From positions 248,001 through 312,000 of the forward strand of contig NZ_KE557314.1 in the NCBI RefSeq assembly GCF_000442275.2: DNA of 64,000 nucleotides. The letters are read 5' to 3'. The stretch is from Litoreibacter arenae DSM 19593 (lineage in GTDB: Bacteria; Pseudomonadota; Alphaproteobacteria; Rhodobacterales; Rhodobacteraceae). The notes under the pieces were generated by a model. It saw nothing but the letters and a program-made list of their open reading frames with translations. It had not been told where the DNA came from and did no database searches. The translations under genes were made by a program, and so were the position numbers. Within the stretch, counting starts at the first letter, position 1. Every line of letters begins with the position of its first letter. Below, piece after piece: positions 1 to 64,000 of this stretch.

Positions 1-1038
1 AGCCGCGAAGACCAACTCGAACCCCATCTTGCTGCTTTCGGGCCAAGCCATAGTAATAGCGGGCATTATTGCGGCGGTCCGGTAGCCTGCCTCCTGCGCG
101 AAGTGAAACAGCCACTTGTGGCCGCTCGCCAGCATGGCGTTGTATCGGCCATGATCGCTTGTCCAAAGGCCGCTGGCCAGCGTGCCATGCGCCAGCCAGC
201 TTTGACCTCCGGCAGTCGGTGATGTCAGCCATCCGCTACGCATGGAGAAACCTGCCCGTTCAATCTCGCGTTGCCCTGCACTCAAAGTTGCAAGATGCGA
301 CGGCGCGTATAGCGGATTGTCGAAACTCGCACGGCCGTAGCTTTCTATGTAGATCAGGATCACGTCACGCCCTTCCAGCCGGTCAAGCAAACCGGCGTCA
401 CTGGCGAAGTGGTCCGATTTGGCCTCTTGACTGAAACGCACGAGATCGACCGCAGTTCCTTGCATCTCGACCATACGCTTTACCGCCAGGCGTGACGTCC
501 ACGCGGTGCCCGGTGGGCTACGTTCGAACTTCCAGTAATCCAGATGGTGTCCGGCATCGGCAGCGGCCCAGCCGCCAAACCCAAGCGCCGCAAATACCGC
601 CGCCCCCCGCGCAAGTGCGGGCACTTTGAGCGACGTCCAAGCACCCAAGCTGAAAGCTGACCCAAGAAACACCAGAAAAAGAAAGCCCAAGCCCAACGCT
701 ACCGCGAGATAGGCCAGTATATGTCCAATGCTCTCGCTGAGAAGCCCGATACCCGCTTCAATCAAGAACGCGTCCAGTATCGGGTTGAACGCTCGATTAT
801 ATGCCGTGAACATTCCGAAATCCGCCAGCTTCAGAAAGGTCACCGCAGCAACAAGCGCGGCAAGCGTCCAAATGACCCAGCGCCGAGGACCAATCGCGAT
901 CATCGCGAACAGCAAGGCTGGAAGCTCTAACGGAAACTTGCTCAGGGCAGAGATATTCATCGTGCCGGGATGGTTTGGCAACACCAGCGCCAGAAACAGA
1001 AAACCCGCCGCAACGGAGAGAGAGATAGATTTCTTCAT
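1..1038 (-). CDS. Membrane-anchored sulfatase-like protein (3' end outside window)
   Basis: The minus-strand frame opens at an ATG overlapping the stop of the upstream gene (ATGA) and runs off the window start, leaving about 346 codons. The N-terminal ~170 residues are hydrophobic, with several likely membrane segments (first at residues 4-20, others near 40-70 and 105-165). A soluble part follows, containing DVILIYIESYGR and a TSPTAGGQSWLAHGTLASG stretch. These resemble the start of the alkaline-phosphatase/sulfatase fold of LtaS/phosphoglycerol-transferase-like membrane enzymes, where the metal-binding nucleophile comes early. The two genes upstream suggest an envelope or lipid head-group role. 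The substrate cannot be told, and the C-terminal metal ligands are outside the window. Confidence 0.75.
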   Translation of the reverse strand, partial: MKKSISLSVAAGFLFLALVLPNHPGTMNISALSKFPLELPALLFAMIAIGPRRWVIWTLAALVAAVTFLKLADFGMFTAYNRAFNPILDAFLIEAGIGLLSESIGHILAYLAVALGLGFLFLVFLGSAFSLGAWTSLKVPALARGAAVFAALGFGGWAAADAGHHLDYWKFERSPPGTAWTSRLAVKRMVEMQGTAVDLVRFSQEAKSDHFASDAGLLDRLEGRDVILIYIESYGRASFDNPLYAPSHLATLSAGQREIERAGFSMRSGWLTSPTAGGQSWLAHGTLASGLWTSDHGRYNAMLASGHKWLFHFAQEAGYRTAAIMPAITMAWPESSKMGFELVFAA

Positions 1039-1757
1039 TCAGCACGCCTCAGCAGAAACCACGTATCGGCTGCGAATGACCAAAGCAGAAGCAGCGACGC
1101 GCCAAGAAGAACCGGATACATCAACCACGGCGGGGTAAGAGGACAGAGCAACACGATCAGCGCCGCGATCTGGATCACGCAGATTGCTTTGCGCCGGAAG
1201 TTTTCGGGAAGCGTCCGTCGCAACTTGGGCAAGAGGATGCTTGCAGCCACAAACGCGTATCGCGCAAACCCCAAGATGAGTATTTCAGGCCCGACGCGGC
1301 CACCTGCCAACAGTATCAATGCCAAGACGGCCCCAAGAAGCGCGTCAATCTCCATGTCGAACCGCGCCCCGAATGCGGATGAAAGACCTGATCGGCGCGC
1401 GAGCCAGCCGTCCAGCCCGTCTAACGCAAAGGCAGCGAGCGCAATCAGGAACACCCACCAACTCTCGGAGGCGGGCTCGATGATTGCGGCGCACAGGACA
1501 GAAATCATCGCCGCACGGATCAGAGTAACCACATTGCAGAAACCCAGAGTGTCATGCGGATAGTTTAGCAATACCCCCCGCAAGGCGAAAACTGAAATCA
1601 CGAGGAAAACGGCCAACGGGGTTGCGACGTTGTCAAACAAGGCAGCAGACGCGATGCCCACCAATACCAGCAGACCGACGGCCAACATTGCCAACGGCAC
1701 CGCAGGGCCAGCTAACCGCTGCGTTTTCAACGTCTGCTGTGGATCGCTGTTGATCAC
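1035..1757 (-). CDS. CDP-alcohol phosphatidyltransferase family membrane protein
   Basis: A 240-residue polytopic membrane protein. The family signature D-x2-DG-x2-AR-x8-G-x3-D-x3-D is complete at residues 113-138 (DGLDGWLARR to FDMEID). The three aspartates bind the divalent metals that position the CDP-alcohol, so it should transfer a phosphoalcohol from a CDP-activated lipid or alcohol. About six hydrophobic helices flank the motif, and the length is typical. The start is a GTG preceded by GAGG at good spacing. Its stop overlaps the ATG of the sulfatase-like gene, implying translational coupling, and an EEP-family phosphatase lies upstream. Which lipid is made is not visible; phosphatidylglycerophosphate synthase or a phosphatidylinositol-type enzyme are alternatives. 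Confidence 0.85.
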   Translation of the reverse strand: MINSDPQQTLKTQRLAGPAVPLAMLAVGLLVLVGIASAALFDNVATPLAVFLVISVFALRGVLLNYPHDTLGFCNVVTLIRAAMISVLCAAIIEPASESWWVFLIALAAFALDGLDGWLARRSGLSSAFGARFDMEIDALLGAVLALILLAGGRVGPEILILGFARYAFVAASILLPKLRRTLPENFRRKAICVIQIAALIVLLCPLTPPWLMYPVLLGASLLLLWSFAADTWFLLRRAE

Positions 1758-1853
1758 GGTTTGTGTATCCTCGTTTCCCGTGGTGAAGACCTAGCTCAAC
1801 TACGGAAAATAGCTACTCCAACTATCAGAGCAGGTCAGCGCTTTCCCGCCTCA

Positions 1854-2582
1854 TCACGCGACAGTGACTACACCGTGCAAGGGACGATGGTCCGATGCCG
1901 CGTTCGTATCCGGGTTATCGACGACCTCGACACGCTCCACGCGACCCGGTGCATTGGTCAGAATCCGGTCCAACGGCAGAATTGGCAAGCCCGTAGGAAA
2001 TGTCGCCTTTGCTGGTCCCGCAAACTGGGTCCCGACGATCTTTCTTGAAAACGCAAGCCCTCGCCAAGGCCGCCATTCATTGAGGTCACCCAGCAGGATC
2101 GTCTGCATCTTCGGACGGCGTCTGAGATACTGGCCAATGATCCGCATCTGAATAACCCGCAACGGCTGGGACAATGACAAATGCGTGGACATGATCCGGA
2201 CATGACGGTCGCCCGCCATCGCCTCGATCACGATCGCACCACGATGGCAGTGACCAGGCAAATCAATCACATCTGCCTCGGCCTGTCGGAAACGGTCACT
2301 CAGGAACAGTATCGTGCCCAAAAACCCATCGCTTTCGGGGCCCCACCGCAACTCCTTCCGGTTGTGGACATAAGTCAGCCCCGTGTCAGACGCGATCCGC
2401 GCGACGTCTAGGATTCGTGCGTGCGGGCGTCGCTCCTCGTCAGCTTCCTGCAAGGCAAGGATGTCGGGCTGATACGGTGCCAAAACACCCGCGATAGCTT
2501 GCTCGACCCGCTCGGGCTGAACTTTGCCATCGCGCCCCTTGGCGCGATGCACGTTCCAGGTCATGCAGTTGAGCTTTGGCAA
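1854..2582 (-). CDS. Endonuclease/exonuclease/phosphatase (EEP) family protein
   Basis: A 242-residue single-domain EEP protein. Motifs in order: TWNVH near residue 8 (metal-site Asn), LQEADEE near 44 (catalytic Glu), STHLS near 132, GDLNEW near 164 (Asp/Asn pair), DRIL near 205 and a final SDHRPL (Asp-His). The set of catalytic residues looks complete. Members cut phosphodiester or phosphomonoester bonds in DNA, sphingomyelin, inositol phosphates or phospholipids. There is no signal peptide, so it is probably cytoplasmic. It is the first gene of a minus-strand trio with a CDP-alcohol phosphatidyltransferase and a sulfatase-like membrane protein, which favours a phospholipid-related phosphodiesterase or phosphatase over a DNA repair nuclease. 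That preference is inference from context. Confidence 0.85.
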   Translation of the reverse strand: MPKLNCMTWNVHRAKGRDGKVQPERVEQAIAGVLAPYQPDILALQEADEERRPHARILDVARIASDTGLTYVHNRKELRWGPESDGFLGTILFLSDRFRQAEADVIDLPGHCHRGAIVIEAMAGDRHVRIMSTHLSLSQPLRVIQMRIIGQYLRRRPKMQTILLGDLNEWRPWRGLAFSRKIVGTQFAGPAKATFPTGLPILPLDRILTNAPGRVERVEVVDNPDTNAASDHRPLHGVVTVA

Positions 2583-2694
2583 AATGGTCGCTTTCTGTCA
2601 CGATAGGGCTATCTCACCGGTCACCCGGCGATTGCGTTCATCCAACTTGTAACCACCAAGCGGACCATTGACCCAGAACAATTCGGAGAACCCT

Positions 2695-3279
2695 ATGCGT
2701 ATCTTGATCAGCACACTCCTTGCCGCGTTGACTTTCGGCAGCAGCGTTTCTGCCGACCCCGCCCGCTTTGAGTTGGACCCTGAACACACCACGGTCTTCT
2801 TTACAGTGGACCATATTGGTTATGCTGGAACACTAGGCATATTCGGCACCGTCAGCGGAGAATTTGTATACGACACAGATACTCAGGACTTAAGCGCCGT
2901 AGACGTGAGGATAGACGCCACAAGTCTCAACACATTCAACGACGCCCGCGACGGGCATGTTAAAGGTAAGGACTTTCTCGACGTCTCCAACCATCCTGAG
3001 ATTACGTTTGTGGCCACGGAAGGAACACCGACCGGCGAAACGACTGGCACCGTCACAGGTGATTTGACAATCTTGGGTCAGTCGCAGCCGGTGACTTTGG
3101 ATGTCACCCTCAACAAGGCCGCCGAATATCCTTTCGGCCACAAACGCTTTGTTCTTGGTCTGTCATTGGAGACCTCGATCCAGCGCAGTGACTTCGGCAT
3201 GACATATGGTGTCGAAAATGGACTGGTGGGTGACACGGTGCATATCCGTATCGAGACCGAAGCCATGAGAATGGAATAG
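2695..3279 (+). CDS. YceI family secreted lipocalin-like protein
   Basis: A 194-residue protein with a Sec signal peptide at residues 1-20 (MRILISTLLAALTFGSSVSA) followed by one YceI domain. Typical features are the DPEHTTVFFTVDHIGYAG start (the His-bearing first strand), VKGKDFLDVSNHPEITF in the middle, and RSDFGMTYGVENGLVGDTV at the end. YceI proteins form an extended barrel that binds polyisoprenoid or other amphiphilic molecules in the periplasm; some family members are base- or stress-induced. The ATG at 2695 is preferred over an upstream in-frame TTG at 2668 because GGAG lies 8 bases before it and the signal peptide begins there. It is transcribed alone, converging on the acyl-CoA dehydrogenase gene. 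Confidence 0.9.
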   Translation: MRILISTLLAALTFGSSVSADPARFELDPEHTTVFFTVDHIGYAGTLGIFGTVSGEFVYDTDTQDLSAVDVRIDATSLNTFNDARDGHVKGKDFLDVSNHPEITFVATEGTPTGETTGTVTGDLTILGQSQPVTLDVTLNKAAEYPFGHKRFVLGLSLETSIQRSDFGMTYGVENGLVGDTVHIRIETEAMRME

Positions 3280-3312
3280 CGACCCAAAGCACGATGATCT
3301 GACAGTGTCCGA

Positions 3313-5022
3313 TCAATCAACCCCTGCGCGATCCAGCAGGCCGCTCAACCACGCAGGCTCCGCATCAGACGCGGCAAGCGGGTCGGCTGGTCTCAAGCGG
3401 TGATCGACAACCAAGGATGCGAGGCGCATTCGGTCGTCTGCGAGCGGGTGGGCCGCCTCAGCAAGCTGCGCCCCTTCCCACGCCAGAAAGACCGCCGAGG
3501 TCACGTTGTACAGTGCAGTTGCCGCGCGGCGTGTTTCTTCCTCTTGCCGGTCACCCGACAGTCCCGCGGCATTGTCCATCCCTGCAACGGCGCGATCCAG
3601 AAGCGCGCCGAGTTCACCCGTGTGAGGCTGGCCGACCTGCCCCAGCAGATCGCGCAGGAAACCGGCCAATGCGTCTAACGCACCTTCGCGCCGCGCGGCA
3701 CGGGCCACGTCAAGTGCCACGATATTGCTGGTCCCCTCCCAGATCGAGCCGAGATGCGCATCGCGCAGGATACGCGCGTCGGACCATTCCTCGATGTAGC
3801 CGCAGCCGCCGCGCACTTCCATCGCATCGCCCGCGACTTTGCGGGCATCGCGGCAGGTGCGGAACTTGATCAGCGGCGTCAGGATACGCAGGACTTTAGC
3901 CATGTGCGCGTCGCCACTATCGGCGGCCTCCAGCACGCGGGCGGTGTGGAACACCATGCTACGCCCCTGCTCTGCATGGGTCAGCATTTTCGCCAGCTGG
4001 CGCCGCATTAGCGGCATGTCGATCAACCGCTTGCCAAAGGCCTGACGGTGACGCGCGATGAACAACGCCTCCGAGACCGAGCGGCGCATCAGCCCCGCGC
4101 TGCGCACGCCATTGGCAAGGCGGGACATATTGATCATGTCCGTCATCTGCTTGAACCCCTGCCCCTGATCACCGACAAGATAAGCCGTCGCGCCCTCAAG
4201 CACGATCTCGCCCGACGCCATCGACCGCGTGCCCATCTTGTCCTTCAACCGCACGATCCTGTAGGCGTTCGGGCTGCCATCCGGCAGCGTGCGCGGCAGC
4301 AGGAACAAAGAAAGGCCCTTCGTGCCTTCCCCACCGTCCTCCGGTCGGGCAAGCACCATTGCCAGTTCTGCGTCCGGGTTGGAGCAAAACCACTTCTCCC
4401 CCGACAGCCGCCATTCACCGTCGACCTCATGGGCAACCGTGTCGATGGCCCCGACGTCAGAGCCTGCGGCCTGTTCGGTCATGAACATCGCACCTTGTGC
4501 CAGATCGTTCATGTCTTGACTGGTGAGGCCATCTACATAGCGCGTGATCAATGCGTCGGAGCCATATTTGCGGAGCGTGCGGGTCAGTGAATCCGTCATG
4601 CTCAGCGGGCAGCAGAGGCCGAACTCCGCCTGCACGAACAGATAGACCAGCGCATATTTCGCCAGCGGCGCCAGCGGTGCATCTGAGCCGAACACGCCCG
4701 CGCGATGCGACATCGCCGCCAGCCCGAAATCGCCAAAGGCGATCTGCTCCATCTCCTCATAGGCAGGATGCTTTTCGATACGCTCCTCCGGCGCGCCAGC
4801 GCGATTGCGCAGCGACAGCACCGGCGGATTGCGGTCCGCCGTCAGCGCGAGGCGCTCCAGACGGTCGCCGACCAACGCGCCCATCCGGTCGAGTTGCGGG
4901 GCCAGCATATCGCGAAGCTCCTCTGGCATGTAGATCGACAAAAGCGCAGCAAATGCCGGGTCGGCCCGATACACATTGGTCCCACGACTGTCAGGGACGT
5001 TGCGATAGGTGGTTGATGTCAT
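3313..5022 (-). CDS. Acyl-CoA dehydrogenase, long AidB-like form
   Basis: A 569-residue flavoprotein, longer than the usual ~380-390. It has an N-terminal extension, the FAD-binding MTEQAAGSD and WFCSNPDAELAMVLAR segments of the middle domain, a RHRQAFGK helix, GGCGYIEEW and WEGTSNIVALDV, then an extra C-terminal helical region. This architecture matches the AidB-like subgroup, and the Glu of WEGT is at the usual catalytic-base position. It should oxidise an acyl-CoA with FAD, passing electrons to ETF; AidB itself binds DNA, so function is not certain. A strong AGGAG precedes the ATG. It is the most distal gene of the LysR-linked minus-strand cluster, 27 bases after the nitronate monooxygenase-like gene. 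Confidence 0.85.
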   Translation of the reverse strand: MTSTTYRNVPDSRGTNVYRADPAFAALLSIYMPEELRDMLAPQLDRMGALVGDRLERLALTADRNPPVLSLRNRAGAPEERIEKHPAYEEMEQIAFGDFGLAAMSHRAGVFGSDAPLAPLAKYALVYLFVQAEFGLCCPLSMTDSLTRTLRKYGSDALITRYVDGLTSQDMNDLAQGAMFMTEQAAGSDVGAIDTVAHEVDGEWRLSGEKWFCSNPDAELAMVLARPEDGGEGTKGLSLFLLPRTLPDGSPNAYRIVRLKDKMGTRSMASGEIVLEGATAYLVGDQGQGFKQMTDMINMSRLANGVRSAGLMRRSVSEALFIARHRQAFGKRLIDMPLMRRQLAKMLTHAEQGRSMVFHTARVLEAADSGDAHMAKVLRILTPLIKFRTCRDARKVAGDAMEVRGGCGYIEEWSDARILRDAHLGSIWEGTSNIVALDVARAARREGALDALAGFLRDLLGQVGQPHTGELGALLDRAVAGMDNAAGLSGDRQEEETRRAATALYNVTSAVFLAWEGAQLAEAAHPLADDRMRLASLVVDHRLRPADPLAASDAEPAWLSGLLDRAGVD

Positions 5023-5049
5023 GGAGGTTCTCCTGCTTGACGAGTGTCA

Positions 5050-6012
5050 TCAGCCGCAAATGCGGGATCGCGCGGCGCGGTATTCGTCGCGCAACCTTGC
5101 AATGACGTCTGCTGCCGGTTCAATGGACTTGGATTGCAGCACCGCCTGCCCCGCGCTCCAGACGTCTTTCCACGCTTTCGGGCGCTCGGGATCGTCCTTC
5201 GCCACCATCTTGCGCGGCGCGGCTTGGCGGGCCTCTTCGGGGTCGACGCCGACCGCCTCAACGCTCGACGTCAGGTAGTTGGCGTGGGTGCCGGAAAAAT
5301 AAGGCGTGTAAACAATCCCATCCGCAGCGGCGTCAACGACGCCTTGCTTGTGACCGTCCGGCGCGATCGCCTCGGTTGTGGGGATGAACACCGTTCCTGC
5401 ATAGGCAAAATCGCAGCCCAGAACCTCTGCCGCCAGAATACTGCGGCCGTTGGCGATTGCGCCGGACAGGACCAACGGGCCGTCATAAAAGGCGCGGACT
5501 TCCTCGACCAAGGCAAACGGGCTGGTAGTTCCCGCATGGCCGCCTGCGCCCGCGCAAACAAGGACCAGCCCGTCGATGCCCGATTTCACCGCACGGCGGG
5601 CATGGCGGGCTTTGATGACGTCGTGAAACACCAGCCCACCATAGCCGTGCACCGCCTCGACCACCTTGTCAGGGGCCGACAGAGACGTGATAACCAGCGG
5701 CACCTTATGGCGCACGATGGTGGCAAGATCCTCGTCCAGCCGCGCGTTGTAGTCGTTCACGATCAGGTTCACGCCGAACGCTGCGGGCGGCTGGCCCGTA
5801 TCTGTCGAGCACTGTGCCAGCCGTGTTTCAATTTGCGTGAGCCAGTCGTCAAACCCGTCAGCGGTGCGGGCGTTGAGCGACGGGAATGTCCCGATAATCC
5901 CCGCGCGACACTGCTCCACCACCAGATCGACCCCCGACGCCAGAAACATCGGCGCGCCGATCAGTGGAAGCGTCAGGTTGGCCTTCAGGTTGTCGATCTT
6001 TGTGCGGTCCAT
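5050..6012 (-). CDS. Nitronate monooxygenase / NPD-family FMN protein
   Basis: A 320-residue TIM-barrel flavoprotein of the 2-nitropropane dioxygenase family. Visible are the N-terminal PLIGAPMFLASG strand, FGVNLIVNDYN, VFHDVIKARHARRAVKSG with the His of the class I active site, VLVCAGAGGHAGTTSPFALV with the phosphate-binding Gly-rich loop, and LSGAIANGRSILAAEVLGCDFAYAGT. Family members bind FMN and oxidise propionate-3-nitronate or alkyl nitronates; others act as enoyl reductases, so the substrate is open. The gene sits 16 bases after the hydratase and 27 before the AidB-like dehydrogenase, all co-directional. It could reflect a nitro-acid in the degraded compound or a detoxifying role; both are inference. 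Confidence 0.82.
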   Translation of the reverse strand: MDRTKIDNLKANLTLPLIGAPMFLASGVDLVVEQCRAGIIGTFPSLNARTADGFDDWLTQIETRLAQCSTDTGQPPAAFGVNLIVNDYNARLDEDLATIVRHKVPLVITSLSAPDKVVEAVHGYGGLVFHDVIKARHARRAVKSGIDGLVLVCAGAGGHAGTTSPFALVEEVRAFYDGPLVLSGAIANGRSILAAEVLGCDFAYAGTVFIPTTEAIAPDGHKQGVVDAAADGIVYTPYFSGTHANYLTSSVEAVGVDPEEARQAAPRKMVAKDDPERPKAWKDVWSAGQAVLQSKSIEPAADVIARLRDEYRAARSRICG

Positions 6013-6028
6013 CGTCGGGGTGCCTCTT

Positions 6029-6859
6029 TCAGAGCAGGGAATAGCTGGCGTCGAAAGTCACGGTGCCATCGAGTTTCTCTAGCCAGACACGGTCACCTTC
6101 CGAACGGATCATGACCGGCTGACCGGCAGTCAGGGGCGCCAACCCGCGATAGTCGAACTTGATCGCTGCCGTCCCCACGCGCATCGCCGCCGCATTCATC
6201 AGCAGCGTGGCTTGCAGCGGGCCGTGCACGACAAGGTCGGCGTAACCTTCCACCTCCGTCACATAAGGGTAGTCGTAGTGAATCCGGTGGCCGTTGAACG
6301 TCATCGCGGAATAGCGAAATAGCGTAACCGCGTCGCCGACATACGCATCTGGCGGGATATCTTCGGCAGGCTTCTGGCTCGGTGACGCCATACGTTTGGT
6401 CGCGGGGCGGTAGACGATATCCTGACGCTCTTCGATAACGACGCGTCCATCGACGCTCAACTCGTGGTCGACCGCGACAAAAAGCAAGGGACCGCTGCGG
6501 CCCTGCTTTGGCGTGATCGAAGCGATCGTCGAATTGCGCGTGACGATGTCGTCCACCTGAATGGGATGGTGGAACCGCACCTGACCACCCGCCCACATCC
6601 GGCTTTCCAACGGAACAGGCGGCAGGAAGCCACCTCGGGCGGGGTGGCCATCGGGGCCAAGCTCATCATGCGGCACGGCCGGGGGCGATAGGCACCAGTG
6701 CAAGCCCATCGGCGTCGCATTTTCAGCCTCAAACAACCACGCACCGAACGTTGCATGAAACCTGTCACAGAGGCCGGACCTCACGCTATCGGTGACGCTT
6801 TCAGTGCGCCCCAGCCATTGACCAAGATGCCCCATATCCAATGCAGGCGCTGCTGTCAT
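6029..6859 (-). CDS. Mesaconyl-C4-CoA / itaconyl-CoA hydratase-type protein
   Basis: A 276-residue double hot-dog protein: an N-terminal FAS1-like dehydratase half (LGRTESVTDSV, then GLHWCLSPPAVPHDELGPDG near residues 55-75) and a MaoC-like C-terminal half with FRYSAMTFNGHRIHYDYPYV and VVHGPLQATLL. This layout is that of 3-methylfumaryl-(mesaconyl-C4)-CoA hydratase and itaconyl-CoA hydratase, which hydrate C5 unsaturated dicarboxyl-CoA to citramalyl-CoA. The ATG at 6859 overlaps the stop of the upstream CitE-like gene (ATGA). That neighbour is the expected next enzyme, a citramalyl-CoA lyase. An upstream in-frame extension is rejected because it would lie inside the lyase gene. Fold is confident; the exact substrate is inference. 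Confidence 0.83.
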   Translation of the reverse strand: MTAAPALDMGHLGQWLGRTESVTDSVRSGLCDRFHATFGAWLFEAENATPMGLHWCLSPPAVPHDELGPDGHPARGGFLPPVPLESRMWAGGQVRFHHPIQVDDIVTRNSTIASITPKQGRSGPLLFVAVDHELSVDGRVVIEERQDIVYRPATKRMASPSQKPAEDIPPDAYVGDAVTLFRYSAMTFNGHRIHYDYPYVTEVEGYADLVVHGPLQATLLMNAAAMRVGTAAIKFDYRGLAPLTAGQPVMIRSEGDRVWLEKLDGTVTFDASYSLL

Positions 6860-7677
6860 CTCATCGCCCTTTCGAGTTCCAGAATCCGCGATGCCCGTGC
6901 CACAATCGGCGCATCCACCATCGCGCCGTCCAACACGGTCGTCTTGCCATCCGACGATGCGTCGATGACCCGTTGCGCCCAAGTCACTTCATCGCCGGAC
7001 GGCCTGAAGGCGGCGCGGGCGGGGGCGATCTGGTTGGGATGGATCAACAACTTGCCGCCGAACCCCAAATCACGCCCATGTTCTGCGTCCCCGGTGGTCA
7101 TGGCCGGATCAATCGTCGCCGTTGTCACGCCGTCGATCGGGGCAGGTTTGCCAGCCAGTCTGGCGGCCATAACGATGGTGCTACGGATCGGCAGTAGCGC
7201 AGTCTGCGTATGGGCGCATCCCATGTCATGCGCGAAGTCGATGGAGCCGAACGCGACACGGTCTGCGGCCCGCGCGATCTCGTTGATCGCCGCCAGCCCG
7301 GCCACCGTTTCCACCAACGCCATGATCGTGTGAGCCGGACCGAGCGCGGAGCGCAACGCATCAATCTGGGCCGCGCTTTCCGTCTTAGGCAACACGATGC
7401 CGTCAAAACCGGCAGTTCGCGCAAACGCAACGTCGTCGGCATACCAAGGCGTGTCCGTCCCGTTGACCCGCAGGTACAGACGCACCGTTCGGTCAGCCGG
7501 TAGAGCACCATGCGGTATGCGTCGAACGGCAACCTTGCTGTGCGCAGGCACGGCGTCCTCCATGTCGATGATGACGCTGTCCGTCCCCGCCGCGCACGCC
7601 TTGGCAAAGCGGTCTGGCCGGTCGGCCGGCACGAAGAGCGGAAAGCTCGGGACGTTGATCTTTGCATGGTCGCTCAT
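6856..7677 (-). CDS. HpcH/HpaI aldolase family, CitE-like CoA-ester lyase
   Basis: A 273-residue CitE-like TIM barrel. Landmarks in order: LFVPADRPDRFAKA near residue 14, the metal-binding VIIDMEDAVP near 35-44, IVLPKTES, IMALVETVAGL with the catalytic-region Glu, VAFGSIDFAHDMG, and GKLLIHPNQI near the end. The family cleaves or condenses malyl-CoA, citramalyl-CoA, citryl-CoA or beta-methylmalyl-CoA. Next to a mesaconyl-C4-CoA-type hydratase, the most likely reaction is citramalyl-CoA to acetyl-CoA plus pyruvate. Translational coupling to the hydratase by a 4-base overlap supports a joint pathway. L-malyl-CoA or 2-hydroxyacyl-CoA lyase activity cannot be excluded from sequence alone. Confidence 0.87.
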   Translation of the reverse strand: MSDHAKINVPSFPLFVPADRPDRFAKACAAGTDSVIIDMEDAVPAHSKVAVRRIPHGALPADRTVRLYLRVNGTDTPWYADDVAFARTAGFDGIVLPKTESAAQIDALRSALGPAHTIMALVETVAGLAAINEIARAADRVAFGSIDFAHDMGCAHTQTALLPIRSTIVMAARLAGKPAPIDGVTTATIDPAMTTGDAEHGRDLGFGGKLLIHPNQIAPARAAFRPSGDEVTWAQRVIDASSDGKTTVLDGAMVDAPIVARASRILELERAMR

Positions 7678-7686
7678 GGTGCGCCC

Positions 7687-8850
7687 CTAGAAGCTGCGAG
7701 GCATACCAAGGATATGCTCCGCCACATAGGACAGGATCAGGTTGGTCGAGATCGGCGCAACCTGATACAGCCGCGTCTCGCGGAACTTGCGCTCTACGTC
7801 ATATTCCTGCGCAAACCCGAACCCGCCGAAGGTCTGCAAGCAGACATTCGCCGCCTCCCATGACGCATCAGCGGCCAGCAGCTTGGCCATGTTCGCCTGA
7901 GCGCCCGAAGGCTCCATCGCATCGAACCGGCGGCATGCCTCGAACCGCATCAGGTTCGCAGCTTCGATATTGGTATAGGCGCGGGCAATCGGAAACTGGA
8001 CGCCCTGATTTTGCCCGATGGGCCGCGAAAATACCTCGCGCTCGCCCGCATAGGCGGTCGCCTTTTCGATGAACCAATAACCGTCGCCAATGCACTCTGC
8101 CGCAATCAGCGTGCGTTCGGCGTTCAGCCCGTCAAGGATGTAGCGGAAGCCCTTGCCCTCCTCACCGATCAGGGTGTCGGCGGGAATTTCCATGTTGTCG
8201 AAGAACAGCTCGTTCGTCTCGTGCCCGACCATGTTGGCGATCGGCTTGACTTCCATGCCCTTGCCGATGACCTGATCAAGCTCGACCAGAAAAATCGACA
8301 GCCCCTCGGACTTGCGTTTCACATCCGCCAGAGGCGTGGTCCGTGCCAAAAGGATCATCAGGTCCGAATGCTGAATCCGGCTGATCCAGACCTTCTGCCC
8401 GTTGATGACGTATTTGTCGCCTTTGCGCACCGCTGTCGTCTTCAGCTTGGTCGTGTCGGTCCCAGTCGAGGGCTCCGTGACGGCCATGGATTGCAGGCGC
8501 AATTCACCGCTGGCGATCTTGGGAAGGTACTGGGCCTTTTGCGCGTCCGAGCCGTGGCGCAGCAGCGTTCCCATATTGTACATCTGTCCGTGGCAATGAC
8601 CGGCGTTTCCGCCTGCGCGGTTGATCTCCTCCATCACGATGGATGCCTCGGTCAAGCCAAGGCCGGAGCCGCCGAATTCCTCGGGGATCATGGCGGCCAT
8701 CCAGCCGGCCTTTGTAAGTGCGGTTATGAACTCTTCGGGATAGGTTTCAGCCGCGCCATGCTTGCGGTGGTATTCGGACGGAAAATCCGCGCACAAGGCC
8801 CGCAAGGCATCGCGAAGGTCGTCGTGGATATCTGGGGCACTGGTTTGCAT
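7687..8850 (-). CDS. Acyl-CoA dehydrogenase, isovaleryl-CoA-type active site
   Basis: A 387-residue acyl-CoA dehydrogenase with MAVTEPSTGTDTTKLKT (FAD contacts), VWISRIQHSDLMILLAR, and FGGFGFAQEYDVERKFR. At the C-terminal site where medium-chain enzymes carry the catalytic Glu (YEGT), this one reads LYQVAPISTN. A Glu is instead present at residue 245 in GLNAER, matching the displaced base of isovaleryl- and long-chain acyl-CoA dehydrogenases. That hints at a branched substrate, such as a methylsuccinyl- or other branched dicarboxyl-CoA in this context. The ATG at 8850 is chosen because GGAGAG lies 6 bases upstream; a longer reading from 8922 would overlap the relic ORF. It follows the CoA-transferase pair and precedes the lyase by 9 bases. 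Confidence 0.88.
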   Translation of the reverse strand: MQTSAPDIHDDLRDALRALCADFPSEYHRKHGAAETYPEEFITALTKAGWMAAMIPEEFGGSGLGLTEASIVMEEINRAGGNAGHCHGQMYNMGTLLRHGSDAQKAQYLPKIASGELRLQSMAVTEPSTGTDTTKLKTTAVRKGDKYVINGQKVWISRIQHSDLMILLARTTPLADVKRKSEGLSIFLVELDQVIGKGMEVKPIANMVGHETNELFFDNMEIPADTLIGEEGKGFRYILDGLNAERTLIAAECIGDGYWFIEKATAYAGEREVFSRPIGQNQGVQFPIARAYTNIEAANLMRFEACRRFDAMEPSGAQANMAKLLAADASWEAANVCLQTFGGFGFAQEYDVERKFRETRLYQVAPISTNLILSYVAEHILGMPRSF

Positions 8851-8902
8851 TGGGGCTCTCCGTATCAATTCGCCTTGATCGGCGCTGTTGTTCAAAATTT
8901 CT

Positions 8903-8998
8903 TCATCTGGTCGCAGCCGCATTTCCTGCGCGAACGGTGATCTTATCGGCTGTGCTCCACCCGATGCCGGAGGTCAGTTTATCTTTAGGCTTGGCCAT
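8903..8998 (-). pseudogene. 31-codon relic resembling a citryl-CoA lyase N-terminus
   Basis: Between the CoA-transferase B subunit and the acyl-CoA dehydrogenase lies an ATG with a very good Shine-Dalgarno (AGGAG, 7 bases upstream). It opens a frame of 31 codons ending in TGA at 8903. The first ~22 residues include KLTSGIGWSTADKITV, which looks like the conserved amino end of the citrate-synthase-like citryl-CoA lyase (CCL) family. The last nine residues (RAGNAAATR) do not. I read this as a CCL gene that lost nearly all of its body by deletion, leaving its translation start. Recognition is from memory of the family N-terminus, so confidence is moderate. A leader peptide is the alternative. 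Confidence 0.5.
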
Positions 8999-9016
8999 GA
9001 GTGGCTCCTGAGACGG

Positions 9017-9652
9017 TTACGCGTGGATCGTCGCTTCGGTGACGGCCTGCACATCGGTCAGGCTGTTGCCCTTCGTCAGCTCAACCAGCCGGAAGCCTTC
9101 ACTGGTCACGTCCAGCACCGCCAGATCGGTGTAGACACGACTGACCACGCCCAATCCGGTCAGCGGATAGGTGCATTTGCGCAGCAGCTTTGGGCTGCCG
9201 TCGCGGTTGGTGTGTTGCATCATCACGAAGATTTTCGGCACGCCCACCACAAGGTCCATCGCGCCTCCGACCGCTGGCGGAAACTTCTGATCCAATGTCG
9301 CCCAGTTCGCCAGATCCCCATTCTCCGCCACTTGGTAGGCCCCCAATACAGCGATATCCAGATGCCCGCCGCGCATCATCGCAAAACTGTCGGAGTGCTC
9401 GAAAAACGACGCGCCGGGGGCGGTCGTGATGTAGCGTTTGCTGGCGTCGATCATCTCGACGTCTTCCTCGCCTTCCGGCGGTGTGGGACCAACTCCCAGA
9501 ATGCCGTTCTCGGAATGGTAAATCACCTCCCGACCTTCCGGCACATAGGCGGATACGTGGGTCGGCTTGCCGATACCCAGATTCACATAGGCTCCGTCGG
9601 GGATGTCAAAAGCCACGCGCGCGGCAAGGGCACTATCGCTAAGACGGTTCAT
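9017..9652 (-). CDS. 3-oxoacid CoA-transferase, subunit B
   Basis: A 211-residue class I CoA-transferase beta subunit. It has NLGIGKPT near residue 24, the catalytic Glu48 in YHSENGILG, then GGHLDIAVLGAYQV and GGAMDLVVG. The glutamate forms the covalent glutamyl-CoA intermediate while CoA moves between carboxylic acids. Its ATG overlaps the stop of the A-subunit gene by 4 bases, fitting an obligate heterodimer. Position downstream of the TRAP permease suggests it activates the imported acid using an endogenous CoA donor. Whether the acceptor is acetoacetate (as in SCOT) or a dicarboxylate such as itaconate cannot be told from the residues visible. Confidence 0.9.
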   Translation of the reverse strand: MNRLSDSALAARVAFDIPDGAYVNLGIGKPTHVSAYVPEGREVIYHSENGILGVGPTPPEGEEDVEMIDASKRYITTAPGASFFEHSDSFAMMRGGHLDIAVLGAYQVAENGDLANWATLDQKFPPAVGGAMDLVVGVPKIFVMMQHTNRDGSPKLLRKCTYPLTGLGVVSRVYTDLAVLDVTSEGFRLVELTKGNSLTDVQAVTEATIHA

Positions 9653-10317
9653 GGGCGTACTCCGTATTCGACGACACTTTGCACGAAAATGCCCGGCGTC
9701 ACGACGCTTTCGGGCGCAAGCGGATCGGATGAAACATGGCGCACCTCGGCGATGGAATGCCGCGCACCTGTTGCCATCACCGGGTTAAAGTTCCGCGCCG
9801 TGCCATGATAGCTGAGGTTGCCCCACGGGTCGCCTCGCTCCGCCCGCAGAAGCGCGAAGTCGGCGTGCAACGGGGCTTCCATAACGTAGCCGCGGCCGTC
9901 GATCACGCGGGTCTCCTTGCCCTCGGCCAGCAGCGTGCCGTAGCCCGTCGGCGTCAGGAAGCCCCCTATCCCAGCCCCTGCCGCACGGATGCGTTCGGCC
10001 AGTGTGCCTTGTGGCACGACCTCCAGCTCGATCTCGTCGGCCTCATAGCGCTTCTCGAACCAGATCGAGCCGGGCGAGCGCGGGTAGGAGCAGATAACCT
10101 TCGCCACGCGCCCACCCTTCAACAGTTTGGCGATGCCGGTTTCACCTGCGCCCGCGTTGTTCGAGATAACCGTCAACTCACCCGCACCATGTTCGAGCAG
10201 CGCGTCGATCAGGCCAAAGGGGATACCTGACGACCCGAACCCGCCAATCATGATGCTTGCGCCGTCCTGTATCGGTGCGACCGCTTCGGCCAGTGTGTTT
10301 ACCCGTTTGTCCATCAT
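9649..10317 (-). CDS. 3-oxoacid CoA-transferase, subunit A
   Basis: A 222-residue class I CoA-transferase alpha subunit. The Gly-rich IMIGGFGSSGIPFGLIDAL loop near residues 20-39, ELTVISNNAGAGETGIAKLL, and GGFLTPTGYGTLLAEGKE are typical of the CoA-binding half. It pairs with the B subunit encoded immediately downstream with overlapping stop and start codons. It begins 8 bases after the TRAP permease stop, so permease and transferase are probably one transcript. Two adjacent ATG codons open the frame; the first is annotated, but the second is equally possible. Substrate assignment rests on the neighbouring C5-dicarboxyl-CoA-type enzymes and is inference. Confidence 0.9.
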   Translation of the reverse strand: MMDKRVNTLAEAVAPIQDGASIMIGGFGSSGIPFGLIDALLEHGAGELTVISNNAGAGETGIAKLLKGGRVAKVICSYPRSPGSIWFEKRYEADEIELEVVPQGTLAERIRAAGAGIGGFLTPTGYGTLLAEGKETRVIDGRGYVMEAPLHADFALLRAERGDPWGNLSYHGTARNFNPVMATGARHSIAEVRHVSSDPLAPESVVTPGIFVQSVVEYGVRP

Positions 10318-10325
10318 AGTGCTCC

Positions 10326-12272
10326 TTACAAACTGGCGGTGCTTTTGCTGCGCTTGAGCAGCAGATTGATGCCGATCACTGCGATCAGAACGGCGGCGCC
10401 AATCAGGCTGGTCGTCAGCTCCGGCACGATGATCAGCACGCCACCGCCCAGAAACGCCGCACGGCTAAGCAAATTGATCCGCCCGACCCCGTAAATCCAG
10501 CTCTCGAAGGCCGAGGTGATCGCCCAGATCGCCACCAGCGTCAGCAGCACCCGCTCGATGATGTTGATGGCGCTGCCCTCCATGATCAGCGCAGGGTCAT
10601 AGACGAAGATGAACGGCAGGATGAACAACGGAAGGCCCAGCCGCATGGCGCGAAAACCGGTCTCCATGGGTTTCGACCCTGCCACGTTCGCCGCCGTGAT
10701 CGCCGCCAGCGCAACGGGTGGGGTGATGTAGGACAACATACCCCAGTAGAGGATGAACAGGTGGCTCGCCAACGGGTTCAGCCCCGCCTGCACCAGCGCA
10801 GGCGCCAGCAGGATCGACAGGAAGATGTAGCAGGCCGTCACCGTCATCCCCATTCCCAGCACGAAGCTGGTGACCGCGCCCGCAATCAGCATCAACGGGA
10901 CGTTGCCATCCGCGTAAAGCAGCAGCTCACGCGAAAACGCGCCCGCAACACCGGTATAGGACAGCCCGCCGACGACCAACCCGATGCCCGCCAGAACGGC
11001 AACCAGCTTCGCCACGTTGGACGCGATGTCGAGCAGCAGCAGCCGCGCGCGATCCAGCGTCATGCGCGTTTCCTTGCGAAACGAGGTTGCGACCAGCATC
11101 ACCAAGGACGCGTAGTAAGGAGAGCGCGACTCAAGTCGCAGGCCCATCAAAACGTAGATCAGGACAGCGAGACTCAGCAGATAGGGCCAGCCGGATTTCA
11201 GCACGGGCCAGATCTTCGGGATTTCCGATTTCGGCAACCCTTCCAAGCCCTTCCGCGCGGCGAACATATCGACCTGCAACAGCAGCGCGACGTAGAACAT
11301 CATGGCCGGAATGATCGCGGCAACCACGATGGTGGAATATTGCACCCCGATGAAGGAGGCCATGACGAACGCCACTGTCCCCATGACCGGCGGCATCAGC
11401 GTGGCTCCGGTGGACGCACAAGCCTCGATCGCCGCGGCATAGCTGGCCGGATAGCCGACGCGGCGCATTGTCGGCACCGAGAACGGGGCGGACGTCAGGA
11501 TGTTGGAAATCACGCTGCCCGACAGCGAGCCCAGAATACCGGAGCCGAGAACCGCAACCTTGGCAGGACCGCCCCTGCGATGCCCCAGAAGGGCCGCCGC
11601 CAGTTCCATGAAAAAGTCGCTGCCCTTGGTCATAACAAGGACAGAGCCGAAAATGACAAACCCGATAACCAGTTCGGCAACCACCTGCATCGGGATGCCG
11701 ATGATGCTCTCGACGCCAAGGACATGCGCCCTGACCGTCTCGACCAGCGAAAACTGCGTTCCCCAAAGGAAGCCGGGCATATGGCCTGCATAAAGCGGGA
11801 ACGTTCCGAACAGAAACGCCGTGACCAGCAGGACCGGCCCACCGGCGCGGCGTACGCCTTCCAGCACCAGAACGATGAGGATCGACGCCATTATATCTGC
11901 GGTCAGCGGCGCGTCGTACTCCCACCCGCGCTGGATGATGTCGAGGCCGTGATTGCCCAACCACCCCGCGCTAATCAGCGCCAGCCCCGCAAGCGTCAGG
12001 TTGAGCCAACTCATCCGCCCCGCCAGTCGCGCGGATATCGGCACCGACAAAAACGCGATCGCCAGAAATATCCCGATCAAATAATAGAGGTAAGCGTTCC
12101 CGAGCGGCTGAAAGCCCATGAGGTTCAGCAAGAATTGCTGGTTAAGGGCCAGCAGTATTCCCAAAGCGCCCAGCGCCATGACCAGCCAGCTTATCGGGCC
12201 GGAGGGGCCCTCCGGCGTCGGTGGTTTGAACTCTGCGCGCTTCTCGTCGCCGAGGGGGGCGTCGTTGACCAT
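10326..12272 (-). CDS. TAXI-family TRAP transporter, fused permease
   Basis: A 648-residue integral membrane protein in which the small (4-helix) and large (12-helix) TRAP permease components are fused, as is usual for TAXI-type systems. The long hydrophobic chain includes the conserved large-subunit stretches SGSVISNILTSAPFSVPTMRR, ACASTGATLMPPVMGTVAFV and YWGMLSYITPPVALAAITAAN. It uses an ion gradient to import a solute delivered by the periplasmic receptor encoded just upstream. The terminal part shows extra hydrophobic helices. It lies between the receptor gene (79 bases upstream) and the CoA-transferase A gene (8 bases downstream), tying transport to CoA activation. The substrate is probably a small carboxylate. 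Confidence 0.92.
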   Translation of the reverse strand: MVNDAPLGDEKRAEFKPPTPEGPSGPISWLVMALGALGILLALNQQFLLNLMGFQPLGNAYLYYLIGIFLAIAFLSVPISARLAGRMSWLNLTLAGLALISAGWLGNHGLDIIQRGWEYDAPLTADIMASILIVLVLEGVRRAGGPVLLVTAFLFGTFPLYAGHMPGFLWGTQFSLVETVRAHVLGVESIIGIPMQVVAELVIGFVIFGSVLVMTKGSDFFMELAAALLGHRRGGPAKVAVLGSGILGSLSGSVISNILTSAPFSVPTMRRVGYPASYAAAIEACASTGATLMPPVMGTVAFVMASFIGVQYSTIVVAAIIPAMMFYVALLLQVDMFAARKGLEGLPKSEIPKIWPVLKSGWPYLLSLAVLIYVLMGLRLESRSPYYASLVMLVATSFRKETRMTLDRARLLLLDIASNVAKLVAVLAGIGLVVGGLSYTGVAGAFSRELLLYADGNVPLMLIAGAVTSFVLGMGMTVTACYIFLSILLAPALVQAGLNPLASHLFILYWGMLSYITPPVALAAITAANVAGSKPMETGFRAMRLGLPLFILPFIFVYDPALIMEGSAINIIERVLLTLVAIWAITSAFESWIYGVGRINLLSRAAFLGGGVLIIVPELTTSLIGAAVLIAVIGINLLLKRSKSTASL

Positions 12273-12351
12273 GTGTCCGTCCTGCGATGCGTGTGCGACA
12301 AATCCCCCGACGCGGGCCGCGTCGGGGGAATGCCAATGTGCTGTCAGCCGA

Positions 12352-13479
12352 TCACTTCAACGAGGCGATGACTTCGCCCCGGCGCTTCATCCAAGCCTCC
12401 GAATACTCTTCCTCGGACATTCCGGAATTGGCGCTGTGGAACTCCTCCCAAGCGGCGGTCAACGCATCCATCCGCGCCATGCGGTTCTGGTTCCACGCCT
12501 CATCCTCGTCGGTCCACACACCGATTTCACGCAGGTAGCGCACGGCGCCCTCATGGAACGGGATGTCGATCGCGGGGCGGCCGGATTTGTCCAGCGACCA
12601 ACGGCTCATCGCCGCGGTTCCGTCCTTGTAAAGATCGTAGGTCTCGTCCAGCGCCTTGATGAACGCGTAGACGTCATCTGCGCTTTTCTCGTCCGTGGTG
12701 GTAATCACCGGATAGCGGTAGGCCGCCATCTTGGCGATCTCGCCCTCAGCCAGTCCGGCGGCGACATCCTCGTCCGACGGGCTCATGATCGGCAGCACCT
12801 TCAGCAGCTTGTCCCAGCCTTCCTTGTTGTCGGCCTCAAGTGGCGCATACTGGATGCCGCGCGGGCTTTCGGCCAATTCGTAAAGCTGGCTGGTCGTAGG
12901 CGTGGTGCAGGTCGCGTCGGCCTCGTTTCGGGTCATTGACGACATCGCGGCGCTGTAGGTCGGGAACATGACGACTTCGACATCGTCGAGCGTCAGCCCC
13001 CCGAACGCCAGAATTGCCTCGCACTTGACGTTGACCGACGGGTTGCCGGCCACGAACGCGATCCGCTTGCCCTTCGCATCCGCCACGGTGGCGATGCCCG
13101 CATCACCCGCTGCAATCAAAGTGATGCCAGCCGGACGACCGGCCACGGCGCGCAATTGGTGCGGGCCCCAATCGGGTTTCGCAAAATCATACGCGCCTTC
13201 ACCCAAGAAAAACGCCTCTGTCGCCAGAAACGCGTAATCCGCACGGCCCTGCAACAGCGGCTGCAAACGTCCGATACCACTGCCCGACGGCTGGATACGA
13301 ACGCGCGTGCCGAACTCCTTGCCGAAGGCGTCGGCGATGGCCGAGGCCTCCGCATAACCTGCGGAGCCGACATCGTACGAGGTCCAAACCATCGTCTGCG
13401 GCAAATCCTGAGCGAATGCTGGCAGTGCGACACAGGCCGCGAGTGCGCCCAATGTGGTGCGCATGTTGAAATACTTCAT
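12352..13479 (-). CDS. TAXI-family TRAP transporter substrate-binding protein
   Basis: A 375-residue periplasmic receptor. A Sec signal peptide occupies roughly residues 1-23 (TTLGALAACVALPAFA, cleavage before QDLPQ). The mature part has WTSYDVGSAGYAEASAIADA, GSGIGRLQPLLQGRADYAF and ADAKGKRIAFVAGNPSVNV, characteristic of the TAXI (TRAP-associated extracytoplasmic immunogenic) family. It captures the solute for the fused permease encoded downstream. The ATG at 13479 is selected because GGGAGAG precedes it by 5 bases and the signal peptide starts there. The 198-base gap to the divergent LysR gene should hold its promoter and operator. No residue visible identifies the ligand. Confidence 0.92.
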   Translation of the reverse strand: MKYFNMRTTLGALAACVALPAFAQDLPQTMVWTSYDVGSAGYAEASAIADAFGKEFGTRVRIQPSGSGIGRLQPLLQGRADYAFLATEAFFLGEGAYDFAKPDWGPHQLRAVAGRPAGITLIAAGDAGIATVADAKGKRIAFVAGNPSVNVKCEAILAFGGLTLDDVEVVMFPTYSAAMSSMTRNEADATCTTPTTSQLYELAESPRGIQYAPLEADNKEGWDKLLKVLPIMSPSDEDVAAGLAEGEIAKMAAYRYPVITTTDEKSADDVYAFIKALDETYDLYKDGTAAMSRWSLDKSGRPAIDIPFHEGAVRYLREIGVWTDEDEAWNQNRMARMDALTAAWEEFHSANSGMSEEEYSEAWMKRRGEVIASLK

Positions 13480-13629
13480 TTTTCTCTCCCTTGTACAAAG
13501 ATCCAAGCCCCGCAGCCATCCCCACGGTGTTTCCAGTCCGATCCGGTGCAGCAGTATTTTTTGCGGCAGTTCCGCGCTGATCTGACAGGCGGGCTTGTCT
13601 TCAAGAAAAAAGGCTAAAGAGTTGTAGCC

Positions 13630-13655
13630 ATATTTCAAATGCATTATTGACATAT
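13630..13655. promoter_or_regulatory. Candidate LysR operator in divergent promoter region
   Basis: An imperfect inverted repeat: arms ATATTTCAA and TTGACATAT (8 of 9 positions complementary) around an 8-base spacer. It lies 22 bases upstream of the LysR ATG and about 150 bases from the TRAP receptor start. Size, AT-richness and position suit a LysR-type activator/auto-repressor site. No footprint or consensus was checked. Confidence 0.45.
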
Positions 13656-13677
13656 CAGAGATAGAAAATGGGTATTG

Positions 13678-14604
13678 ATGGAATTTCGTCTTCTCCGCAA
13701 CTTCATCAAGATCGTGGAACTGAGCAGCATCACCGCCGCGTCGGAACAATTGCACGTCGCGCAACCCGCCCTGAGCCGACAGGTCAAGGCGTTGGAGAGC
13801 GAGCTTGGCGTCCTGCTTCTGCGCCGTCACGGGCGCGGCGTCATGCCGACCGAAGAAGGCATGCGGCTTGTCAGTCGCGCAAAGCTCATTCTGGAAGATT
13901 TCGAGAACCTGCAGGCCGAAGTGACAGGCAACCCGAAGTCGCTGTCGGGCACGCTTACGCTTGGACTACCTCCCACCGTGGCCGAGGTGCTCGCCACTCA
14001 TCTGATCATACGTACGATGGAGAAATATCCAGACGTGAACCTCAGGATCGTGTCCGGGTTCAGCGGTCACGTCCAGGACTGGCTGATGCGCGGCAAAGTC
14101 GATCTCGGGGTGGCCTACGAGGGCCAGAAATCCAAGTTGATAAAGTCGAAACCCATTATTCTGGAGCAGCTTTTCCTGATCCAATCCGCAGAAGCTTCCG
14201 ATGTGCAGGACGGCACTCCGATTACCGCTGTAGACGCGCTGCGCCAGCCTTTGATCCTGCCAAACCCTGAACACGGGCTACGCGGCAGAATCGAGAGCAT
14301 CGCACAAGCAGATCAGATTGATCTGAACGTCGTGCTCGAGATCGACATTCTGCCAACCATGTTGTCTTTCGTCGAACGTGACCTTGGCAGCACCATCCTG
14401 CCCTTGGTCAGCGTCATTAATCAGGTTCGCGCAGGCAAACTGATCGCCCGCCCCATCGTTCAGAAGGCGATTGACCGGACGTTGGTGTTGATGACCCCGC
14501 TCAACACACCCGCATCCCGTCTGGCCACCGGCTTCTCTGAGTTTCTGACCGCCGAGGTGCATCATCTGGCGACCTCCGGCGAATGGCCGGGCACGACGTT
14601 ATAG
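13678..14604 (+). CDS. LysR-family transcriptional regulator
   Basis: A 308-residue LysR regulator: N-terminal winged HTH (MEFRLLRNFIKIVELSSITA, AASEQLHVAQPALSRQVKAL, residues ~1-60), a linker helix, then the effector domain starting near SGTLTLGLPPTVAEVLA (~residue 90). It is divergent from the TRAP/CoA cluster and 125 bases ahead of a class III CoA-transferase, the classical arrangement for a LysR protein controlling a catabolic gene set on sensing the substrate or a CoA derivative. The ATG at 13678 is used in place of the TTG three bases earlier; the ribosome-binding site is weak, suggesting low expression. The effector is unknown. Confidence 0.92.
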   Translation: MEFRLLRNFIKIVELSSITAASEQLHVAQPALSRQVKALESELGVLLLRRHGRGVMPTEEGMRLVSRAKLILEDFENLQAEVTGNPKSLSGTLTLGLPPTVAEVLATHLIIRTMEKYPDVNLRIVSGFSGHVQDWLMRGKVDLGVAYEGQKSKLIKSKPIILEQLFLIQSAEASDVQDGTPITAVDALRQPLILPNPEHGLRGRIESIAQADQIDLNVVLEIDILPTMLSFVERDLGSTILPLVSVINQVRAGKLIARPIVQKAIDRTLVLMTPLNTPASRLATGFSEFLTAEVHHLATSGEWPGTTL

Positions 14605-14729
14605 AGGCCAGCTGTCAGGTATGCCCTGCAGATATAGCTGACATCTAAAAACAGCCTTACAAGCATGGAAAATCATGTTCTAGAGTTGGTAGGCCGGACC
14701 ACGACAGGTCTGACAGCGGAGGAGCAATC

Positions 14730-15863
14730 ATGCAAACCGGACCCCTGCAAGGCGTTCTTGTCGTTTCGATAGAGCAGGCCGTCGCAGCTCCTTATTGCAC
14801 GTCCCGTCTCGCGGATGCCGGCGCACGCGTCATCAAGGTAGAGCGCCCCGAAGGCGATTTCGCCCGTGGCTACGACAAGGCCGCCGGTGGCGAGAGCAGC
14901 TATTTCGTCTGGCTTAATCGCGGCAAGGAATCCGTCACACTCGACCTGAGTGATGAGAGCGACAAGGACCTTTTGCTGGCGATGGTCGATCAGGCGGACG
15001 TATTGGTGCAGAACCTCAAGCCCGGCGCACTGGAGCGCAAAGGTCTCGGCCCTCAAACCCTGCGCGAGCGGAACAAAGCTTTGATCACCTGCTCCATCAG
15101 CGGCTATGGCGAAAGCGGACCATATGCCTCGCGCAAGGCGTATGACCTTCTTATCCAAGCGGAATCCGGTCTGTGCAGCATCACGGGCGGCCCGACAGAA
15201 CCGTCACGGGTCGGTATCTCCATCGTCGATATAGCCACCGGCGCGGCAGCCCAATCTGCCATTCTGGAAGCGCTCATCGGACGCGAGCGCACGGGTATCG
15301 GCAGCGACATTCGCATCTCCATGTTCGAGGTAATGGCCGACTGGCTGGCCGTCCCGCTCCTGCACGCGGCATCCGGCAACCCGCCACAAAGGATCGGGCT
15401 GGCGCATCCGTCGATCTGCCCCTACGGCGTGTTTTCGACATCCGACGGGCAGGATCTGCTGATCTCGATCCAGAACGACCGCGAATGGGCGGTGTTCGCA
15501 ACGCAAGTGCTGGACCGCCCAGACATGATCACCGATCCGGAATACGCTACGAACAATGCCCGCATGTCCATCCGCGCACGCGTGGACAAAATCATCGCCG
15601 ATGCCGTGTCCGACCGCACAAATGCGGAAATGGAGCAAATCCTGACAGCCGGAAATATCGCCTTCGCGGGCGTGAAGGATATGCAGGGGCTGATCGACCA
15701 TCCCCACCTCGTCACCTCCACCGTGTCCACGCCGGACGGTCACGACATATCCCTCCCCGCGCCGCCTGCGTTGTTCGACGGTGTCCGCCGGATGGACAAG
15801 TCCAGCATGCCGTCACTGGGACGAGACACTGCCGCAATTCGTAAGGAGTTCGGCAGGGGCTAG
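14730..15863 (+). CDS. Class III (CaiB/BaiF) CoA-transferase
   Basis: A 377-residue family III CoA-transferase. Hallmarks are the N-terminal GVLVVSIEQAVAAPYCTSRL, ADAGARVIKVERPEGDFARG, and the catalytic aspartate at residue 139 in KAYDLLIQAESG, which forms the aspartyl-CoA anhydride. Members exchange CoA between succinyl-CoA or similar donors and acids such as mesaconate, citramalate, carnitine or formate. With the hydratase and CitE-like lyase across the regulator, a mesaconate/itaconate/citramalate CoA-transferase is attractive but inferred. A good GGAGGAG site precedes the ATG. The upstream gap holds an inverted repeat TGTCAG/CTGACA (14613-14643), a possible second regulator site. It converges with the next gene after only 6 bases. 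Confidence 0.9.
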   Translation: MQTGPLQGVLVVSIEQAVAAPYCTSRLADAGARVIKVERPEGDFARGYDKAAGGESSYFVWLNRGKESVTLDLSDESDKDLLLAMVDQADVLVQNLKPGALERKGLGPQTLRERNKALITCSISGYGESGPYASRKAYDLLIQAESGLCSITGGPTEPSRVGISIVDIATGAAAQSAILEALIGRERTGIGSDIRISMFEVMADWLAVPLLHAASGNPPQRIGLAHPSICPYGVFSTSDGQDLLISIQNDREWAVFATQVLDRPDMITDPEYATNNARMSIRARVDKIIADAVSDRTNAEMEQILTAGNIAFAGVKDMQGLIDHPHLVTSTVSTPDGHDISLPAPPALFDGVRRMDKSSMPSLGRDTAAIRKEFGRG

Positions 15864-15869
15864 CCAGCC

Positions 15870-17309
15870 TCAGATCGTGCCGGTCACCATCAGTATGGTC
15901 AGCAAACCGGTCCAAAACACAAACACCGCAAGACAATAAGGGCCGTTCCAGACGGGTCCAACCAAGCCGGGCGGGCGGTCGATTATTGAAGCGGATAGAA
16001 TAATCGTCGTGATGACCGGGGAAAGGCCGATCACGCATGTCCAGCCTGCAATAATTGCCAGCGCTATTCCCAATTCGCTGACCCCCGGCAAGGCGAGCTG
16101 CAACGCTATTGCGCCCAGAACCGATGCGCTGACGATGGGGTTGATCCCGGCAAACGCCAAGACCACGAGGGACGACATAAGTCCCAGCACCAACGCGAGC
16201 GGGCCGAGCGATAAAGCCGCAATCACCGCCCGCAACCCGTCCACCGGAATGATCGCCACCAATATCACCGACAAAAATCCCGCTGACGCAAACACACCGA
16301 CCTCACCCGCCGATGCAGGCATCCGCTGCCAGCTATCTGCCAGTGTCGCGCGAATGGCCGTCCACGGGCCGCCTGTGCTTTTGCGAGATGACAGGGCCGA
16401 CCAAAGAACGGCGTAGCTTGGCACCAACAGCACCAGCGCCTCCTGAAACGACAGCGGAGTTACCTCGTGAAGAACAAAAATCGCCGACCCCAATACCATG
16501 ACATGCCCGACAAGCAGCGCCGCCCCTCTCCAACTGCCCCCCGCAGGTGCCACCGGTTTCGGCGCAAGTAACCTCAGCTTACGGTGCTGAATACGGTCAA
16601 GCGTCCAACCCAAGCCGATAAACAGGAAACTGATGGCAAACCCGAGCGGCCCAAAGTCGACATAGGACAGGCCGGGCAAGGTGATCAGCACCACATTGGT
16701 GGCAAATCCGAACGGCGACCAGAGCGAGATGAGGCCAAACCCCCTGATAACCGCCAGCGTCATGCGCCGCAGCTTCGCCTCTTGCAGGTCGGGGGGCAGG
16801 CGCATGGTGGATGCATCCGAAAGCGAGCGTTTGGCCAGATCGAGCAAGATGACCAAGCCGCCGAAATTGATCAAAACCCCGAATAGATGCCCGCCAAACG
16901 AAAGGGCCAGATAGCGGCGCGATGGCGGCTGGCCGGTCAGATACGCTCCCGCCTCCTTCACTTCCGGTGCCATCATTGCGGCAGAGCGCAGTGTGCCAAG
17001 CAAGCTGATCAACGCCGCCAGAAATAACGCGCGCCCCACCGCGTCCATTAACACCGCCGCAGGCACGTCGCGTCCGATGGCGATGACCAACGCGACAGCT
17101 GAAAGTAAAATCGGAACCCAGGTGCTGAAGTTGAAACGACGCCATCCCAGCGCCAGAAACAACCCGAGTGCGGTAGCCGCGCTCAAGGCCAGCCAGGTTG
17201 CATCCACGAATATCAACGCCACCGCGGCGACCAAGACGAAAGTCAGCAAGCCACTTCGCAGCTGAACGGCCCCACCCCTTGGCGGCGTAAGGGTTGTTTC
17301 GTCCAGCAT
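15870..17309 (-). CDS. Polytopic membrane protein, putative transporter
   Basis: A 479-residue, very hydrophobic protein with about 11-13 predicted membrane segments and short loops. Conserved-looking stretches include SFGGHLFGVLINFGGLVILLDL, LWSPFGFATNVVLITLPG and FAGINPIVSASVLGAIA; the repeated NxGG/NP motifs in half-helices recall ion-coupled carboxylate transporters of the IT superfamily. I do not recognise a named family. The gene starts 14 bases after the enoyl-CoA hydratase stop in the same direction, so it is probably the last cistron of the IclR-linked CoA operon and may import its substrate. There is no evident signal peptide beyond the first helix. Function is inference. Confidence 0.65.
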   Translation of the reverse strand: MLDETTLTPPRGGAVQLRSGLLTFVLVAAVALIFVDATWLALSAATALGLFLALGWRRFNFSTWVPILLSAVALVIAIGRDVPAAVLMDAVGRALFLAALISLLGTLRSAAMMAPEVKEAGAYLTGQPPSRRYLALSFGGHLFGVLINFGGLVILLDLAKRSLSDASTMRLPPDLQEAKLRRMTLAVIRGFGLISLWSPFGFATNVVLITLPGLSYVDFGPLGFAISFLFIGLGWTLDRIQHRKLRLLAPKPVAPAGGSWRGAALLVGHVMVLGSAIFVLHEVTPLSFQEALVLLVPSYAVLWSALSSRKSTGGPWTAIRATLADSWQRMPASAGEVGVFASAGFLSVILVAIIPVDGLRAVIAALSLGPLALVLGLMSSLVVLAFAGINPIVSASVLGAIALQLALPGVSELGIALAIIAGWTCVIGLSPVITTIILSASIIDRPPGLVGPVWNGPYCLAVFVFWTGLLTILMVTGTI

Positions 17310-17323
17310 CTAGCTTACACGCC

Positions 17324-18088
17324 TCAACGCCCTTGAAACTTGGCGGGGCGCTTTTCAAAGAACGCGGCCCTGCCCTCGGCGGCATCCTCGCTGTTGAGCA
17401 GGATCGGCTGGATCATGCGCTCATACTCAAGCGCGGCATCCACGTCCCTCGCAAACCAGTCCGCGATGAACTGCCGTGGCAAAGGCGCGCCGGCTGCTTC
17501 CTCCAGCGCAATAGCGCACGCCGCATCCACGGCCTGCCCCTCATCCACAAGCTCGTCCACCATCCCCATTGCCAGCGCTTCGTCTGCTGCAATCTTGCGG
17601 TTGCTCATGATGATCCGACGCGCCCGCGCAGGGCCTACCCGCGCGGGCAAGGTGGCAAGCAGGCCCATGTCGGGGATCAGGCCAATCTTGGTAAAGCTGG
17701 CAACGAACTTGGCTTCTCGCGAAGCCACAATTGTCGGGCAGGCCATCACCAAGGCAAAACCACCGCCCGCCGCCCAGCCTTCGACCGCGACCACCAACGG
17801 CTTGGAAAACCGGACCATGCGGCTGACCATGTCCTTCACCGTGGCAAAACGCTCCCGCTGCTGGGCAACGCTGCGTGTGCCTTGGTCACGGATGTCGCCG
17901 CCTACGGAAAAGTGGCCGCCCTTGCCGGTCAAAACCACCGCCCTGACGTCGTCCTCCCCTTCAGCGTCCGATAGTACACGCACCAGTTCCTGCCGCACCG
18001 GATGCCCCAACGGGTTGCGCCGATCCGGCTCGTTCAGGCTGACGACCAGCACGCCACCCTCGCGCGTTTCAAGATCAATCGCCATCAT
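17324..18088 (-). CDS. Enoyl-CoA hydratase/isomerase (crotonase family)
   Basis: A 254-residue crotonase. Oxyanion-hole segments are GHFSVGGDIR (near residue 63) and GWAAGGGFALVMACP (near 105). At the place where classical hydratases carry the first catalytic Glu this protein has FTKIGLIPDMG, so a Lys replaces it and an Asp appears in IPD. That pattern is closer to PaaG-like isomerases than to standard enoyl-CoA hydratases. Its ATG overlaps the stop of the MaoC-like gene upstream by 4 bases. In an operon that already contains a MaoC hydratase, an isomerase or ring-cleaving crotonase role is plausible; a hydratase role is less so. Specific substrate unknown. Confidence 0.87.
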   Translation of the reverse strand: MMAIDLETREGGVLVVSLNEPDRRNPLGHPVRQELVRVLSDAEGEDDVRAVVLTGKGGHFSVGGDIRDQGTRSVAQQRERFATVKDMVSRMVRFSKPLVVAVEGWAAGGGFALVMACPTIVASREAKFVASFTKIGLIPDMGLLATLPARVGPARARRIIMSNRKIAADEALAMGMVDELVDEGQAVDAACAIALEEAAGAPLPRQFIADWFARDVDAALEYERMIQPILLNSEDAAEGRAAFFEKRPAKFQGR

Positions 18089-18948
18089 GCGTCCTTTCTG
18101 AACTGGAACAACCCGTTGCCAATTGCCACCTTGTCACGCTCGGTCACGATGGTTCGGAAAGAGCCGTCCTTCCAGACCTCAGTGCGCAATGTCTCGCCCG
18201 GAAACACATGCGCGGTGAAACGCGCGTCCATGGCTCCGAACCGCCCGGCATCATAGTCGCACAGCGTCGCAAGCAGCGCGTGCGCAGCGCATCCGAAGGT
18301 GCAAAGCCCGTGCAGAATGGGCCGCTCGAACCCCGCGCCTTCCGCGACGCGCGGATCAAGATGCAGCGGGTTGGGGTCCGCGTTCCAACGATAGAGCAAC
18401 GCCTGCTCCGGTCGCGTCTGCGTCTCGAACACATGGTCCGGCGCGGTGTCGGGCAGTTGGTGGACCGGTTTGGGCGTGTCCGATGCCCCGCCATACCCGC
18501 CGTCGCCGCGCAGAAAAGTCGTGCCGCGGCAGGTCGCAAGCAAGGTGCCCGTCGCCTCGTCGTGGATTTCCTTCTCAGAGTACAGCAGCGCCCCGCGCCC
18601 TTCCCCCTTGTCGATCAGCCCCGTCACGCGGGTCTTGGCTCGGATCGTCGCCTCGACAGGGATCGGGGCATGAACCGTCATGCCCTGCTCGCCATGCACC
18701 ACCCGCAAGGCGTCGACCCCCGTGGCCGGATCGGACAGCCAGAAGCCGGGATGGCCCAGCACGTTCGCAATCGCGGGCATCACGCGGATATCGTCCTGTA
18801 GACCGCCGACATAAGCCAATTGCGACATATCCATCGGGTCCTGCCCCATGCCGATGGACAGCGCGTATTGAGCCGCGTCACGCGGCCCATAGCTTTGGCG
18901 CATTTCGGGAATGTCGAAGTTCATCAGATGGTCGCGGTCAATCGCCAT
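18085..18948 (-). CDS. MaoC-family (R)-specific enoyl-CoA hydratase, MFE-2 hydratase-2 type
   Basis: A 287-residue double hot-dog enzyme. The hydratase-2 signature is clear near residue 187: YRWNADPNPLHLDPRVAEGAGF, with the Asp and His that activate water, followed by PILHGLCTFG. The N-terminal half (YALSIGMGQDP, HPGFWLSDPATGVDALRVVH) is the degenerate hot-dog that shapes the acyl pocket, as in the hydratase-2 part of peroxisomal MFE-2. It should hydrate trans-2-enoyl-CoA to (R)-3-hydroxyacyl-CoA, often bulky or branched. An (R)-specific dehydrogenase is expected next; the SDR at 25079 fits. It overlaps the crotonase gene by 4 bases and lies one base after the acyl-CoA synthetase gene. Confidence 0.9.
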   Translation of the reverse strand: MAIDRDHLMNFDIPEMRQSYGPRDAAQYALSIGMGQDPMDMSQLAYVGGLQDDIRVMPAIANVLGHPGFWLSDPATGVDALRVVHGEQGMTVHAPIPVEATIRAKTRVTGLIDKGEGRGALLYSEKEIHDEATGTLLATCRGTTFLRGDGGYGGASDTPKPVHQLPDTAPDHVFETQTRPEQALLYRWNADPNPLHLDPRVAEGAGFERPILHGLCTFGCAAHALLATLCDYDAGRFGAMDARFTAHVFPGETLRTEVWKDGSFRTIVTERDKVAIGNGLFQFRKDA

Positions 18949-18949
18949 G

Positions 18950-21046
18950 TCATTGCGCCCCTTCGTTCAGTTCGATCACCGCGTCCAGCGCATAGGCCCC
19001 TTGCCCCTGAGGCATCGCCAGCACGGGGTTGAGGTCAATCGACAACAGCCGCTCTCCGGCACCTGCCGCAAAAACGGACAGCTGCGACAACATTTGCGCC
19101 AGCGCATCTATGTCTGCCGGTTCCTGCCCCCGTGCGCCGTTCAGGATCGGTGCCCCGCGTATGGACAGGATCATGTCCCGCGCGGTTGCCGCATCAAACG
19201 GGCAGATCCGCAGGGCCACGTCGTCAAGTATCTCCACGAAGATGCCGCCAAGGCCGAACACGGCCACCGGCCCGAATGTCGGGTCGCGGTTGATGCCCAT
19301 CAGGCATTCCACGCCACCCGAAAGCTGTTTAGCCACCAGAACCCCGCTGATTGCCGCGTCGGGCGCGTGGGTGTCAGCCGCCTGCATGATGGCGTCATAG
19401 GCCGTGCGCACATCGTCCTCCGAGCGAAGGTTCAACTTTACCGCGCCGATATCGGACTTGTGGATAATATCCGGCGACAGGATTTTCATCACGACCGGAT
19501 AGCCCAGAACCTCCGCCGCCGTGACGGCCTCGTCCGCATTTTCCGCTCTGCTTTCCGGCGCACAGGCGACACCCGCTTCCGACAGGATTGATTTGGCCTC
19601 CGCCTCATCCGGTGCATGCTCTGGCAATGTGACGGAGTTGGCCGCTGTCAACTTTGTCGCCCGTTCCCCGGCGCGCGTCTCGCAAATCGCATGGATCGCA
19701 CGCGCAGCACGGCAGGGATCGTTGAAGACCAGGATGCCCTCGTCGTCATACCGCTCCAGCACCTCCGGCGCACCGAGCGCGCAAAACGCGATAATCCGGT
19801 CGGGGTATTCCGCCCGCAGCGGCTTCATCGCCGCAAGGATCGCGTCCGAGACCGCGGGGCTGCCCGCAACATAAGTTAGAAAACACAACACCGCGCCATA
19901 GCCGCCGTCTTCCAGCGCGGCTCTTGTGAACGACTCCAACAGCGACGGGTCGTTGAGCGCCTGCGCGGTGCAATCCAGCGGGTTGACCGGCGACGCATAG
20001 GGAAGCAGCGCCTTAAGTCGCGCCTGCGCCGCCTGCGGCATCGCGGGCATCGGCAGGCCGATGCGTTCCGCCTCGTCGCTGATGACGATGCCTGCGCCGC
20101 CGCTGACGGTGATGACACCCAGCGAATGGGCTGCCGGATAAATCTTCTTGGAGGCCGCATAGGCGATATCCATCATCGCCTCGGGGTCGCGCACGAGGAT
20201 GACGCCGTGGTCTCGAAACACCGCATCCGCGACGACCGCGTCGCCGGTCAAGGACGCCGTGTGCGAGGCCGCTGCCTGCGCCCCCACCGCCGAGCGACCC
20301 GCTTTCAGCGCAATAACCGGCTTGCCCGCCGCCCGCGCCGCATCAAGCGCGGCCAGCAACGCGGCGGGGTCGTTCACCGCCTCCATATAGGTGCAAATCA
20401 CGTCGATCCCGTCGCGCTCTGCCATCCAGTGGATCGCATCGGCGACGGTGATATCTGCCTCGTTGCCCGTGGTAATCAGCATCGAGACACCCAGCGCGCG
20501 GTCCCGTGCCAAGGCCCCCAGATGCGCCCCGAACGCGCCGGACTGGCTGGCGATGCCGATATTGCCGGGCTTGGGATAGCCCGTGTCCAGTGACGAGGAA
20601 AACGTGCCGTAATAGCCGATATCGACATTGTAGACGCCCAGCGTATTTGGTCCCAAAAGGCGGATACCATGCTCATGCGCCAGCGCCACAAGCTCCGTCT
20701 GCGCGGCTAGGCCCTCCTCGCCCACTTCCGCGAAGCCCGCAGAAAACAGCGTCGCGGCCTTGCAGCCTTTGCGGCCCAGCGCCTCGATCGTGTCGGGCAC
20801 CATACGCGCAGCCACCGCAATCAGCGCCGCGTCGGGCGCTTCGGGCAGGTCGTCCACGCTGGCATAGCATTTCAACCCCTGCACGGTGTCCCGCTTGGGG
20901 TTCACCGGATAGATGCGGCCCGCATATCCGGCCTTCAGCATTGCCGCAATCGGACGCCCGCCAATCCGCGTGACGTCCTCCGATGCCCCGATCATCGCAA
21001 CCGAGCGCGGGGCCACCAAGCCGTCAATATGGCTCAGGTCCGTCAC
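18950..21046 (-). CDS. NDP-forming acyl-CoA synthetase (acetyl-CoA synthetase-like, fused)
   Basis: A 698-residue fusion of the alpha and beta parts of the NDP-forming acyl-CoA synthetase family. An N-terminal CoA-binding Rossmann domain (SVAMIGASEDVTRIGG, residues 16-30) leads to succinyl-CoA-synthetase-like domains with the phosphorylated His262 in AASHTASLTGD. A C-terminal ATP-grasp domain follows, with LGYPVVMKILSPDIIHKSDIG and an end rich in DLNPVLA. The enzyme activates a carboxylic acid to its CoA thioester with ATP through a phosphohistidine. Here it probably performs the first step of the operon's pathway. The gene's ATG overlaps the thiolase stop by 4 bases. The substrate range in this family is wide and is not determinable here. 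Confidence 0.9.
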   Translation of the reverse strand: MTDLSHIDGLVAPRSVAMIGASEDVTRIGGRPIAAMLKAGYAGRIYPVNPKRDTVQGLKCYASVDDLPEAPDAALIAVAARMVPDTIEALGRKGCKAATLFSAGFAEVGEEGLAAQTELVALAHEHGIRLLGPNTLGVYNVDIGYYGTFSSSLDTGYPKPGNIGIASQSGAFGAHLGALARDRALGVSMLITTGNEADITVADAIHWMAERDGIDVICTYMEAVNDPAALLAALDAARAAGKPVIALKAGRSAVGAQAAASHTASLTGDAVVADAVFRDHGVILVRDPEAMMDIAYAASKKIYPAAHSLGVITVSGGAGIVISDEAERIGLPMPAMPQAAQARLKALLPYASPVNPLDCTAQALNDPSLLESFTRAALEDGGYGAVLCFLTYVAGSPAVSDAILAAMKPLRAEYPDRIIAFCALGAPEVLERYDDEGILVFNDPCRAARAIHAICETRAGERATKLTAANSVTLPEHAPDEAEAKSILSEAGVACAPESRAENADEAVTAAEVLGYPVVMKILSPDIIHKSDIGAVKLNLRSEDDVRTAYDAIMQAADTHAPDAAISGVLVAKQLSGGVECLMGINRDPTFGPVAVFGLGGIFVEILDDVALRICPFDAATARDMILSIRGAPILNGARGQEPADIDALAQMLSQLSVFAAGAGERLLSIDLNPVLAMPQGQGAYALDAVIELNEGAQ

Positions 21047-22197
21047 AACGCAGCCTCAGAGCCCAGGATTGCCGTGCATTGGCTGGACAGGGTGCCGCCA
21101 TTGCCGTGACACAGGGCAAGGTTGCAATCGTCGACCTGCCGCTCGCCGGCGTCACCGCGAATTTGCGTGACGGCTTCGGCGATCAGGAACAGGCCATACA
21201 TCCCCGGATGCACGCAGGACAGACCGCCGCCATTGGTGTTGACCGCCAGCTCGCCGCCCGGCGCGATGCGCCCGTCTTCGACAAACGCGCCGCCCTCGCC
21301 CTTGGCACAAAAACCGAGGTCTTCGAGGAACAGGATCGTGTTGATCGTAAACGCGTCGTAGAGCATCGCCACGTCAATATCCTTGATCCCGACACCCGCC
21401 ATCTCCAGCGCACGGGGGCCACTCTCGGCAGCAGCGGTCGTCGCAAGATCAGGCATCGCCACGATGGAGCGGTGATAGTTCGCCGCCCCGCCCCCGAGGA
21501 AATACACCGGCTTTGCGGTCAGGTCCTTCGCGCGGTCGGCGCGGGTCAGAACACAGGCCGCAGCCCCGTCCGTCACCAGACAGCAATCCGCCTTGGTCAA
21601 CGGGTCCGAGATCATCCGCGACGACAGCAACTCGTCTTTCGTCAGTGGCCCACGGGCGAAGGCTTCGGGGTTGAGGTTCGCCCACCCCCGCGCCGCAAGC
21701 GCCACGTCGGCCAGTTGTTCCCGCGTCGTGCCATATTCGTGCATGTGCCGGCTTGCCGCCAAGCCATAAGCCGTGATCGGGTGGCGCGGGTTGTAGGGCG
21801 TCTCGTGCCATTGCGGCTCGCTCATCGACACCAGTCGCCCGCCCGCCGTGCGCTGGTTCGACCCGTAGCAAACCAGCGCGGCGTCGCAAAGACCCGCCTC
21901 CAGCGCAAGCGTCGCCTGAAGCAAATGCAGCTCGAAACTGGAGCCGCCAACATTGGTGCCATCAAAGAACCGAGGCTTCAGTCCCAGATACTCCACTACG
22001 CTCATCGTCGGAAACGCGTGGGAGCTGGTAGCGGCAAACACGCCGTCGATGTCCTGCATCTGCAAACCTGCATCCGCGACCGCCGCAACGGCGGCCTGCC
22101 CCAAAAGCTCCATCGCGGAAAAGCCGGGGGCCTCGCCCACGCCAGCGGTCGCCATGCCCACAATCGCGGATTTGCCGCGTATACCTTGCCCGCTCAT
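21043..22197 (-). CDS. Thiolase-like protein, SCP-x / lipid-transfer type
   Basis: A 384-residue thiolase-fold protein. It shows AIVGMATAGVGEAPG, DIDGVFAATSSHAFPTMSVVEYLGL, TNVGGSSFELHLLQAT, and C-terminal VNTNGGGLSCVHPGMYG and LCHGNGG. At the position where degradative thiolases have the nucleophilic Cys, the sequence reads GGSSFE, so the usual Cys is absent; the HPG and CHG motifs remain. This matches the SCP-x-like subgroup that often works with a DUF35 OB-fold partner, encoded directly downstream of the regulatory side here (stop/start overlap at 22194-22197). Some members act as retro-aldolases or thiolases on branched or steroid-derived CoA esters. Activity is therefore uncertain. Confidence 0.85.
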   Translation of the reverse strand: MSGQGIRGKSAIVGMATAGVGEAPGFSAMELLGQAAVAAVADAGLQMQDIDGVFAATSSHAFPTMSVVEYLGLKPRFFDGTNVGGSSFELHLLQATLALEAGLCDAALVCYGSNQRTAGGRLVSMSEPQWHETPYNPRHPITAYGLAASRHMHEYGTTREQLADVALAARGWANLNPEAFARGPLTKDELLSSRMISDPLTKADCCLVTDGAAACVLTRADRAKDLTAKPVYFLGGGAANYHRSIVAMPDLATTAAAESGPRALEMAGVGIKDIDVAMLYDAFTINTILFLEDLGFCAKGEGGAFVEDGRIAPGGELAVNTNGGGLSCVHPGMYGLFLIAEAVTQIRGDAGERQVDDCNLALCHGNGGTLSSQCTAILGSEAAL

Positions 22198-22574
22198 GCC
22201 GCGCCTCCTTCAACCAGATCGAACACGACCCGGTTGCCGGTCTCGGCCTCCTCGATCCGCGCCGCAACGCGCGCACCGATGGGGGCCGTCTCGACCTCGG
22301 GCAGCGTCGACATCATCCGCACGCCCTCGTCCAACTCGATCAGAGCCACATTGGTGGACCCTGACCGGCTGCGGTTCACGGTGATCGCGTAGACCGTTCC
22401 CGTACCCGCAGGCGCGACCCATTCCAGATCGGTCGCCCCTGTCGGCGTCGAGATGCGCGGGAAAAAAACGTACTCCCCCGTGCTTTTCGCCCGCTGGATC
22501 ATGAAGCGGCCTTGCTCCAGAAACGCCTCGTAAGTCGCCTGCGGCCCCGCTTGGGATGCATCATTCTGTGTCAT
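22194..22574 (-). CDS. OB-fold (DUF35-type) partner protein lacking the zinc-ribbon cysteines
   Basis: A 126-residue protein with the DUF35 layout: an N-terminal helix (ATYEAFLEQGRFMIQRAKS), a short linker with FFPRISTP, then an OB-fold beginning LEWVAPAGTGTVYAITVNR. Typical members carry a rubredoxin-like pair of CxxC motifs between helix and OB-fold; no Cys is present here, so zinc binding is not expected. DUF35 proteins form complexes with SCP-x-type thiolases or MaoC proteins and shape the acyl-CoA site. The ATG at 22574 has AGGA upstream; longer in-frame starts would run into the thioesterase gene. It overlaps the thiolase gene by 4 bases, supporting a complex. Confidence 0.8.
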   Translation of the reverse strand: MTQNDASQAGPQATYEAFLEQGRFMIQRAKSTGEYVFFPRISTPTGATDLEWVAPAGTGTVYAITVNRSRSGSTNVALIELDEGVRMMSTLPEVETAPIGARVAARIEEAETGNRVVFDLVEGGAA

Positions 22575-22602
22575 GGGTGTCCTTTCCTTCAGCTCTGAGC
22601 GG

Positions 22603-23025
22603 TCACTTGGACCAATCAAGGATCATATGGGTCTGGGTGGTGACCGCAGCGGTTTTACCGTCGCTGCGGGTCATGGTGATTTGAAACACGATCAACGTCC
22701 GGCCCAAGTGCAACGGCTCGCACCGCGCGGTGACCGTGTCGCCGACACTCACGCCGCGCAGGAAGTTGGTCTTGCTCTCGATCGTCGTGTTGGATTTGTC
22801 CGCCGGAATGTTGATGAACGCAGACGTCCCCGCCGCGTTGTCGGCCAGCGTCATCATCGCGCCACCATGCAAAGCGCCGTTGCGGTTGCTCAGGGCATCT
22901 GTGACTTCCATGGTGCAGACAACGCAATCGGGCGTCGCGGACACGATCTCGATCCCTGCCAACGCCGAGAAGTTCGACTGCTCCGGCATCTGGTCAAGAC
23001 GCCGTGGCGTGTCTCCGTCGCTCAT
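22603..23025 (-). CDS. PaaI-type hot-dog thioesterase
   Basis: A 140-residue single hot-dog protein. NRNGALHGGAMMTLADNAAGTSA near residues 47-69 is the PaaI/YbdB-type active-site region, with the HGG turn and catalytic Asp on the long helix; ESKTNFLRGVSVGDTVTARC follows. Such enzymes hydrolyse acyl- or aryl-CoA esters and often protect a CoA pathway from dead-end intermediates that would tie up CoA. The gene overlaps the acyl-CoA dehydrogenase stop by 4 bases and is followed after 28 bases by the DUF35 gene. There is no targeting sequence, so it is cytoplasmic. Specificity is not visible. Confidence 0.87.
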   Translation of the reverse strand: MSDGDTPRRLDQMPEQSNFSALAGIEIVSATPDCVVCTMEVTDALSNRNGALHGGAMMTLADNAAGTSAFINIPADKSNTTIESKTNFLRGVSVGDTVTARCEPLHLGRTLIVFQITMTRSDGKTAAVTTQTHMILDWSK

Positions 23026-24191
23026 TGGTTCGCCCGCTGGGCCAAGGTGCGCTTGCCGATAATCATCTGCTGGATCTGGCTTGTGCCCTCATAGATGCGC
23101 AGCACCCGCACATCGCGATACATGCGTTCGATGTCATACTCGGACATATACCCCGCGCCGCCATGGATTTGCAGCGCACGGTCGGCGATCCTGCCAACCA
23201 TCTCGGTGCAGAAGTACTTGGTGCAGGACGCTTCCAGAACGGCTTTCCCTTCACGGTCGAACTTCTCCGCCGTGCTGCGCGTCAGGGCCCGGCCCGCGTG
23301 AAGCTCTGCCTGACAATCCGCCAGTAGCCCCTGCACCAGCTGGTGCTCCCCGATGGGTTTGCCAAACTGCTTGCGCTCCAGCGCGTAGTCGGTCGCCATG
23401 TCGAGCATTCGCTGCCCCTGCCCGACAGACATGGCGCCGATATGAATCCGCCCCCGATCAAGCACCCGCATGGCAGTGCGGAAGCCTTGGTTCAGCCGAT
23501 CCGGCCCGCCAAGGATCGCGCTTTCCGGCACACGCACGTTGTCAAAAATCACGTCAGAGGTCTTGGCCCCGCGCTGCCCCATCTTCCGGTCGGGCTTGGC
23601 CACGGTGATCCCCGGCGTGTCCGCTGGCACGATGAAGGCGCTCACCCCGTCCGCGCCGGGCTTGTCAGGGTCGGTGCGGGCGAACACGGTAAAGACGCCC
23701 GCCTTGACCGCGTTGGTGATGTAGCGCTTGGTCCCGTTGATCACGTAGTCCGAGCCGTCCTTGCGCGCGCTGGTCCGGATGCCGCCCGCGTCGGAGCCGT
23801 TGTCAGGCTCGGTCAACGCAAAGGAGGTCACAATGTCACCACTGGCAATCCCCGGCAGCCACTGTTCTTTTTGCTCTTGGGTGCCGTCCATGACCAGGCC
23901 TTGCGAGCCGATGCCCACATTGGTCCCGATCATCGACCGGAAGCTTAGCGACGCGTAGCACAGCTTTTCGATCAACACCGCCTCCTGGCTGGCGCTCACG
24001 CCGATCCCGCCAAACTCCTGCGGCGTGGACAAGCCGTATAACCCCATCTCCTTGACCTCGGCGACAATATCGGAGGGAATTTCGTCGTCCTCCTCCACCT
24101 GCCGCTCTGCGGGGATGAGCCGCTCGCGGGCAAACCGCTCCACGGCACTTACGAGTTGTTCAAAAACCTCTGTGTCTACACCTGACGTCAT
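23022..24191 (-). CDS. Acyl-CoA dehydrogenase, canonical type
   Basis: A 389-residue acyl-CoA dehydrogenase with all standard elements: FALTEPDNGSDAGGIRT and YITNAVKAGVFTVFART for FAD and substrate, ERKQFGKPIGEHQLVQ, LQIHGGAGYMSEYDIERMYRD, and the catalytic Glu in IYEGTSQIQ near the C-terminus. It introduces the 2,3-double bond in an acyl-CoA and passes electrons to ETF. It is the first gene of the minus-strand operon and faces the IclR regulator across a 94-base divergent promoter region. The ATG at 24191 is used because GGAG lies 8 bases upstream; longer in-frame readings would cross the operator palindrome. Confidence 0.92.
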   Translation of the reverse strand: MTSGVDTEVFEQLVSAVERFARERLIPAERQVEEDDEIPSDIVAEVKEMGLYGLSTPQEFGGIGVSASQEAVLIEKLCYASLSFRSMIGTNVGIGSQGLVMDGTQEQKEQWLPGIASGDIVTSFALTEPDNGSDAGGIRTSARKDGSDYVINGTKRYITNAVKAGVFTVFARTDPDKPGADGVSAFIVPADTPGITVAKPDRKMGQRGAKTSDVIFDNVRVPESAILGGPDRLNQGFRTAMRVLDRGRIHIGAMSVGQGQRMLDMATDYALERKQFGKPIGEHQLVQGLLADCQAELHAGRALTRSTAEKFDREGKAVLEASCTKYFCTEMVGRIADRALQIHGGAGYMSEYDIERMYRDVRVLRIYEGTSQIQQMIIGKRTLAQRANQ

Positions 24192-24247
24192 ATTTTCTAC
24201 TCCAGTTTCGGGAACCGCATCCAAGCGCCGCTTGCGTCTCAAACAGT

Positions 24248-24263
24248 ATTCTATATATTGAAT
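24248..24263. promoter_or_regulatory. Candidate IclR operator palindrome
   Basis: A 16-base near-palindrome, ATTC-N-ATATAT-N-GAAT (14 of 16 positions symmetric), lies 22 bases before the IclR start and 56 bases before the divergent acyl-CoA dehydrogenase start. Position and symmetry suit a dimer-binding site controlling both directions. It was found by eye; no consensus search was made. Confidence 0.45.
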
Positions 24264-24285
24264 GGCATTCGCAATAGGAAATAGC

Positions 24286-25062
24286 ATGAACGACGAGACA
24301 CGTCAAAAACTTGTCCCAGCGGTCGAAAACGCGGCGCTGATCCTACGCTTGCTTGTGTCGAGCGGTCGGCCAATGGGCGCGACGACAATCGCACGCGAAA
24401 CCGGGCTGAATGTCTCGTCCGCCTTCAACATCCTGCGCACGCTGGCGCATGAGCGGCTGATCTCCTTCGACGCCACAGACAAAACTTACGCGCCCGGAAT
24501 GGGCCTGCTGGAATTCGTCACGCCCTTGCTTGGCGCAAATCCTGCCGAGCTGATCCGACCGCTACTCAACGATATCGCACAACGCCATCAGGTGATGATC
24601 GCGCTTTGGCAGATCACCGAAACGGATCGGGTCGTCCTGATCGACCGCTTCACGCCGGAGCGCGTCGTGCAGGCCGTGATCTCCCGCAACAGCCGCCTGC
24701 CGGTGTTCAGCGGCGCGATAGGCCGCTGCTACGCCGCCGCCATGGGGCTGGACAAGGCACAAACCCGCGCGGGTTATGAAGCGGTGCGCTGGCAGTCCGA
24801 ACCGGGCTTTGACGCTTACTGGCAGGACGTCCAGACCGCGCGTGAGACGCGCACGGCATTCGACCACGGACAGCTTTTCCGCGGCCTTGAAATCGTCGCC
24901 TCCCTCGCCCGCGACGCGGATGGCACACCGCGTTTCGGGATGAGCAGCATCACCATAACCGGACAACACGACGCAGAAAGCCTCAAGGCGGTCGCCGTCT
25001 CCCTCGCCGATGCCGCCAACCAGATAGAGCGCGGCGTCTTCGGCCGCCCCAACAACACCTGA
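24286..25062 (+). CDS. IclR-family transcriptional regulator
   Basis: A 258-residue IclR regulator. The N-terminal winged HTH covers about residues 10-70 (NAALILRLLVSSGRPM, TTIARETGLNVSSAFNILRTL), and the C-terminal effector domain follows with SRLPVFSGAIGRCYAAAMG and FDHGQLFRGLEIVASLARD. It is divergent from the acyl-CoA dehydrogenase operon and 16 bases upstream of a co-directional SDR gene, so it is the likely local regulator of both transcripts, probably relieved by a pathway acid or CoA ester. The ATG at 24286 is preferred because AGGA precedes it by about 7 bases; the in-frame ATG at 24262 falls inside the palindrome and has no ribosome-binding site. Confidence 0.92.
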   Translation: MNDETRQKLVPAVENAALILRLLVSSGRPMGATTIARETGLNVSSAFNILRTLAHERLISFDATDKTYAPGMGLLEFVTPLLGANPAELIRPLLNDIAQRHQVMIALWQITETDRVVLIDRFTPERVVQAVISRNSRLPVFSGAIGRCYAAAMGLDKAQTRAGYEAVRWQSEPGFDAYWQDVQTARETRTAFDHGQLFRGLEIVASLARDADGTPRFGMSSITITGQHDAESLKAVAVSLADAANQIERGVFGRPNNT

Positions 25063-25078
25063 ACAAACGGAGTAACCC

Positions 25079-26002
25079 ATGTCGGACCAAAACCCCCTGA
25101 ACGGAAAAGTCATGCTGGTCACCGGAGCCGGCGGCGGCATCGGCCGCGCACTCGCCCTTGAGGCCGCAAAGGCCGGCGCCAGTGTCGTCGTCAATGATCT
25201 GGGCGCATCGCTCGATGGCCTAAGCGACGCAAGCACCGCCGCCGAGGATGTGGTATCGGAGATCGAAAAGCTGGGCGGTAAGGCCGTCGCCAACGGTGAC
25301 AACGTGGCCGAACCCGACGGCGCCGCCGCGATGGTCCGCCAGGCCACCGACACATACGGGCGGCTGGATGCGGTTATCAACAACGCAGGCATCCTGCGCG
25401 ACTGCTTCTTCCACAAGATGACCTACGAGAACTTCGACGCCGTGGTGAAGGTCCACCTCTACGGCTCCTTCAACACCAGCCGCGCCGCCGCCGACGTCTT
25501 CCGCGACCAGAACTCCGGCAGCCTGATCCACATGACCTCGACCTCCGGCCTGATCGGCAATCTGGCGCAGGCCAACTACTCCGCGGCGAAGCTCGGCGTC
25601 GCGGCCTTGTCCAAATCCATCGCCCTTGATCTTGCACGCTGGAACGTCCGCTCAAACTGCATCGCGCCCTTTGCATGGAGCCGCATGACCTCCTCCATCA
25701 AGGTCGACAGCCCCGAGCAGGAAGAGCGCGTGAACCGCATGAAGGAAATGGTGCCGGAAAAAATTGCCCCGCTTGCGTTGCATCTCGCCTCGGACGAGGG
25801 CGCGGATATCAGCGGCCAGATATTCGCCGTGCGCAATAACGAGATCTTCCTGATGTCCCAATCCCGCCCCGTGCGCTCTGTGCATCACGGCGGCGACGGC
25901 TGGGATATCGCAAGCGTGCGCAACCAGGCAATCCCCGCGCTCAAACGCAGCTTCGTTCCGCTCGAAGTCTCTGGTGATGTGTTCTGCTGGGACCCGGTCT
26001 GA
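25079..26002 (+). CDS. SDR-family 3-hydroxyacyl-CoA dehydrogenase, MFE-2-like
   Basis: A 307-residue short-chain dehydrogenase. The NAD-binding TGAGGGIGR is at residues 15-23, NNAGILRD near 100, the catalytic Ser in HMTSTSGLIGN and the YSAAK pair near 165. The C-terminal tail (QIFAVRNNEIFLMSQSRPVRSVHHGGDGW) is longer than in plain SDRs and matches the dehydrogenase unit of peroxisomal multifunctional enzyme 2, which oxidises (R)-3-hydroxyacyl-CoA. That is the product of the MaoC-type hydratase in the divergent operon, so the two transcripts together complete a cycle. CGGAGT precedes the ATG. It is the last chromosomal gene before the island's left repeat. Confidence 0.9.
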   Translation: MSDQNPLNGKVMLVTGAGGGIGRALALEAAKAGASVVVNDLGASLDGLSDASTAAEDVVSEIEKLGGKAVANGDNVAEPDGAAAMVRQATDTYGRLDAVINNAGILRDCFFHKMTYENFDAVVKVHLYGSFNTSRAAADVFRDQNSGSLIHMTSTSGLIGNLAQANYSAAKLGVAALSKSIALDLARWNVRSNCIAPFAWSRMTSSIKVDSPEQEERVNRMKEMVPEKIAPLALHLASDEGADISGQIFAVRNNEIFLMSQSRPVRSVHHGGDGWDIASVRNQAIPALKRSFVPLEVSGDVFCWDPV

Positions 26003-26042
26003 CTGCCTCACCTGCGACGCAAAACCCGTTTCCGGCGCGCCA

Positions 26043-26057
26043 GTGGCGGAGACGAAG
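26043..26057 (+). repeat. Left attachment-like repeat (copy of tRNA-Ser 3' end)
   Basis: GTGGCGGAGACGAAG is identical to 34322-34336 at the tRNA-Ser(GCU) 3' end; identity stops on both sides. It lies 41 bases after the SDR stop codon. Confidence 0.72.
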
Positions 26058-26126
26058 TCCGCCCGCACTTAACTATAAGTTATTAATAAATATAAATAAT
26101 AAAATTCACAACTTGAATTGTAGATA

Positions 26127-27110
26127 TGTACGGACTCTCGGGACACTTCCTGTAAATACCCTGATTTGGGATGGAGGAAGTATTCATGACAAACGAAGAA
26201 CGCGACATTCAACGCAAACTTAGAGTGCTTCAGCACGCCGAGACGATCGGCAATACTCGCAAGGCCTGCCGGTATTTTGGGGTCGGAAGGTCCAGTTTTT
26301 ATAGATGGCGCGATGCCTATCAGAAACATGGCGAAGCCGGCCTAGAGAACGCCAGATCAATTCCCAAAAACCCGGCCAACCAAACGCCGCCCGAGATCAT
26401 CGAGAAAGTGCTGTATCTGCGTCGCAAGTATCACTTGGGGCCAATCCGGATCGTCTGGTATTTGGCGCGCTATCACGGCATCAAAATCTCAGATGCCGGG
26501 GTGTACCGCATTCTCAAGCGCAACGGTCTCAATCGACTGCCCAGAGGCACACGAATGCGCAAACTGCACACCAAACGCTATCAGAAGCAGGCACCAGGTC
26601 ATCATATCCAAGTGGATGTTAAGTTTCTGACCTTCAAAGGAAAAAAGGGCGAAAGGGTTCGCCGTTTCCAATACACAGCGATCGATGATGCAACCAGAGT
26701 TCGCGCCCTCAAGATTTACGAGAAACACACGCAGGCAAATGCGATCGACTTCATTGATCATATCATCGAAAAGTTCCCATTCCGCATTCGCGAAGTTCGC
26801 ACGGATAATGGCCACGAGTTCCAAGCCAAATTCCACTGGCATGTCGAAGATCTCGGCATCAGGCACGCCTACATTAAGCGGGGTACGCCTCAACTCAATG
26901 GCAAAGTCGAACGATCCCACCGTTCAGATCAGCAGGAGTTCTACCAACTTCTCAGCTACAAAGGTGACGTCGATCTGAAGGCTAAACTCAACGAATGGGA
27001 GCGGTTCTACAACTTCGCCAGACCGCACGGCGCGCACAACGGCCAAACCCCTTACGAAGCTCTCAGAGACAAGCTACAGTAGCAACGCAAGTGTCCCGCA
27101 GGTCCGCCCA
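26127..27110 (+). mobile_element. IS481-family-like insertion sequence, 984 bp
   Basis: The element begins TGTACGGAC and ends with the complement of TGGGCGGAC. Imperfect terminal inverted repeats span about 24 bases (left core 26131-26150, right core 27087-27106; 15-16 of 20 matching, including GGGACACTT). It contains one transposase gene that fills most of its length. No clear target-site duplication was seen, so the exact ends may be off by a few bases or the flanks may have decayed. Confidence 0.75.
26186..27082 (+). CDS. IS481-family DDE transposase
   Basis: A 298-residue transposase with an N-terminal HTH (TRKACRYFGVGRSSFYRWRDAY, residues ~25-46), a second helix-turn region (PEIIEKVLYLRRKYHLGP), and an rve integrase-like core. 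Candidate catalytic acids are the Asp in HIQVDVKFL, the Asp in VRTDNGHEF and the Glu in LNGKVERSHR; all three are present and the frame is intact, so the element may be active. The ATG at 26186 is preferred because GGAGGAAG lies just upstream; an ATG 15 bases earlier is possible. The final RPHGAHNGQTPYEAL is the common C-terminus of the family. It lies inside the tRNA-Ser island close to its left end. Confidence 0.9.
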   Translation: MTNEERDIQRKLRVLQHAETIGNTRKACRYFGVGRSSFYRWRDAYQKHGEAGLENARSIPKNPANQTPPEIIEKVLYLRRKYHLGPIRIVWYLARYHGIKISDAGVYRILKRNGLNRLPRGTRMRKLHTKRYQKQAPGHHIQVDVKFLTFKGKKGERVRRFQYTAIDDATRVRALKIYEKHTQANAIDFIDHIIEKFPFRIREVRTDNGHEFQAKFHWHVEDLGIRHAYIKRGTPQLNGKVERSHRSDQQEFYQLLSYKGDVDLKAKLNEWERFYNFARPHGAHNGQTPYEALRDKLQ

Positions 27111-27778
27111 GGTTACAGTTTGGCGAAGACGAAAGCGGACCTTAGAACATCCTCTTTAAGGGTCGGTTAGTCCCGCGTCTAGCTCATTGCCTGACGAAAT
27201 CTCGCTGCACCCGGCGCAAATGGCCGATCTTTGCGCCGCGTTGCCGTGCTCAAGATGATGCTTACGCGGCAAAATCCGTGCTGCGAGCGCGCGCAGCGGG
27301 ATTTTGACACTTCCGCTCAGGGCTCAAACTTGTCGTTCGCCGCGCAATTGCCTAACGACTGCTTATGATCTGGAGTGAATTCCAGGATCGCCACCTACCC
27401 CGCCGCAAACGGTCCTTCCCGGCCATTGACCGTGTGTCGCGTCGCCGCGATGCAGCTTCCCCGAAGCGGACATTGATCGATCGCGCAGCATTTCGGTGGA
27501 GCCGATGGCAGCTATGCGGGACTCTGCTGCCGTTAAAGTAGACGACGCGAACGTCCCCTCTAGGGTATTTGATGAAATCAATGGACATTGACTCTTGCCA
27601 GTCGGGTTGACCTTTAGCCCGAGTAACAATTTTTTGATCAAAGGGCTCTCAAAACAAGGACGAAACCTCAGTTCGTAAACCACTAATTGGTGCGATTCAT
27701 GCCTTAATCTCGACACAGGAATTCGCAATATCAGAAACGAACTGTTGCGATATTTAGCTTTCGACAAGTGAGGGGCCC
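27111..27778. other. 668-bp gene-free stretch in the island
   Basis: No convincing reading frame. A strong hairpin occurs at 27270-27306 (CAAAATCC pairs with GGATTTTG, inner CTGCG with CGCAG), possibly a relic terminator or element end. Around 27473-27535 is a degenerate copy of an interspersed intergenic sequence (AGCGGACATT ... GGGACTC ... GCTGCCGTTA), also seen near 56541-56595. The promoter for the glycan genes should be in the last ~150 bases, which are AT-richer. Confidence 0.5.
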
Positions 27779-28975
27779 ATGCTGAATCAAACCATCTCGG
27801 TCGCTTTTGTCCTGCCGTGTCTAAACGAGGCGACGACGCTAGAAAGATGCATTCTCAGAGCGAGAGAAGCTCTGGCGGGAATTCGTGAAAAATACGGTCT
27901 TTCCGGAGAAGTGATTGTTGCTGACAACGGCAGCGACGATGGCAGCCAAGACATCGCACTGCGTACAGGCGCGCGGGTGGTGCATGTGGCAGAACGCGGC
28001 TACGGTGCGGCCTTGATTTCCGGGTTTGGCACAGCGAGATCGCAATATTTGGTGATGGGCGATAGTGATTGCTCCTATGACTTCGTTGAAGCTGTTCCGA
28101 TGATTGGCGAGCTGTTGAACGGTGCGGATTTGTGCATGGGCAACCGGTTTCGTGGCGGCATTAAGCCCGGCGCGATGCCGTGGAAGAACCGCTACATAGG
28201 CAATCCAGCTTTGTCTGGTATTCTGCGGGTTCTCTTCAAGACCGATATTGGCGACGCCCATTGCGGTTTGCGCGCCCTGACCGCGCCTGCATTGGAGCGA
28301 CTCAACCTGTCGTCGACGGGAATGGAATTTGCCTCCGAAATGCTTCTGAAATCGGTCTTGCTGGATTTCAAGATCGCGGAAGTGCCGGTCACCCTTTCCC
28401 CGGATGAGCGCGGCCGTCCACCGCATCTGAACCCTTGGCGCGATGGGATGCGACACCTTATCTACATGTTTTTGCTGAGCCCAAGCTGGCTTTTCATGGT
28501 ACCGGGCGTCACGCTTGGCCTGTTGGGATTGGCCATGATGACAGCCCTGCTTGTTGTCGGCGGTGACGAACTCGTGCAGATCGGCGGGGTTTTCTTTGGC
28601 AGCCACTGGGCTGTTATGGCCAGTGCCGCAATGATCATTTCTGTGCAGACTGTAGCCATGGGGATGTTTGCTCAGCTTTACAATTACAAAGAACTTATCC
28701 GGCGACCCAGCAGACGCGCCTTGGCCTTTCTCAATGCGTCGCGGCTTGAGTACTGGCTCTTGGCGGGCATGCTGCTGATTGCAGGTGGCTTAGCTTGGAT
28801 CAGCACAATCACATTCGGCTGGATCGCATCGGATTATGCAGGCCTCAGCGCGATGCGGGGGATGATCGCGGCCGGAACGATGTGTGTGATAGGCGCACAA
28901 GTGTTCTTTTCCGGTTTCCTTATGTCGGTGGTTTCTGGAAATCGCTCACGGCATCTGTTTGCGATAGGTGATTAA
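27779..28975 (+). CDS. Family 2 glycosyltransferase, polyprenol-phosphate type, with C-terminal membrane helices
   Basis: A 398-residue protein. The N-terminal ~220 residues are a GT-A domain of the dolichyl/polyprenyl-phosphate glycosyltransferase type: VAFVLPCLNEATTL, VIVADNGSDDGSQD, and the metal-binding MGDSDCSYDF, followed by MGNRFRGGIKPGAMPWKNRY and DAHCGLRAL. The remainder has about four to five hydrophobic helices (from VPGVTLGLLGLAMM onward). Such enzymes load a sugar from a nucleotide donor onto polyprenyl phosphate at the inner face of the membrane. It is first of five co-directional island genes, overlapping the next by 8 bases. With an ArnT-like protein downstream, it probably supplies the lipid-linked sugar. 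Confidence 0.88.
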   Translation: MLNQTISVAFVLPCLNEATTLERCILRAREALAGIREKYGLSGEVIVADNGSDDGSQDIALRTGARVVHVAERGYGAALISGFGTARSQYLVMGDSDCSYDFVEAVPMIGELLNGADLCMGNRFRGGIKPGAMPWKNRYIGNPALSGILRVLFKTDIGDAHCGLRALTAPALERLNLSSTGMEFASEMLLKSVLLDFKIAEVPVTLSPDERGRPPHLNPWRDGMRHLIYMFLLSPSWLFMVPGVTLGLLGLAMMTALLVVGGDELVQIGGVFFGSHWAVMASAAMIISVQTVAMGMFAQLYNYKELIRRPSRRALAFLNASRLEYWLLAGMLLIAGGLAWISTITFGWIASDYAGLSAMRGMIAAGTMCVIGAQVFFSGFLMSVVSGNRSRHLFAIGD

Positions 28976-30002
28976 TCTAATCGGGCATGACAACATGATG
29001 AGAGGTGCAAACTTCATCGAAGGAGTTGAGACAAAACAGAACCGCGTCTGGATGGTGTTGTTGATCACTGCCGGTGCGGTGCTGGGGTTGATCGCTCTTT
29101 TATTGGGCAGCGGCGCGTCTGTCGCTGACTTCGTAGCCTTGTGCGCCCGCATACCCCTTTGGACCTATGGTGCCATTGCCTTCACCCAAGCCACAATCGT
29201 CGTATTGGCTGCTCTGCGCTGGCGAGTGTTGCTGAAAGCCGTGTCCCCTCGGGGTCAAACTCTGACACTACAGCATGCAACCGCAGCGACAACATTGGCC
29301 GCAATTGCTGGGCAAATCCTTCCAATCCAGCTTTGCACTCCGGTCATTCGCGCCTGGTTTGCGTTGCGTTTCGATATCCCTGTCATGCGGTCTTTGGGAA
29401 CGTCGGCTTTGGAGCAGACATTTCAACTTCTCGTACTGATCAGCGCAGCAGTTCTGAGTTTTTTGTTTCTGGTGCCAACGGTTGGTTGGGTGTTTGATGC
29501 GGTTGTCCCAATTCTCGTTTTGGGCGCCATGGTTATCTTCGTAAGATTTGCCATTCAGGTGGTGTCGAAGCTTCTGGCAAGTATCGCGGATCAGGGGACC
29601 TCACTTTTGGCGCGAACTGCCACCCGTCTGCGCCTGGGCTTCGAAAAAGCCGCGCAACTGCCGGACCGCATTCTGACATCTGTCACCGCGCTAAGCCTTC
29701 TTGGCTATACCGTCCTTGCTGCACTCAATGTCTTACTGCTCAACGCTATTTCAGGCGTGGACATCCTTCCCCTTCTGATCGCCTATCCTTTGGTATTGTT
29801 TCTGATGTCGCTGCCCTTTTTCCCCGGTGGGCTTGGCGTGGTGGAAGTGACTTGGGCGGGCGTGCTCACACGCGAAGGCTTGCCGTTCGATCAGGCGGTC
29901 GAGGCCGCTTTGGCACTCCGGGTGATCTCGACCCTGGGGTTTTTCCTGATTGCACCGCTTTTACTCGCAGGTCTCCAACCCGCTAAGCGGGGGGTGCCAT
30001 GA
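28968..30002 (+). CDS. YbhN/UPF0104-like integral membrane protein (flippase-like)
   Basis: A polytopic protein of up to 344 residues with seven to eight membrane segments. GQILPIQLCTPVIRAWFALRF, FPGGLGVVEVTWAGVL and ALRVISTLGFFLI match the lysylphosphatidylglycerol synthetase transmembrane-region/UPF0104 family. Relatives sit in polyprenol-glycan clusters and are often proposed to move or stabilise lipid-linked sugars; that role is inferred here. The annotated start is a GTG overlapping the previous gene by 8 bases. ATG codons at 28995 and 28998 are in frame and give a shorter, equally plausible N-terminus; neither has a strong ribosome-binding site. Its stop overlaps the next ATG by 4 bases. 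Confidence 0.8.
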   Translation: MINLIGHDNMMRGANFIEGVETKQNRVWMVLLITAGAVLGLIALLLGSGASVADFVALCARIPLWTYGAIAFTQATIVVLAALRWRVLLKAVSPRGQTLTLQHATAATTLAAIAGQILPIQLCTPVIRAWFALRFDIPVMRSLGTSALEQTFQLLVLISAAVLSFLFLVPTVGWVFDAVVPILVLGAMVIFVRFAIQVVSKLLASIADQGTSLLARTATRLRLGFEKAAQLPDRILTSVTALSLLGYTVLAALNVLLLNAISGVDILPLLIAYPLVLFLMSLPFFPGGLGVVEVTWAGVLTREGLPFDQAVEAALALRVISTLGFFLIAPLLLAGLQPAKRGVP

Positions 30003-30943
30003 CACGGGCATGGCTTTCTGTGATCATGCCTGTCTTTAATGGGCGCGCGACGCTGGATATGGCGCTGTCATCCCTTGAGGGACAATGCGACGGGCTTGAG
30101 ATTATCGCCGTCGATCAAGGCTCAATTGATGGCAGTCGCCTTGTGCTTGAGAAAGCGCAAAACCGTCTTCCGATCCGGATCATCGACAATCCCGACGGCA
30201 GCTCATGGACCGAGAATACAAACATCGGTCTGCGTGAGGCACGCGCACCGCTCATCACTATGTTGCACCAAGACGATATCTGGTTGACCGGGCGTGCGGC
30301 ACTTTTGCAAGACATCAGCACCCAGCATCAAGACGTCGACATCTGGGTGCATGGTGCTGATCTTATTGATGCGCAGGGCAACATCGTCGGACAGATGTGT
30401 CCGCCATTTGGAGATGTGCAGTGTGTCCTATCTTCTGAAGAGGCGCTTTCGCACCTGATCGTGCAAAACACCTTGGCGTTGCCAGCGGTCATGTTCCGGC
30501 GCGACGCCGCCCTGCGTCAGGGTGGCCTTGATGAGGAACTTTGGTACACGGCTGATTGGGATCTCTGGCTGAACCTCGCGCAGAATGGTTTGGCTTGGAA
30601 CCCCACCCGCGCCTCGGCGTTTCGGATACACGCACAATCCCAGACTATAACCGGATCGCGCGACCTGCAATCCTTCAAGCGCCAATTAGAGATACCGCTC
30701 CACCGTCATCTGGCTCATTTGCCGGATCAATTGACAAAACGCGCCCGCAAGCGCGCGGAAGCGGCCAACGCACTCAACGTCTGTTTGGCGGGCCTGCATC
30801 ATCGAAGTTTGCGTGGTGTTGCTTCAGCCCTTCGTGCGTTTTTTTTGCTCGGCCCGTTCGAATGGCGCGATTTTTTCATGAGCACTCAGATAGTGAACAG
30901 ATTAGTACCCCGGCTGAAGCTGGGGCTGAAAAGAGGAACATGA
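29999..30943 (+). CDS. Family 2 glycosyltransferase, soluble
   Basis: A 314-residue GT-A glycosyltransferase. LSVIMPVFNGRATLDMAL opens the fold, DGLEIIAVDQGSIDGS gives the nucleotide-binding segment, and MLHQDDIWLTGRAALL contains the acidic DD metal site near residue 91. ADWDLWLNLAQNG near 190 is the usual acceptor/base region (ED/DW type). The C-terminal ~90 residues are helical and basic with a hydrophobic patch (SALRAFFLLGPF), suggesting peripheral membrane contact. It overlaps the flippase-like gene by 4 bases and is followed by the methyltransferase after one base. It likely adds a sugar to the lipid-linked or surface glycan made by this island set. Confidence 0.87.
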   Translation: MTRAWLSVIMPVFNGRATLDMALSSLEGQCDGLEIIAVDQGSIDGSRLVLEKAQNRLPIRIIDNPDGSSWTENTNIGLREARAPLITMLHQDDIWLTGRAALLQDISTQHQDVDIWVHGADLIDAQGNIVGQMCPPFGDVQCVLSSEEALSHLIVQNTLALPAVMFRRDAALRQGGLDEELWYTADWDLWLNLAQNGLAWNPTRASAFRIHAQSQTITGSRDLQSFKRQLEIPLHRHLAHLPDQLTKRARKRAEAANALNVCLAGLHHRSLRGVASALRAFFLLGPFEWRDFFMSTQIVNRLVPRLKLGLKRGT

Positions 30944-30944
30944 C

Positions 30945-31571
30945 ATGGGTTCGATTGGAGCAAGTGTACGACGCGCTTTTGGTCCCTATGAGAGGCAAGT
31001 CTCGGAGCTGTACCGCAGTATCTTCGTCAATTTGGAGAATTTGGCGGACTGTATCCAGGAGTGGTCAGATCCGACGGCGATCTGTGAAATCGGGTGTGGT
31101 GAGGGTGCGCTGGCAGAACGTCTGTGCCGGGATTTCCCCGATGCGTCCTATCTGGGCATCGACATTATCCCGCATTTGGGACGCATGTATGACGGAGACC
31201 GCGCCGAGTTTTGCCAGATTGACGCTCAAGATCTTGCTGAAGAGTGCCCTGGGCAGTTCGACTTGGTTGTGATCAACGATGTCATGCACCACGTGCCGGG
31301 CGCAATCCGCGCGGACATCTTGGCAGCCGCAAAAAAGCTGTTGATGCCGGGCGGTGTTCTCGTATTCAAGGATTGGCTGAAACGAAAAACACCGATCCAT
31401 GCAGCCTGTTACATTGCCGATGTTCACATTGGTGCCGACAAAAATGTGGCCTACATGGCAATGGATGAGCAGCTGGAACTGATCACATCAGTTTTCGGGT
31501 CCGACGCAATCGTAGCAGAAAAGTCGATCAAACCCTGGTCGCATAATCACGCCTTCAAAGTCGTAAAATAG
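30945..31571 (+). CDS. Class I SAM-dependent methyltransferase
   Basis: A 208-residue methyltransferase. The SAM-binding ICEIGCGEGALAERL (residues ~46-60) is followed by the acidic YLGIDIIPHLGRMYD, then DLVVINDVMHHVPGAIRADIL and PGGVLVFKDWL. There is no membrane segment. It probably methylates a sugar or lipid intermediate of the glycan pathway; this follows from position between two glycosyltransferase genes. It starts one base after the preceding gene and ends 10 bases before the ArnT-like gene. A small-molecule or O-methyltransferase on another substrate is possible. Confidence 0.87.
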   Translation: MGSIGASVRRAFGPYERQVSELYRSIFVNLENLADCIQEWSDPTAICEIGCGEGALAERLCRDFPDASYLGIDIIPHLGRMYDGDRAEFCQIDAQDLAEECPGQFDLVVINDVMHHVPGAIRADILAAAKKLLMPGGVLVFKDWLKRKTPIHAACYIADVHIGADKNVAYMAMDEQLELITSVFGSDAIVAEKSIKPWSHNHAFKVVK

Positions 31572-31581
31572 GGTATTCGAG

Positions 31582-33078
31582 ATGACGGCACTCGCTCACT
31601 TCCAGCCCGCCGATCTTAGCCAAGAACAACGGCTATCACTTGCGATCAGGGCTTTTGTACTGGTGAAAATTGTCATCCTGCTTGTGCTGGCGGTCAATAC
31701 CCGCTTCGTGATGGATGAATTCTGGCACTTTACCCAGCCGGTGTATCTGTTCGACGGCACGTTCGAGGCGATTTGGCCAAAAAAAGCGGTCGGCTACGCA
31801 GTTTTTTATGAACTTTCTCACCTGATTGGCTGGGATGCCAGCTCTATGCTGATAACGGGTCGGCTGACCACGGCATGTCTTGCATTGGCGTTGACCTGGT
31901 GCATCTACAAATGCGCCTGCGCCTTGGGTTACGAGCGTGTCACCGCGCTTCTCGCCGTGGCTCTCTTGCTGAGCTTCAGCAACTTTATCGAGCGTGGGTT
32001 TCGCCTGCGATCCGAACCACTTGCTACGATGTTTGCCGCTTTCGCCGTGTTGGTCATCATCCGGTATGAGGCTGACCGCGCCAAAACCCTTCTGATTGCC
32101 GGCCTGCTTTGCGGGTTTGCGTTCGTGACGACGCAGAAATCGGTCTATTTCAACTTTGCCCTGGGGTTCGCATTGGTGATTGATGCGATCTGCATGCGTT
32201 CTTTCACGTGCGCGATCAAGCGCGGAGGGCTGCTTATTCTGGGCTGGGCTGTCGCCATAGTAATCTACGGCGCCCTGCTTGGCGGCCAGGCGATGCTGCA
32301 GGTTCTGGAGGTTCTTTTCTTGGGGCCGGTCGAACTCGCACGCAACGGCGGCAGTTACTACGAAGGGCTCGACGCATATGTCTGGCAAACGCTTTTGCGC
32401 AACCCGTTGCAATATGGATTGGTTGTCGTTGGATTCGTTCTGTCCGTCACGCGATTGCGCAAACTGGACAATGCCGCGCGGATATTCCTTGTCTACGCGG
32501 TCGTGCTCACCGCGTTCGTTTTCTTTCACAATCAGACATGGCCATACGTATTCGCCATGGCATTACCATTCCTGGCGGTCTACGGCGCTGCGGCAGCAAC
32601 CTTTTTTCTGCGGCACTCGAAAAGATGGACCGCGATTATGGTGGGGGTATTTATAGCTATTGCCGTGCAGAGCACTGTGCGAAACGTGCAGTATCTGAAT
32701 CACGACAACCGCGCTCAACTGGCGCTTGTCCAGTTCGCAGAGGCGCGGCTTGCCAAAGACGATACCTATTTCGACGGCATCGGCATGATCCCCAGCCGTC
32801 GCATGGAGCCCCGCCTATGGCTCGATGCCCAAGGCGTTCGCAAAACCAACGAAGAAGGGCAGAATTCAGCTCTCTACAGCGCGCTCCTAGGCGCTGAACC
32901 TCACCTTGTGATTTCGACTTATCGCACAGACAATTTGGGCGACGTCTTTAACTCTGTTCTAGAGACCAGATACGGCTTTCTAACGCCCCACATCATGCTA
33001 CCCTTCGAAACCAACCTAGAGCTCACACCAACAAAGTCCGAGCGCACCCCGCTTTTTAGCGGCATCTATGACGACTAA
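31582..33078 (+). CDS. GT39/ArnT-like multi-pass glycosyltransferase
   Basis: A 498-residue membrane protein with about ten hydrophobic helices. The first periplasmic loop carries NTRFVMDEFWHFTQPVYLFDG, with the acidic DE pair typical of GT-C enzymes (dolichyl-phosphate-mannose-protein mannosyltransferase, ArnT). Later come a RSEPLATMFAAFAVL helix and a C-terminal soluble tail with FDGIGMIPSRRMEP. GT-C enzymes use polyprenyl-phosphate sugars at the outer face of the membrane, which fits the polyprenol-phosphate glycosyltransferase at 27779 as donor supplier. It is last in the five-gene set; the next ~500 bases hold only gene relics. The acceptor (lipid A, protein or another lipid) is unknown. 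Confidence 0.8.
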   Translation: MTALAHFQPADLSQEQRLSLAIRAFVLVKIVILLVLAVNTRFVMDEFWHFTQPVYLFDGTFEAIWPKKAVGYAVFYELSHLIGWDASSMLITGRLTTACLALALTWCIYKCACALGYERVTALLAVALLLSFSNFIERGFRLRSEPLATMFAAFAVLVIIRYEADRAKTLLIAGLLCGFAFVTTQKSVYFNFALGFALVIDAICMRSFTCAIKRGGLLILGWAVAIVIYGALLGGQAMLQVLEVLFLGPVELARNGGSYYEGLDAYVWQTLLRNPLQYGLVVVGFVLSVTRLRKLDNAARIFLVYAVVLTAFVFFHNQTWPYVFAMALPFLAVYGAAAATFFLRHSKRWTAIMVGVFIAIAVQSTVRNVQYLNHDNRAQLALVQFAEARLAKDDTYFDGIGMIPSRRMEPRLWLDAQGVRKTNEEGQNSALYSALLGAEPHLVISTYRTDNLGDVFNSVLETRYGFLTPHIMLPFETNLELTPTKSERTPLFSGIYDD

Positions 33079-33299
33079 CGCATTTTCAGAACATGCCGAA
33101 GCATCTCCTGCCCCGCAAAATTTTTTCCAACACTCTTCGGATGTGAACAGATCGCGGACTTCACGAGCGCCTGGAAAAGCTGCATGCACCGTGCGCGTCC
33201 GTTAGCGCAGGCGGTCCGTGATGGACTTATCCCAGACCCGAACCATCAAGCCCCCGCACAGCCCCACAGCGCACCTTACAGCGCCCCCGAAGGCCAGCA

Positions 33300-33599
33300 C
33301 AGGGTAACAACCCATACGCGGACCCTCATGGTGCCCAGAACGAGGCACCAGCAAGCGTAGCAGACCAGTTCACTAAAGACGTTCTCCCCCGCGTCTCGCC
33401 CACAGCAATCAACTCCCTTGAAGCTGACTTGGCTGAGGGCCAATTCTCCGAGAAGACTTTGGATTACCTCATGCTTGAGGGTAACCAATCGGCTGAAGCG
33501 CTGGTTGCTGTTCGCGACGCCTATGCAGCCAAGATCAGCGGCATCAGTTGCGAGTTTAAGGTTCTGCTCTTTGATTTTGGAAAGGCGATAATGGCTCAG
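33300..33599 (+). pseudogene. Possible phage capsid-assembly (scaffold) protein fragment
   Basis: An open frame without a proper start reads GNNPYADPHGAQNEAP, then ASVADQFTKDVLPRVSP and LEADLAEGQFSEKTLDYLML. The composition (charged, alanine-rich, helical, preceded by a Pro/Gln-rich stretch in a neighbouring frame) recalls the C-terminal part of T7-like capsid-assembly proteins. A frameshift near 33298 would join the Pro/Gln-rich part to it. The similarity is weak and from memory. It runs into the antisense hsdM relic, as expected for scrambled island DNA. Confidence 0.35.
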
Positions 33600-34084
33600 C
33601 GCAACATCACCCAACCCATGTCGTGGTTCGACACAGTTTCCGGACGAAGGTCTGCGCCTTTGACCTGTTGCACCGCTTTGTAGAGAAGGTTGGCGTCAGC
33701 GAGTTGGCCAATGAATTCGCCGAATTTGAAATGTTCGAAGATTTCGCGGGCATCCTTTGAGAAGCATTGAATGTAGCTCTCAAGATTGTCCTTGATGCCA
33801 CTGGCCCCCAAAGTGGACAGGTCCATTTTTGAGGTGTTGTAGAAGGATAGACCAGAAGCCCGCAGAAGAAGCTTTTCCTTCGCTTCCTCGGGCAGTGCCA
33901 TTGCCTCAATTCGCTCAAGTTCAGCCAAGACTTTTGCTTTCCGCTCACTGAAAACGCATTCGAGGCGGCGGAGGAGGGTGAACGGCAAAATTATGCGCCC
34001 GTACTGGCTTTGCTTGAAGTCACCGCGCAGGAGGTCGGCAAGCGACCAAATGTATGACGCCAGATTGTTTGTTGATTGAGACAA
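33596..34084 (-). pseudogene. Truncated type I restriction-modification methylase subunit (hsdM 5' fragment)
   Basis: 162 codons match the N-terminal helical domain of Hsd[38 protein letters not shown], and [10 protein letters not shown]-like and [20 protein letters not shown] segments. The sequence ends right after VSNHDMG, where an intact protein (about 500 residues) would continue into the SAM-binding methylase domain with its NPPF motif. The catalytic part is gone, and no hsdS or hsdR is adjacent. It is therefore a relic of a restriction-modification locus, a common cargo of tRNA islands. The start codon and first helix are intact, so a short product could still be made. Confidence 0.8.
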
Positions 34085-34251
34085 GCTTGCTACCCGAAAT
34101 TGATCTGTTTGTTATTGAGAGAGACCGTAAATTGACGGTCTTTCATTGTACAGGCACATGCATCTCTAGCGGATGAGACCGGACCATTGCTTCGGCAGCA
34201 TCGTCTCGAACACTAAAACTCGTTTCTCATCAAACGCTCAACAAAAAACTT

Positions 34252-34281
34252 GGTCAATAATGGCGGTCAATGTTGGTCAAT
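34252..34281 (+). repeat. Three direct GGTCAAT repeats beside the attachment site
   Basis: GGTCAAT occurs at 34252, 34265 and 34275, within 30 bases and about 40 bases inside the island's right end. Clustered short direct repeats next to an att core resemble the arm-type sites bound by tyrosine integrases. A hairpin at 34122-34141 (AGACCGT/ACGGTCT) lies nearby. Function is inference. Confidence 0.4.
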
Positions 34282-34321
34282 GGGCACCCGTAAGTCATTG
34301 ATTTTCAACGAGCAAAGGTGG

Positions 34322-34336
34322 GTGGCGGAGACGAAG
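34322..34336 (+). repeat. Right attachment-like repeat at the tRNA-Ser 3' end
   Basis: The 15 bases are identical to 26043-26057. Reading from the tRNA (minus strand), they are part of its 3' acceptor/T-stem region plus one base beyond CCA, which is the classic integrase crossover position. Confidence 0.72.
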
Positions 34337-34412
34337 GGATTCGAACCCTCGAGACCCTTCCGGGCCTACTCCCTTAGCAGGGGAGCGCCTTCGACCACTC
34401 GGCCACGTCTCC
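34323..34412 (-). tRNA. tRNA-Ser (GCU anticodon)
   Basis: A 90-nt cloverleaf with the long variable arm of a serine tRNA. Acceptor GGAGACG pairs with CGTCTCC; the anticodon stem CTCCC/GGGAG encloses CTGCTAA, giving anticodon GCT, which reads AGC/AGU. The T-loop is TTCGAAT and CCA is encoded. Its 3' end overlaps the island's right repeat. Confidence 0.96.
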
Positions 34413-34799
34413 GCCGACCCGTTTAGCGATAGCTTTGAGAGGCAGCAACCGAAAATGGCACTCAGCAGGAAAATCGGGGTCAATCCCGCGCGTTAAGCTC
34501 CGCATACGGACCGCCAATACCCCCGACAGCGACGCCGCGCACCTACGCCCCGCGCGGGCGGTGTTTGTCGATGGCTCCGACCGCCAGGCAGAGCGATGCA
34601 ATGACTTGCTTGAGAAGATCGCAGTAGCGCGAACGTCCCTCGGATAGGCCGCGCGCCGCATTAACCCCATAAAGCCGCTGATCCATGCCATACGCTTTGC
34701 CGACAGGGTGCCGACGCTTCGCAGACGCCGGATTTTGGCCTCAAACCCCTTGTTAACCAGCGCATCCGCGTCTGATTCGACAGCCCTGTTTACCGGGCG
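34413..34799. other. 387-bp intergenic stretch between tRNA-Ser and ychF
   Basis: No supported gene. A minus-strand frame across part of it also covers the tRNA and has arginine-rich, low-complexity translation, so it was not accepted. The promoter of tRNA-Ser and the transcription end of ychF should lie here; no clear hairpin terminator was found by eye. Confidence 0.5.
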
Positions 34800-35897
34800 T
34801 TAATTGTTAAACAGGAAATGCAAAACGTCGCCGTCTTTAACCGTGTAGGCCTTACCCTCGGCCCGCATCTTGCCCGCTTCCTTCGCAGGCTGCTCCCCGC
34901 CCAACGTCACGAAATCATCATAGGCAATCGTCTCGGCGCGGATGAAGCCCTTCTCGAAATCGCCGTGAATAACCCCCGCCGCCTGCGGCGCGCGGGTGCC
35001 CTGTTTGATGGTCCAGGCACGGGCTTCTTTGGGGCCTACGGTGAAGTAGGTTTCCAGATGCAAAAGCTCGTATCCGGCGCGGATCAGGCGGTCGAGACCG
35101 GCCTCTTCCAGGCCCATCTCGGACAGGAACATCTCTGCCTCGTCGGCCTCCAGCTGCGAAATCTCTTCCTCGATCTGGGCCGAAATCACCACGGACGCCG
35201 CCCCCTGCTCCGCCGCCATCTGGGCGACCTTCTTGGAGAATTCGTTGCCCGTTGCAGACGACGCCTCGTCCACGTTGCACACATACAGGATCGGCTTAGA
35301 CGTCAGTAATTGCAGCATTTTCCATGCCTTTTTGTCGTCCTCGTCGACCTCAACAGTTCGCGCAGGCTTGCCGTCTTCCAGTGCCGCCATGGCGGTCCGC
35401 AACAGGCGTTCCTGCTGCACCGCCTCCTTGTCACCGCCGCGCACCTTGCGCACGATGTTGACCAGACGTTTCTCGATCGACTCCATGTCAGCGAGCATCA
35501 ATTCGGTCTCGATCACTTCTGCGTCCGCAACCGGGTCCACGCGGCCTTCCACATGGGTCACGTCGCCGTCTTCAAAGCAGCGCAGCACATGGGCAATCGC
35601 GTCGGTCTCGCGGATGTTGGCGAGGAACTGGTTGCCCAAACCCTCGCCCTTCGACGCGCCCTTCACCAGCCCGGCGATATCCACGAAGGTCATGCGGGTC
35701 GGGATGATCTGCTTGGAGCCCGCGATTTCCGCCAGCGTATCCAGCCGGGCATCGGGCACGGCGACCTCACCCACATTGGGCTCGATGGTGCAAAACGGAA
35801 AGTTCGCCGCCTGCGCCGCCGCGGTGCGGGTCAGCGCGTTGAACAACGTGGACTTGCCTACGTTCGGCAGCCCGACAATACCCATCTTGAAACCCAT
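34800..35897 (-). CDS. ychF: Redox-regulated P-loop ATPase YchF (Obg-related)
   Basis: A 365-residue protein of normal length. The P-loop is GLPNVGKST at residues 9-17, then VDIAGLVKGASKGEGLGNQFLANI (G3/switch II region) and a C-terminal TGS-type domain ending in YTVKDGDVLHFLFNN. The family hydrolyses ATP in preference to GTP because its G4 motif is altered (here LYVCNVDE). YchF binds ribosomes and modulates stress responses. It is transcribed alone on minus, divergent from trpA across 186 bases. Nothing in it is unusual. Confidence 0.96.
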   Translation of the reverse strand: MGFKMGIVGLPNVGKSTLFNALTRTAAAQAANFPFCTIEPNVGEVAVPDARLDTLAEIAGSKQIIPTRMTFVDIAGLVKGASKGEGLGNQFLANIRETDAIAHVLRCFEDGDVTHVEGRVDPVADAEVIETELMLADMESIEKRLVNIVRKVRGGDKEAVQQERLLRTAMAALEDGKPARTVEVDEDDKKAWKMLQLLTSKPILYVCNVDEASSATGNEFSKKVAQMAAEQGAASVVISAQIEEEISQLEADEAEMFLSEMGLEEAGLDRLIRAGYELLHLETYFTVGPKEARAWTIKQGTRAPQAAGVIHGDFEKGFIRAETIAYDDFVTLGGEQPAKEAGKMRAEGKAYTVKDGDVLHFLFNN

Positions 35898-36083
35898 GAC
35901 ACTCTCCTAGTTCCGGTTCGCGCGCATGTAGGGGCCGGGCGCGGGGCGGGTCAAGCATATATGGCTTTTTGGCCCGACCACGTATCGAGGGCTGCGCCGT
36001 AACCGAATAAATCCCACCTCCCCGTTGATTTCCCCCCGCGTCATGGTGCAAACCGCTGGAAGCTATAAGTCAGGGGACGGCAC

Positions 36084-36875
36084 ATGACTCGCATCGACGA
36101 CACATTCGCGCGGCTGAAGGACGAAGGCAAAAAGGCATTCGTGACCTATGTGATGGCGGGCGACCCTGACGAGGCCCGCGCGCTGGAGATCGTCAAGGGC
36201 CTGCCCGCCGCCGGCGTCGACATCATCGAGCTTGGCCTGCCCTTCACCGATCCCATGGCAGATGGCGAGACCATCCAGCTCGCGGGTCAACGTGCTCTTG
36301 AAGCAGGCATGACGCTGGAGAAATTCCTGCAATTCGTCCGCGACTTCCGTGCCACCGACGACACCACGCCCATCGTGATGATGGGCTACTACAACCCCAT
36401 CTATTCCCGCGGCGTCGAGCGCTTTCTGAAGGATGCACAAGAGGTCGGCATCGACGGTCTCATCATCGTGGACCTGCCCCCTGAAGAGGACGAGGAGCTG
36501 TGCATCCCCGCCCAGAAGGCAGGCCTCAACTTCATCCGGCTTGCCACCCCTACGACTGACGCGAAACGCCTGCCCAAGGTGCTGCAAAACACCTCCGGCT
36601 TCGTCTACTACGTCTCGATCACCGGCATCACCGGCGCCGCCGAGGCCAGCGCCACCGACGTCGCCCCCGAGGTTGCTCGCATCAAGGAAAGCACGGACCT
36701 GCCGGTCATCGTAGGCTTTGGTGTCAAGACCCCTGAGACCGCGCAAGCCGTCGCAGGCGTGGCGGACGGCACGGTCGTAGGCTCCGCCATCGTGCAGAAG
36801 ATTGCCAATGGCGACAGCACCGAGGACGTGCTGGCTTTCGTCAAGTCACTGGCCGACGGCGCGCATAGGGCGTAA
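36084..36875 (+). CDS. trpA: Tryptophan synthase alpha chain
   Basis: A 263-residue TIM barrel. Catalytic Glu49 and Asp60 are both present in [32 protein letters not shown] is loop 6, with [15 protein letters not shown] and VVGSAIV forming the phosphate site. The enzyme cleaves indole-glycerol phosphate to indole and glyceraldehyde 3-phosphate and channels indole to TrpB. Unusually, trpB and trpF are not adjacent but lie about 10 kb away on the minus strand at 46158-48089, so the pathway is split. The gene stands alone, followed by an aldehyde dehydrogenase after about 70 bases. Confidence 0.96.
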
Positions 36876-36944
36876 CGCCTCAAGGAACTCTCCGGCACCA
36901 CTGCTCTTTGTCTTGCAAATCACCCTTTGCAGGAGAACGAACAC

Positions 36945-38324
36945 ATGGCCGACGCGCTGAAGACGATCAACCCGACCAACGGCAAAGAAATCCAAAGCTA
37001 CCCGCTGATGACGGACGCACAATATAATGACGCCATCGAGGCATGTCATGCTGCGTTCGAGGACTGGCGTCATGTCCCCGCCAAGGACCGCGCCGCGACC
37101 ATCAAGAAGATCGGTGAGGCGCTGCGGAACAACGCGGACAAGCTCGCCAATCTGATGACCGAGGAGATGGGCAAGCTGCTATCTCAAAGCTATCAGGAGG
37201 TCGAGCTTTGCGCCGCGATCTGCGACTGGACCGCGCAGAACGGCCCAGATGAGCTGGCCTCCGAGGAACGCGATCTGGGCGACACCGGCACGGGCCACAT
37301 CGTCTATTCCCCCATCGGCGTGATCTATGGCATCCAGCCGTGGAACTACCCCGCATATCAGGTGATCCGTTACTCCATCGCCAACCTGATGGCGGGCAAT
37401 GGCGTGCTGCTCAAACACGCGGAATCGGTGACGGGCACTGGCCAGCTTCTGGGCGAGATCTACCGCGAGGCTGGCTTGCCGGAGCACCTGTTCACCGTGC
37501 TGACGATCAGCCACGACCAGTCCGACAAGGTGATCGAACATGACCTCGTGCGCGGCGTGACCCTGACCGGCAGCCCCGCTGCTGGCGAGCATGTCGGCGG
37601 ACGCGCCGCCAAGGCGCTGAAGAAGACGGTTTTGGAGCTTGGCTCCAACGACGCCTACATTGTGCTGGAGGACGCCGATCTGGAACAGGCAGTCCCGGCC
37701 TGCGTCAAGGGCCGCATCTACAATAATGGCGAGACCTGCATCGCCGCCAAACGGTTCGTGGTGGTGAACGCCGTCTACGACAAGTTCCGTGACGCCTTCG
37801 TCAAGGCGATGAAAGACCTCACGCTCGGCGACCCCACGTCGGAGGACGCCGATCTGGGACCCATGGCCCGCAAGGACCTGCGCGAAGACCTGCACGAGCA
37901 GGTGACCAAGAGCATCGCGAATGGCGCAAAGGTTTTGTGCGGTGGCGAGATGCCGGAGGGCGAAGGCTATTACTATCCCGCCACGGTTCTGGAAAACGTC
38001 ACCAGCGGCCAACCCGCCTATGACGACGAGCTGTTCGGCCCCGTCGCCGCGCTGATCCGTGCCAAGGATCAGGAAGACGCCATGCGTATCGCCAATGACA
38101 GCCGGTTCGGCCTCGGTGGCGCGATCTTCTCGCAGGATGTGGAGAAGGCGAAAGACCTTGCCGCTGCGCATTTCGACACCGGCATGGTGTTCATCAACGA
38201 TTTCGGTCTCGCCAATCCGAAGATGCCCTTCGGCGGGGTGAAACGCTCCGGCTATGGCCGCGAGCATGGCGGCTTCGGCATGAAGGAATTCGTCAACGTC
38301 AAAGGGATCACCGTCGCGGGGTGA
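36945..38324 (+). CDS. NAD(P)-dependent aldehyde dehydrogenase, succinate-semialdehyde type
   Basis: A 459-residue aldehyde dehydrogenase. The general base Glu is in TVLELGSNDAYIVLEDADLE and the nucleophilic Cys in YNNGETCIAAKRF; PWNYPAYQVIR and GVTLTGSPAAGEHVG give the cofactor-binding part, and MPFGGVKRSGYGREHG the C-terminal substrate funnel. Closest by eye are the short succinate-semialdehyde dehydrogenases (about 455-460 residues). AGGAGA lies 10 bases before the ATG at 36945; an in-frame start 18 bases earlier is less likely. It probably oxidises succinate semialdehyde or a similar aldehyde to the acid. It is followed by the lactate dehydrogenase-type gene after about 80 bases. Confidence 0.9.
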   Translation: MADALKTINPTNGKEIQSYPLMTDAQYNDAIEACHAAFEDWRHVPAKDRAATIKKIGEALRNNADKLANLMTEEMGKLLSQSYQEVELCAAICDWTAQNGPDELASEERDLGDTGTGHIVYSPIGVIYGIQPWNYPAYQVIRYSIANLMAGNGVLLKHAESVTGTGQLLGEIYREAGLPEHLFTVLTISHDQSDKVIEHDLVRGVTLTGSPAAGEHVGGRAAKALKKTVLELGSNDAYIVLEDADLEQAVPACVKGRIYNNGETCIAAKRFVVVNAVYDKFRDAFVKAMKDLTLGDPTSEDADLGPMARKDLREDLHEQVTKSIANGAKVLCGGEMPEGEGYYYPATVLENVTSGQPAYDDELFGPVAALIRAKDQEDAMRIANDSRFGLGGAIFSQDVEKAKDLAAAHFDTGMVFINDFGLANPKMPFGGVKRSGYGREHGGFGMKEFVNVKGITVAG

Positions 38325-38405
38325 GGCGCAGCCATTGTCGCATTGACTCAAAACCGTCCAGATTGGTAATAACACCTAACCAATTTGGACGGTAAAGGCT
38401 GCGAA

Positions 38406-39569
38406 ATGGCTAAAATCACTGAAATCGAAGACCTGAAGCGCATCTACAAGCGGCGCACGCCCAAGATGTTCTACGATTACTGCGAAAGCGGCAGCTGGAC
38501 CGAGCAGACCTTCCGCGAGAACTCCTCGGACTTCGATCTGATCAAACTGCGCCAGCGGGTTGCTGTCGACATGACCGGTCGCAGCACCGCCAGCCAGATG
38601 ATCGGGCAGGACGTGGCGATGCCCGTAGCACTTGCCCCGGTCGGCTCCACCGGCATGCAGCACGCCGACGGCGAAATCCTCGCCGCCAAGGCCGCCGAGA
38701 AATTCGGCGTGCCGTTCACCCTGTCCACCATGTCCGTCTGTTCGCTCGAAGACGTGGCCGAGAACACCACCAAGCCGTTCTGGTTCCAGCTCTATGTCAT
38801 GAAGGACCGCGAATTCACCAAACGCGCCATCCAGCGCGCGAAAGACGCAAAATGCTCCGCCCTTGTGCTGACGCTGGACCTGCAAATTCTGGGCCAACGT
38901 CACAAGGACATCAAGAATGGCCTGACGGTGCCGATCAAGCTATCCCCGCATACGATCCTCGATCTTGCCACCAAATGGCGGTGGGGCTTGCAGATGATGA
39001 AAACCAAGCGCCGCAGCTTCGGCAATATCGTCGGCCATATCGACGGGATCACCGACATGAGTTCCCTGTCCGTCTGGGCGGCGGAAAGTTTCGATCCAAA
39101 GCTCGACTGGGACTATGTTAAAGAGATCAAAGAACTCTGGGGTGGCCCGCTGATCCTGAAAGGTATTTTGGACGCGGATGATGCCGAAATGGCCCTGAAC
39201 GTGGGCGCCGACGCGATCGTGGTCTCAAACCACGGCGGGCGGCAGTTGGACGGGGCGATGTCGTCGATCAAGGCCTTGCCGTCGATCATGGACGCGGTGG
39301 GCGACAAGATTGAGGTGCATCTGGACAGCGGCATCCGCTCCGGCCAAGACGTGCTAAAGGCCTTGGCCATGGGCGCGACAGGCACCTATATCGGCCGCGC
39401 CTTCATTTACGGGCTGGGCGCAATGGGACAACACGGCGTCGAGGAGGCCCTGCGCGTCATCCACAAGGAACTCGACGTCACGATGGCCTTGTGCGGCGAA
39501 ACCAAGGTGCAGGACCTCGGCAAGCACAACCTGCTGGTGCCGCGCGACTTCTACGGCGATTGGGCCTAA
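38406..39569 (+). CDS. lldD: FMN-dependent alpha-hydroxy-acid dehydrogenase (L-lactate dehydrogenase type)
   Basis: A 387-residue TIM-barrel flavoprotein. PVALAPVGSTGMQHADGEI and FTLSTMSVCSLEDVA bind FMN, the active-site His and Arg lie in VVSNHGGRQLDGAMSS, and LDSGIRSGQDVLKALAMGAT is the phosphate site. Length and the WFQLYVMKDREFTKRAIQRA helix fit quinone-linked L-lactate dehydrogenase LldD; glycolate or mandelate oxidases are related alternatives. The ATG at 38406 is preferred to an upstream TTG. The stop codon overlaps that of the convergent MFS gene by 4 bases. Confidence 0.88.
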   Translation: MAKITEIEDLKRIYKRRTPKMFYDYCESGSWTEQTFRENSSDFDLIKLRQRVAVDMTGRSTASQMIGQDVAMPVALAPVGSTGMQHADGEILAAKAAEKFGVPFTLSTMSVCSLEDVAENTTKPFWFQLYVMKDREFTKRAIQRAKDAKCSALVLTLDLQILGQRHKDIKNGLTVPIKLSPHTILDLATKWRWGLQMMKTKRRSFGNIVGHIDGITDMSSLSVWAAESFDPKLDWDYVKEIKELWGGPLILKGILDADDAEMALNVGADAIVVSNHGGRQLDGAMSSIKALPSIMDAVGDKIEVHLDSGIRSGQDVLKALAMGATGTYIGRAFIYGLGAMGQHGVEEALRVIHKELDVTMALCGETKVQDLGKHNLLVPRDFYGDWA

Positions 39570-40699
39570 GCGCCACGTTTTCGCAGCGCGAAGACCAGCG
39601 GCAGCAGAAGCAAAAGCAACAGCGCGACCGCCCCGAAGGCGGCGCGCAACCCGAAGCCTTCGGACACGAACCCCATGATGGCAGGGGCGGCAAAGAAGCC
39701 CAGAAAGCCCAGAACAGCCGTGCGCGATATCGCCACCGTGCGCAGCGAAGGCGGCACCAGCCTGCCCACTAGCGCCAGCCCCATCGGGCCGATCACCGAG
39801 ATGCCCAGCCCCATGATGCCAAATCCCAGATAGGCGACCAGCGGGACAGGCGCGACCACGACCAGCATTGTACCCCCAACAGCCAGAACTGCCGCCCATA
39901 TGATAACGCGGGTCGTACTCAACCGCTCGCTGACCGCCTGCCCGCCATAACGGCCAACGGCCATGGTCAGCCCCAGCATCGTGGGCCCCAACGCGCCTTC
40001 CGCCGCGCTGCCGCCCAAGGTGCGTTCCACATGCAGCGCCGACCATGCCTCCACCGCCGCCTCCGACATGAAGGCGATCAGCACGACCGCGCCACACAAC
40101 AAGACTATCCCCCACGGTAAGGACGCGGGGGCGTCGCTCGCCTCGCTCGCCGCAGGCGTCATCCGAAGGCGGTGCACGAGCGCCAGCACAAGCACGGCCA
40201 GAACGGCGAACAAGGCCACCGGCGACACCCCGGCCTCCCGCGCCAACCCGGTGGCGAAAGCGCCAACCGCATAGGCCAGCGAAAACGTCCCGTGATTGGC
40301 GTTCATCAGGGACCGCCCGGACCGCGCCTCCAGATCGGACACGCGGGCGTTCATGATCACGTCGGTCAACCCCGATGCCAGCCCGCAGGCAAACATTGCC
40401 AGAAAGAAGCCGATAGGCGACGTGACGGCCCCGGGCAGCAGGAAGGCCAGCGACAGCGCAACGGCGCTCAATCCCATCGACCAACGCCCCAGCAGCCGGT
40501 CGACCAGTGGGGCAAACCACATCGTCGTCGCCAGCCCGCAGGCGGTGCCCAGCAGAAGCAGGCCGAACAGCCCGTCCCCCGCCCCGACGCGCTCTTTCAG
40601 CAGCGGCACAAGCGCGGCAAAACAGCCCCAGTAAAGGCCGAGGATGGCGAAAGCCAATGCGGGAATATGCGACAGGCGAAGGGCACTCAACACGGACAT
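39566..40699 (-). CDS. MFS transporter
   Basis: A 377-residue major facilitator protein with 12 hydrophobic helices. The [19 protein letters not shown] first helix, the charged loop [15 protein letters not shown] after helix 2 (motif A position) and [19 protein letters not shown] fit the family. The last helices are leucine-rich ([14 protein letters not shown]). The subgroup resembles YbjJ/inner-membrane MFS proteins of unknown substrate. The ATG at 40699 opens the first helix; a longer frame adds a GC-rich non-conserved leader. It converges with the lactate dehydrogenase gene and is divergent from rplY by 149 bases. Confidence 0.87.
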
Positions 40700-40848
40700 G
40701 GTGCCAGCGCTACCGTCCAGCCCGCGCCCACACAATGCAAAACCGCAAAAAGCCCTTCCCTATCTCACGATTCCCTCCTATACGGCACTCTTCACGCGGC
40801 CCGACACCCTTGGAGGCAGCCGCACTAACTTTGAAAAGGAATATAGTC

Positions 40849-41508
40849 ATGGCTGGTAAGATCCCTGATCTTGAAGTCGAGGCACGCGCGGGGACGGGCA
40901 AGGGGGCCGCTCGCGCAGCACGTCGTAACGACATGGTGCCAGGTATCGTTTATGGCGGCGGCGAAGACCCGCAGCCCATCCAGATCCCGTTCAACGTGTT
41001 GCTCAAGCGCTTGAAGGCAGGCCGCTTCATGTCCACATTGCAGAACATGAAAATCGAGGGGCAGGAAGATTTCCGCGTCATCTGCCGGAACGTGCAGCGC
41101 GATCTGGTCAAGGACCTGCCGACACATATCGACTTCATGCGTCTGCGCCGCACCTCCAAAATCAACCTGTTCATTCACGTTGATGTGGTTGGCGAAGACG
41201 TCTCCCCCGGCCTGAAAAAAGGTGGCACACTGACGCTCGTGCGTCCGGAAGTCGAGCTGATGGTCACTGCGGGCGATATCCCCGAGAGCATCACAATCGA
41301 CGTCTCCGAGGCAGAAGTCGGCGATAGCATCACGATCTCTTCGGTCAAGCTGCCCGAAGGTGCAGTCCCGACAATCGACCGTGACTTCGTGATCGCGACG
41401 CTGTCCGCTCCGTCCAGCCTGAAATCCGCAGGTGATGACGAGGACGAGACCGAAGAGACGGAAGTGCTCGAAGCACCCGCCATCGTGGGCGACGAAGCCG
41501 AGAGCTGA
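40849..41508 (+). CDS. rplY: 50S ribosomal protein L25/general stress protein Ctc
   Basis: A 219-residue two-domain L25 (Ctc form). The N-terminal 5S-rRNA-binding domain ([20 protein letters not shown], residues ~4-90) is followed by the C-terminal beta domain containing [20 protein letters not shown] and [20 protein letters not shown]. The tail after residue ~190 is acidic ([11 protein letters not shown]), as in many alphaproteobacteria. AAAGGA lies 9 bases before the ATG. A rho-independent terminator follows at 41536-41564, so rplY is probably monocistronic with respect to pth. Confidence 0.96.
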
Positions 41509-41535
41509 TCCCGCTCACATCGCAGCAAACACAAA

Positions 41536-41564
41536 ACGCGGGGCCTCAACAGCCTCGCGTTTTT
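41536..41564 (+). terminator. Rho-independent terminator after rplY
   Basis: Stem ACGCGGGGC / GCCTCGCGT (9 bp with one G-T wobble), 7-base loop, followed by TTTTTC. It lies 28 bases after the rplY stop. Confidence 0.85.
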
Positions 41565-41764
41565 CTTTGCGCAACCCGGATTTCTTTTTTCTCCAAATAC
41601 CTCCCCCGGAGGGCCCGCCAGCGCAAAACGTCATCGTCAGCGCTCAAAATGCAACATCTCGCCCTGCACTGTCCAAAACAATCAAGCGCCATGCGGCAGG
41701 CATGGCCCATTCCGATCACCGCTTCCCATTGGCACGCCGCATGAGTTCAGGCTATCAGGGATGC

Positions 41765-42439
41765 ATGAAACTCTTCGTAGGTCTCGGCAATCCGGGCGCA
41801 AAATACAGCCGCAACCGGCACAATATCGGCTTCATGGCCGTGGACCGCATAGCGGAGGACCACGGCTTCGCGCCGTGGAAGTTCAAATTTCAGGGCCAGA
41901 TCAGCGAAGGCCGCCTCGGCCATGAGAAGATCGTCCTTCTGAAGCCCACCACCTTCATGAACCTCTCCGGCCAATCCGTGGGCGAGGCGATGCGCTTCTA
42001 CAAACTCGACAGCACCGACGTGACCGTCTTCCATGACGAAATCGACCTCGCCCCCGCCAAGACCCGCGTGAAGGCCGGCGGCGGCCATGCAGGCCATAAC
42101 GGCTTGCGCTCGATACACCAGCATATCGGGCCGCATTACGACCGCGTGCGCCTTGGCGTGGGCCATCCCGGCCACAAGGACAAAGTGCCCTCCTATGTGC
42201 TCAGCGACTTCGCCAAAGCGGATCAGGACTGGCTCGACGACGTGCTCCGCGGTGTGTCCGATGGGGCTCCTCATCTGGCCGAAGGTGACGGCGCGAAATT
42301 CCTCAACGCGGTCGCCCTGCGCGTGGCCCCTGCCCGCTCATCGACCTCCAAGCCGAAAGCCGCCTCCAAAGCGGAACCGGAGCCAGAACCGGAAGACAGG
42401 CGCAACCCGCTGCAAAAGCTGATAGATCGTTTCAACTGA
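41765..42439 (+). CDS. pth: Peptidyl-tRNA hydrolase
   Basis: A 224-residue Pth. LFVGLGNPGAKYSRNRHNIGF carries the substrate-binding Asn and catalytic His19; LLKPTTFMNLSGQSV, VFHDEIDLAPAKTRVKAGGG and GHNGLRSIHQHIG complete the active site. It releases tRNA from peptidyl-tRNA that has dropped off ribosomes. The C-terminal ~35 residues (SSTSKPKAASKAEPEPEPED) are a low-complexity linker beyond the usual ~190-residue core. AGGGA precedes the ATG. It is downstream of rplY, a common arrangement, and 19 bases before a serine hydrolase gene that may share its transcript. Confidence 0.96.
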   Translation: MKLFVGLGNPGAKYSRNRHNIGFMAVDRIAEDHGFAPWKFKFQGQISEGRLGHEKIVLLKPTTFMNLSGQSVGEAMRFYKLDSTDVTVFHDEIDLAPAKTRVKAGGGHAGHNGLRSIHQHIGPHYDRVRLGVGHPGHKDKVPSYVLSDFAKADQDWLDDVLRGVSDGAPHLAEGDGAKFLNAVALRVAPARSSTSKPKAASKAEPEPEPEDRRNPLQKLIDRFN

Positions 42440-42458
42440 CCCGACCGGAGACCACCCC

Positions 42459-43622
42459 ATGCGATTGTTCTTGAAATGGGCCTTACGCCTTGTGGCGCTG
42501 CTGGTCGTCGTTGCGGTTCTCGCGGGCCTGTGGAAACGCGAGGAGCTGACCCGCCTCATGGCAGTCAACTCGCTCTTCGCGCCTGAAAAGATCGTCGACA
42601 ACTTCTCCAACATGAACAAGGCGTTCCTCTGGACGGAACTCACCCTGCCCAACGCCGCTCCAAGCCCCTTGCCCAAAGGTCCGGACGCCACCTTGCCCGC
42701 CCAAACACAAGACTGGATCGAGACACGGGACGTAACCGCACTGGTCGTCCTGAAGGACGGCCAGATCGTGCATGAAACCTACTACAAAGGCACCAAGGCC
42801 GGCGACCGCCGCATCTCGTGGTCGGTCGCCAAAAGCTACCTGTCTGCCCTGATGGGCGTGCTGCTGGAGGACGGCTCCATCGCCTCCATCGACGACCCGC
42901 TGACCAAATACGCGCCCAGCCTCATCGGCACCGCCTATGACGGCGCGTCGATCCGCAACGTGCTGAACATGGCCTCGGGCGTCACCTTCGACGAGGACTA
43001 TCTGGACAAATCCTCCGACATCAACCGCATGGGCCGCGTACTGGCCTTGGGCGGCACGATGGACGGGTTCACGACCGAGTTGACAGAAACCTTCGCCGAG
43101 CCGGGGCAGACCTGGCAATATGTCTCCATCGACACGCATGTGCTCTCCATGGTCATTCGTGGCGCGACCGGCCGCTCCATCGTCGACCTGATGAGCGAAA
43201 AGATCATCGGCCCCATGGGGCTTGAAACCGCGCCCTATTACCTGACCGACGGCGTCGGCGTGGCCTTCGTGCTGGGCGGGCTGAACATGACCACCCGTGA
43301 TTATGCCCGCATGGGCCAGATGTTCCTGCAACGGGGCCGCCTGAACGGCCAGCAGATCGTGCCCGCCGCATGGGTTGATGCCTCCACCACGCCCACCGCC
43401 CCCACTGCGCCCGGTGCCATAGGCTACGGCTTCCAATGGTGGATACCCAAGGGGGCAACCAAGGGCGAGTTCATGGCCCGCGGCGTCTACGGTCAGTATA
43501 TCTACATCAACCGCCCGCTTGGCGTCGTCATTGCCACCAACGCCGCCGACCGTAACTTCCGCGACGCGGGCGTCGCCGATGAAAACATCGCCATGTTCCG
43601 TGCTATCGCTTCGGCCTTGTAA
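42459..43622 (+). CDS. Class C beta-lactamase-fold serine hydrolase
   Basis: A 387-residue protein anchored by an N-terminal hydrophobic helix (residues ~8-25). The SxxK motif is S122-V-A-K125 in RRISWSVAKSYLSAL, the Tyr motif is in WQYVSIDTHVLSMV, and the third motif region is replaced by ARGVYGQYIYINRPLGVVIA, with no KTG visible. Relatives are esterases or 6-aminohexanoate-dimer hydrolase-like enzymes and D-amino-peptidases rather than true beta-lactamases. The catalytic domain should face the periplasm. It is 19 bases after pth. The natural substrate is unknown. Confidence 0.87.
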   Translation: MRLFLKWALRLVALLVVVAVLAGLWKREELTRLMAVNSLFAPEKIVDNFSNMNKAFLWTELTLPNAAPSPLPKGPDATLPAQTQDWIETRDVTALVVLKDGQIVHETYYKGTKAGDRRISWSVAKSYLSALMGVLLEDGSIASIDDPLTKYAPSLIGTAYDGASIRNVLNMASGVTFDEDYLDKSSDINRMGRVLALGGTMDGFTTELTETFAEPGQTWQYVSIDTHVLSMVIRGATGRSIVDLMSEKIIGPMGLETAPYYLTDGVGVAFVLGGLNMTTRDYARMGQMFLQRGRLNGQQIVPAAWVDASTTPTAPTAPGAIGYGFQWWIPKGATKGEFMARGVYGQYIYINRPLGVVIATNAADRNFRDAGVADENIAMFRAIASAL

Positions 43623-43719
43623 GCCTGGCCGCCTCACCTTGCGGCTTTCGCCCGGTGCGCTAGACTTGACCCATAGGCCGCGCCGATCTTCACGGCCGCT
43701 GGATCAACCGGAGCGCACC

Positions 43720-44097
43720 ATGGACAAAGACCCATCCCTCAACGTACTGGGCGACACGCTGAAAAGCTGCTCGGAAGACCCTGTCACCGGCTTTTTCCGA
43801 AACGGCTGCTGCGACACGGGGCCGATGGATCAAGGCAGCCACACGGTCTGCGCCATCATGACTGCGGAGTTCCTCGCCCTGTCAAAATATCTGGGCAACG
43901 ATCTCTCTACCCCGCGCCCGGAATACGGCTTCGCGGGCCTCAACCCCGGCGACCAATGGTGCCTATGCGCCGCACGTTTCTTGCAAGCCCATGACGAAGG
44001 CACGGCTCCGAAGGTCCGTCTCGCCTCCACTCATCAACGTGCACTCGATATCGTGCCGATGGAAATCCTCGTCAAAAACGCGCTCGACGCCAACTGA
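43720..44097 (+). CDS. DUF2237 family protein
   Basis: A 125-residue protein of the DUF2237 family, recognised by LKSCSEDPVTGFFRNGCCDTG, GSHTVCAIMTAEFLALSKYLGNDL, and FAGLNPGDQWCLCAARFLQA. Several conserved Cys (CCDTG, WCLCA) could bind a metal or form a redox site. Many family members have the same length. No enzymatic activity is established to my knowledge. CCGGAG lies 5-10 bases before the ATG at 43720. It stands alone after the serine hydrolase and is followed by a structured repeat. Confidence 0.82.
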   Translation: MDKDPSLNVLGDTLKSCSEDPVTGFFRNGCCDTGPMDQGSHTVCAIMTAEFLALSKYLGNDLSTPRPEYGFAGLNPGDQWCLCAARFLQAHDEGTAPKVRLASTHQRALDIVPMEILVKNALDAN

Positions 44098-44105
44098 CTT
44101 CTTTT

Positions 44106-44175
44106 TTCCGGAAATACCTCGGGGTGTGGGGCAGAGCCCCACATAAAATCGGGGGTGCGGGGGCAGCGCCCCCGC
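44106..44175. repeat. Intergenic hairpin repeat (AAATACCTC element)
   Basis: After the DUF2237 gene: AAATACCTC at 44112-44120, then two strong hairpins, TGTGGGGC-AGA-GCCCCACA (44125-44143) and GCGGGGGC-AGC-GCCCCCGC (44157-44175). A related copy with AAATACCTC and a CCTCC/GGAGG hairpin lies at 41595-41616. Such GC-rich elements are common between genes in Rhodobacteraceae and may terminate transcription. Confidence 0.65.
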
Positions 44176-44255
44176 TCTGGCGACTGCCGAAGGCAGGCGC
44201 AAAACCTCACCCATAGCGAAGCCGCCCGAGCGCTAACCCGGACGGCCTCATCTCT

Positions 44256-45386
44256 TCAGTCCCGCAGGCGGACGATGTCGTTCATCAGCCCGTCGGTTCC
44301 GCTATGCACGGTCAGCCGCTCGACTTTCCCCGCGATGGTTTCCAACGCCTCAAGCTCTTTGAGCCGCAGCATCACGGGGTTCTCGGCCATCACCTTCGCC
44401 GTGTTCAGAAGCGAACGCGTTGCGTTCGTTTCCTCGCGACGCCGGATCACGTTGGCCTCGGCCTCTTTCTCGGCTGCGACCACACCCGTCAGGATGTCCC
44501 GCATCTCGCCGGGCAGGATCACGTCTTTCAACGCGATGGCCCCAACCTCGACCCCGATCAAGGCCATCTCCGCCCGCACCGCGTTTGCGGCTTCGGCATC
44601 AACGGCCATCTTGTCGGCCAGCAAAGCGTCAAGGGTCAACGCCCCCAGCGTCTTGCGGAACGCCAGACCAAGTGCGCGGTGCAACGCATCCTCGAAATCC
44701 TTCACCGCCGTCACCGCCCGCACGGGGTCGGTGACCCGGAAATCAGCCGCAAGGTTCACCCGCAGCGTCACCCGGTCGCGTGTCAGGATCTCGTGACCCG
44801 TCACGTCATGCGCCCGCCAGCGCAGGTCGACCATCTTCACGGTGATCTTGCGACCTGCCGTCCAGAACCGGTGCACACCGGCCCCGAGCGTCTCGGCCAA
44901 CGCCCCGTCCACGAACATCAACCCGACATCCGCTTCGGCCACCTCGACCACAGTCATGGCGTGGGTCATACGGGCCCGCGTCAGCCGGTCCCCCAGTTTT
45001 GGGGCAACGGCCAGACCGCCGGTCAGGTCGACACGCTCGACCTCCCAAGGCCCCGCATCCGTCCACAGCACGCGCCGCAGATCGGGCGTCATCACCTCGA
45101 ACAGCCGCCCGTCCCGCGACACGACCGCGATCTCGTCCATGCCCGTTCGCAGCTCGGTCAGGTGGGTTGCCACCAGATCAGGCCGCTCCCGCGTCAGGGC
45201 ATCGGTCAGGGTCGAGACGATGTAAGGATCGCTCAGGTCGTGGCGCTCGACCACGTCGTCGCGGCGCAACACATGCTCGCCCACACCCAAGATATCCATG
45301 ATCCGCCCTTTGCGGATCACAATGGCCCGTTCGGCCTCGGTCAGCGTAACGCGCCGGCGGCGCATCAATATATCCAGTATAGTCAT
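44256..45386 (-). CDS. Slipin-family SPFH/band-7 protein with N-terminal extension
   Basis: A 376-residue protein. About 130 N-terminal residues form a beta-rich region (ERAIVIRKGRIMDILGVGEH, VVERHDLSDPYIVSTLTDAL) with no membrane helix, and the band-7/SPFH domain follows (TVVEVAEADVGLMFVDGAL, ILTRDRVTLRVNLAADFRV, FEDALHRALGLAFRKTLG). Then comes a helical stretch (LPGEMRDILTGVVAAEKEAEA) and an ERLTVH end. SPFH proteins oligomerise as rings at membranes. As I recall the literature, slipins of this extended type have been linked to RtcB-type RNA-repair loci that also carry tRNA-like genes. A tRNA-like RNA lies just upstream here, but no rtcB or rtcR is in the window. AGGAG precedes the ATG. Confidence 0.85.
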   Translation of the reverse strand: MTILDILMRRRRVTLTEAERAIVIRKGRIMDILGVGEHVLRRDDVVERHDLSDPYIVSTLTDALTRERPDLVATHLTELRTGMDEIAVVSRDGRLFEVMTPDLRRVLWTDAGPWEVERVDLTGGLAVAPKLGDRLTRARMTHAMTVVEVAEADVGLMFVDGALAETLGAGVHRFWTAGRKITVKMVDLRWRAHDVTGHEILTRDRVTLRVNLAADFRVTDPVRAVTAVKDFEDALHRALGLAFRKTLGALTLDALLADKMAVDAEAANAVRAEMALIGVEVGAIALKDVILPGEMRDILTGVVAAEKEAEANVIRRREETNATRSLLNTAKVMAENPVMLRLKELEALETIAGKVERLTVHSGTDGLMNDIVRLRD

Positions 45387-45741
45387 CGTCTTTCTCCTTT
45401 TGGCCAATGCCTTATCGTCGTCGCAATGTGCGATCTCCTTTTGGGTTTCAGTTGTGGTTGGGGGGCCGAAACGGCCCGGTTGCAGTATAGTGGTGAAGAT
45501 CCGGAACCCTGCCCTGTCCCACCCGTGGCGGACCCGAGGGGGGCGACGGAAAATGCCTTGCGACGGGGTGCGCACGGTCGAAACCCCGCTCACCTGATCG
45601 CATGCACCTGCCGCCGCGGCCCCAAGGACCGGCCCCGAGTGGGGCGGTTGGCATGTCTCTTCCAGGGCCGAAGCCCCGTCCGTGACACGCCTCTCGCAGG
45701 CAGGCCCCGGACCTTCGAATAGATGGTTCAATCGCTTTACA
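45387..45741 (-). other. Structured leader between tRNA-like RNA and slipin gene
   Basis: About 355 bases with no accepted gene but several hairpins on the minus strand, e.g. GGGCC-GTTTC-GGCCC and GGGGC-TTC-GGCCC, plus a T-arm-like GGGGTTTCGACC. The slipin frame is open through all of it without a better start. It may be a long 5' leader or hold further degenerate tRNA-like pieces. Confidence 0.4.
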
Positions 45742-45777
45742 GGCGATAGGGGAGTCGAACCCCAGGCGTCTCCGCCT
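45742..45777 (-). other. Second T-arm-like element and GAGA-tetraloop hairpin
   Basis: Directly after the tRNA-like RNA, the minus strand has AGGCG-GAGA-CGCCT (45764-45777), then GGGG-TTCGACT-CCCC, then TATCGC. The T-loop is identical to that of the preceding element, and TATCGC can pair with GCGATG at the 5' end of the tRNA-like RNA, so the locus carries two alternative 3' halves. Confidence 0.45.
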
Positions 45778-45784
45778 TTACCGG

Positions 45785-45856
45785 TGGGATGGCAGGAGTC
45801 GAACCTGCTACACGAGGATTAAATGTCCACTGCTCTACCAGATGAGCTACATCGCA
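45785..45856 (-). tRNA. tRNA-like RNA, Lys(UUU)-like but non-canonical
   Basis: The minus strand folds into a cloverleaf: acceptor TGCGATG/CATCCCA with one C-C mismatch, D-arm GCTC-ATCTGGTA-GAGC, anticodon arm GTGGA-CATTTAA-TCCTC with a T-T mismatch, variable loop, T-arm GCAGG-TTCGACT-CCTGC. The loop would place TTT as anticodon (Lys), but position 33 is A rather than the near-universal U, and the 3' end continues CCGG rather than CCA. It is therefore a pseudo-tRNA or a tRNA-like RNA with another function. It precedes a slipin gene. Confidence 0.55.
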
Positions 45857-46083
45857 TGCGTACCTAAAACGCACCCCTCACTTTGGTGTCGGCCTTGGCA
45901 TACATCCGCAGCAGCGCCGCGTTGCACCGGGGCAGTGATCACCTGCACCCGCTAAGGTCCGATCCGACAAGTTCGGGAGGTGAGGGATAGCCGCGATGTC
46001 CGGATTCGATCTACCGGGCAAATTTCGCGGCAGATTGCGCTGTGGCCTGTCCGCAACAAAATAACCCTATCGCGCAACAAATG

Positions 46084-46112
46084 AAAAAGGCGCCCGCCTG
46101 AACGGACGCCTT
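46084..46112 (-). terminator. Rho-independent terminator after trpB
   Basis: On the minus strand, stem AAGGCGTCCG / CGGGCGCCTT (10 bp with one wobble) with a 6-base loop, followed by TTTTTC. It lies 46 bases past the trpB stop. A second small hairpin AAGCCC-AAA-GGGCTT is at 46125-46139. Confidence 0.85.
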
Positions 46113-46157
46113 CGGGAATCTCCAAAGCCCTTTGGGCTTGCATGATCTTTCAAGGTG

Positions 46158-47390
<1,233 letters not shown>

Positions 47391-47456
47391 GTTGGAAAAA
47401 CTCCCATTGCAACGCAGCAGATGTAGCCCGCGATGCATCCGGCGTAAAGACGAGGT

Positions 47457-48089
47457 TTAGACCGCCTCGCAAAACCGCTTGATCAGATCGGCATCCTTCA
47501 CTCCCGGCGCGCTCTCGACACCGGAAGACACATCGACCTGGTTGGCTCCGGTCAGGCGCACCGCCTCGGCCACGTTGTCGGGTGTCAGCCCGCCAGCCAG
47601 CATCCACGGCACCGGCCAGCGACGCCCGGCAATCAAACGCCAGTCAAACGCCAGACCGTTGCCGCCGGGCAAATCGGCGTTCTTCGGGGGCTTGGCATCG
47701 ACCAGAATCTGGTCGGCCACATACATGTAGTCCTCTAGCGCCGCTAGATCGCCCTCGCCCGCAATTCCCACAGCTTTCATCACCGGCAACCCGAAACGGG
47801 CGCGGATGTCCGCCACGCGCTCGGGGCTTTCCGATCCGTGCAACTGCAACAGATCGAGCGGCACCCGCTCCACCAGCGCGTCCAGTGCTGCGTCATCGGC
47901 ATTCACCGTCAACGCCACCTTGGCCACCCCCGCAGGCACATCCAGCGCCAGGGCATGGGCTGTATCCAGCGTCACATGGCGCGGCGATTTCTCGAAGAAC
48001 ACGAAGCCGACATAGGTTGCCCCCGCCGCCGCGCATGCGGCCACGTCGGCGGGGCGGCTGAGGCCGCAAATTTTGACGCGGGTGATCAT
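47457..48089 (-). CDS. trpF: Phosphoribosylanthranilate isomerase
   Basis: A 210-residue TIM barrel. [12 protein letters not shown] (residues 4-15) contains the catalytic Cys, [13 protein letters not shown] follows, [11 protein letters not shown] is the mid-barrel motif, the catalytic Asp is in [10 protein letters not shown], and [15 protein letters not shown] with [15 protein letters not shown] form the phosphate site. It converts N-(5-phosphoribosyl)anthranilate to CdRP in tryptophan synthesis. The ATG at 48089 is right at the conserved N-terminus; the longer frame upstream is arginine-rich and overlaps the LapA-like gene. It lies 10 bases downstream of that gene and 66 bases before trpB. 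Confidence 0.95.
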
Positions 48090-48099
48090 GGAAGTATCC

Positions 48100-48459
48100 C
48101 TAGCGCGTGGCGGCGCTGTCGTCGAGCAGGGCCAGAACCTCGTCCTTGCCCTCATTGTTCCGGCGCTTGAGGCCCTTGACCTCCCGCGCCAACCTTTCCT
48201 TCTCACGGCGTTGGCGGCGGGCGTCGGCGCGGTGCTTGTGCTCGCGCAGCCATTCCCAGACGAAGCCGATCAGCAGGCCAATGATGATGCCGCCGAAAAT
48301 CACCACGAACAGCGGCAAATCGTAGGACAGGGGTTGCCCAAGATACGCGGCCATTTCGGCAGGCAGCACCTTGATCGTCACCAAGCCGCGGTTGGCCAGG
48401 GCCACCAGAATCAGGGACAGGCCGACGACGGCCATAAACACATAGCGAATGTAGCGCAT
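48100..48459 (-). CDS. LapA-domain (DUF1049) inner-membrane protein
   Basis: A 119-residue protein with two hydrophobic helices (residues 8-25 and 48-68), the second containing [21 protein letters not shown], then a basic coiled-coil tail ([20 protein letters not shown]). This is the LapA/YciS layout; in enterobacteria the partner LapB controls LpxC and lipopolysaccharide level. No lapB is adjacent here. It lies between ihfB (5 bases upstream) and trpF (10 bases downstream), a familiar alphaproteobacterial order, so ihfB-lapA-trpF-trpB could be one transcript. Confidence 0.88.
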
Positions 48460-48464
48460 TTAGC

Positions 48465-48752
48465 TCAGCTTTCGTTTCCGTTGAGCCTGTCTCGTAACAG
48501 CTTGCCGGTTTTGAAGAAAGGCACATGCTTCTCTTGTACGTGAACGCTTTCCCCCGTGCGTGGGTTCCGCCCGGTGCGGGCATCGCGTTTCTTGACAGAG
48601 AATGCCCCGAAGCCCCGCAGCTCCACCCGGTTGCCGGAGGCGACAGCCTCCACGATCTCCTCGAAGATGGTGTTCACGATGCGCTCTACGTCCCGTTGAT
48701 ACAGGTGCGGGTTTTCGTCGGCGATCTTTTGGATCAGCTCGGAGCGTATCAT
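48465..48752 (-). CDS. ihfB: Integration host factor, beta subunit
   Basis: A 95-residue DNABII protein. [16 protein letters not shown] is the first helix, [16 protein letters not shown] the beta saddle, and [15 protein letters not shown] the arm with the DNA-intercalating Pro. The phrase [15 protein letters not shown] ends the protein, as in IHF-beta. It bends DNA in recombination, replication and transcription as a heterodimer with IHF-alpha, which is not in the window. The ATG at 48752 is preferred to the adjacent upstream TTG. It is the first gene of the group leading to trpB and lies downstream of rpsA, the usual rpsA-ihfB order. Confidence 0.95.
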
Positions 48753-48997
48753 CAACTATCCTCCCCAGGACTTTGCTACGTGCCGTGTGTTGCGAACACG
48801 GTCGGGCGAACTATAGGACGAATAATCCAACTGAGGGAAGCGTTTACAGGGGGGGCACGACCTTGTTGCAGCGAAAAATGGCGTGAAAAATAGCGCGAGA
48901 TGCCACATTTCACACCTTCGCGTCACCCGATCATGCGTCCAGAGCCTGACATACGCACCCCGATAGCAGTCGATTCGGGCGGGCAGGACAAACGAAA

Positions 48998-49025
48998 ACG
49001 GCCCCGCCATTTCTGGCAGGGCCGT
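48998..49025 (-). terminator. Rho-independent terminator after rpsA
   Basis: On the minus strand, stem ACGGCCCTGCC / GGCGGGGCCGT (11 bp with one T-G pair), 6-base loop, then TTTTCG. It lies 23 bases after the rpsA stop, separating it from ihfB, whose promoter should lie in the remaining ~245 bases. Confidence 0.88.
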
Positions 49026-49048
49026 CCTCAAATTCTTGTCGGGAACGA

Positions 49049-50728
49049 TTACTCGTCGTCGGACTTCAGAGCCGCGCCGAGGATATCGCCCAAGGACGCG
49101 CCGGAGTCGGAGGAGCCATACTGCTCTACCGCTTCTTTCTCTTCGGCGATCTCGCGGGCCTTGATGGACAGACCCAAGCGGCGGGTCTTGGCGTCCACAT
49201 TGGTCACACGCACGTCTATCTTGTCGCCGACACCGAAACGCTCGGGGCGCTGCTCGGCACGGTCACGCGACAGGTCGGAGCGGCGGATGAAGGACTTGGC
49301 GCCCTCATATTCCACTTCGATGCCGCCATCCTCGATCGAGGTAACCTCGACAGTGATGATGGAGCCGCGCTTGACGCCGTCCACAGCAGTGTCGAACGAG
49401 CCGTCCAGAGCTTTGATCGAGAGCGAGATACGCTCTTTCTCCACGTCCACTTCGGTGACAACGGCTTTGACCATGTCGCCTTTGCGGAAGTCGCCCAGTG
49501 CATCTTCGCCACGGCCGTCCCAAGTGATATCGGACAGGTGAACCATGCCGTCGATATCGTTCTCGAGACCAACGAACAGACCGAATTCAGTGATGTTCTT
49601 GACTTCGCCTTCGATTTCCGTGCCGACAGGGTTGTTCTCTGCGAACACTTCCCACGGGTTGCGCATGGTCTGCTTGAGACCCAGGGAAACACGACGCTTG
49701 GCGCTGTCGATTTCCAGAACCATGACTTCGACCTCTTGCGAGGTGGACACGATCTTGCCGGGATGCACGTTCTTCTTGGTCCACGACATTTCCGAGACGT
49801 GAACAAGACCTTCGACACCGGGCTCCAGCTCAACAAATGCGCCGTAATCGGTGATGTTGGTCACGCGGCCGGTGTGTACGGATTCCAGCGAATACTTGTT
49901 GGCAACCGCTTCCCATGGATCGTCCTGCAGCTGCTTCATGCCAAGGGAGATACGGTGGGTCTCTTTGTTGATCTTGATGACCTGAACCTTGACGGTTTCG
50001 CCGATGGTCAGGATCTCGCGCGGGTCGTTGACGCGGCGCCATGCCATGTCGGTGACGTGCAGCAGGCCGTCTACGCCGCCAAGGTCGACGAATGCGCCGT
50101 ACTCGGTGATGTTCTTGACCACGCCGTCCACAGCCTGACCTTCGGTGAGGTTGCCGATGACTTCTGCACGCTGTTCAGCACGTGATTCTTCCAGAATGGC
50201 GCGGCGCGACACAACGATGTTGCCACGGCGACGGTCCATTTTCAGGATTTGGAACGGCTGCTTCAGACCCATCAGAGGGCCCGCGTCGCGCACAGGGCGC
50301 ACGTCGACCTGGGAGCCGGGAAGGAACGCAACCGCGCCGCCCAGATCCACGGTGAAGCCACCTTTGACGCGGCCAAAGATTGCGCCTTCGACGCGCTCTT
50401 CGTCTGCGTATGCTTTTTCCAGACGGTCCCATGCCTCTTCGCGGCGCGCTTTGTCGCGGCTGATGGAGGCTTCGCCGCGGGCGTTCTCTACGCGGTCGAG
50501 GAACACCTCAACTTCGTCGCCCACTTCGATTTTTGCGGATTCGCCCGGTTCTGCGAATTCTTTAAGGTCGATACGGCCTTCCATTTTGTAGCCGATATCG
50601 ATGATGGCTTGACCGGCTTCGATCGCCAGTACCTTACCTTTGACAACCGAACCTTCGTCCGGGGTGTCCATTTCGAAGCTTTCGTTCAAGAGGGCTTCGA
50701 ATTCCTCCATAGATGCGTTTTGAGCCAT
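49049..50728 (-). CDS. rpsA: 30S ribosomal protein S1
   Basis: A 559-residue protein with six S1 RNA-binding repeats; repeats 3-6 are the most alike (e.g. EYGAFVDLGGVDGLLHVTDM, DYGAFVELEPGVEGLVHVSE, EFGLFVGLENDIDGMVHLSD). It binds mRNA at the ribosome platform and helps start translation on structured leaders. The acidic C-terminus (GAALKSDDE) and full length are normal. It is followed by a strong terminator. The 218-base region upstream probably carries its promoter. cmk, usually adjacent, is here separated by three small genes. Confidence 0.97.
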   Translation of the reverse strand: MAQNASMEEFEALLNESFEMDTPDEGSVVKGKVLAIEAGQAIIDIGYKMEGRIDLKEFAEPGESAKIEVGDEVEVFLDRVENARGEASISRDKARREEAWDRLEKAYADEERVEGAIFGRVKGGFTVDLGGAVAFLPGSQVDVRPVRDAGPLMGLKQPFQILKMDRRRGNIVVSRRAILEESRAEQRAEVIGNLTEGQAVDGVVKNITEYGAFVDLGGVDGLLHVTDMAWRRVNDPREILTIGETVKVQVIKINKETHRISLGMKQLQDDPWEAVANKYSLESVHTGRVTNITDYGAFVELEPGVEGLVHVSEMSWTKKNVHPGKIVSTSQEVEVMVLEIDSAKRRVSLGLKQTMRNPWEVFAENNPVGTEIEGEVKNITEFGLFVGLENDIDGMVHLSDITWDGRGEDALGDFRKGDMVKAVVTEVDVEKERISLSIKALDGSFDTAVDGVKRGSIITVEVTSIEDGGIEVEYEGAKSFIRRSDLSRDRAEQRPERFGVGDKIDVRVTNVDAKTRRLGLSIKAREIAEEKEAVEQYGSSDSGASLGDILGAALKSDDE

Positions 50729-50946
50729 GTGGCGTGTGTGTCCTAATCTGAGTTTATACGGGCCGTGCGGTTGTCTCCGCCGGTCTTTGGGTTTCGGTTG
50801 GTCTTCGGGGTTTTCTCAAAACAAGAAGGGCCGGAAAACCGACCCTGCCCGTCCTGAGACTGTTCTCGCCCCTTAGACAAGCGCGCATATAGCGTGGGTT
50901 GAGGGGAAGAGCAAGTATGCAAGGCCGCATAAGCCTCAGGCGGGGG

Positions 50947-51681
50947 TCACCCGCAGGCGATGATCCCGTCCTGCCCCGTCACGACCGCCCCCTCACACCA
51001 GATAGTGGTTGCGCGGGCGTAGATGCCCTTTCTGCGGGCGGCCTGTTCGAGTGTGGGCAAGGCGGCTTCTGCCTGTGCTGCGGTTTCGAAAAATGCCACC
51101 GTGCGATACCAGTTGTCGCGTAAGATCAGATCAATCTCGATCCGGTCAAGGCGCGCCGCGATCTGGCGTTGCTCGTCTCGCGCCGCGTCCAGGCTGCGGT
51201 CTGCGCCAAGGACTACGACCCAGTCTCCTACGCCGACCGGTGCCGGCTCCGGTACCATGATCGCAGACTCGAGTACTCCCTGCTCATTCGACGCGGTTGG
51301 AGGCGATGACGAGGACGGATCAACATCCGGCTCGGCGGCTTTTTCCAAATAGAGGCTGACCTGCTCGATTTGTAGAATGGAGGCCAGTTGCGTCTGTTCT
51401 TCGTCGCTGCACCGCCCCCTTGCCAGACACGCACCCGATAGCTTGGCCTGATCCAGCACAGAGCTTTGTTCGGTCAACTCCTTCACCTCGCGCGGTGAAA
51501 TGTTGAAGCCCATCGCGGCGATCTTGATGTTGATGTCGTGATCCTGAAAGGCCTTGAAAAAGTCGCCGGTCCGTTTGGCTGTGAATTCCGGCTTGAAGAA
51601 CAGCGACGCAATGAGTGCCAGCAATGCAAGATATACCAAGGTTTGAAGGGCGAGTTTTATGGCTTCGATACGTGCTTTCAT
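50947..51681 (-). CDS. Membrane-anchored protein with C-terminal SPOR-like domain, unknown function
   Basis: A 244-residue protein. One hydrophobic helix (residues ~10-27: TLVYLALLALIASLFF) anchors it, followed by a helical/linker region with a possible disulfide pair in GACLARGRC, a Ser/Pro-rich linker, and a C-terminal ~80-residue domain (GDWVVVLGADRSLDAARDEQ, WYRTVAFFETAAQAEAALPT) with SPOR-like beta-alpha pattern. SPOR domains bind denuded peptidoglycan glycans, but the similarity is only by eye. The ATG at 51681 has an excellent GGAGG; earlier in-frame starts are not needed. It lies between rpsA and a universal stress gene and is transcribed toward rpsA. Confidence 0.7.
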   Translation of the reverse strand: MKARIEAIKLALQTLVYLALLALIASLFFKPEFTAKRTGDFFKAFQDHDINIKIAAMGFNISPREVKELTEQSSVLDQAKLSGACLARGRCSDEEQTQLASILQIEQVSLYLEKAAEPDVDPSSSSPPTASNEQGVLESAIMVPEPAPVGVGDWVVVLGADRSLDAARDEQRQIAARLDRIEIDLILRDNWYRTVAFFETAAQAEAALPTLEQAARRKGIYARATTIWCEGAVVTGQDGIIACG

Positions 51682-51891
51682 AAGTCCCTCCATCTGTAAA
51701 TGATGGGCCCCAGTATAGCGCCACACGCGCGGCATTTGGTGTGAAATACATCCCCCACCGCGTGAATCGCGACCTTTCACACATTCATGACAGCCCGATT
51801 TTGTGGCAAATTAACCTACGGCAAGGACGCGAGGTGACGCCTAGGTTACGCTTGATAACCAGATCAACGGCAACAATTTGGAGATGGCACC

Positions 51892-52299
51892 ATGTATAAG
51901 CATATTCTTGTTCCCGTAGTTTTCGATGAAGACCACGATACGCAAGCCTCCTTTGAAATCGCGCGCACCTTGGCGGACGATGGAGCCAAGTTCACCGTAA
52001 TACACGTGCTGGAGGCGGTTCCAGCCTACTTTACCGCGGAAATTCCCAGCAAACTGCTAGAGAAGTCACATGACGACGCCGCGAAGTCGCTGGCCCAGCG
52101 TGCTAAGTCTCTGCCGGGTGCGTCACCGGTGCTGATATCCGGTCATGCTGGACGGACATTGGTCGAATATGCCGAAGAACATGATGTCGATTGCATTGTG
52201 ATAGCGTCCCACAGACCGGGATTTGGCGACTTGTTTCTGGGCTCCACAGCGGCAAGAGTCGTGCGTCATGCCAAGTGTTCGGTGCACGTGATCCGCTAG
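51892..52299 (+). CDS. Universal stress protein, UspA family
   Basis: A 135-residue single Usp domain. KHILVPVVFDEDHDTQASFE is the first strand and helix, and the nucleotide-binding G-x2-G-x9-G motif is approximated by SHRPGFGDLFLGSTAARVVRH near residues 105-125. Usp proteins support survival under starvation and oxidative stress; the ATP-binding kind may sense energy status. GGAGA precedes the ATG. Upstream at 51852-51867 is TTGAT-N6-ATCAA, similar to an FNR-type site but with two extra bases in the spacer. It is transcribed alone on plus. Confidence 0.92.
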   Translation: MYKHILVPVVFDEDHDTQASFEIARTLADDGAKFTVIHVLEAVPAYFTAEIPSKLLEKSHDDAAKSLAQRAKSLPGASPVLISGHAGRTLVEYAEEHDVDCIVIASHRPGFGDLFLGSTAARVVRHAKCSVHVIR

Positions 52300-52390
52300 G
52301 GACAGGTACGCTCGGGCATCCCGTGGCCCACCGAACGCTCGGCCTACCAAACCTTAACGCCTGCGCCCTATACCCTGTCCTCGGTTAACC

Positions 52391-52560
52391 AAAAGCAAGG
52401 CGCGACCCGTACGCCTTGCATTCGATCTGTGGTCCACGGCCCCGTTTTGGGGTCTCCCGCGACCGCCGGCACTATAAGGGGCTTAAACACCCCGAAGGGA
52501 TGCAGGGTAAAGCCTGTAACGACGATGACCTCAGCCCGAAATGGGCGGCCGCCTGTCTTC
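52391..52560 (-). ncRNA. Candidate structured non-coding RNA
   Basis: The 350-base gap between the stress protein and the next minus-strand gene has no convincing protein frame. On the minus strand it has a strong final hairpin, GCAAGGCG/CGCCTTGC (52395-52402 with 52412-52419), followed by TTTT, like a terminator. A nested stem-loop lies before it (GGCTT ... CATCCC-TTC-GGGGTG ... AAGCC, about 52482-52517). A short stable RNA ending at 52391 would explain both. The 5' end is a guess, and it might only be the trailer of the small gene upstream. Confidence 0.35.
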
Positions 52561-52649
52561 TATCAGTTCGAGAAATCTTCCAGCCGCGCCCGAACCTCTT
52601 GGGCAGCGGCCGCAACTGCATCTTCAAACAAGGGACGTCCCGCACCGGA

Positions 52650-52826
52650 TCACTTCTTGTCGCGCGCGGATTTCTCTTCTTTGGTCAGCTTGTTGTTCCA
52701 GACATTGTTGCTCAGGCCCAACTCCGCTGGCAGGGGTTTGGTTTTGCCCACGCTGACTTTGCCGCCCTTATTCAGAAACTCCTGAATCAAGGCGTCATCC
52801 GTGGTATCTTTCGGGATATGCTTCAT
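52650..52826 (-). CDS. Small basic hypothetical protein, 58 aa
   Basis: A 58-residue protein, MKHIPKDTTDDALIQEFLNK then GGKVSVGKTKPLPAELGLSN and a lysine-rich end (KLTKEEKSARDKK). It is similar in style to short conserved Rhodobacteraceae proteins of unknown function. The start is uncertain: an ATG at 52853 and a TTG at 52865 are in frame and would add 9 or 13 residues; none has a strong ribosome-binding site. The frame is supported by its composition and by codon use rather than by any known domain. It begins 41 bases after the cmk stop and may share that transcript. Confidence 0.62.
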   Translation of the reverse strand: MKHIPKDTTDDALIQEFLNKGGKVSVGKTKPLPAELGLSNNVWNNKLTKEEKSARDKK

Positions 52827-52867
52827 GGGCTTGAGCGTAACCGCTACCTGCATCGGACGCAACAAAG

Positions 52868-53479
52868 CTAGACCGGAAAGCGCGCCCTGATAAACTGAAC
52901 CGCCGCCGCAACAGCGTCGTCTATGCTCATATCCGACGTGTCGATCACCACCGCATCCGCCGCCGCCGCCAATGGCGCCGCCTCACGGCCGCGATCCCGC
53001 GCGTCGCGTTCTTGCAAATCGCGCAGCACGCCCTCTCGGGTGACGTCGTGGCCATTTTCCGACAACTCCAGATAGCGCCGCTCCGCCCGCACCTCGTCCG
53101 AGGCGGTGACGAACAGCTTCACATCCGCATCAGGGCAAATCACCGTGCCAATGTCGCGTCCGTCCAGCACCGCACCACCATCGCGGCGGGCGAAGTCGCG
53201 CTGGAATTCAACCAAGGCATCGCGCACCTCGGGAATCGCCGCCACCTTGGACGCCGCTTGCGCCACGGCGGTGGTGCGCAGGTCATCGCGGTCCAAATCC
53301 GTGGGCTGCAAAGCCTTCGCCGCCGCCACAGGATCAGCGCCGTCAATCACCCGCGCACCTGTGGCACGATAGAGCAAGCCGGTGTCGAGATGGGCGAACC
53401 CGAACTCTTCCGCCACGCGCTTCGAGAGCGTTCCCTTCCCCGCCGCTGCGGGACCGTCGATGGCGACTGTGAATTTCAT
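52868..53479 (-). CDS. cmk: Cytidylate kinase
   Basis: A 203-residue (d)CMP kinase. The P-loop is [15 protein letters not shown] at residues 7-21; [14 protein letters not shown] binds CMP, and [20 protein letters not shown] is the central conserved stretch. [18 protein letters not shown] forms the lid, and [11 protein letters not shown] follows. It phosphorylates CMP and dCMP for nucleotide recycling. Its start overlaps the end of the GFA gene by 4 bases. The usual cmk-rpsA neighbourhood is retained, with the small, stress and SPOR-like genes interposed. Confidence 0.95.
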
Positions 53480-53877
53480 GGCACCTGCGTCGTATAGTTA
53501 GGGTCGTCGGCATCTGCACAAGGCAGACCGTCGGAGATATCGTAGTAATCCCCCTTGTCGGCGCAAAAGATGTGCCCCGCAAGCGATAGCCCGGTATCGC
53601 CGTCCAGACTGCCCGCAAAGATCGACAGGTTCGCCCCCGGCCCGTCCCAGAACATCTGGCTGCCGCAGGTGCCGCAAAACCCGCGCCGCGCGTTGGGCGA
53701 GGAGGGATACCATGTAACTTCGCCCGCGATTTGAACATCCTCCCGCGCCGCCGAGGTCGCCGCAACGTGGTGTCCGCTGGTCTTGCGGCACTGTCTGCAA
53801 TGGCAGGCGATCACGGGGCGCAAAGGGCCGGTTACGCTGTAGGTGATCTGGCCGCACAGGCAGCTTCCACTGGCCAT
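53476..53877 (-). CDS. GFA-family zinc protein (glutathione-dependent formaldehyde-activating-like)
   Basis: A 133-residue Mss4-like protein. The zinc ligands are clear: SCLCGQITY near residue 5, [11 protein letters not shown] near 25-35, and [12 protein letters not shown] near 67-78. The family includes S-(hydroxymethyl)glutathione synthase, but most short members have unknown activity, so the name is structural. The ATG at 53877 places the CxCG at the expected distance. The stop overlaps the cmk start by 4 bases. Upstream, after 25 bases, is a hypothetical gene in the same direction, so aroA-hypothetical-GFA-cmk could be co-transcribed. Confidence 0.88.
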
Positions 53878-53902
53878 TCGCAGACCTCCCTTTATCAGCC
53901 TC

Positions 53903-54484
53903 TCACGCCTCTGACGCAATCGGCTCGCTCATCGCGACATGCTCGCCCTTGGCGACCCGTGCGGCCAGCGCGCTTGGCTTGGCCTCGAACTCGTAGGCAT
54001 CGTCGGCGTGCAGATCGGCGTCCATCAACCCCTCAACGGAGGCGATGGTCGCCCCGCCCTGATCCGCGTCACTGAGCATGATGCGCAGGCCTTGAATCGC
54101 GTTGTCCGCCTTCACACCGATCAGCGCCACCTGACTGCCACCACCTTGCACCGCAAGCTCGACCAACGCCATTTTGCAACCGCTTTCGGGCAGGGCCGCA
54201 GGCAATTCGCCCGGGTAAGGATCACCTGCGATAAGACGGCCGGGCTGGATGTCCATTGCCTTGACCGGGCCAAGGTTGATCGGGGCGTCGAAATCGCCCT
54301 CCTCGAAATCGTCCAGCAACGCGGCACGGCGCAGCAACAACAGCTTGGTATCCTCCTGATCGAAGGCCAGCATCAGCGTCGCCAGAAACTGCGTCAGGCT
54401 GTCCGAATGACCCACAAAGATGCGCGAATTGGCGTCCAGTTCCCCCTCGCCGCCGGTGACGACACTCGCAAAATACTTCTGCAT
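53903..54484 (-). CDS. Hypothetical protein, 193 aa
   Basis: A 193-residue acidic, soluble protein with no signal peptide or membrane helix. Recognisable features are a NSRIFVGHSDSLTQFLATLM stretch, RRAALLDDFEEGDFDAPINL, and a C-terminal SALAARVAKGEHVAMSEPIA. I do not recognise a domain. It is 5 bases after aroA and 25 bases before the GFA gene, all co-directional, so it belongs to the aroA-cmk transcript unit. Codon use and GC look like the neighbouring core genes, which supports a native, conserved gene. A role in aromatic amino acid or nucleotide metabolism would be guilt by association only. Confidence 0.72.
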   Translation of the reverse strand: MQKYFASVVTGGEGELDANSRIFVGHSDSLTQFLATLMLAFDQEDTKLLLLRRAALLDDFEEGDFDAPINLGPVKAMDIQPGRLIAGDPYPGELPAALPESGCKMALVELAVQGGGSQVALIGVKADNAIQGLRIMLSDADQGGATIASVEGLMDADLHADDAYEFEAKPSALAARVAKGEHVAMSEPIASEA

Positions 54485-54489
54485 AAATC

Positions 54490-55836
54490 CTAATCCCTTG
54501 TAATATTTGCGCCCAAACCGCGCATCAAATCCTCGAAAATCGGGAAGGACGTGGCAATCGGCCCCCCGTCGTCAATATGCACGGGCTTTTGCGTGCCCAG
54601 CCCCAGCACCATGAAAGACATGGCGATGCGGTGGTCCAGATGGGTCGCGCAGGTGCCGCCCCCCGGCACGCCGCCTGCGCCCATGCCGTGTACGATGAAG
54701 GTATCCTCGTCCTCCTCGACTGTCACCCCGCAGGCTTCCAGCCCGCGCGCCATGGCGTCGATGCGGTCGCTTTCCTTGACGCGCAACTCCTTGACGCCAC
54801 GCATGATTGTCTTGCCCGTGGCGAAGGCCGCAACGACCGACAGCACGGGGTATTCGTCGATCATCGACGCGGCCCGCTCCGGCGGCACTTCGATGCCTTG
54901 CATGTTGTCCGAGAACTTGGCCCGCAGGTCCGCCACAGGCTCCCCGCCTTCCTCGCGCATGTTCTCGAATGTCAGGTCCGCGCCCATGTCCTGCAAGGTG
55001 GTGAACAGCCCCGCGCGGGTCGGGTTGAGGCCAATGCCCGGCACCAACACGTCCGAGCCTTCAGCCACCAGCCCCGCACAAACCGGAAATGCCGCCGAGC
55101 TTGGATCGCGCGGCACGGTGATGGTTTGCGGCTTCAGTTCCGGCTGGCCTTGTAGGGTGATCACGCGGCCCTCGCTGGTGTCCTCCACGCTCAGATCCGC
55201 GCCAAAGCCCGCCAGCATCCGTTCCGAGTGGTCGCGGGTCGCTTCCTTCTCGATCACCACGGTCTCGCCAGCTGCGTTCAGCCCTGCCAGCAGCACCGCA
55301 GATTTCACCTGCGCAGAGGGCATGGGCACGGTGTAGCGCACGGGGGCAGCGTTCGCAGCACCCACCAAGGTCATCGGCAGCCGTCCACCCTTGCGCCCGT
55401 AGCTTTGCGTTCCGAACAGCGCCAGCGGGTCCGTCACGCGGCCCATTGGCCTCCCGTTCAGGGAGGCATCGCCGGTGAAGGTCGCGGTAATGGGCGAGGT
55501 CGCCATCGCGCCCATGATCAGCCGAACACCCGTGCCGGAGTTGCCGCAGTCGATCACATGGTCCGGCTCCGCAAAGCCACCGACGCCGACGCCGTGCACC
55601 GACCAGTTGCCGCCACCATGGTTGACCACGTCCGCCCCGAAAGCCTGCATCGCGCGGCCTGTGTCCAGCACGTCCTGACCTTCCAGCAGGCCGGAGACCT
55701 TGGTCTCCCCCACGGCCATCGCGCCCAAGATCAGCGAGCGGTGGGAGATGGATTTGTCCCCCGGCACATGCGCCTTGCCGGTCAAAGCGCCACCGGCGCG
55801 GGAGGTCATTGGAATGGGATCACCGTGGCCGGACAT
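54490..55836 (-). CDS. aroA: 3-phosphoshikimate 1-carboxyvinyltransferase (EPSP synthase)
   Basis: A 448-residue EPSP synthase. [17 protein letters not shown] near residues 23-39 binds PEP/shikimate 3-phosphate; [15 protein letters not shown] near 100, [13 protein letters not shown] near 175, [10 protein letters not shown] near 325 and LRVKESDRI near 350 are the other active-site segments. It joins shikimate 3-phosphate with PEP in the chorismate pathway. The LIMGAMAT sequence after GNSGTG has Ala where glyphosate-sensitive enzymes usually have Gly, typical of class II enzymes. It heads a minus-strand group ending at cmk. Confidence 0.96.
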
Positions 55837-55983
55837 AGGGCAGTTCTCGCTGGTCAGTCAAAAGCCCTGACGTGATAGCCCAGCGGTGCGGGAGGGTCCA
55901 TGGTGGTTTGTGGTAGGGTGTGGTTCGTTAGCGTTGGACGCGTACCGTTCTTTTAGAAATTATAAATTCAAGGTTACCTAAAA

Positions 55984-56475
55984 ATGACACATCCTGCTTT
56001 AGGCCGAGCTTTGCCCGTACATTTTTATATGGCTGAGTTGGCAGGTTGGGGAAACAACAATCCCCGAGTAGAAGATTATCTAGCTGACTACGAGGATTAT
56101 GACTTTATCGAGAATGAAACCTTGGCGGTCAAAGCAATTTGTCGCGGCCGCGCAGGTCTCATCCGAATGACACTTAAAGACTTTGGCTTTAATTTGGAAC
56201 GATGGCGCACGTATTTCTTGGACAATTGGACCGATGACCCCGATGGATCCGAGAAATATGGAGGATGGGGTTACCGGCACCCCTACTCATCAGGTGTAGT
56301 CGATAAGATTGTGTTGGATGGTATAAGACGAGAGCAACGATCGCATTTGGAAGCACTTGCAGTGACCGCTTGGCCCGACCAACTTATAAGTGTTTTAGCT
56401 TGGTATCAGCAGGAATGGAAAGACCCTGAGGAGCCACTCTGGTTAGCCGCGGTGCAAGAGTGGCCGTTTGAGTAG
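55984..56475 (+). CDS. Hypothetical protein, 163 aa, low-GC gene
   Basis: A 163-residue soluble protein, rich in aromatic and acidic residues (GWGNNNPRVEDYLADYEDYD, LDNWTDDPDGSEKYGGWGY, WYQQEWKDPEEPLWLAAVQE). I do not recognise a family. The gene is visibly AT-richer than its neighbours, stands alone on plus between aroA and rpiB, and is preceded by an AT-rich stretch (GAAATTATAAATTC). Those traits suggest horizontal acquisition; an orphan immunity-type or phage-derived protein is possible but unsupported. No strong Shine-Dalgarno is seen (AAGG at about 13 bases upstream). The frame is continuous with no internal stop, so it may be functional. Confidence 0.6.
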   Translation: MTHPALGRALPVHFYMAELAGWGNNNPRVEDYLADYEDYDFIENETLAVKAICRGRAGLIRMTLKDFGFNLERWRTYFLDNWTDDPDGSEKYGGWGYRHPYSSGVVDKIVLDGIRREQRSHLEALAVTAWPDQLISVLAWYQQEWKDPEEPLWLAAVQEWPFE

Positions 56476-56819
56476 TCACCGCAAAAACACCCTGATCCTA
56501 ACACAAGCAGTTCTAGTAGGTTCCTCGCAGGCCCGCGCAAGCCGACATTCGCGGCGTTACTGAAGTTCTGAATTGGACTCAAAGCTGCCGTTAGCTACCC
56601 AAGCCAATCACTCCCGCCCAGCAGCCCTCCCCCCTCCTTTCCCGTCCGGAATCAAGCCGAAGGCGCCGGGCGATCGGCGGGCCGTCCCACGGGTCGGCGA
56701 TTTTGCTACGGGCGCACCGGCTTGTGGGGGAAGATGAACTTGGCAGGGATAAACTGCCAAACCGCAACAAAAGATCGCCCACCCCCGGTCCGCCGACCGC
56801 CCGGCTTGCGCTCCGAACG
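56476..56819. other. 344-bp intergenic region with a degenerate interspersed repeat
   Basis: No gene supported. At 56541-56595 there is AGCCGACATT ... TGGACTC ... GCTGCCGTTA, the same order of words as in the island gap near 27473-27535. Further on are palindromic GC-rich pieces (around 56665-56705 and 56780-56810). No promoter or terminator could be assigned with confidence. Confidence 0.45.
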
Positions 56820-57269
56820 CTACCCCTCAATCGCCGTAATCATATCCACCCGCGTGGCATGACGACCGCCTTCGAACTCGGCCCCCAGGAAGGCGTCCAC
56901 GATATCCAGCGCCAGCCCCTCGCCGATCACCCGTGCGCCCATGGACAGCATGTTGGCGTTGTTGTGCTGGCGGATCATGCGGGCGGAGAACGTGTCGGAG
57001 CACACGCCGCAGCGGATGCCCTTGACCTTGTTGGCCGCCATCATGATGCCCTGCCCCGTGCCGCACACGATGATGCCCAAATCGCACTCACCGGACGCCA
57101 CACGCCGCGCGGCTTCCTCGCCGTGTTTGGGGTAAGGGGTGCTTTCCGATGTCATCGGGCCGATGTCTTCGACCTCATACCCAAGCTCCGCGACATGGGC
57201 CGCGATGGTCTGGCGCAGTTTAATGTCAGCGTGATCGCTGGACAGGACGATGCGTGTTTTGGCGGTCAT
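56820..57269 (-). CDS. rpiB: Ribose 5-phosphate isomerase B
   Basis: A 149-residue RpiB/LacA/LacB family enzyme. IVLSSDHADIKLRQTIAAHV carries the Asp-His that opens the sugar ring, IIVCGTGQGIMMAANKVKGI holds the catalytic Cys and phosphate loop, and RQHNNANMLSMGARVIG is the conserved second site. It interconverts ribose 5-phosphate and ribulose 5-phosphate. The ATG is 22 bases after the trmB stop region, and the two genes are co-directional with metK. Length is normal. Allose-6-phosphate isomerase is the close alternative but is less likely without allose genes nearby. Confidence 0.94.
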   Translation of the reverse strand: MTAKTRIVLSSDHADIKLRQTIAAHVAELGYEVEDIGPMTSESTPYPKHGEEAARRVASGECDLGIIVCGTGQGIMMAANKVKGIRCGVCSDTFSARMIRQHNNANMLSMGARVIGEGLALDIVDAFLGAEFEGGRHATRVDMITAIEG

Positions 57270-57291
57270 GATGGAATACCCCTGTGAACGG

Positions 57292-58002
57292 TTAATCGCG
57301 GATGAATGTCATGTAATGCGGCGAGCGGCCCTCGCGCAGGGCTTTTTGCTCGTATCGGGTCGAGAACCAGTCAGCCCATGGCTTGCTCAAGTCGTCGGGC
57401 GCCTCGGTCAGAGTGAACCCCGCGCGCGGCACCTCTTCCAGGGTCTGGCGCACGTAGTCCTCGATATCGGTGGCGACGCGGAACTCATGGCCGGATTTCA
57501 GCTTTTCGGCCAGCGGGTCCAGATGCTCCGGCGTCACGAAGCGGCGGCGGTGGTGGCGGGCCTTGGGCCACGGGTCGGGATAGAGCAGGAACATCTTGTC
57601 CAGACTATCCGAGGGCAGCACGTCGAGAAGATCGCGTGCATCACCTGCATGGATCAGGATGTTCTCCACCCCCTCGCGCCGGATTTTGCCAAGAAGGGAG
57701 GCCACGCCGTTGACGTAGATTTCGCAACCGATGATCAGCACATCCGGATTGGCCTGCGCCTGATGAACGATGTGTTCCCCCGAGCCGAAGCCAACCTCCA
57801 GCCAGACCGGCCTGCCGTCGCGGATCGCGTCGATGTCGAGCGGCGTGCGGTCCGGATTATCCTCGCGGGTTACGTTTTTCAGGCTGAGTTTCGGCAGCAG
57901 TTCCTCAAGGTCCTGCTCCTGACGCGCATTCAGGGACTGGCCCTTGATGCGGCCATAAAAGTTGCGCCAAGGCGTCGCGGGGTCTTTGTCTGCTTTGCTC
58001 AT
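57292..58002 (-). CDS. trmB: tRNA (guanine-N7-)-methyltransferase
   Basis: A 236-residue class I methyltransferase. WLEVGFGSGEHIVHQA near residue 67 is the SAM loop, IGCEIYVNGVASLLGKI the acidic second motif, and LLYPDPWPKARHHRRRFVTP the family signature with catalytic Asp. The end (FSTRYEQKALREGRSPHYMTF) is conserved too. It makes m7G46 in tRNA. The ATG at 58002 is the sensible start; an upstream in-frame ATG at 58038 adds an arginine-rich leader. It follows metK after the terminator-like hairpin and precedes rpiB by 22 bases. Confidence 0.95.
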   Translation of the reverse strand: MSKADKDPATPWRNFYGRIKGQSLNARQEQDLEELLPKLSLKNVTREDNPDRTPLDIDAIRDGRPVWLEVGFGSGEHIVHQAQANPDVLIIGCEIYVNGVASLLGKIRREGVENILIHAGDARDLLDVLPSDSLDKMFLLYPDPWPKARHHRRRFVTPEHLDPLAEKLKSGHEFRVATDIEDYVRQTLEEVPRAGFTLTEAPDDLSKPWADWFSTRYEQKALREGRSPHYMTFIRD

Positions 58003-58057
58003 GCGCGGCGGTGTAGCCGTGGAACGGCGCGGGCGCAACGGGCAAGCGCAAACGACA

Positions 58058-58082
58058 AAGGGCGCGCCAATGGCACGCCCTT
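58058..58082 (-). terminator. Hairpin terminator after metK
   Basis: On the minus strand, stem AAGGGCGTGCC / GGCGCGCCCTT (11 bp, one wobble) with a 3-base ATT loop, followed by a weak T-rich tail (TTTGTCGTTT). It lies 22 bases after the metK stop; with so short a T-run it may only attenuate. Confidence 0.65.
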
Positions 58083-58104
58083 GTTCAGTCGTTTTGCGTC
58101 AGGA

Positions 58105-59286
58105 TCAGACCGCTTTTTTCAGCGCCTCGACCAGATCGGTGCGTTCCCACGAAAAACCGCCATCTTCGTCCGGCGCACGGCCGAAATGGCCGTAGGCGGC
58201 GGTACGGGCATAGATCGGGCGGTTCATGCCCAAATGCTCGCGGATACCGCGCGGGGTCAGGTCCATCAGGCCACCCACCGCCGTTTCGATCGCGGCGTCC
58301 GGGGCCTCGCCGGTGCCGTGGGTGTCGCAGTAGATCGACAGCGGTTTGGCTACACCGATGGCGTAGCTCAGCTGGATCGTGCAGCGTTGTGCCAGCCCCG
58401 AAGCCACCACATTCTTCGCCAGATAGCGGGCGGCATAGGCCGCCGAGCGGTCCACTTTGGTCGGGTCCTTGCCAGAGAACGCGCCGCCGCCATGCGGGGC
58501 CGCGCCGCCGTAAGTGTCGACGATGATCTTGCGACCGGTCAGGCCTGCGTCGCCGTCAGGGCCGCCAATGACGAACTTGCCGGTGGGGTTGACCCACCAT
58601 TCGGTGTCCGCCGTCAACCAGCCGTCGGGCAGGGTTTCGATGATGTAGGGTTCCACAACCGCGCGCACATCGGCGGAGGTCATGGCCTCGTCCAGATGCT
58701 GCGTCGACAGCACGATGGTGGAGATACCGACCGGTTTGCCGTCCTCGTAGCGCACGGTCAGCTGCGACTTGGCGTCGGGACCCAGCGTCGGCTCGGTGCC
58801 GTCTTTGCGGACCTCGGCCAGACGGCGCAGAATGGCGTGGGCGTAGTGGATCGGGGCGGGCATAAGCTCCGGCGTCTCGTTGCAGGCATAGCCGAACATG
58901 ATGCCTTGGTCGCCTGCGCCCTCTTCCTTTTCGTTCGACGCGTTCACGCCTTGGGCGATATGCGCGGATTGCTCGTGCAGCAGGTTGGTGACCTCGACGG
59001 TCTGCCAGTGAAACTTCTCCTGCTCGTAGCCGATGTCACGGATGCAGTCGCGGGCGATATCCTCGATGCGACCCATATAATCTTGCAGCTTGTCCTGATC
59101 CGACAGACCGACTTCGCCGCCAATAACGACGCGGTTGGTGGTGGCGAGGGTTTCTGCGGCGACGCGGGCTTCGGGCTCTTCCGCCAAAAACGCATCGAGA
59201 ACGGCGTCCGAGATGCGGTCGCAAACCTTGTCCGGGTGCCCCTCCGAGACGGATTCCGAGGTGAAGAGGTAGTTCTGTCGTGCCAT
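58105..59286 (-). CDS. metK: S-adenosylmethionine synthetase
   Basis: A 393-residue SAM synthetase. [20 protein letters not shown] near residue 10 holds the ATP-binding His, [16 protein letters not shown] near 120 is the signature hexapeptide region, [19 protein letters not shown] near 270 the phosphate loop, and [18 protein letters not shown] follows. It makes SAM from methionine and ATP. The leader carries a SAM/SAH-type riboswitch (59294-59340) whose pseudoknot includes the ribosome-binding site, so translation should fall when SAM is abundant. A hairpin terminator follows the gene. Length and residues are normal. Confidence 0.97.
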
Positions 59287-59293
59287 TGGGAAG

Positions 59294-59340
59294 TGCTCCG
59301 ATTATGTTGTTCCGCCACGTCAGGAAGCCGTTGTGGCGGT
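59294..59340 (-). promoter_or_regulatory. SAM/SAH riboswitch upstream of metK
   Basis: The minus strand reads GCCACAACGGCTTCCTGACG followed by TGGCGG, a 13-base linker and GGAGCA, 7 bases before the metK ATG. P1 is GCCAC/GTGGC; the loop segment GCTTCC can pair with GGAGC to form the pseudoknot that hides the Shine-Dalgarno. Core words match the SAM/SAH riboswitch class described from Rhodobacterales, nearly base for base in the CACAACGGCTTCCTG part. Ligand-bound RNA should block ribosome access. Confidence 0.93.
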
Positions 59341-59356
59341 AAATGATTGATCTGCC

Positions 59357-60868
59357 CTACCCTTGCCGCGCGACCGGGTCAATCGAAACACGGCGGCGGA
59401 CGGCGATGCGCCAGATCAGCAACACCACCAACAGCCCCCGCATCGGCCAGTCGTAGAGCGTGCTGTAGAGCGTCGCCGACGCCGGTGCGGGCAGGTCCGC
59501 ATCAAGAACCGCCGCTTCGTTCAGCTTGGTCTGCGCCGTGATCCGGCCCCACGGGTCGATCACCGCCGAGATGCCGGTATTGGCGGCGCGCACCACGGGC
59601 AGGCCCTGCTCCACCGCCCGCAAGCGGGCTTGCGCCAGATGTTGATAGGGGCCTGAGATATTGCCGAACCATGCGTCATTGGTGATTTGCAGCAGCAGGT
59701 TGGAGCGCGGCAGGCCGCGCAGATCGCGGGGAAAGATCAGCTCGTAACAGATCAGAGGCAGGGCGGGGCCGATACCGGGCAGGTCGATCAGTTTCGGCCC
59801 CGGCCCTTTGGAGAACCCGCCGCCATCGCGGGACGCCATGCCACGGATGCCAAGTTTGCCAAGCGCCTCGCCAAACGGGATGTATTCGCCGAACGGGACA
59901 AGGTGGTGCTTGTGATAGGTCTGCATCCGCTGACCCTCGGGGCCAAGCAGCACCAGCGTGTTGCGCCAGCCGTCTTCCATGCGGTCGTTGCCGCCGACGA
60001 TCACCGGCTGCCCGCCAGCGGATTTCGAGATCGCCTCCAGCACCGTCGGTGCGTCGTTTAGAGGATAAGGCACAGAGGTTTCGGGCCACACGATCAAGTC
60101 CGGCGGCGCGTCGGCGGGCGCGGCGGTAAGGTCCACCGCGCGTTGTAGAAACCGGCCCACATGCTCAGGGTCCCACTTCAAATGCTGCGCAGCATTCGGT
60201 TGAACCAGACGCACCGTTTTGTCGGTTTGCTGCGCCGCATGGGTGGACAGGATTTGCGCCCCGTAGACCCATCCGGCACCAAGTATCGCAAGCGATACGC
60301 CCAACCCCACAAGTGGTTTGCGTATGCTCGGGCCTGCAGCGATTGTCAGCGTCAACAAGGTTAACAGGGGTGTGCCGCCCAGTGCGGCAAGCTGCAAGAT
60401 CGGATGATCGGACCAGATATGCCCGACTGTTGCCCAAGGGAATCCGGTGAACAGAACCGAGCGCAGCATTTCCATGCCCGTCCACATCGCCACCAGCGCG
60501 ATCAGGCCGCCAATTCGGTGCGCCACGCCGAACGCCACCGCCCAGAGCAGCGCAAGCCCGCCCGCCATGAAGAACAGTGCAAACGGGGCCATCCAGCCGT
60601 GGCGGGCGATGTCGACAAGGAACGGCTCCACCAGCCAGAACAGGGCGATTGCGAAATACCCCGCGCCGCCCGCCCAACCGGTCCATGCAGCCTTGGGCGC
60701 GGTGGCCGCATTCCGGTAGAGCCAGATCAGCCCGCCAAGCCCCAACAACGCCAGCGGCCAAAGCGACCATGGGGCCTGCCCCAGCGCACCGAGCGCGCCA
60801 AGCCCGAAAGCCAGCGCGAACTGCGGCCAGCCTGGCCGTGCGGCAGGCCCGAAGGCGCGGCGTATCAT
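59357..60868 (-). CDS. lnt: Apolipoprotein N-acyltransferase
   Basis: A 503-residue inner-membrane enzyme. Six or seven N-terminal helices (to about residue 200) are followed by a periplasmic nitrilase-type domain with the catalytic triad: Glu in LIVWPETSVPYPL, Lys in YHKHHLVPFGEYIP, Cys in LPLICYELIFPRDL; a last helix sits near residue 480. It adds the third acyl chain to outer-membrane lipoproteins. It lies 5 bases after the CorC-like gene stop and directly upstream of metK, the conserved ybeY-corC-lnt order. The metK leader falls in the 70 bases between them. Confidence 0.95.
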   Translation of the reverse strand: MIRRAFGPAARPGWPQFALAFGLGALGALGQAPWSLWPLALLGLGGLIWLYRNAATAPKAAWTGWAGGAGYFAIALFWLVEPFLVDIARHGWMAPFALFFMAGGLALLWAVAFGVAHRIGGLIALVAMWTGMEMLRSVLFTGFPWATVGHIWSDHPILQLAALGGTPLLTLLTLTIAAGPSIRKPLVGLGVSLAILGAGWVYGAQILSTHAAQQTDKTVRLVQPNAAQHLKWDPEHVGRFLQRAVDLTAAPADAPPDLIVWPETSVPYPLNDAPTVLEAISKSAGGQPVIVGGNDRMEDGWRNTLVLLGPEGQRMQTYHKHHLVPFGEYIPFGEALGKLGIRGMASRDGGGFSKGPGPKLIDLPGIGPALPLICYELIFPRDLRGLPRSNLLLQITNDAWFGNISGPYQHLAQARLRAVEQGLPVVRAANTGISAVIDPWGRITAQTKLNEAAVLDADLPAPASATLYSTLYDWPMRGLLVVLLIWRIAVRRRVSIDPVARQG

Positions 60869-60873
60869 TGTGC

Positions 60874-61773
60874 TCAGTCGGATGCGTCGGTGGGCACCAA
60901 CACCCGCAGGCGCTTGATGCGGCGGGGGTCGGCGTCAACGATCTCGAACTCCGCGCCGGAGGGGTGTTCCACCACCTCGCCGCGCGCAGGCACGCGGCCC
61001 GATAGCATGAAGACCAAGCCGCCGAGCGTGTCGATTTCCTCGTCCATCTCGTCATCGGACAGGCGTTGGCCGATCTCGGCCTCGAACTCTTCCAAGGGCG
61101 CTCGGGCTTGCGCCAGATAGATACCGGGCTTTTCCATCTTCCACAGGTCGGCCTCGTCGACGTCGTGTTCGTCCTCGATTTCGCCCAGAACCTGCTCGAT
61201 CAAATCCTCGATGGTCAGCAACCCGTCCACGCCGCCATATTCGTCGATCACCAAGGCCATGTGCTTACGCTCGGTCTGCATCTTCGCCAGCAGAACGCCG
61301 ATTGGCATGGAGGGCGGCACGAACAGCACCGGGCGCACCATGGTTTCCAGATCGAAATCCGGGCTTTTGCCGTTGAAGCCGTGACGCAACGCCAGGTCCT
61401 TCAGGTGGATCATACCAATGGGCGTGTCCAGCGTGTCCTCGAACACCGGCAGGCGGCTCATGCCGCTTTCGCGGAAAACCTCCACCAGTTCGGGAAGGGT
61501 GATGGATTTCGGCACCGACACGATTTCGGCGCGGGGAATGACGACGTCATCCACACGCTTCATCCGCAGATTGCCCAACCCGATGGTCTGGATTCTGCCG
61601 GAGCCGTTGCTGTCGGTTGTCCCTTCGTCGGAATCGGGCGTTCTGAACGCCGCGATCACGCGGGAAAAAAGTCCAGGTTCCGTCTCGTCGCCAATCGCGA
61701 CGTCGGTCTGGTTGGCGTCTATGTCCTGCGCGCTTTGCGCTGCGGTAGACGAGCCGTCGTTTTCTGCGCCCAT
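60874..61773 (-). CDS. CorC/HlyC-family CBS-domain protein
   Basis: A 299-residue soluble protein with two CBS domains in the middle (VIPRAEIVSVPKSITLPELV and VIDEYGGVDGLLTIEDLIEQ) and a C-terminal CorC/HlyC transporter-associated domain (LEEFEAEIGQRLSDDEMDEE, LGGLVFMLSGRVPARGE). There is no membrane domain, as in CorC. It is associated with Mg2+/Co2+ homeostasis in the bacteria studied. The ATG at 61773 with AGGA upstream is used; an in-frame ATG at 61833 would overlap the ybeY end and adds non-conserved residues. It follows ybeY by 37 bases and precedes lnt by 5. Confidence 0.9.
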   Translation of the reverse strand: MGAENDGSSTAAQSAQDIDANQTDVAIGDETEPGLFSRVIAAFRTPDSDEGTTDSNGSGRIQTIGLGNLRMKRVDDVVIPRAEIVSVPKSITLPELVEVFRESGMSRLPVFEDTLDTPIGMIHLKDLALRHGFNGKSPDFDLETMVRPVLFVPPSMPIGVLLAKMQTERKHMALVIDEYGGVDGLLTIEDLIEQVLGEIEDEHDVDEADLWKMEKPGIYLAQARAPLEEFEAEIGQRLSDDEMDEEIDTLGGLVFMLSGRVPARGEVVEHPSGAEFEIVDADPRRIKRLRVLVPTDASD

Positions 61774-61810
61774 CGGTCCTTTTCCAATAATTCGGCCCCA
61801 AACACGGGCC

Positions 61811-62308
61811 TTAAACCCTATATGGGTCCTCAATGCCTAATTTTGCAAGAATTCTGGTCTCTAAACCTTCCATCAAGGCGGCATCTGGATCATTTATGTG
61901 ATCAAACCCCAACAAGTGAAGCGTTCCGTGCACCAAAAGGTGCGTCACATGGTCTTTGAGCGGCTTGTTCGCCGCTTCGGCCTCGCGGGCGCAGGTGTCA
62001 TAGGCCAGCGCAATGTCGCCCAATTCCAGCTCATGCGGCGCCCCATCGGGCAGTTGCGGAATCATTCCGGGGATCTGCGCGGCGCGATCCTCCGAGGGCC
62101 ATGACAACACGTTGGTCGGCGTCGGCTTGCCGCGAAACTCGGTGTTGAGTTCCGCCACGCGGGCATCGTCGCAGGCCAGCAGGCTGATCTCGTAGTCGCC
62201 GTCCAGCGACAGCTCTGCCAGTGCCGCGTTGCAGGCCGTCTCGGCCAAAGCGGCAAGCCCCGCATCGGTCCACCGCGCGTCTTCTGTGAGGATTTCAATC
62301 TGTGCCAT
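61811..62308 (-). CDS. ybeY: Endoribonuclease YbeY (rRNA maturation)
   Basis: A 165-residue metalloprotein. The zinc-binding HGTLHLLGFDH is at residues ~128-138 with all three His; NTEFRGKPTPTNVLSWPSED near 52 and LGDIALAYDTCAREA near 98 are the other conserved blocks. It matures 16S rRNA ends and supports ribosome quality control. The ATG at 62308 starts MAQIEIL; an ATG 15 bases further upstream is possible. It is the first gene here of the ybeY-corC-lnt-metK group; phoH, often upstream of it, is not in this position. Confidence 0.94.
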   Translation of the reverse strand: MAQIEILTEDARWTDAGLAALAETACNAALAELSLDGDYEISLLACDDARVAELNTEFRGKPTPTNVLSWPSEDRAAQIPGMIPQLPDGAPHELELGDIALAYDTCAREAEAANKPLKDHVTHLLVHGTLHLLGFDHINDPDAALMEGLETRILAKLGIEDPYRV

Positions 62309-62409
62309 GGCTGTCCCATACAACAGGCATACGCGGCGTCAACCTTGAAGGGACGGGGGCTACGGTGTTTGAGGCGGTTAGTTAGCGCACAGTAGAAACT
62401 GACATCACT

Positions 62410-63609
62410 CTAATCAAAGCGCTCATCCCCGGTCGGTTCAATGTGATCCGCCAAATTCATTTTCTGACGAAACGCTGCAAGTTCGCGATAGAGTCGCAAC
62501 CGGGCACGGCTCTGGTTTCCCAAGGGTCGATGGTCGGGCAGTGAATGCCAAGGGTTGATCCTCAGGTTACGCGCGAAGGCCATTTGACCGGGAGTGTCGA
62601 ATTCCTGAATTGGGATGTGAATCCGGGCCACTGGAATCCATGGAGATTTATCTTCCGGCCAACGCACGGAAGCGTCTTCGATCGGCATCAGATGCGGGTC
62701 GGTCTGAATTTGCACAACCATGTCGAACTCAACAGGCTTGTCGCGTAAGGTTTTGACCATGTTGTCGCGCAGATAGTTCGGCGGAACACGTCCGAAAGGA
62801 ACGCCGGGAATGGCCATTGGAACGTCTGTCAGGGGCTTGTACGAATAAAGCATCGCCTGCCCTTCCCCAAGCAGGTACGGCACGCAGCTATAATACCTAT
62901 GACCAAGCGGATTGTATTGCGTCTGATTCCACAGCCCTTGCATCAGAAAGTCGAGCAAATGCGGGTCTTTTGGGTTGAGAAAATACCAAGCAGGCTCGTC
63001 AATTGTGCTCCAGTATTGCAGCTTCGCATTCTCGCGGATATCGGGCGTCACAAAAGTCGGCGTCACGACGGCGGGCCAGTCTTGCGTGAATTTCTCCTCG
63101 TCCATCAGCTTTTCGCCCGGAACATCCATGAGTTTCACGGACATGGACCCGAAGCCCACGTCGCGGATGTCTTCAGGCACGTCCGGTCCGGGGCCTGCAA
63201 AGCGGACATAGGCGGGATAGCTGCGCTCGGTGGCGAAAACGCCTTTTCGCATATGCTCTGGCAAATCGGGGTGAACCGTAAAAGTAGCATGGACCAAGCC
63301 GTGGGTCTTCGTATTGCCACCACGCTCGTAAGCGCCGGGCTGGAAGTGCAGCTTCATTTGCTCGCGCATCTCGTCAATGATCGCTTGCAGGCTCTCTTCT
63401 TCCCAGTCGAACAGCTTTTCCTCAGCCAGCCCAAGGCCATGGTCCACCCGTTTGCGGTTCTTGAGGTATTGGATCAGCTTGGCCAGTGGTTCACGTACAA
63501 CACGGTCAAGGCCACGGCGAAAAAACGGCTCAAAGCGCCGCTCGATATTTAATCCGGTTTGCACGGCTTTGTGCAGCAGGCGGCGAATAGCAAGAAGGAT
63601 AGCGCGCAT
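62410..63609 (-). CDS. Catalase-family heme protein
   Basis: A 399-residue member of the catalase-related family that is shorter than monofunctional catalases. The distal-site His is in TKTHGLVHATFTVH near residue 107, then SYPAYVRFAGPGPDVPEDIR and VGFGSMSVKLMDVPGEK; the proximal Tyr is probably in SRARLRLYRELAAFRQ near the end. The N-terminal ~60 residues are basic with amphipathic helices and no signal peptide. Relatives include hydroperoxide-metabolising enzymes. The gene lies 9 bases after a Dyp-type peroxidase gene in the same direction, so the two heme peroxidases are probably co-expressed. Substrate unknown; H2O2 or lipid peroxides are candidates. Confidence 0.85.
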   Translation of the reverse strand: MRAILLAIRRLLHKAVQTGLNIERRFEPFFRRGLDRVVREPLAKLIQYLKNRKRVDHGLGLAEEKLFDWEEESLQAIIDEMREQMKLHFQPGAYERGGNTKTHGLVHATFTVHPDLPEHMRKGVFATERSYPAYVRFAGPGPDVPEDIRDVGFGSMSVKLMDVPGEKLMDEEKFTQDWPAVVTPTFVTPDIRENAKLQYWSTIDEPAWYFLNPKDPHLLDFLMQGLWNQTQYNPLGHRYYSCVPYLLGEGQAMLYSYKPLTDVPMAIPGVPFGRVPPNYLRDNMVKTLRDKPVEFDMVVQIQTDPHLMPIEDASVRWPEDKSPWIPVARIHIPIQEFDTPGQMAFARNLRINPWHSLPDHRPLGNQSRARLRLYRELAAFRQKMNLADHIEPTGDERFD

Positions 63610-63618
63610 GAATTTCTC

Positions 63619-64000
63619 CTAACTTGCCGTCGTGGCAATGTAGCGAAGCGCTTTAAGGCCCGGCATGAAGAAGTAACCGCCCCCTTTGACGGTGACGAAT
63701 TGCGGTAAGTTGGCGTGGTGTTCAGGAACCCCTCTCGCCGTTTGGATTGTAAACCCGCCGGTTGCCGCGCCGCCTATCGGCGCTCGGTTGCCCAAAAGCG
63801 GGTCCGCCTCTCCGGTCAAGCCGTCGAACCGGCCTGACGCCATCCATGCATTCTGGACGAACTCGAACTGGCGCACGATGTCGGCGCACAGGCATATGAA
63901 GAACAACCCGCGCTCCTCGTCTGATCCTTTGCTTATCGCCTCTTCCGGCGAAAGCTGAGGTCCATAGGCGCGGCCCCGACGCACCAGCCGGTGGAACCGT
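63619..64000 (-). CDS. Dyp-type peroxidase, C-terminal part (5' end outside window)
   Basis: The frame is open to the window edge and stops at 63619, leaving 127 codons. It reads HRLVRRGRAYGPQLSPEEAI, which contains the proximal heme His of dye-decolorising peroxidases, followed by GLFFICLCADIVRQFEFVQN and the C-terminal VKGGGYFFMPGLKALRYIA. The family signature GxxDG, which carries the distal Asp, is outside the window. Dyp peroxidases oxidise bulky substrates with H2O2. It is upstream of and co-directional with the catalase-family gene, 9 bases apart. Confidence 0.87.
   Translation of the reverse strand, partial: RFHRLVRRGRAYGPQLSPEEAISKGSDEERGLFFICLCADIVRQFEFVQNAWMASGRFDGLTGEADPLLGNRAPIGGAATGGFTIQTARGVPEHHANLPQFVTVKGGGYFFMPGLKALRYIATTAS

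Follow-up and report, generated by a model that had tools for sequence, protein, structure and literature searches.

Does the segment between two copies of a 15-bp repeat beside the tRNA-Ser(GCU) gene represent a genomic island, and if so, what became of its integrase? We addressed this in a window of 64,000 nucleotides from Litoreibacter arenae DSM 19593 (contig NZ_KE557314.1). The best explanation, in which we have high confidence, is that 26043-34322 is a decayed, non-autonomous genomic island, formed between an attP core and the 3' end of tRNA-Ser(GCU), whose integrase was later lost. The original prediction had also described a decayed tRNA-Ser island; its displaced tRNA 3' fragment, foreign composition and missing integrase stood up, while the ordinary left flank and the phage fragment did not. 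The features of the segment are:

26043-26057, + strand: left copy of the tRNA-Ser 3' end, far att junction (exact match)
26064-26118, no strand: rest of the left island end, 82% A+T, interrupted by IS481 (from sequence)
26119-27117, + strand: IS481-family insertion sequence with TGT...ACA ends (transposase 26171-27082, NF033577, E 2.4e-78)
27118-27778, no strand: non-coding stretch, no gene recognised
27779-28975, + strand: glycosyltransferase family 2, polyprenyl-phosphate-sugar-synthase-like, with membrane part (PF00535; TIGR04182 below cut-off)
28995-30002, + strand: flippase-like membrane protein (LPG_synthase_TM, TIGR00374)
29999-30943, + strand: second glycosyltransferase family 2 (PF00535)
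30945-31571, + strand: SAM-dependent methyltransferase (PF08242 and related models)
31582-33078, + strand: large membrane glycosyltransferase, PMT_2 + DUF7056 (PF13231, PF23158)
33596-34084, - strand: truncated hsdM, N-terminal 162 aa of a type I methyltransferase (PF12161; PADLOC MTase_I)
34085-34321, no strand: right island end next to the tRNA; 34178-34321 is similar to sequence next to a core copy in congener G007 (78% over 145 bp)
34322-34336, + strand: right repeat copy, all but its first base within the tRNA gene (exact match)
34323-34412, - strand: tRNA-Ser(GCU), proposed integration target (ARAGORN, Rfam RF00005)

The 15-mer GTGGCGGAGACGAAG is found exactly at both 26043-26057 and 34322-34336, as first proposed, and consists of 14 bases of the tRNA-Ser(GCU) 3' end and one base beyond. 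The left copy has the side and strand expected from integration, and it begins 41 bp beyond the stop of an SDR gene, outside any conserved coding domain. A widespread 15-mer had been named beforehand as an argument against an island; in its own genome (3.68 Mb) it is rare, with three exact and three one-mismatch copies against one for the reversed control, and base composition predicts about 0.015 exact copies. The third exact copy is a chance coding coincidence, located within a 735-aa reading frame elsewhere in the genome, which we take to be uvrB (recognised by eye). When the window was resampled 300 times with a first-order model, no match of at least 14 bp to the tRNA end arose on the same strand. 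Together with 26058-26063 the left copy forms the core TGGCGGAGACGAAGTCCGCC (26044-26063), an inverted repeat of TGGCGGA and TCCGCC with the 7-bp centre GACGAAG, which pairs with tRNA-Ser(GCU) at this locus. Because the left copy extends into TCCGCC, completing an inverted-repeat core that recurs in other family genomes, it is not a chance 15-mer. The sequence and the relatives described below show both copies to be attachment junctions, and a single event probably placed the whole segment.

The interior differs from the flanks in composition. The G+C content is 0.539 in 26043-34321, compared with 0.616 in 1-26042 and 0.613 in 34413-64000, and it changes near both repeat copies when followed in 200-bp steps. 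Relative to 224 kb of the contig, tetranucleotide usage in 5-kb windows falls in the 97th-99th percentile, a figure that refers to the three windows printed that lie inside the segment. PLSDB contains no near match for the whole segment, and a plasmid origin of the whole segment was rejected on that ground.

The glycan cassette noticed earlier is confirmed by its domain families, and the cargo is a five-gene glycosylation operon. The families fit a gtr-type surface glycosylation set, with no equivalog model above its cut-off, and the product of 27779-28975 is a relative of the dolichol-phosphate-mannose synthase 5mlz (E 8.5e-15). Judged by these families, we expect the operon's products to attach a sugar to polyprenyl phosphate, to flip it and then to transfer it to a surface glycan. 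Phage-type gtr glucosylation operons encode a polyprenyl-phosphate-sugar synthase, a flippase-like protein and a large membrane glycosyltransferase, and are moved horizontally. Judged by domain family, the likeness would be this combination in one horizontally moved operon; however, the operon here has a PF03706-kind flippase, a second GT2 and a methyltransferase, and its large transferase has no relative among the IMG/VR viral contigs. That transferase is present in 4 of 394 family genomes, its own genome counted. In relatives the glycan genes are located differently; synteny with both flanks, which the original prediction had named as evidence against an island, was not seen.

Both the IS481-type element and the cut hsdM expected inside the segment are present, the latter matching positions 4-160 of 661 in the PADLOC MTase_I model. 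The possible phage fragment was not recognised: 33.3-33.6 kb has no match in PHROGs or phage records, and a phage origin for it was rejected.

The left flank proved to be less ordinary than supposed. The SDR gene had been taken as a conserved neighbour, but it ends a transferable catabolic cluster and has an ortholog in 0 of 20 congeners; all 20 contain generic SDR relatives only (best E 3.5e-33, 36% identity, vs 2.5e-202 for self). It is the last gene of a cluster common to Jannaschia rubra, Salipiger bermudensis, Martelella, Marinovum, Rhodospira and Paracoccus, where the similarity spans 7-11 kb and the homology ends at 25998-26004. In the scan of genome contigs the best 80 SDR relatives were taken and 32 of these 80 compared by blastn; a search for tRNAs in 30 of them found none. 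The search for an empty site gave none, the left flank being absent from every congener compared, and no circular form of the island was found. Among these congeners there is accordingly no strain to which the comparison first suggested, the SDR gene beside tRNA-Ser where the island is lacking, could be applied. Window proteins left of the tRNA are unmatched, except for IS481-type transposases, in 20 stretches around tRNA-Ser/ychF (17 congeners and two other genera, with two stretches for G007). Synteny with G005 is regained only at about contig position 163 kb, which is 119 kb away from the tRNA. Two candidates for a native flank were considered. Window 1-20000 was rejected in part, as congeners have pieces of it but not beside tRNA-Ser: 1-3278 is collinear in G003, G004 and G016, and the acyl-CoA dehydrogenase and CoA-transferase pair (7.7-8.8 and 14.7-15.5 kb) occurs together in several congeners at 65-76% identity. 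The PqiA locus was rejected as well; in G002 and G005 it is far from tRNA-Ser on the same contig. The locus is composite, because the island adjoins an acquired catabolic cluster, and it shows a portable glycosylation operon beside a separately acquired catabolic cluster.

With at most one mismatch, the 20-bp core is found in 36 of 394 family genomes, compared with 1 of 394 for the reversed control, and also in five congeners. We fetched 19 core-bearing genomes to inspect the surroundings of the core. In 13 of them a P4-type integrase gene has its start next to the core, on the same strand and on the side of TCCGCC; in five a direct repeat is made up of the core and tRNA-Ser(GCU), at a distance of 4.4-11.4 kb. 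On the right of the core G018 and G015 are alike (86% over 276 bp), but there is no such likeness on the left, so the right side moves together with the core. In some island ends TACC[AT]C sites occur as a pair, 64 and 76 bases away from the core. This motif, noticed post hoc, is present in 8 of 10 ends vs at most 2 in 1000 shuffles, two of the ten (G018, G015) being homologous and not independent; as a control, any hexamer gave 6 vs at most 3 in 200 shuffles. Integrases of several kinds adjoin tRNA-Ser(GCU) in congeners. We consider it fairly likely that many genera of this alphaproteobacterial family share one tRNA-Ser(GCU) island attachment site with a 20-bp inverted-repeat core and at least two kinds of elements, one with a P4-type integrase far from the tRNA and one with the paired TACC[AT]C sites, and that integrase-less islands could be mobilised in trans by resident relatives. 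Among the papers listed by a literature search, none was noticed that deals with this attachment site at tRNA-Ser(GCU). In a text search of the literature, the 14-mer occurs in one unrelated paper. The core is a simple sequence mark for far island ends at tRNA-Ser(GCU) across a large family; it also catches integrase-less islands that integrase-based finders drop, and makes it testable whether these still move with the help of resident relatives.

How, then, did the island lose its integrase? The gene is indeed missing: tblastn with four integrases found no integrase or remnant in 26000-34400, and an integrase HMM found none in 298 six-frame pieces of the segment (best E 1.5). The IS481 copy, whose ends were defined by comparison with other copies in this genome and with one in G007, lies 55 bp away from the core, in the place that the integrase gene has in 13 of the 19 relatives. 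A tyrosine recombinase would have inserted a circular element by joining its attP core to the tRNA-Ser(GCU) 3' end, leaving an intact tRNA on one side and the 15-bp copy on the other. The integrase would have been lost afterwards, by our preferred route through a deletion beside the IS481 copy. Without its own integrase, the island could move only if the integrase of another element acted on its ends, and it may be fixed, as the original prediction had it. IS481 has no target duplication here; since the G007 copy also lacks one, this gives no support for a deletion and was dropped as proof.

In 6 of the 19 relatives there is no integrase beside the core, so the integrase of this island may have had another position. 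It is quite possible, if not the reading we favour, that the segment is one island whose integrase lay on the tRNA side rather than the IS481 side, an arrangement seen in several congeners, and was lost with the truncation of hsdM. The left end, at 82% A+T, is closer to integrase-less far ends (mean 73%) than to integrase-bearing ones (mean 62%); in G310 and G011 such an end is combined with an integrase next to the tRNA, on separate contigs in G011, and the right arm is similar to sequence adjoining the G007 core, which bears the TACC marks on its other side. However, the left end finds its best single match in G302, which carries the integrase at its far end (score 32, against 17 for the 95th percentile of shuffles), and IS481 interrupts the left end just before the diagnostic bases. 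Rather unlikely is a fusion of the left end of one tandem island with the right end of another, both copies being real att sites and a deletion having removed the integrase and core between them. Stacked elements do occur at tRNA-Ser(GCU) in G007 and G016, and an IS copy near one end of the segment and a truncated hsdM near the other would fit; however, the segment contains no third core copy within 2 mismatches (one with 3 is at 27120-27134), and the 8.3-kb spacing falls inside the range of the five relatives. A chance repeat, with the low-G+C genes brought otherwise, e.g. by IS481 or homologous recombination, could appeal to the coding coincidence and to the repetition of IS481 in the genome, but is very improbable given the conserved core at the left copy, the relatives with integrases and the composition steps at both copies.

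The preferred reading, a single decayed island, can be compared with known systems. Islander islands (PMC4383910) are marked by a tRNA or tmRNA gene and its displaced 3' fragment, and an integrase is required. The segment has the tRNA and displaced fragment, the orientation, the fragment downstream and outside a conserved coding domain, and a length (8.3 kb) within 2-200 kb, but no integrase gene within the interval. In Dehalococcoides, islands stand in tandem beside ssrA, each terminated by a copy of the ssrA 3' end, and some without an integration module are described in PMC3146451 as possibly mobilised with neighbours or fixed. There the recombinase is a serine recombinase and the target ssrA; here the target is tRNA-Ser and the relatives carry tyrosine integrases. 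The closest class is that of the 20-bp-core P4-integrase islands: the core and its pairing with tRNA-Ser(GCU) are present, with IS481 beside the core instead of a P4-type integrase. The segment is a decayed member of this class, and an island in a serine tRNA is an ordinary kind of event, at an attachment site probably common to related islands in many genera of the family.

A 15-base sequence at the 3' end of tRNA-Ser(GCU), GTGGCGGAGACGAAG (34322-34336), is present again exactly at 26043-26057, as the original prediction had stated. The two features to which the comparison refers are:

26119-27117: IS481 element, the leftmost cargo item
34323-34412, minus strand: tRNA-Ser(GCU)

The left copy begins 41 bp past the stop of an SDR gene. 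It lies beyond the tRNA's 3' end and reads in the same direction, which is what integration into a tRNA 3' end leads one to expect. The genome (3.68 Mb) contains three exact copies and three with one mismatch, and about 0.015 exact copies are expected from base composition. The third exact copy falls inside a 735-aa frame that we take, by eye, to be uvrB. None of 300 resampled windows contained a 14-bp match. The G+C content is 0.539 between the copies versus 0.616 and 0.613 outside, with steps near both copies.

The left copy is followed by TCCGCC, giving TGGCGGA-GACGAAG-TCCGCC, an inverted repeat with seven central bases. Core sites of tyrosine recombinases are built in this way, and the sequence marks the left copy as a true junction. 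An 18-mer of this site, with at most one mismatch, has seven matches in 21 genus genomes and none in the control. The match in G017 is again uvrB-like sequence, and the other six (G000, G007, G011, G015, G016, G018) all run on into CCGCC. Between G018 and G015, 276 bp (86%) are common right of the core and nothing on its left; it is therefore the right side that belongs to the element.

With at most one mismatch, the 20-mer core is found in 36 of 394 family genomes (393 genera), own genome counted, and its reversed control in 1 of 394; it is exact in 16, own genome counted. We fetched 19 of the 35 other core-bearing genomes, namely all 15 with the exact core and, from the 20 with a single mismatch, 4. 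Thirteen of these 19 have a P4-type integrase gene that begins beside the core, on its TCCGCC side and on the same strand. The gap is 45-158 bp in twelve of these, and in one the mechanical ORF start overlaps the core. No integrase was seen beside the core in the other 6 of 19, one of which (G301) has a contig that stops within 1 kb. Core and tRNA-Ser(GCU) form a direct repeat on the same stretch in five of the 19, spaced 4.4, 7.6, 9.2, 11.0 and 11.4 kb; the window's own pair is spaced 8.3 kb.

Far ends, i.e. the island ends away from the tRNA, were compared in 24 cases (the 19 fetched genomes and five congeners). Fourteen bear an integrase, and all of these lack TACC[AT]C in the nearest 120 bases. 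Ten lack an integrase; with bases numbered from TCCGCC, eight of these ten have TACC[AT]C at 64 or 65, and six of the eight have it again at 76. Because their spacing from the core is fixed, we infer that these repeats may be arm-type integrase sites. In the window, IS481 interrupts the island's left end after base 61 and thereby hides which kind it is: its 82% A+T favours the integrase-less kind, and its best local match, G302, favours the integrase-bearing one.

In line with the missing integrase gene noted originally, an HMM search found no remnant of one: the best of 298 six-frame pieces had an E-value of 1.5 and the positive control, a sequence also part of the model, 2e-171. The lost integrase was probably of the P4 type, and an IS481-linked deletion would have removed it. 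The IS481 has no target duplication, nor does the copy in G007. Elsewhere in the genome its copies are incomplete or sit where a contig stops; judging from the matches that end contigs C4 and C5, IS481 probably breaks the assembly.

Right of IS481, a non-coding stretch precedes five glycan genes: a GT2, a flippase-like protein, a second GT2, a methyltransferase and a PMT_2/DUF7056 transferase. The first GT2 is related to dolichol-phosphate-mannose synthase. Judging from these families, the operon would form a polyprenyl-phosphate sugar, flip it and hand it to a surface glycan. G197 has the same five-gene order, G066, on a short contig, the final four genes in that order, and the congener G003 a rearranged set without the methyltransferase. 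The G003 relative of the large transferase (L179 9568-10943) is split across two frames and is not near tRNA-Ser. The large transferase is present in 4 of 394 family genomes, own genome counted, and a relative (66%) occurs in one plasmid record, from Ruegeria conchae, in a different gene order; it was not found in IMG/VR, nor was a relative among solved structures. The segment is completed by a truncated hsdM (162 aa) and, up to the tRNA, an arm of 237 bp. The IS481 element, glycan genes and cut hsdM described originally are there; the suspected phage fragment at 33.3-33.6 kb is dropped, since it yielded no recognisable phage gene.

In 16 of 20 congeners tRNA-Ser(GCU) lies at most 4.4 kb from ychF, and the DNA on its 3' side varies, with various kinds of integrase adjoining it. 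Apart from IS481-type transposases, the window proteins left of the tRNA have no match at these loci. Elements are stacked at the tRNA in G007, where a core copy near ychF is bordered by TCCGCC on one side and, on the other, by sequence resembling the island's right arm (78-80% over 145-160 bp). This copy (L064 5343-5516), flanked by arms on both sides, is inverted, and a different contig carries the tRNA, a puzzling rearrangement. Between tRNA-Ser and ychF, G009 has an element (L053 1922-5166) with a duplicated 5' part of the tRNA; it encodes a tyrosine integrase as well as a Septu PtuA-like ATPase next to an apparent HNH gene. PqiA genes lie 0.8 kb from the core copy in G011 (L198 5928), roughly 32 kb to the left of the repeat at 26043-26057 in the own genome (L065 10270-14187), and distant from tRNA-Ser in G002 and G005.

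The SDR gene, taken originally for ordinary left flank, proved to be the last gene of a cluster with CoA-related and transport functions. This catabolic cluster (13600-26002: CoA ligase, thiolase-like, acyl-CoA dehydrogenase, SDR, TRAP-type transport) is common to distant genera. Among 32 loci drawn from the best 80 SDR relatives listed, seven show long collinear homology (pieces of about 3-11 kb) stopping at 25998-26004: Jannaschia rubra, Salipiger bermudensis (two), Martelella, Marinovum, Rhodospira and Paracoccus. None of the 20 congeners has an SDR ortholog; some have single cluster genes elsewhere, and window 1-3278 is collinear in three. The left flank was thus acquired as well, and two acquisitions lie side by side. 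The check proposed originally, which looks for the SDR gene next to tRNA-Ser in strains lacking the island, therefore finds no suitable strain among the genomes examined.

A single event would have placed the segment between the repeats; neither an empty site nor a circular form was seen among the genomes examined. The wider point, beyond this single island, is that one 20-bp core is common to 36 of 394 family genomes, of which we found no published account within the limited literature searched. The island itself belongs to an already known kind, as an added member. Set against the tRNA-island criteria published in PMC4383910, it agrees except for the integrase, and it is like the integrase-less members of the Dehalococcoides ssrA tandem arrays described in PMC3146451.
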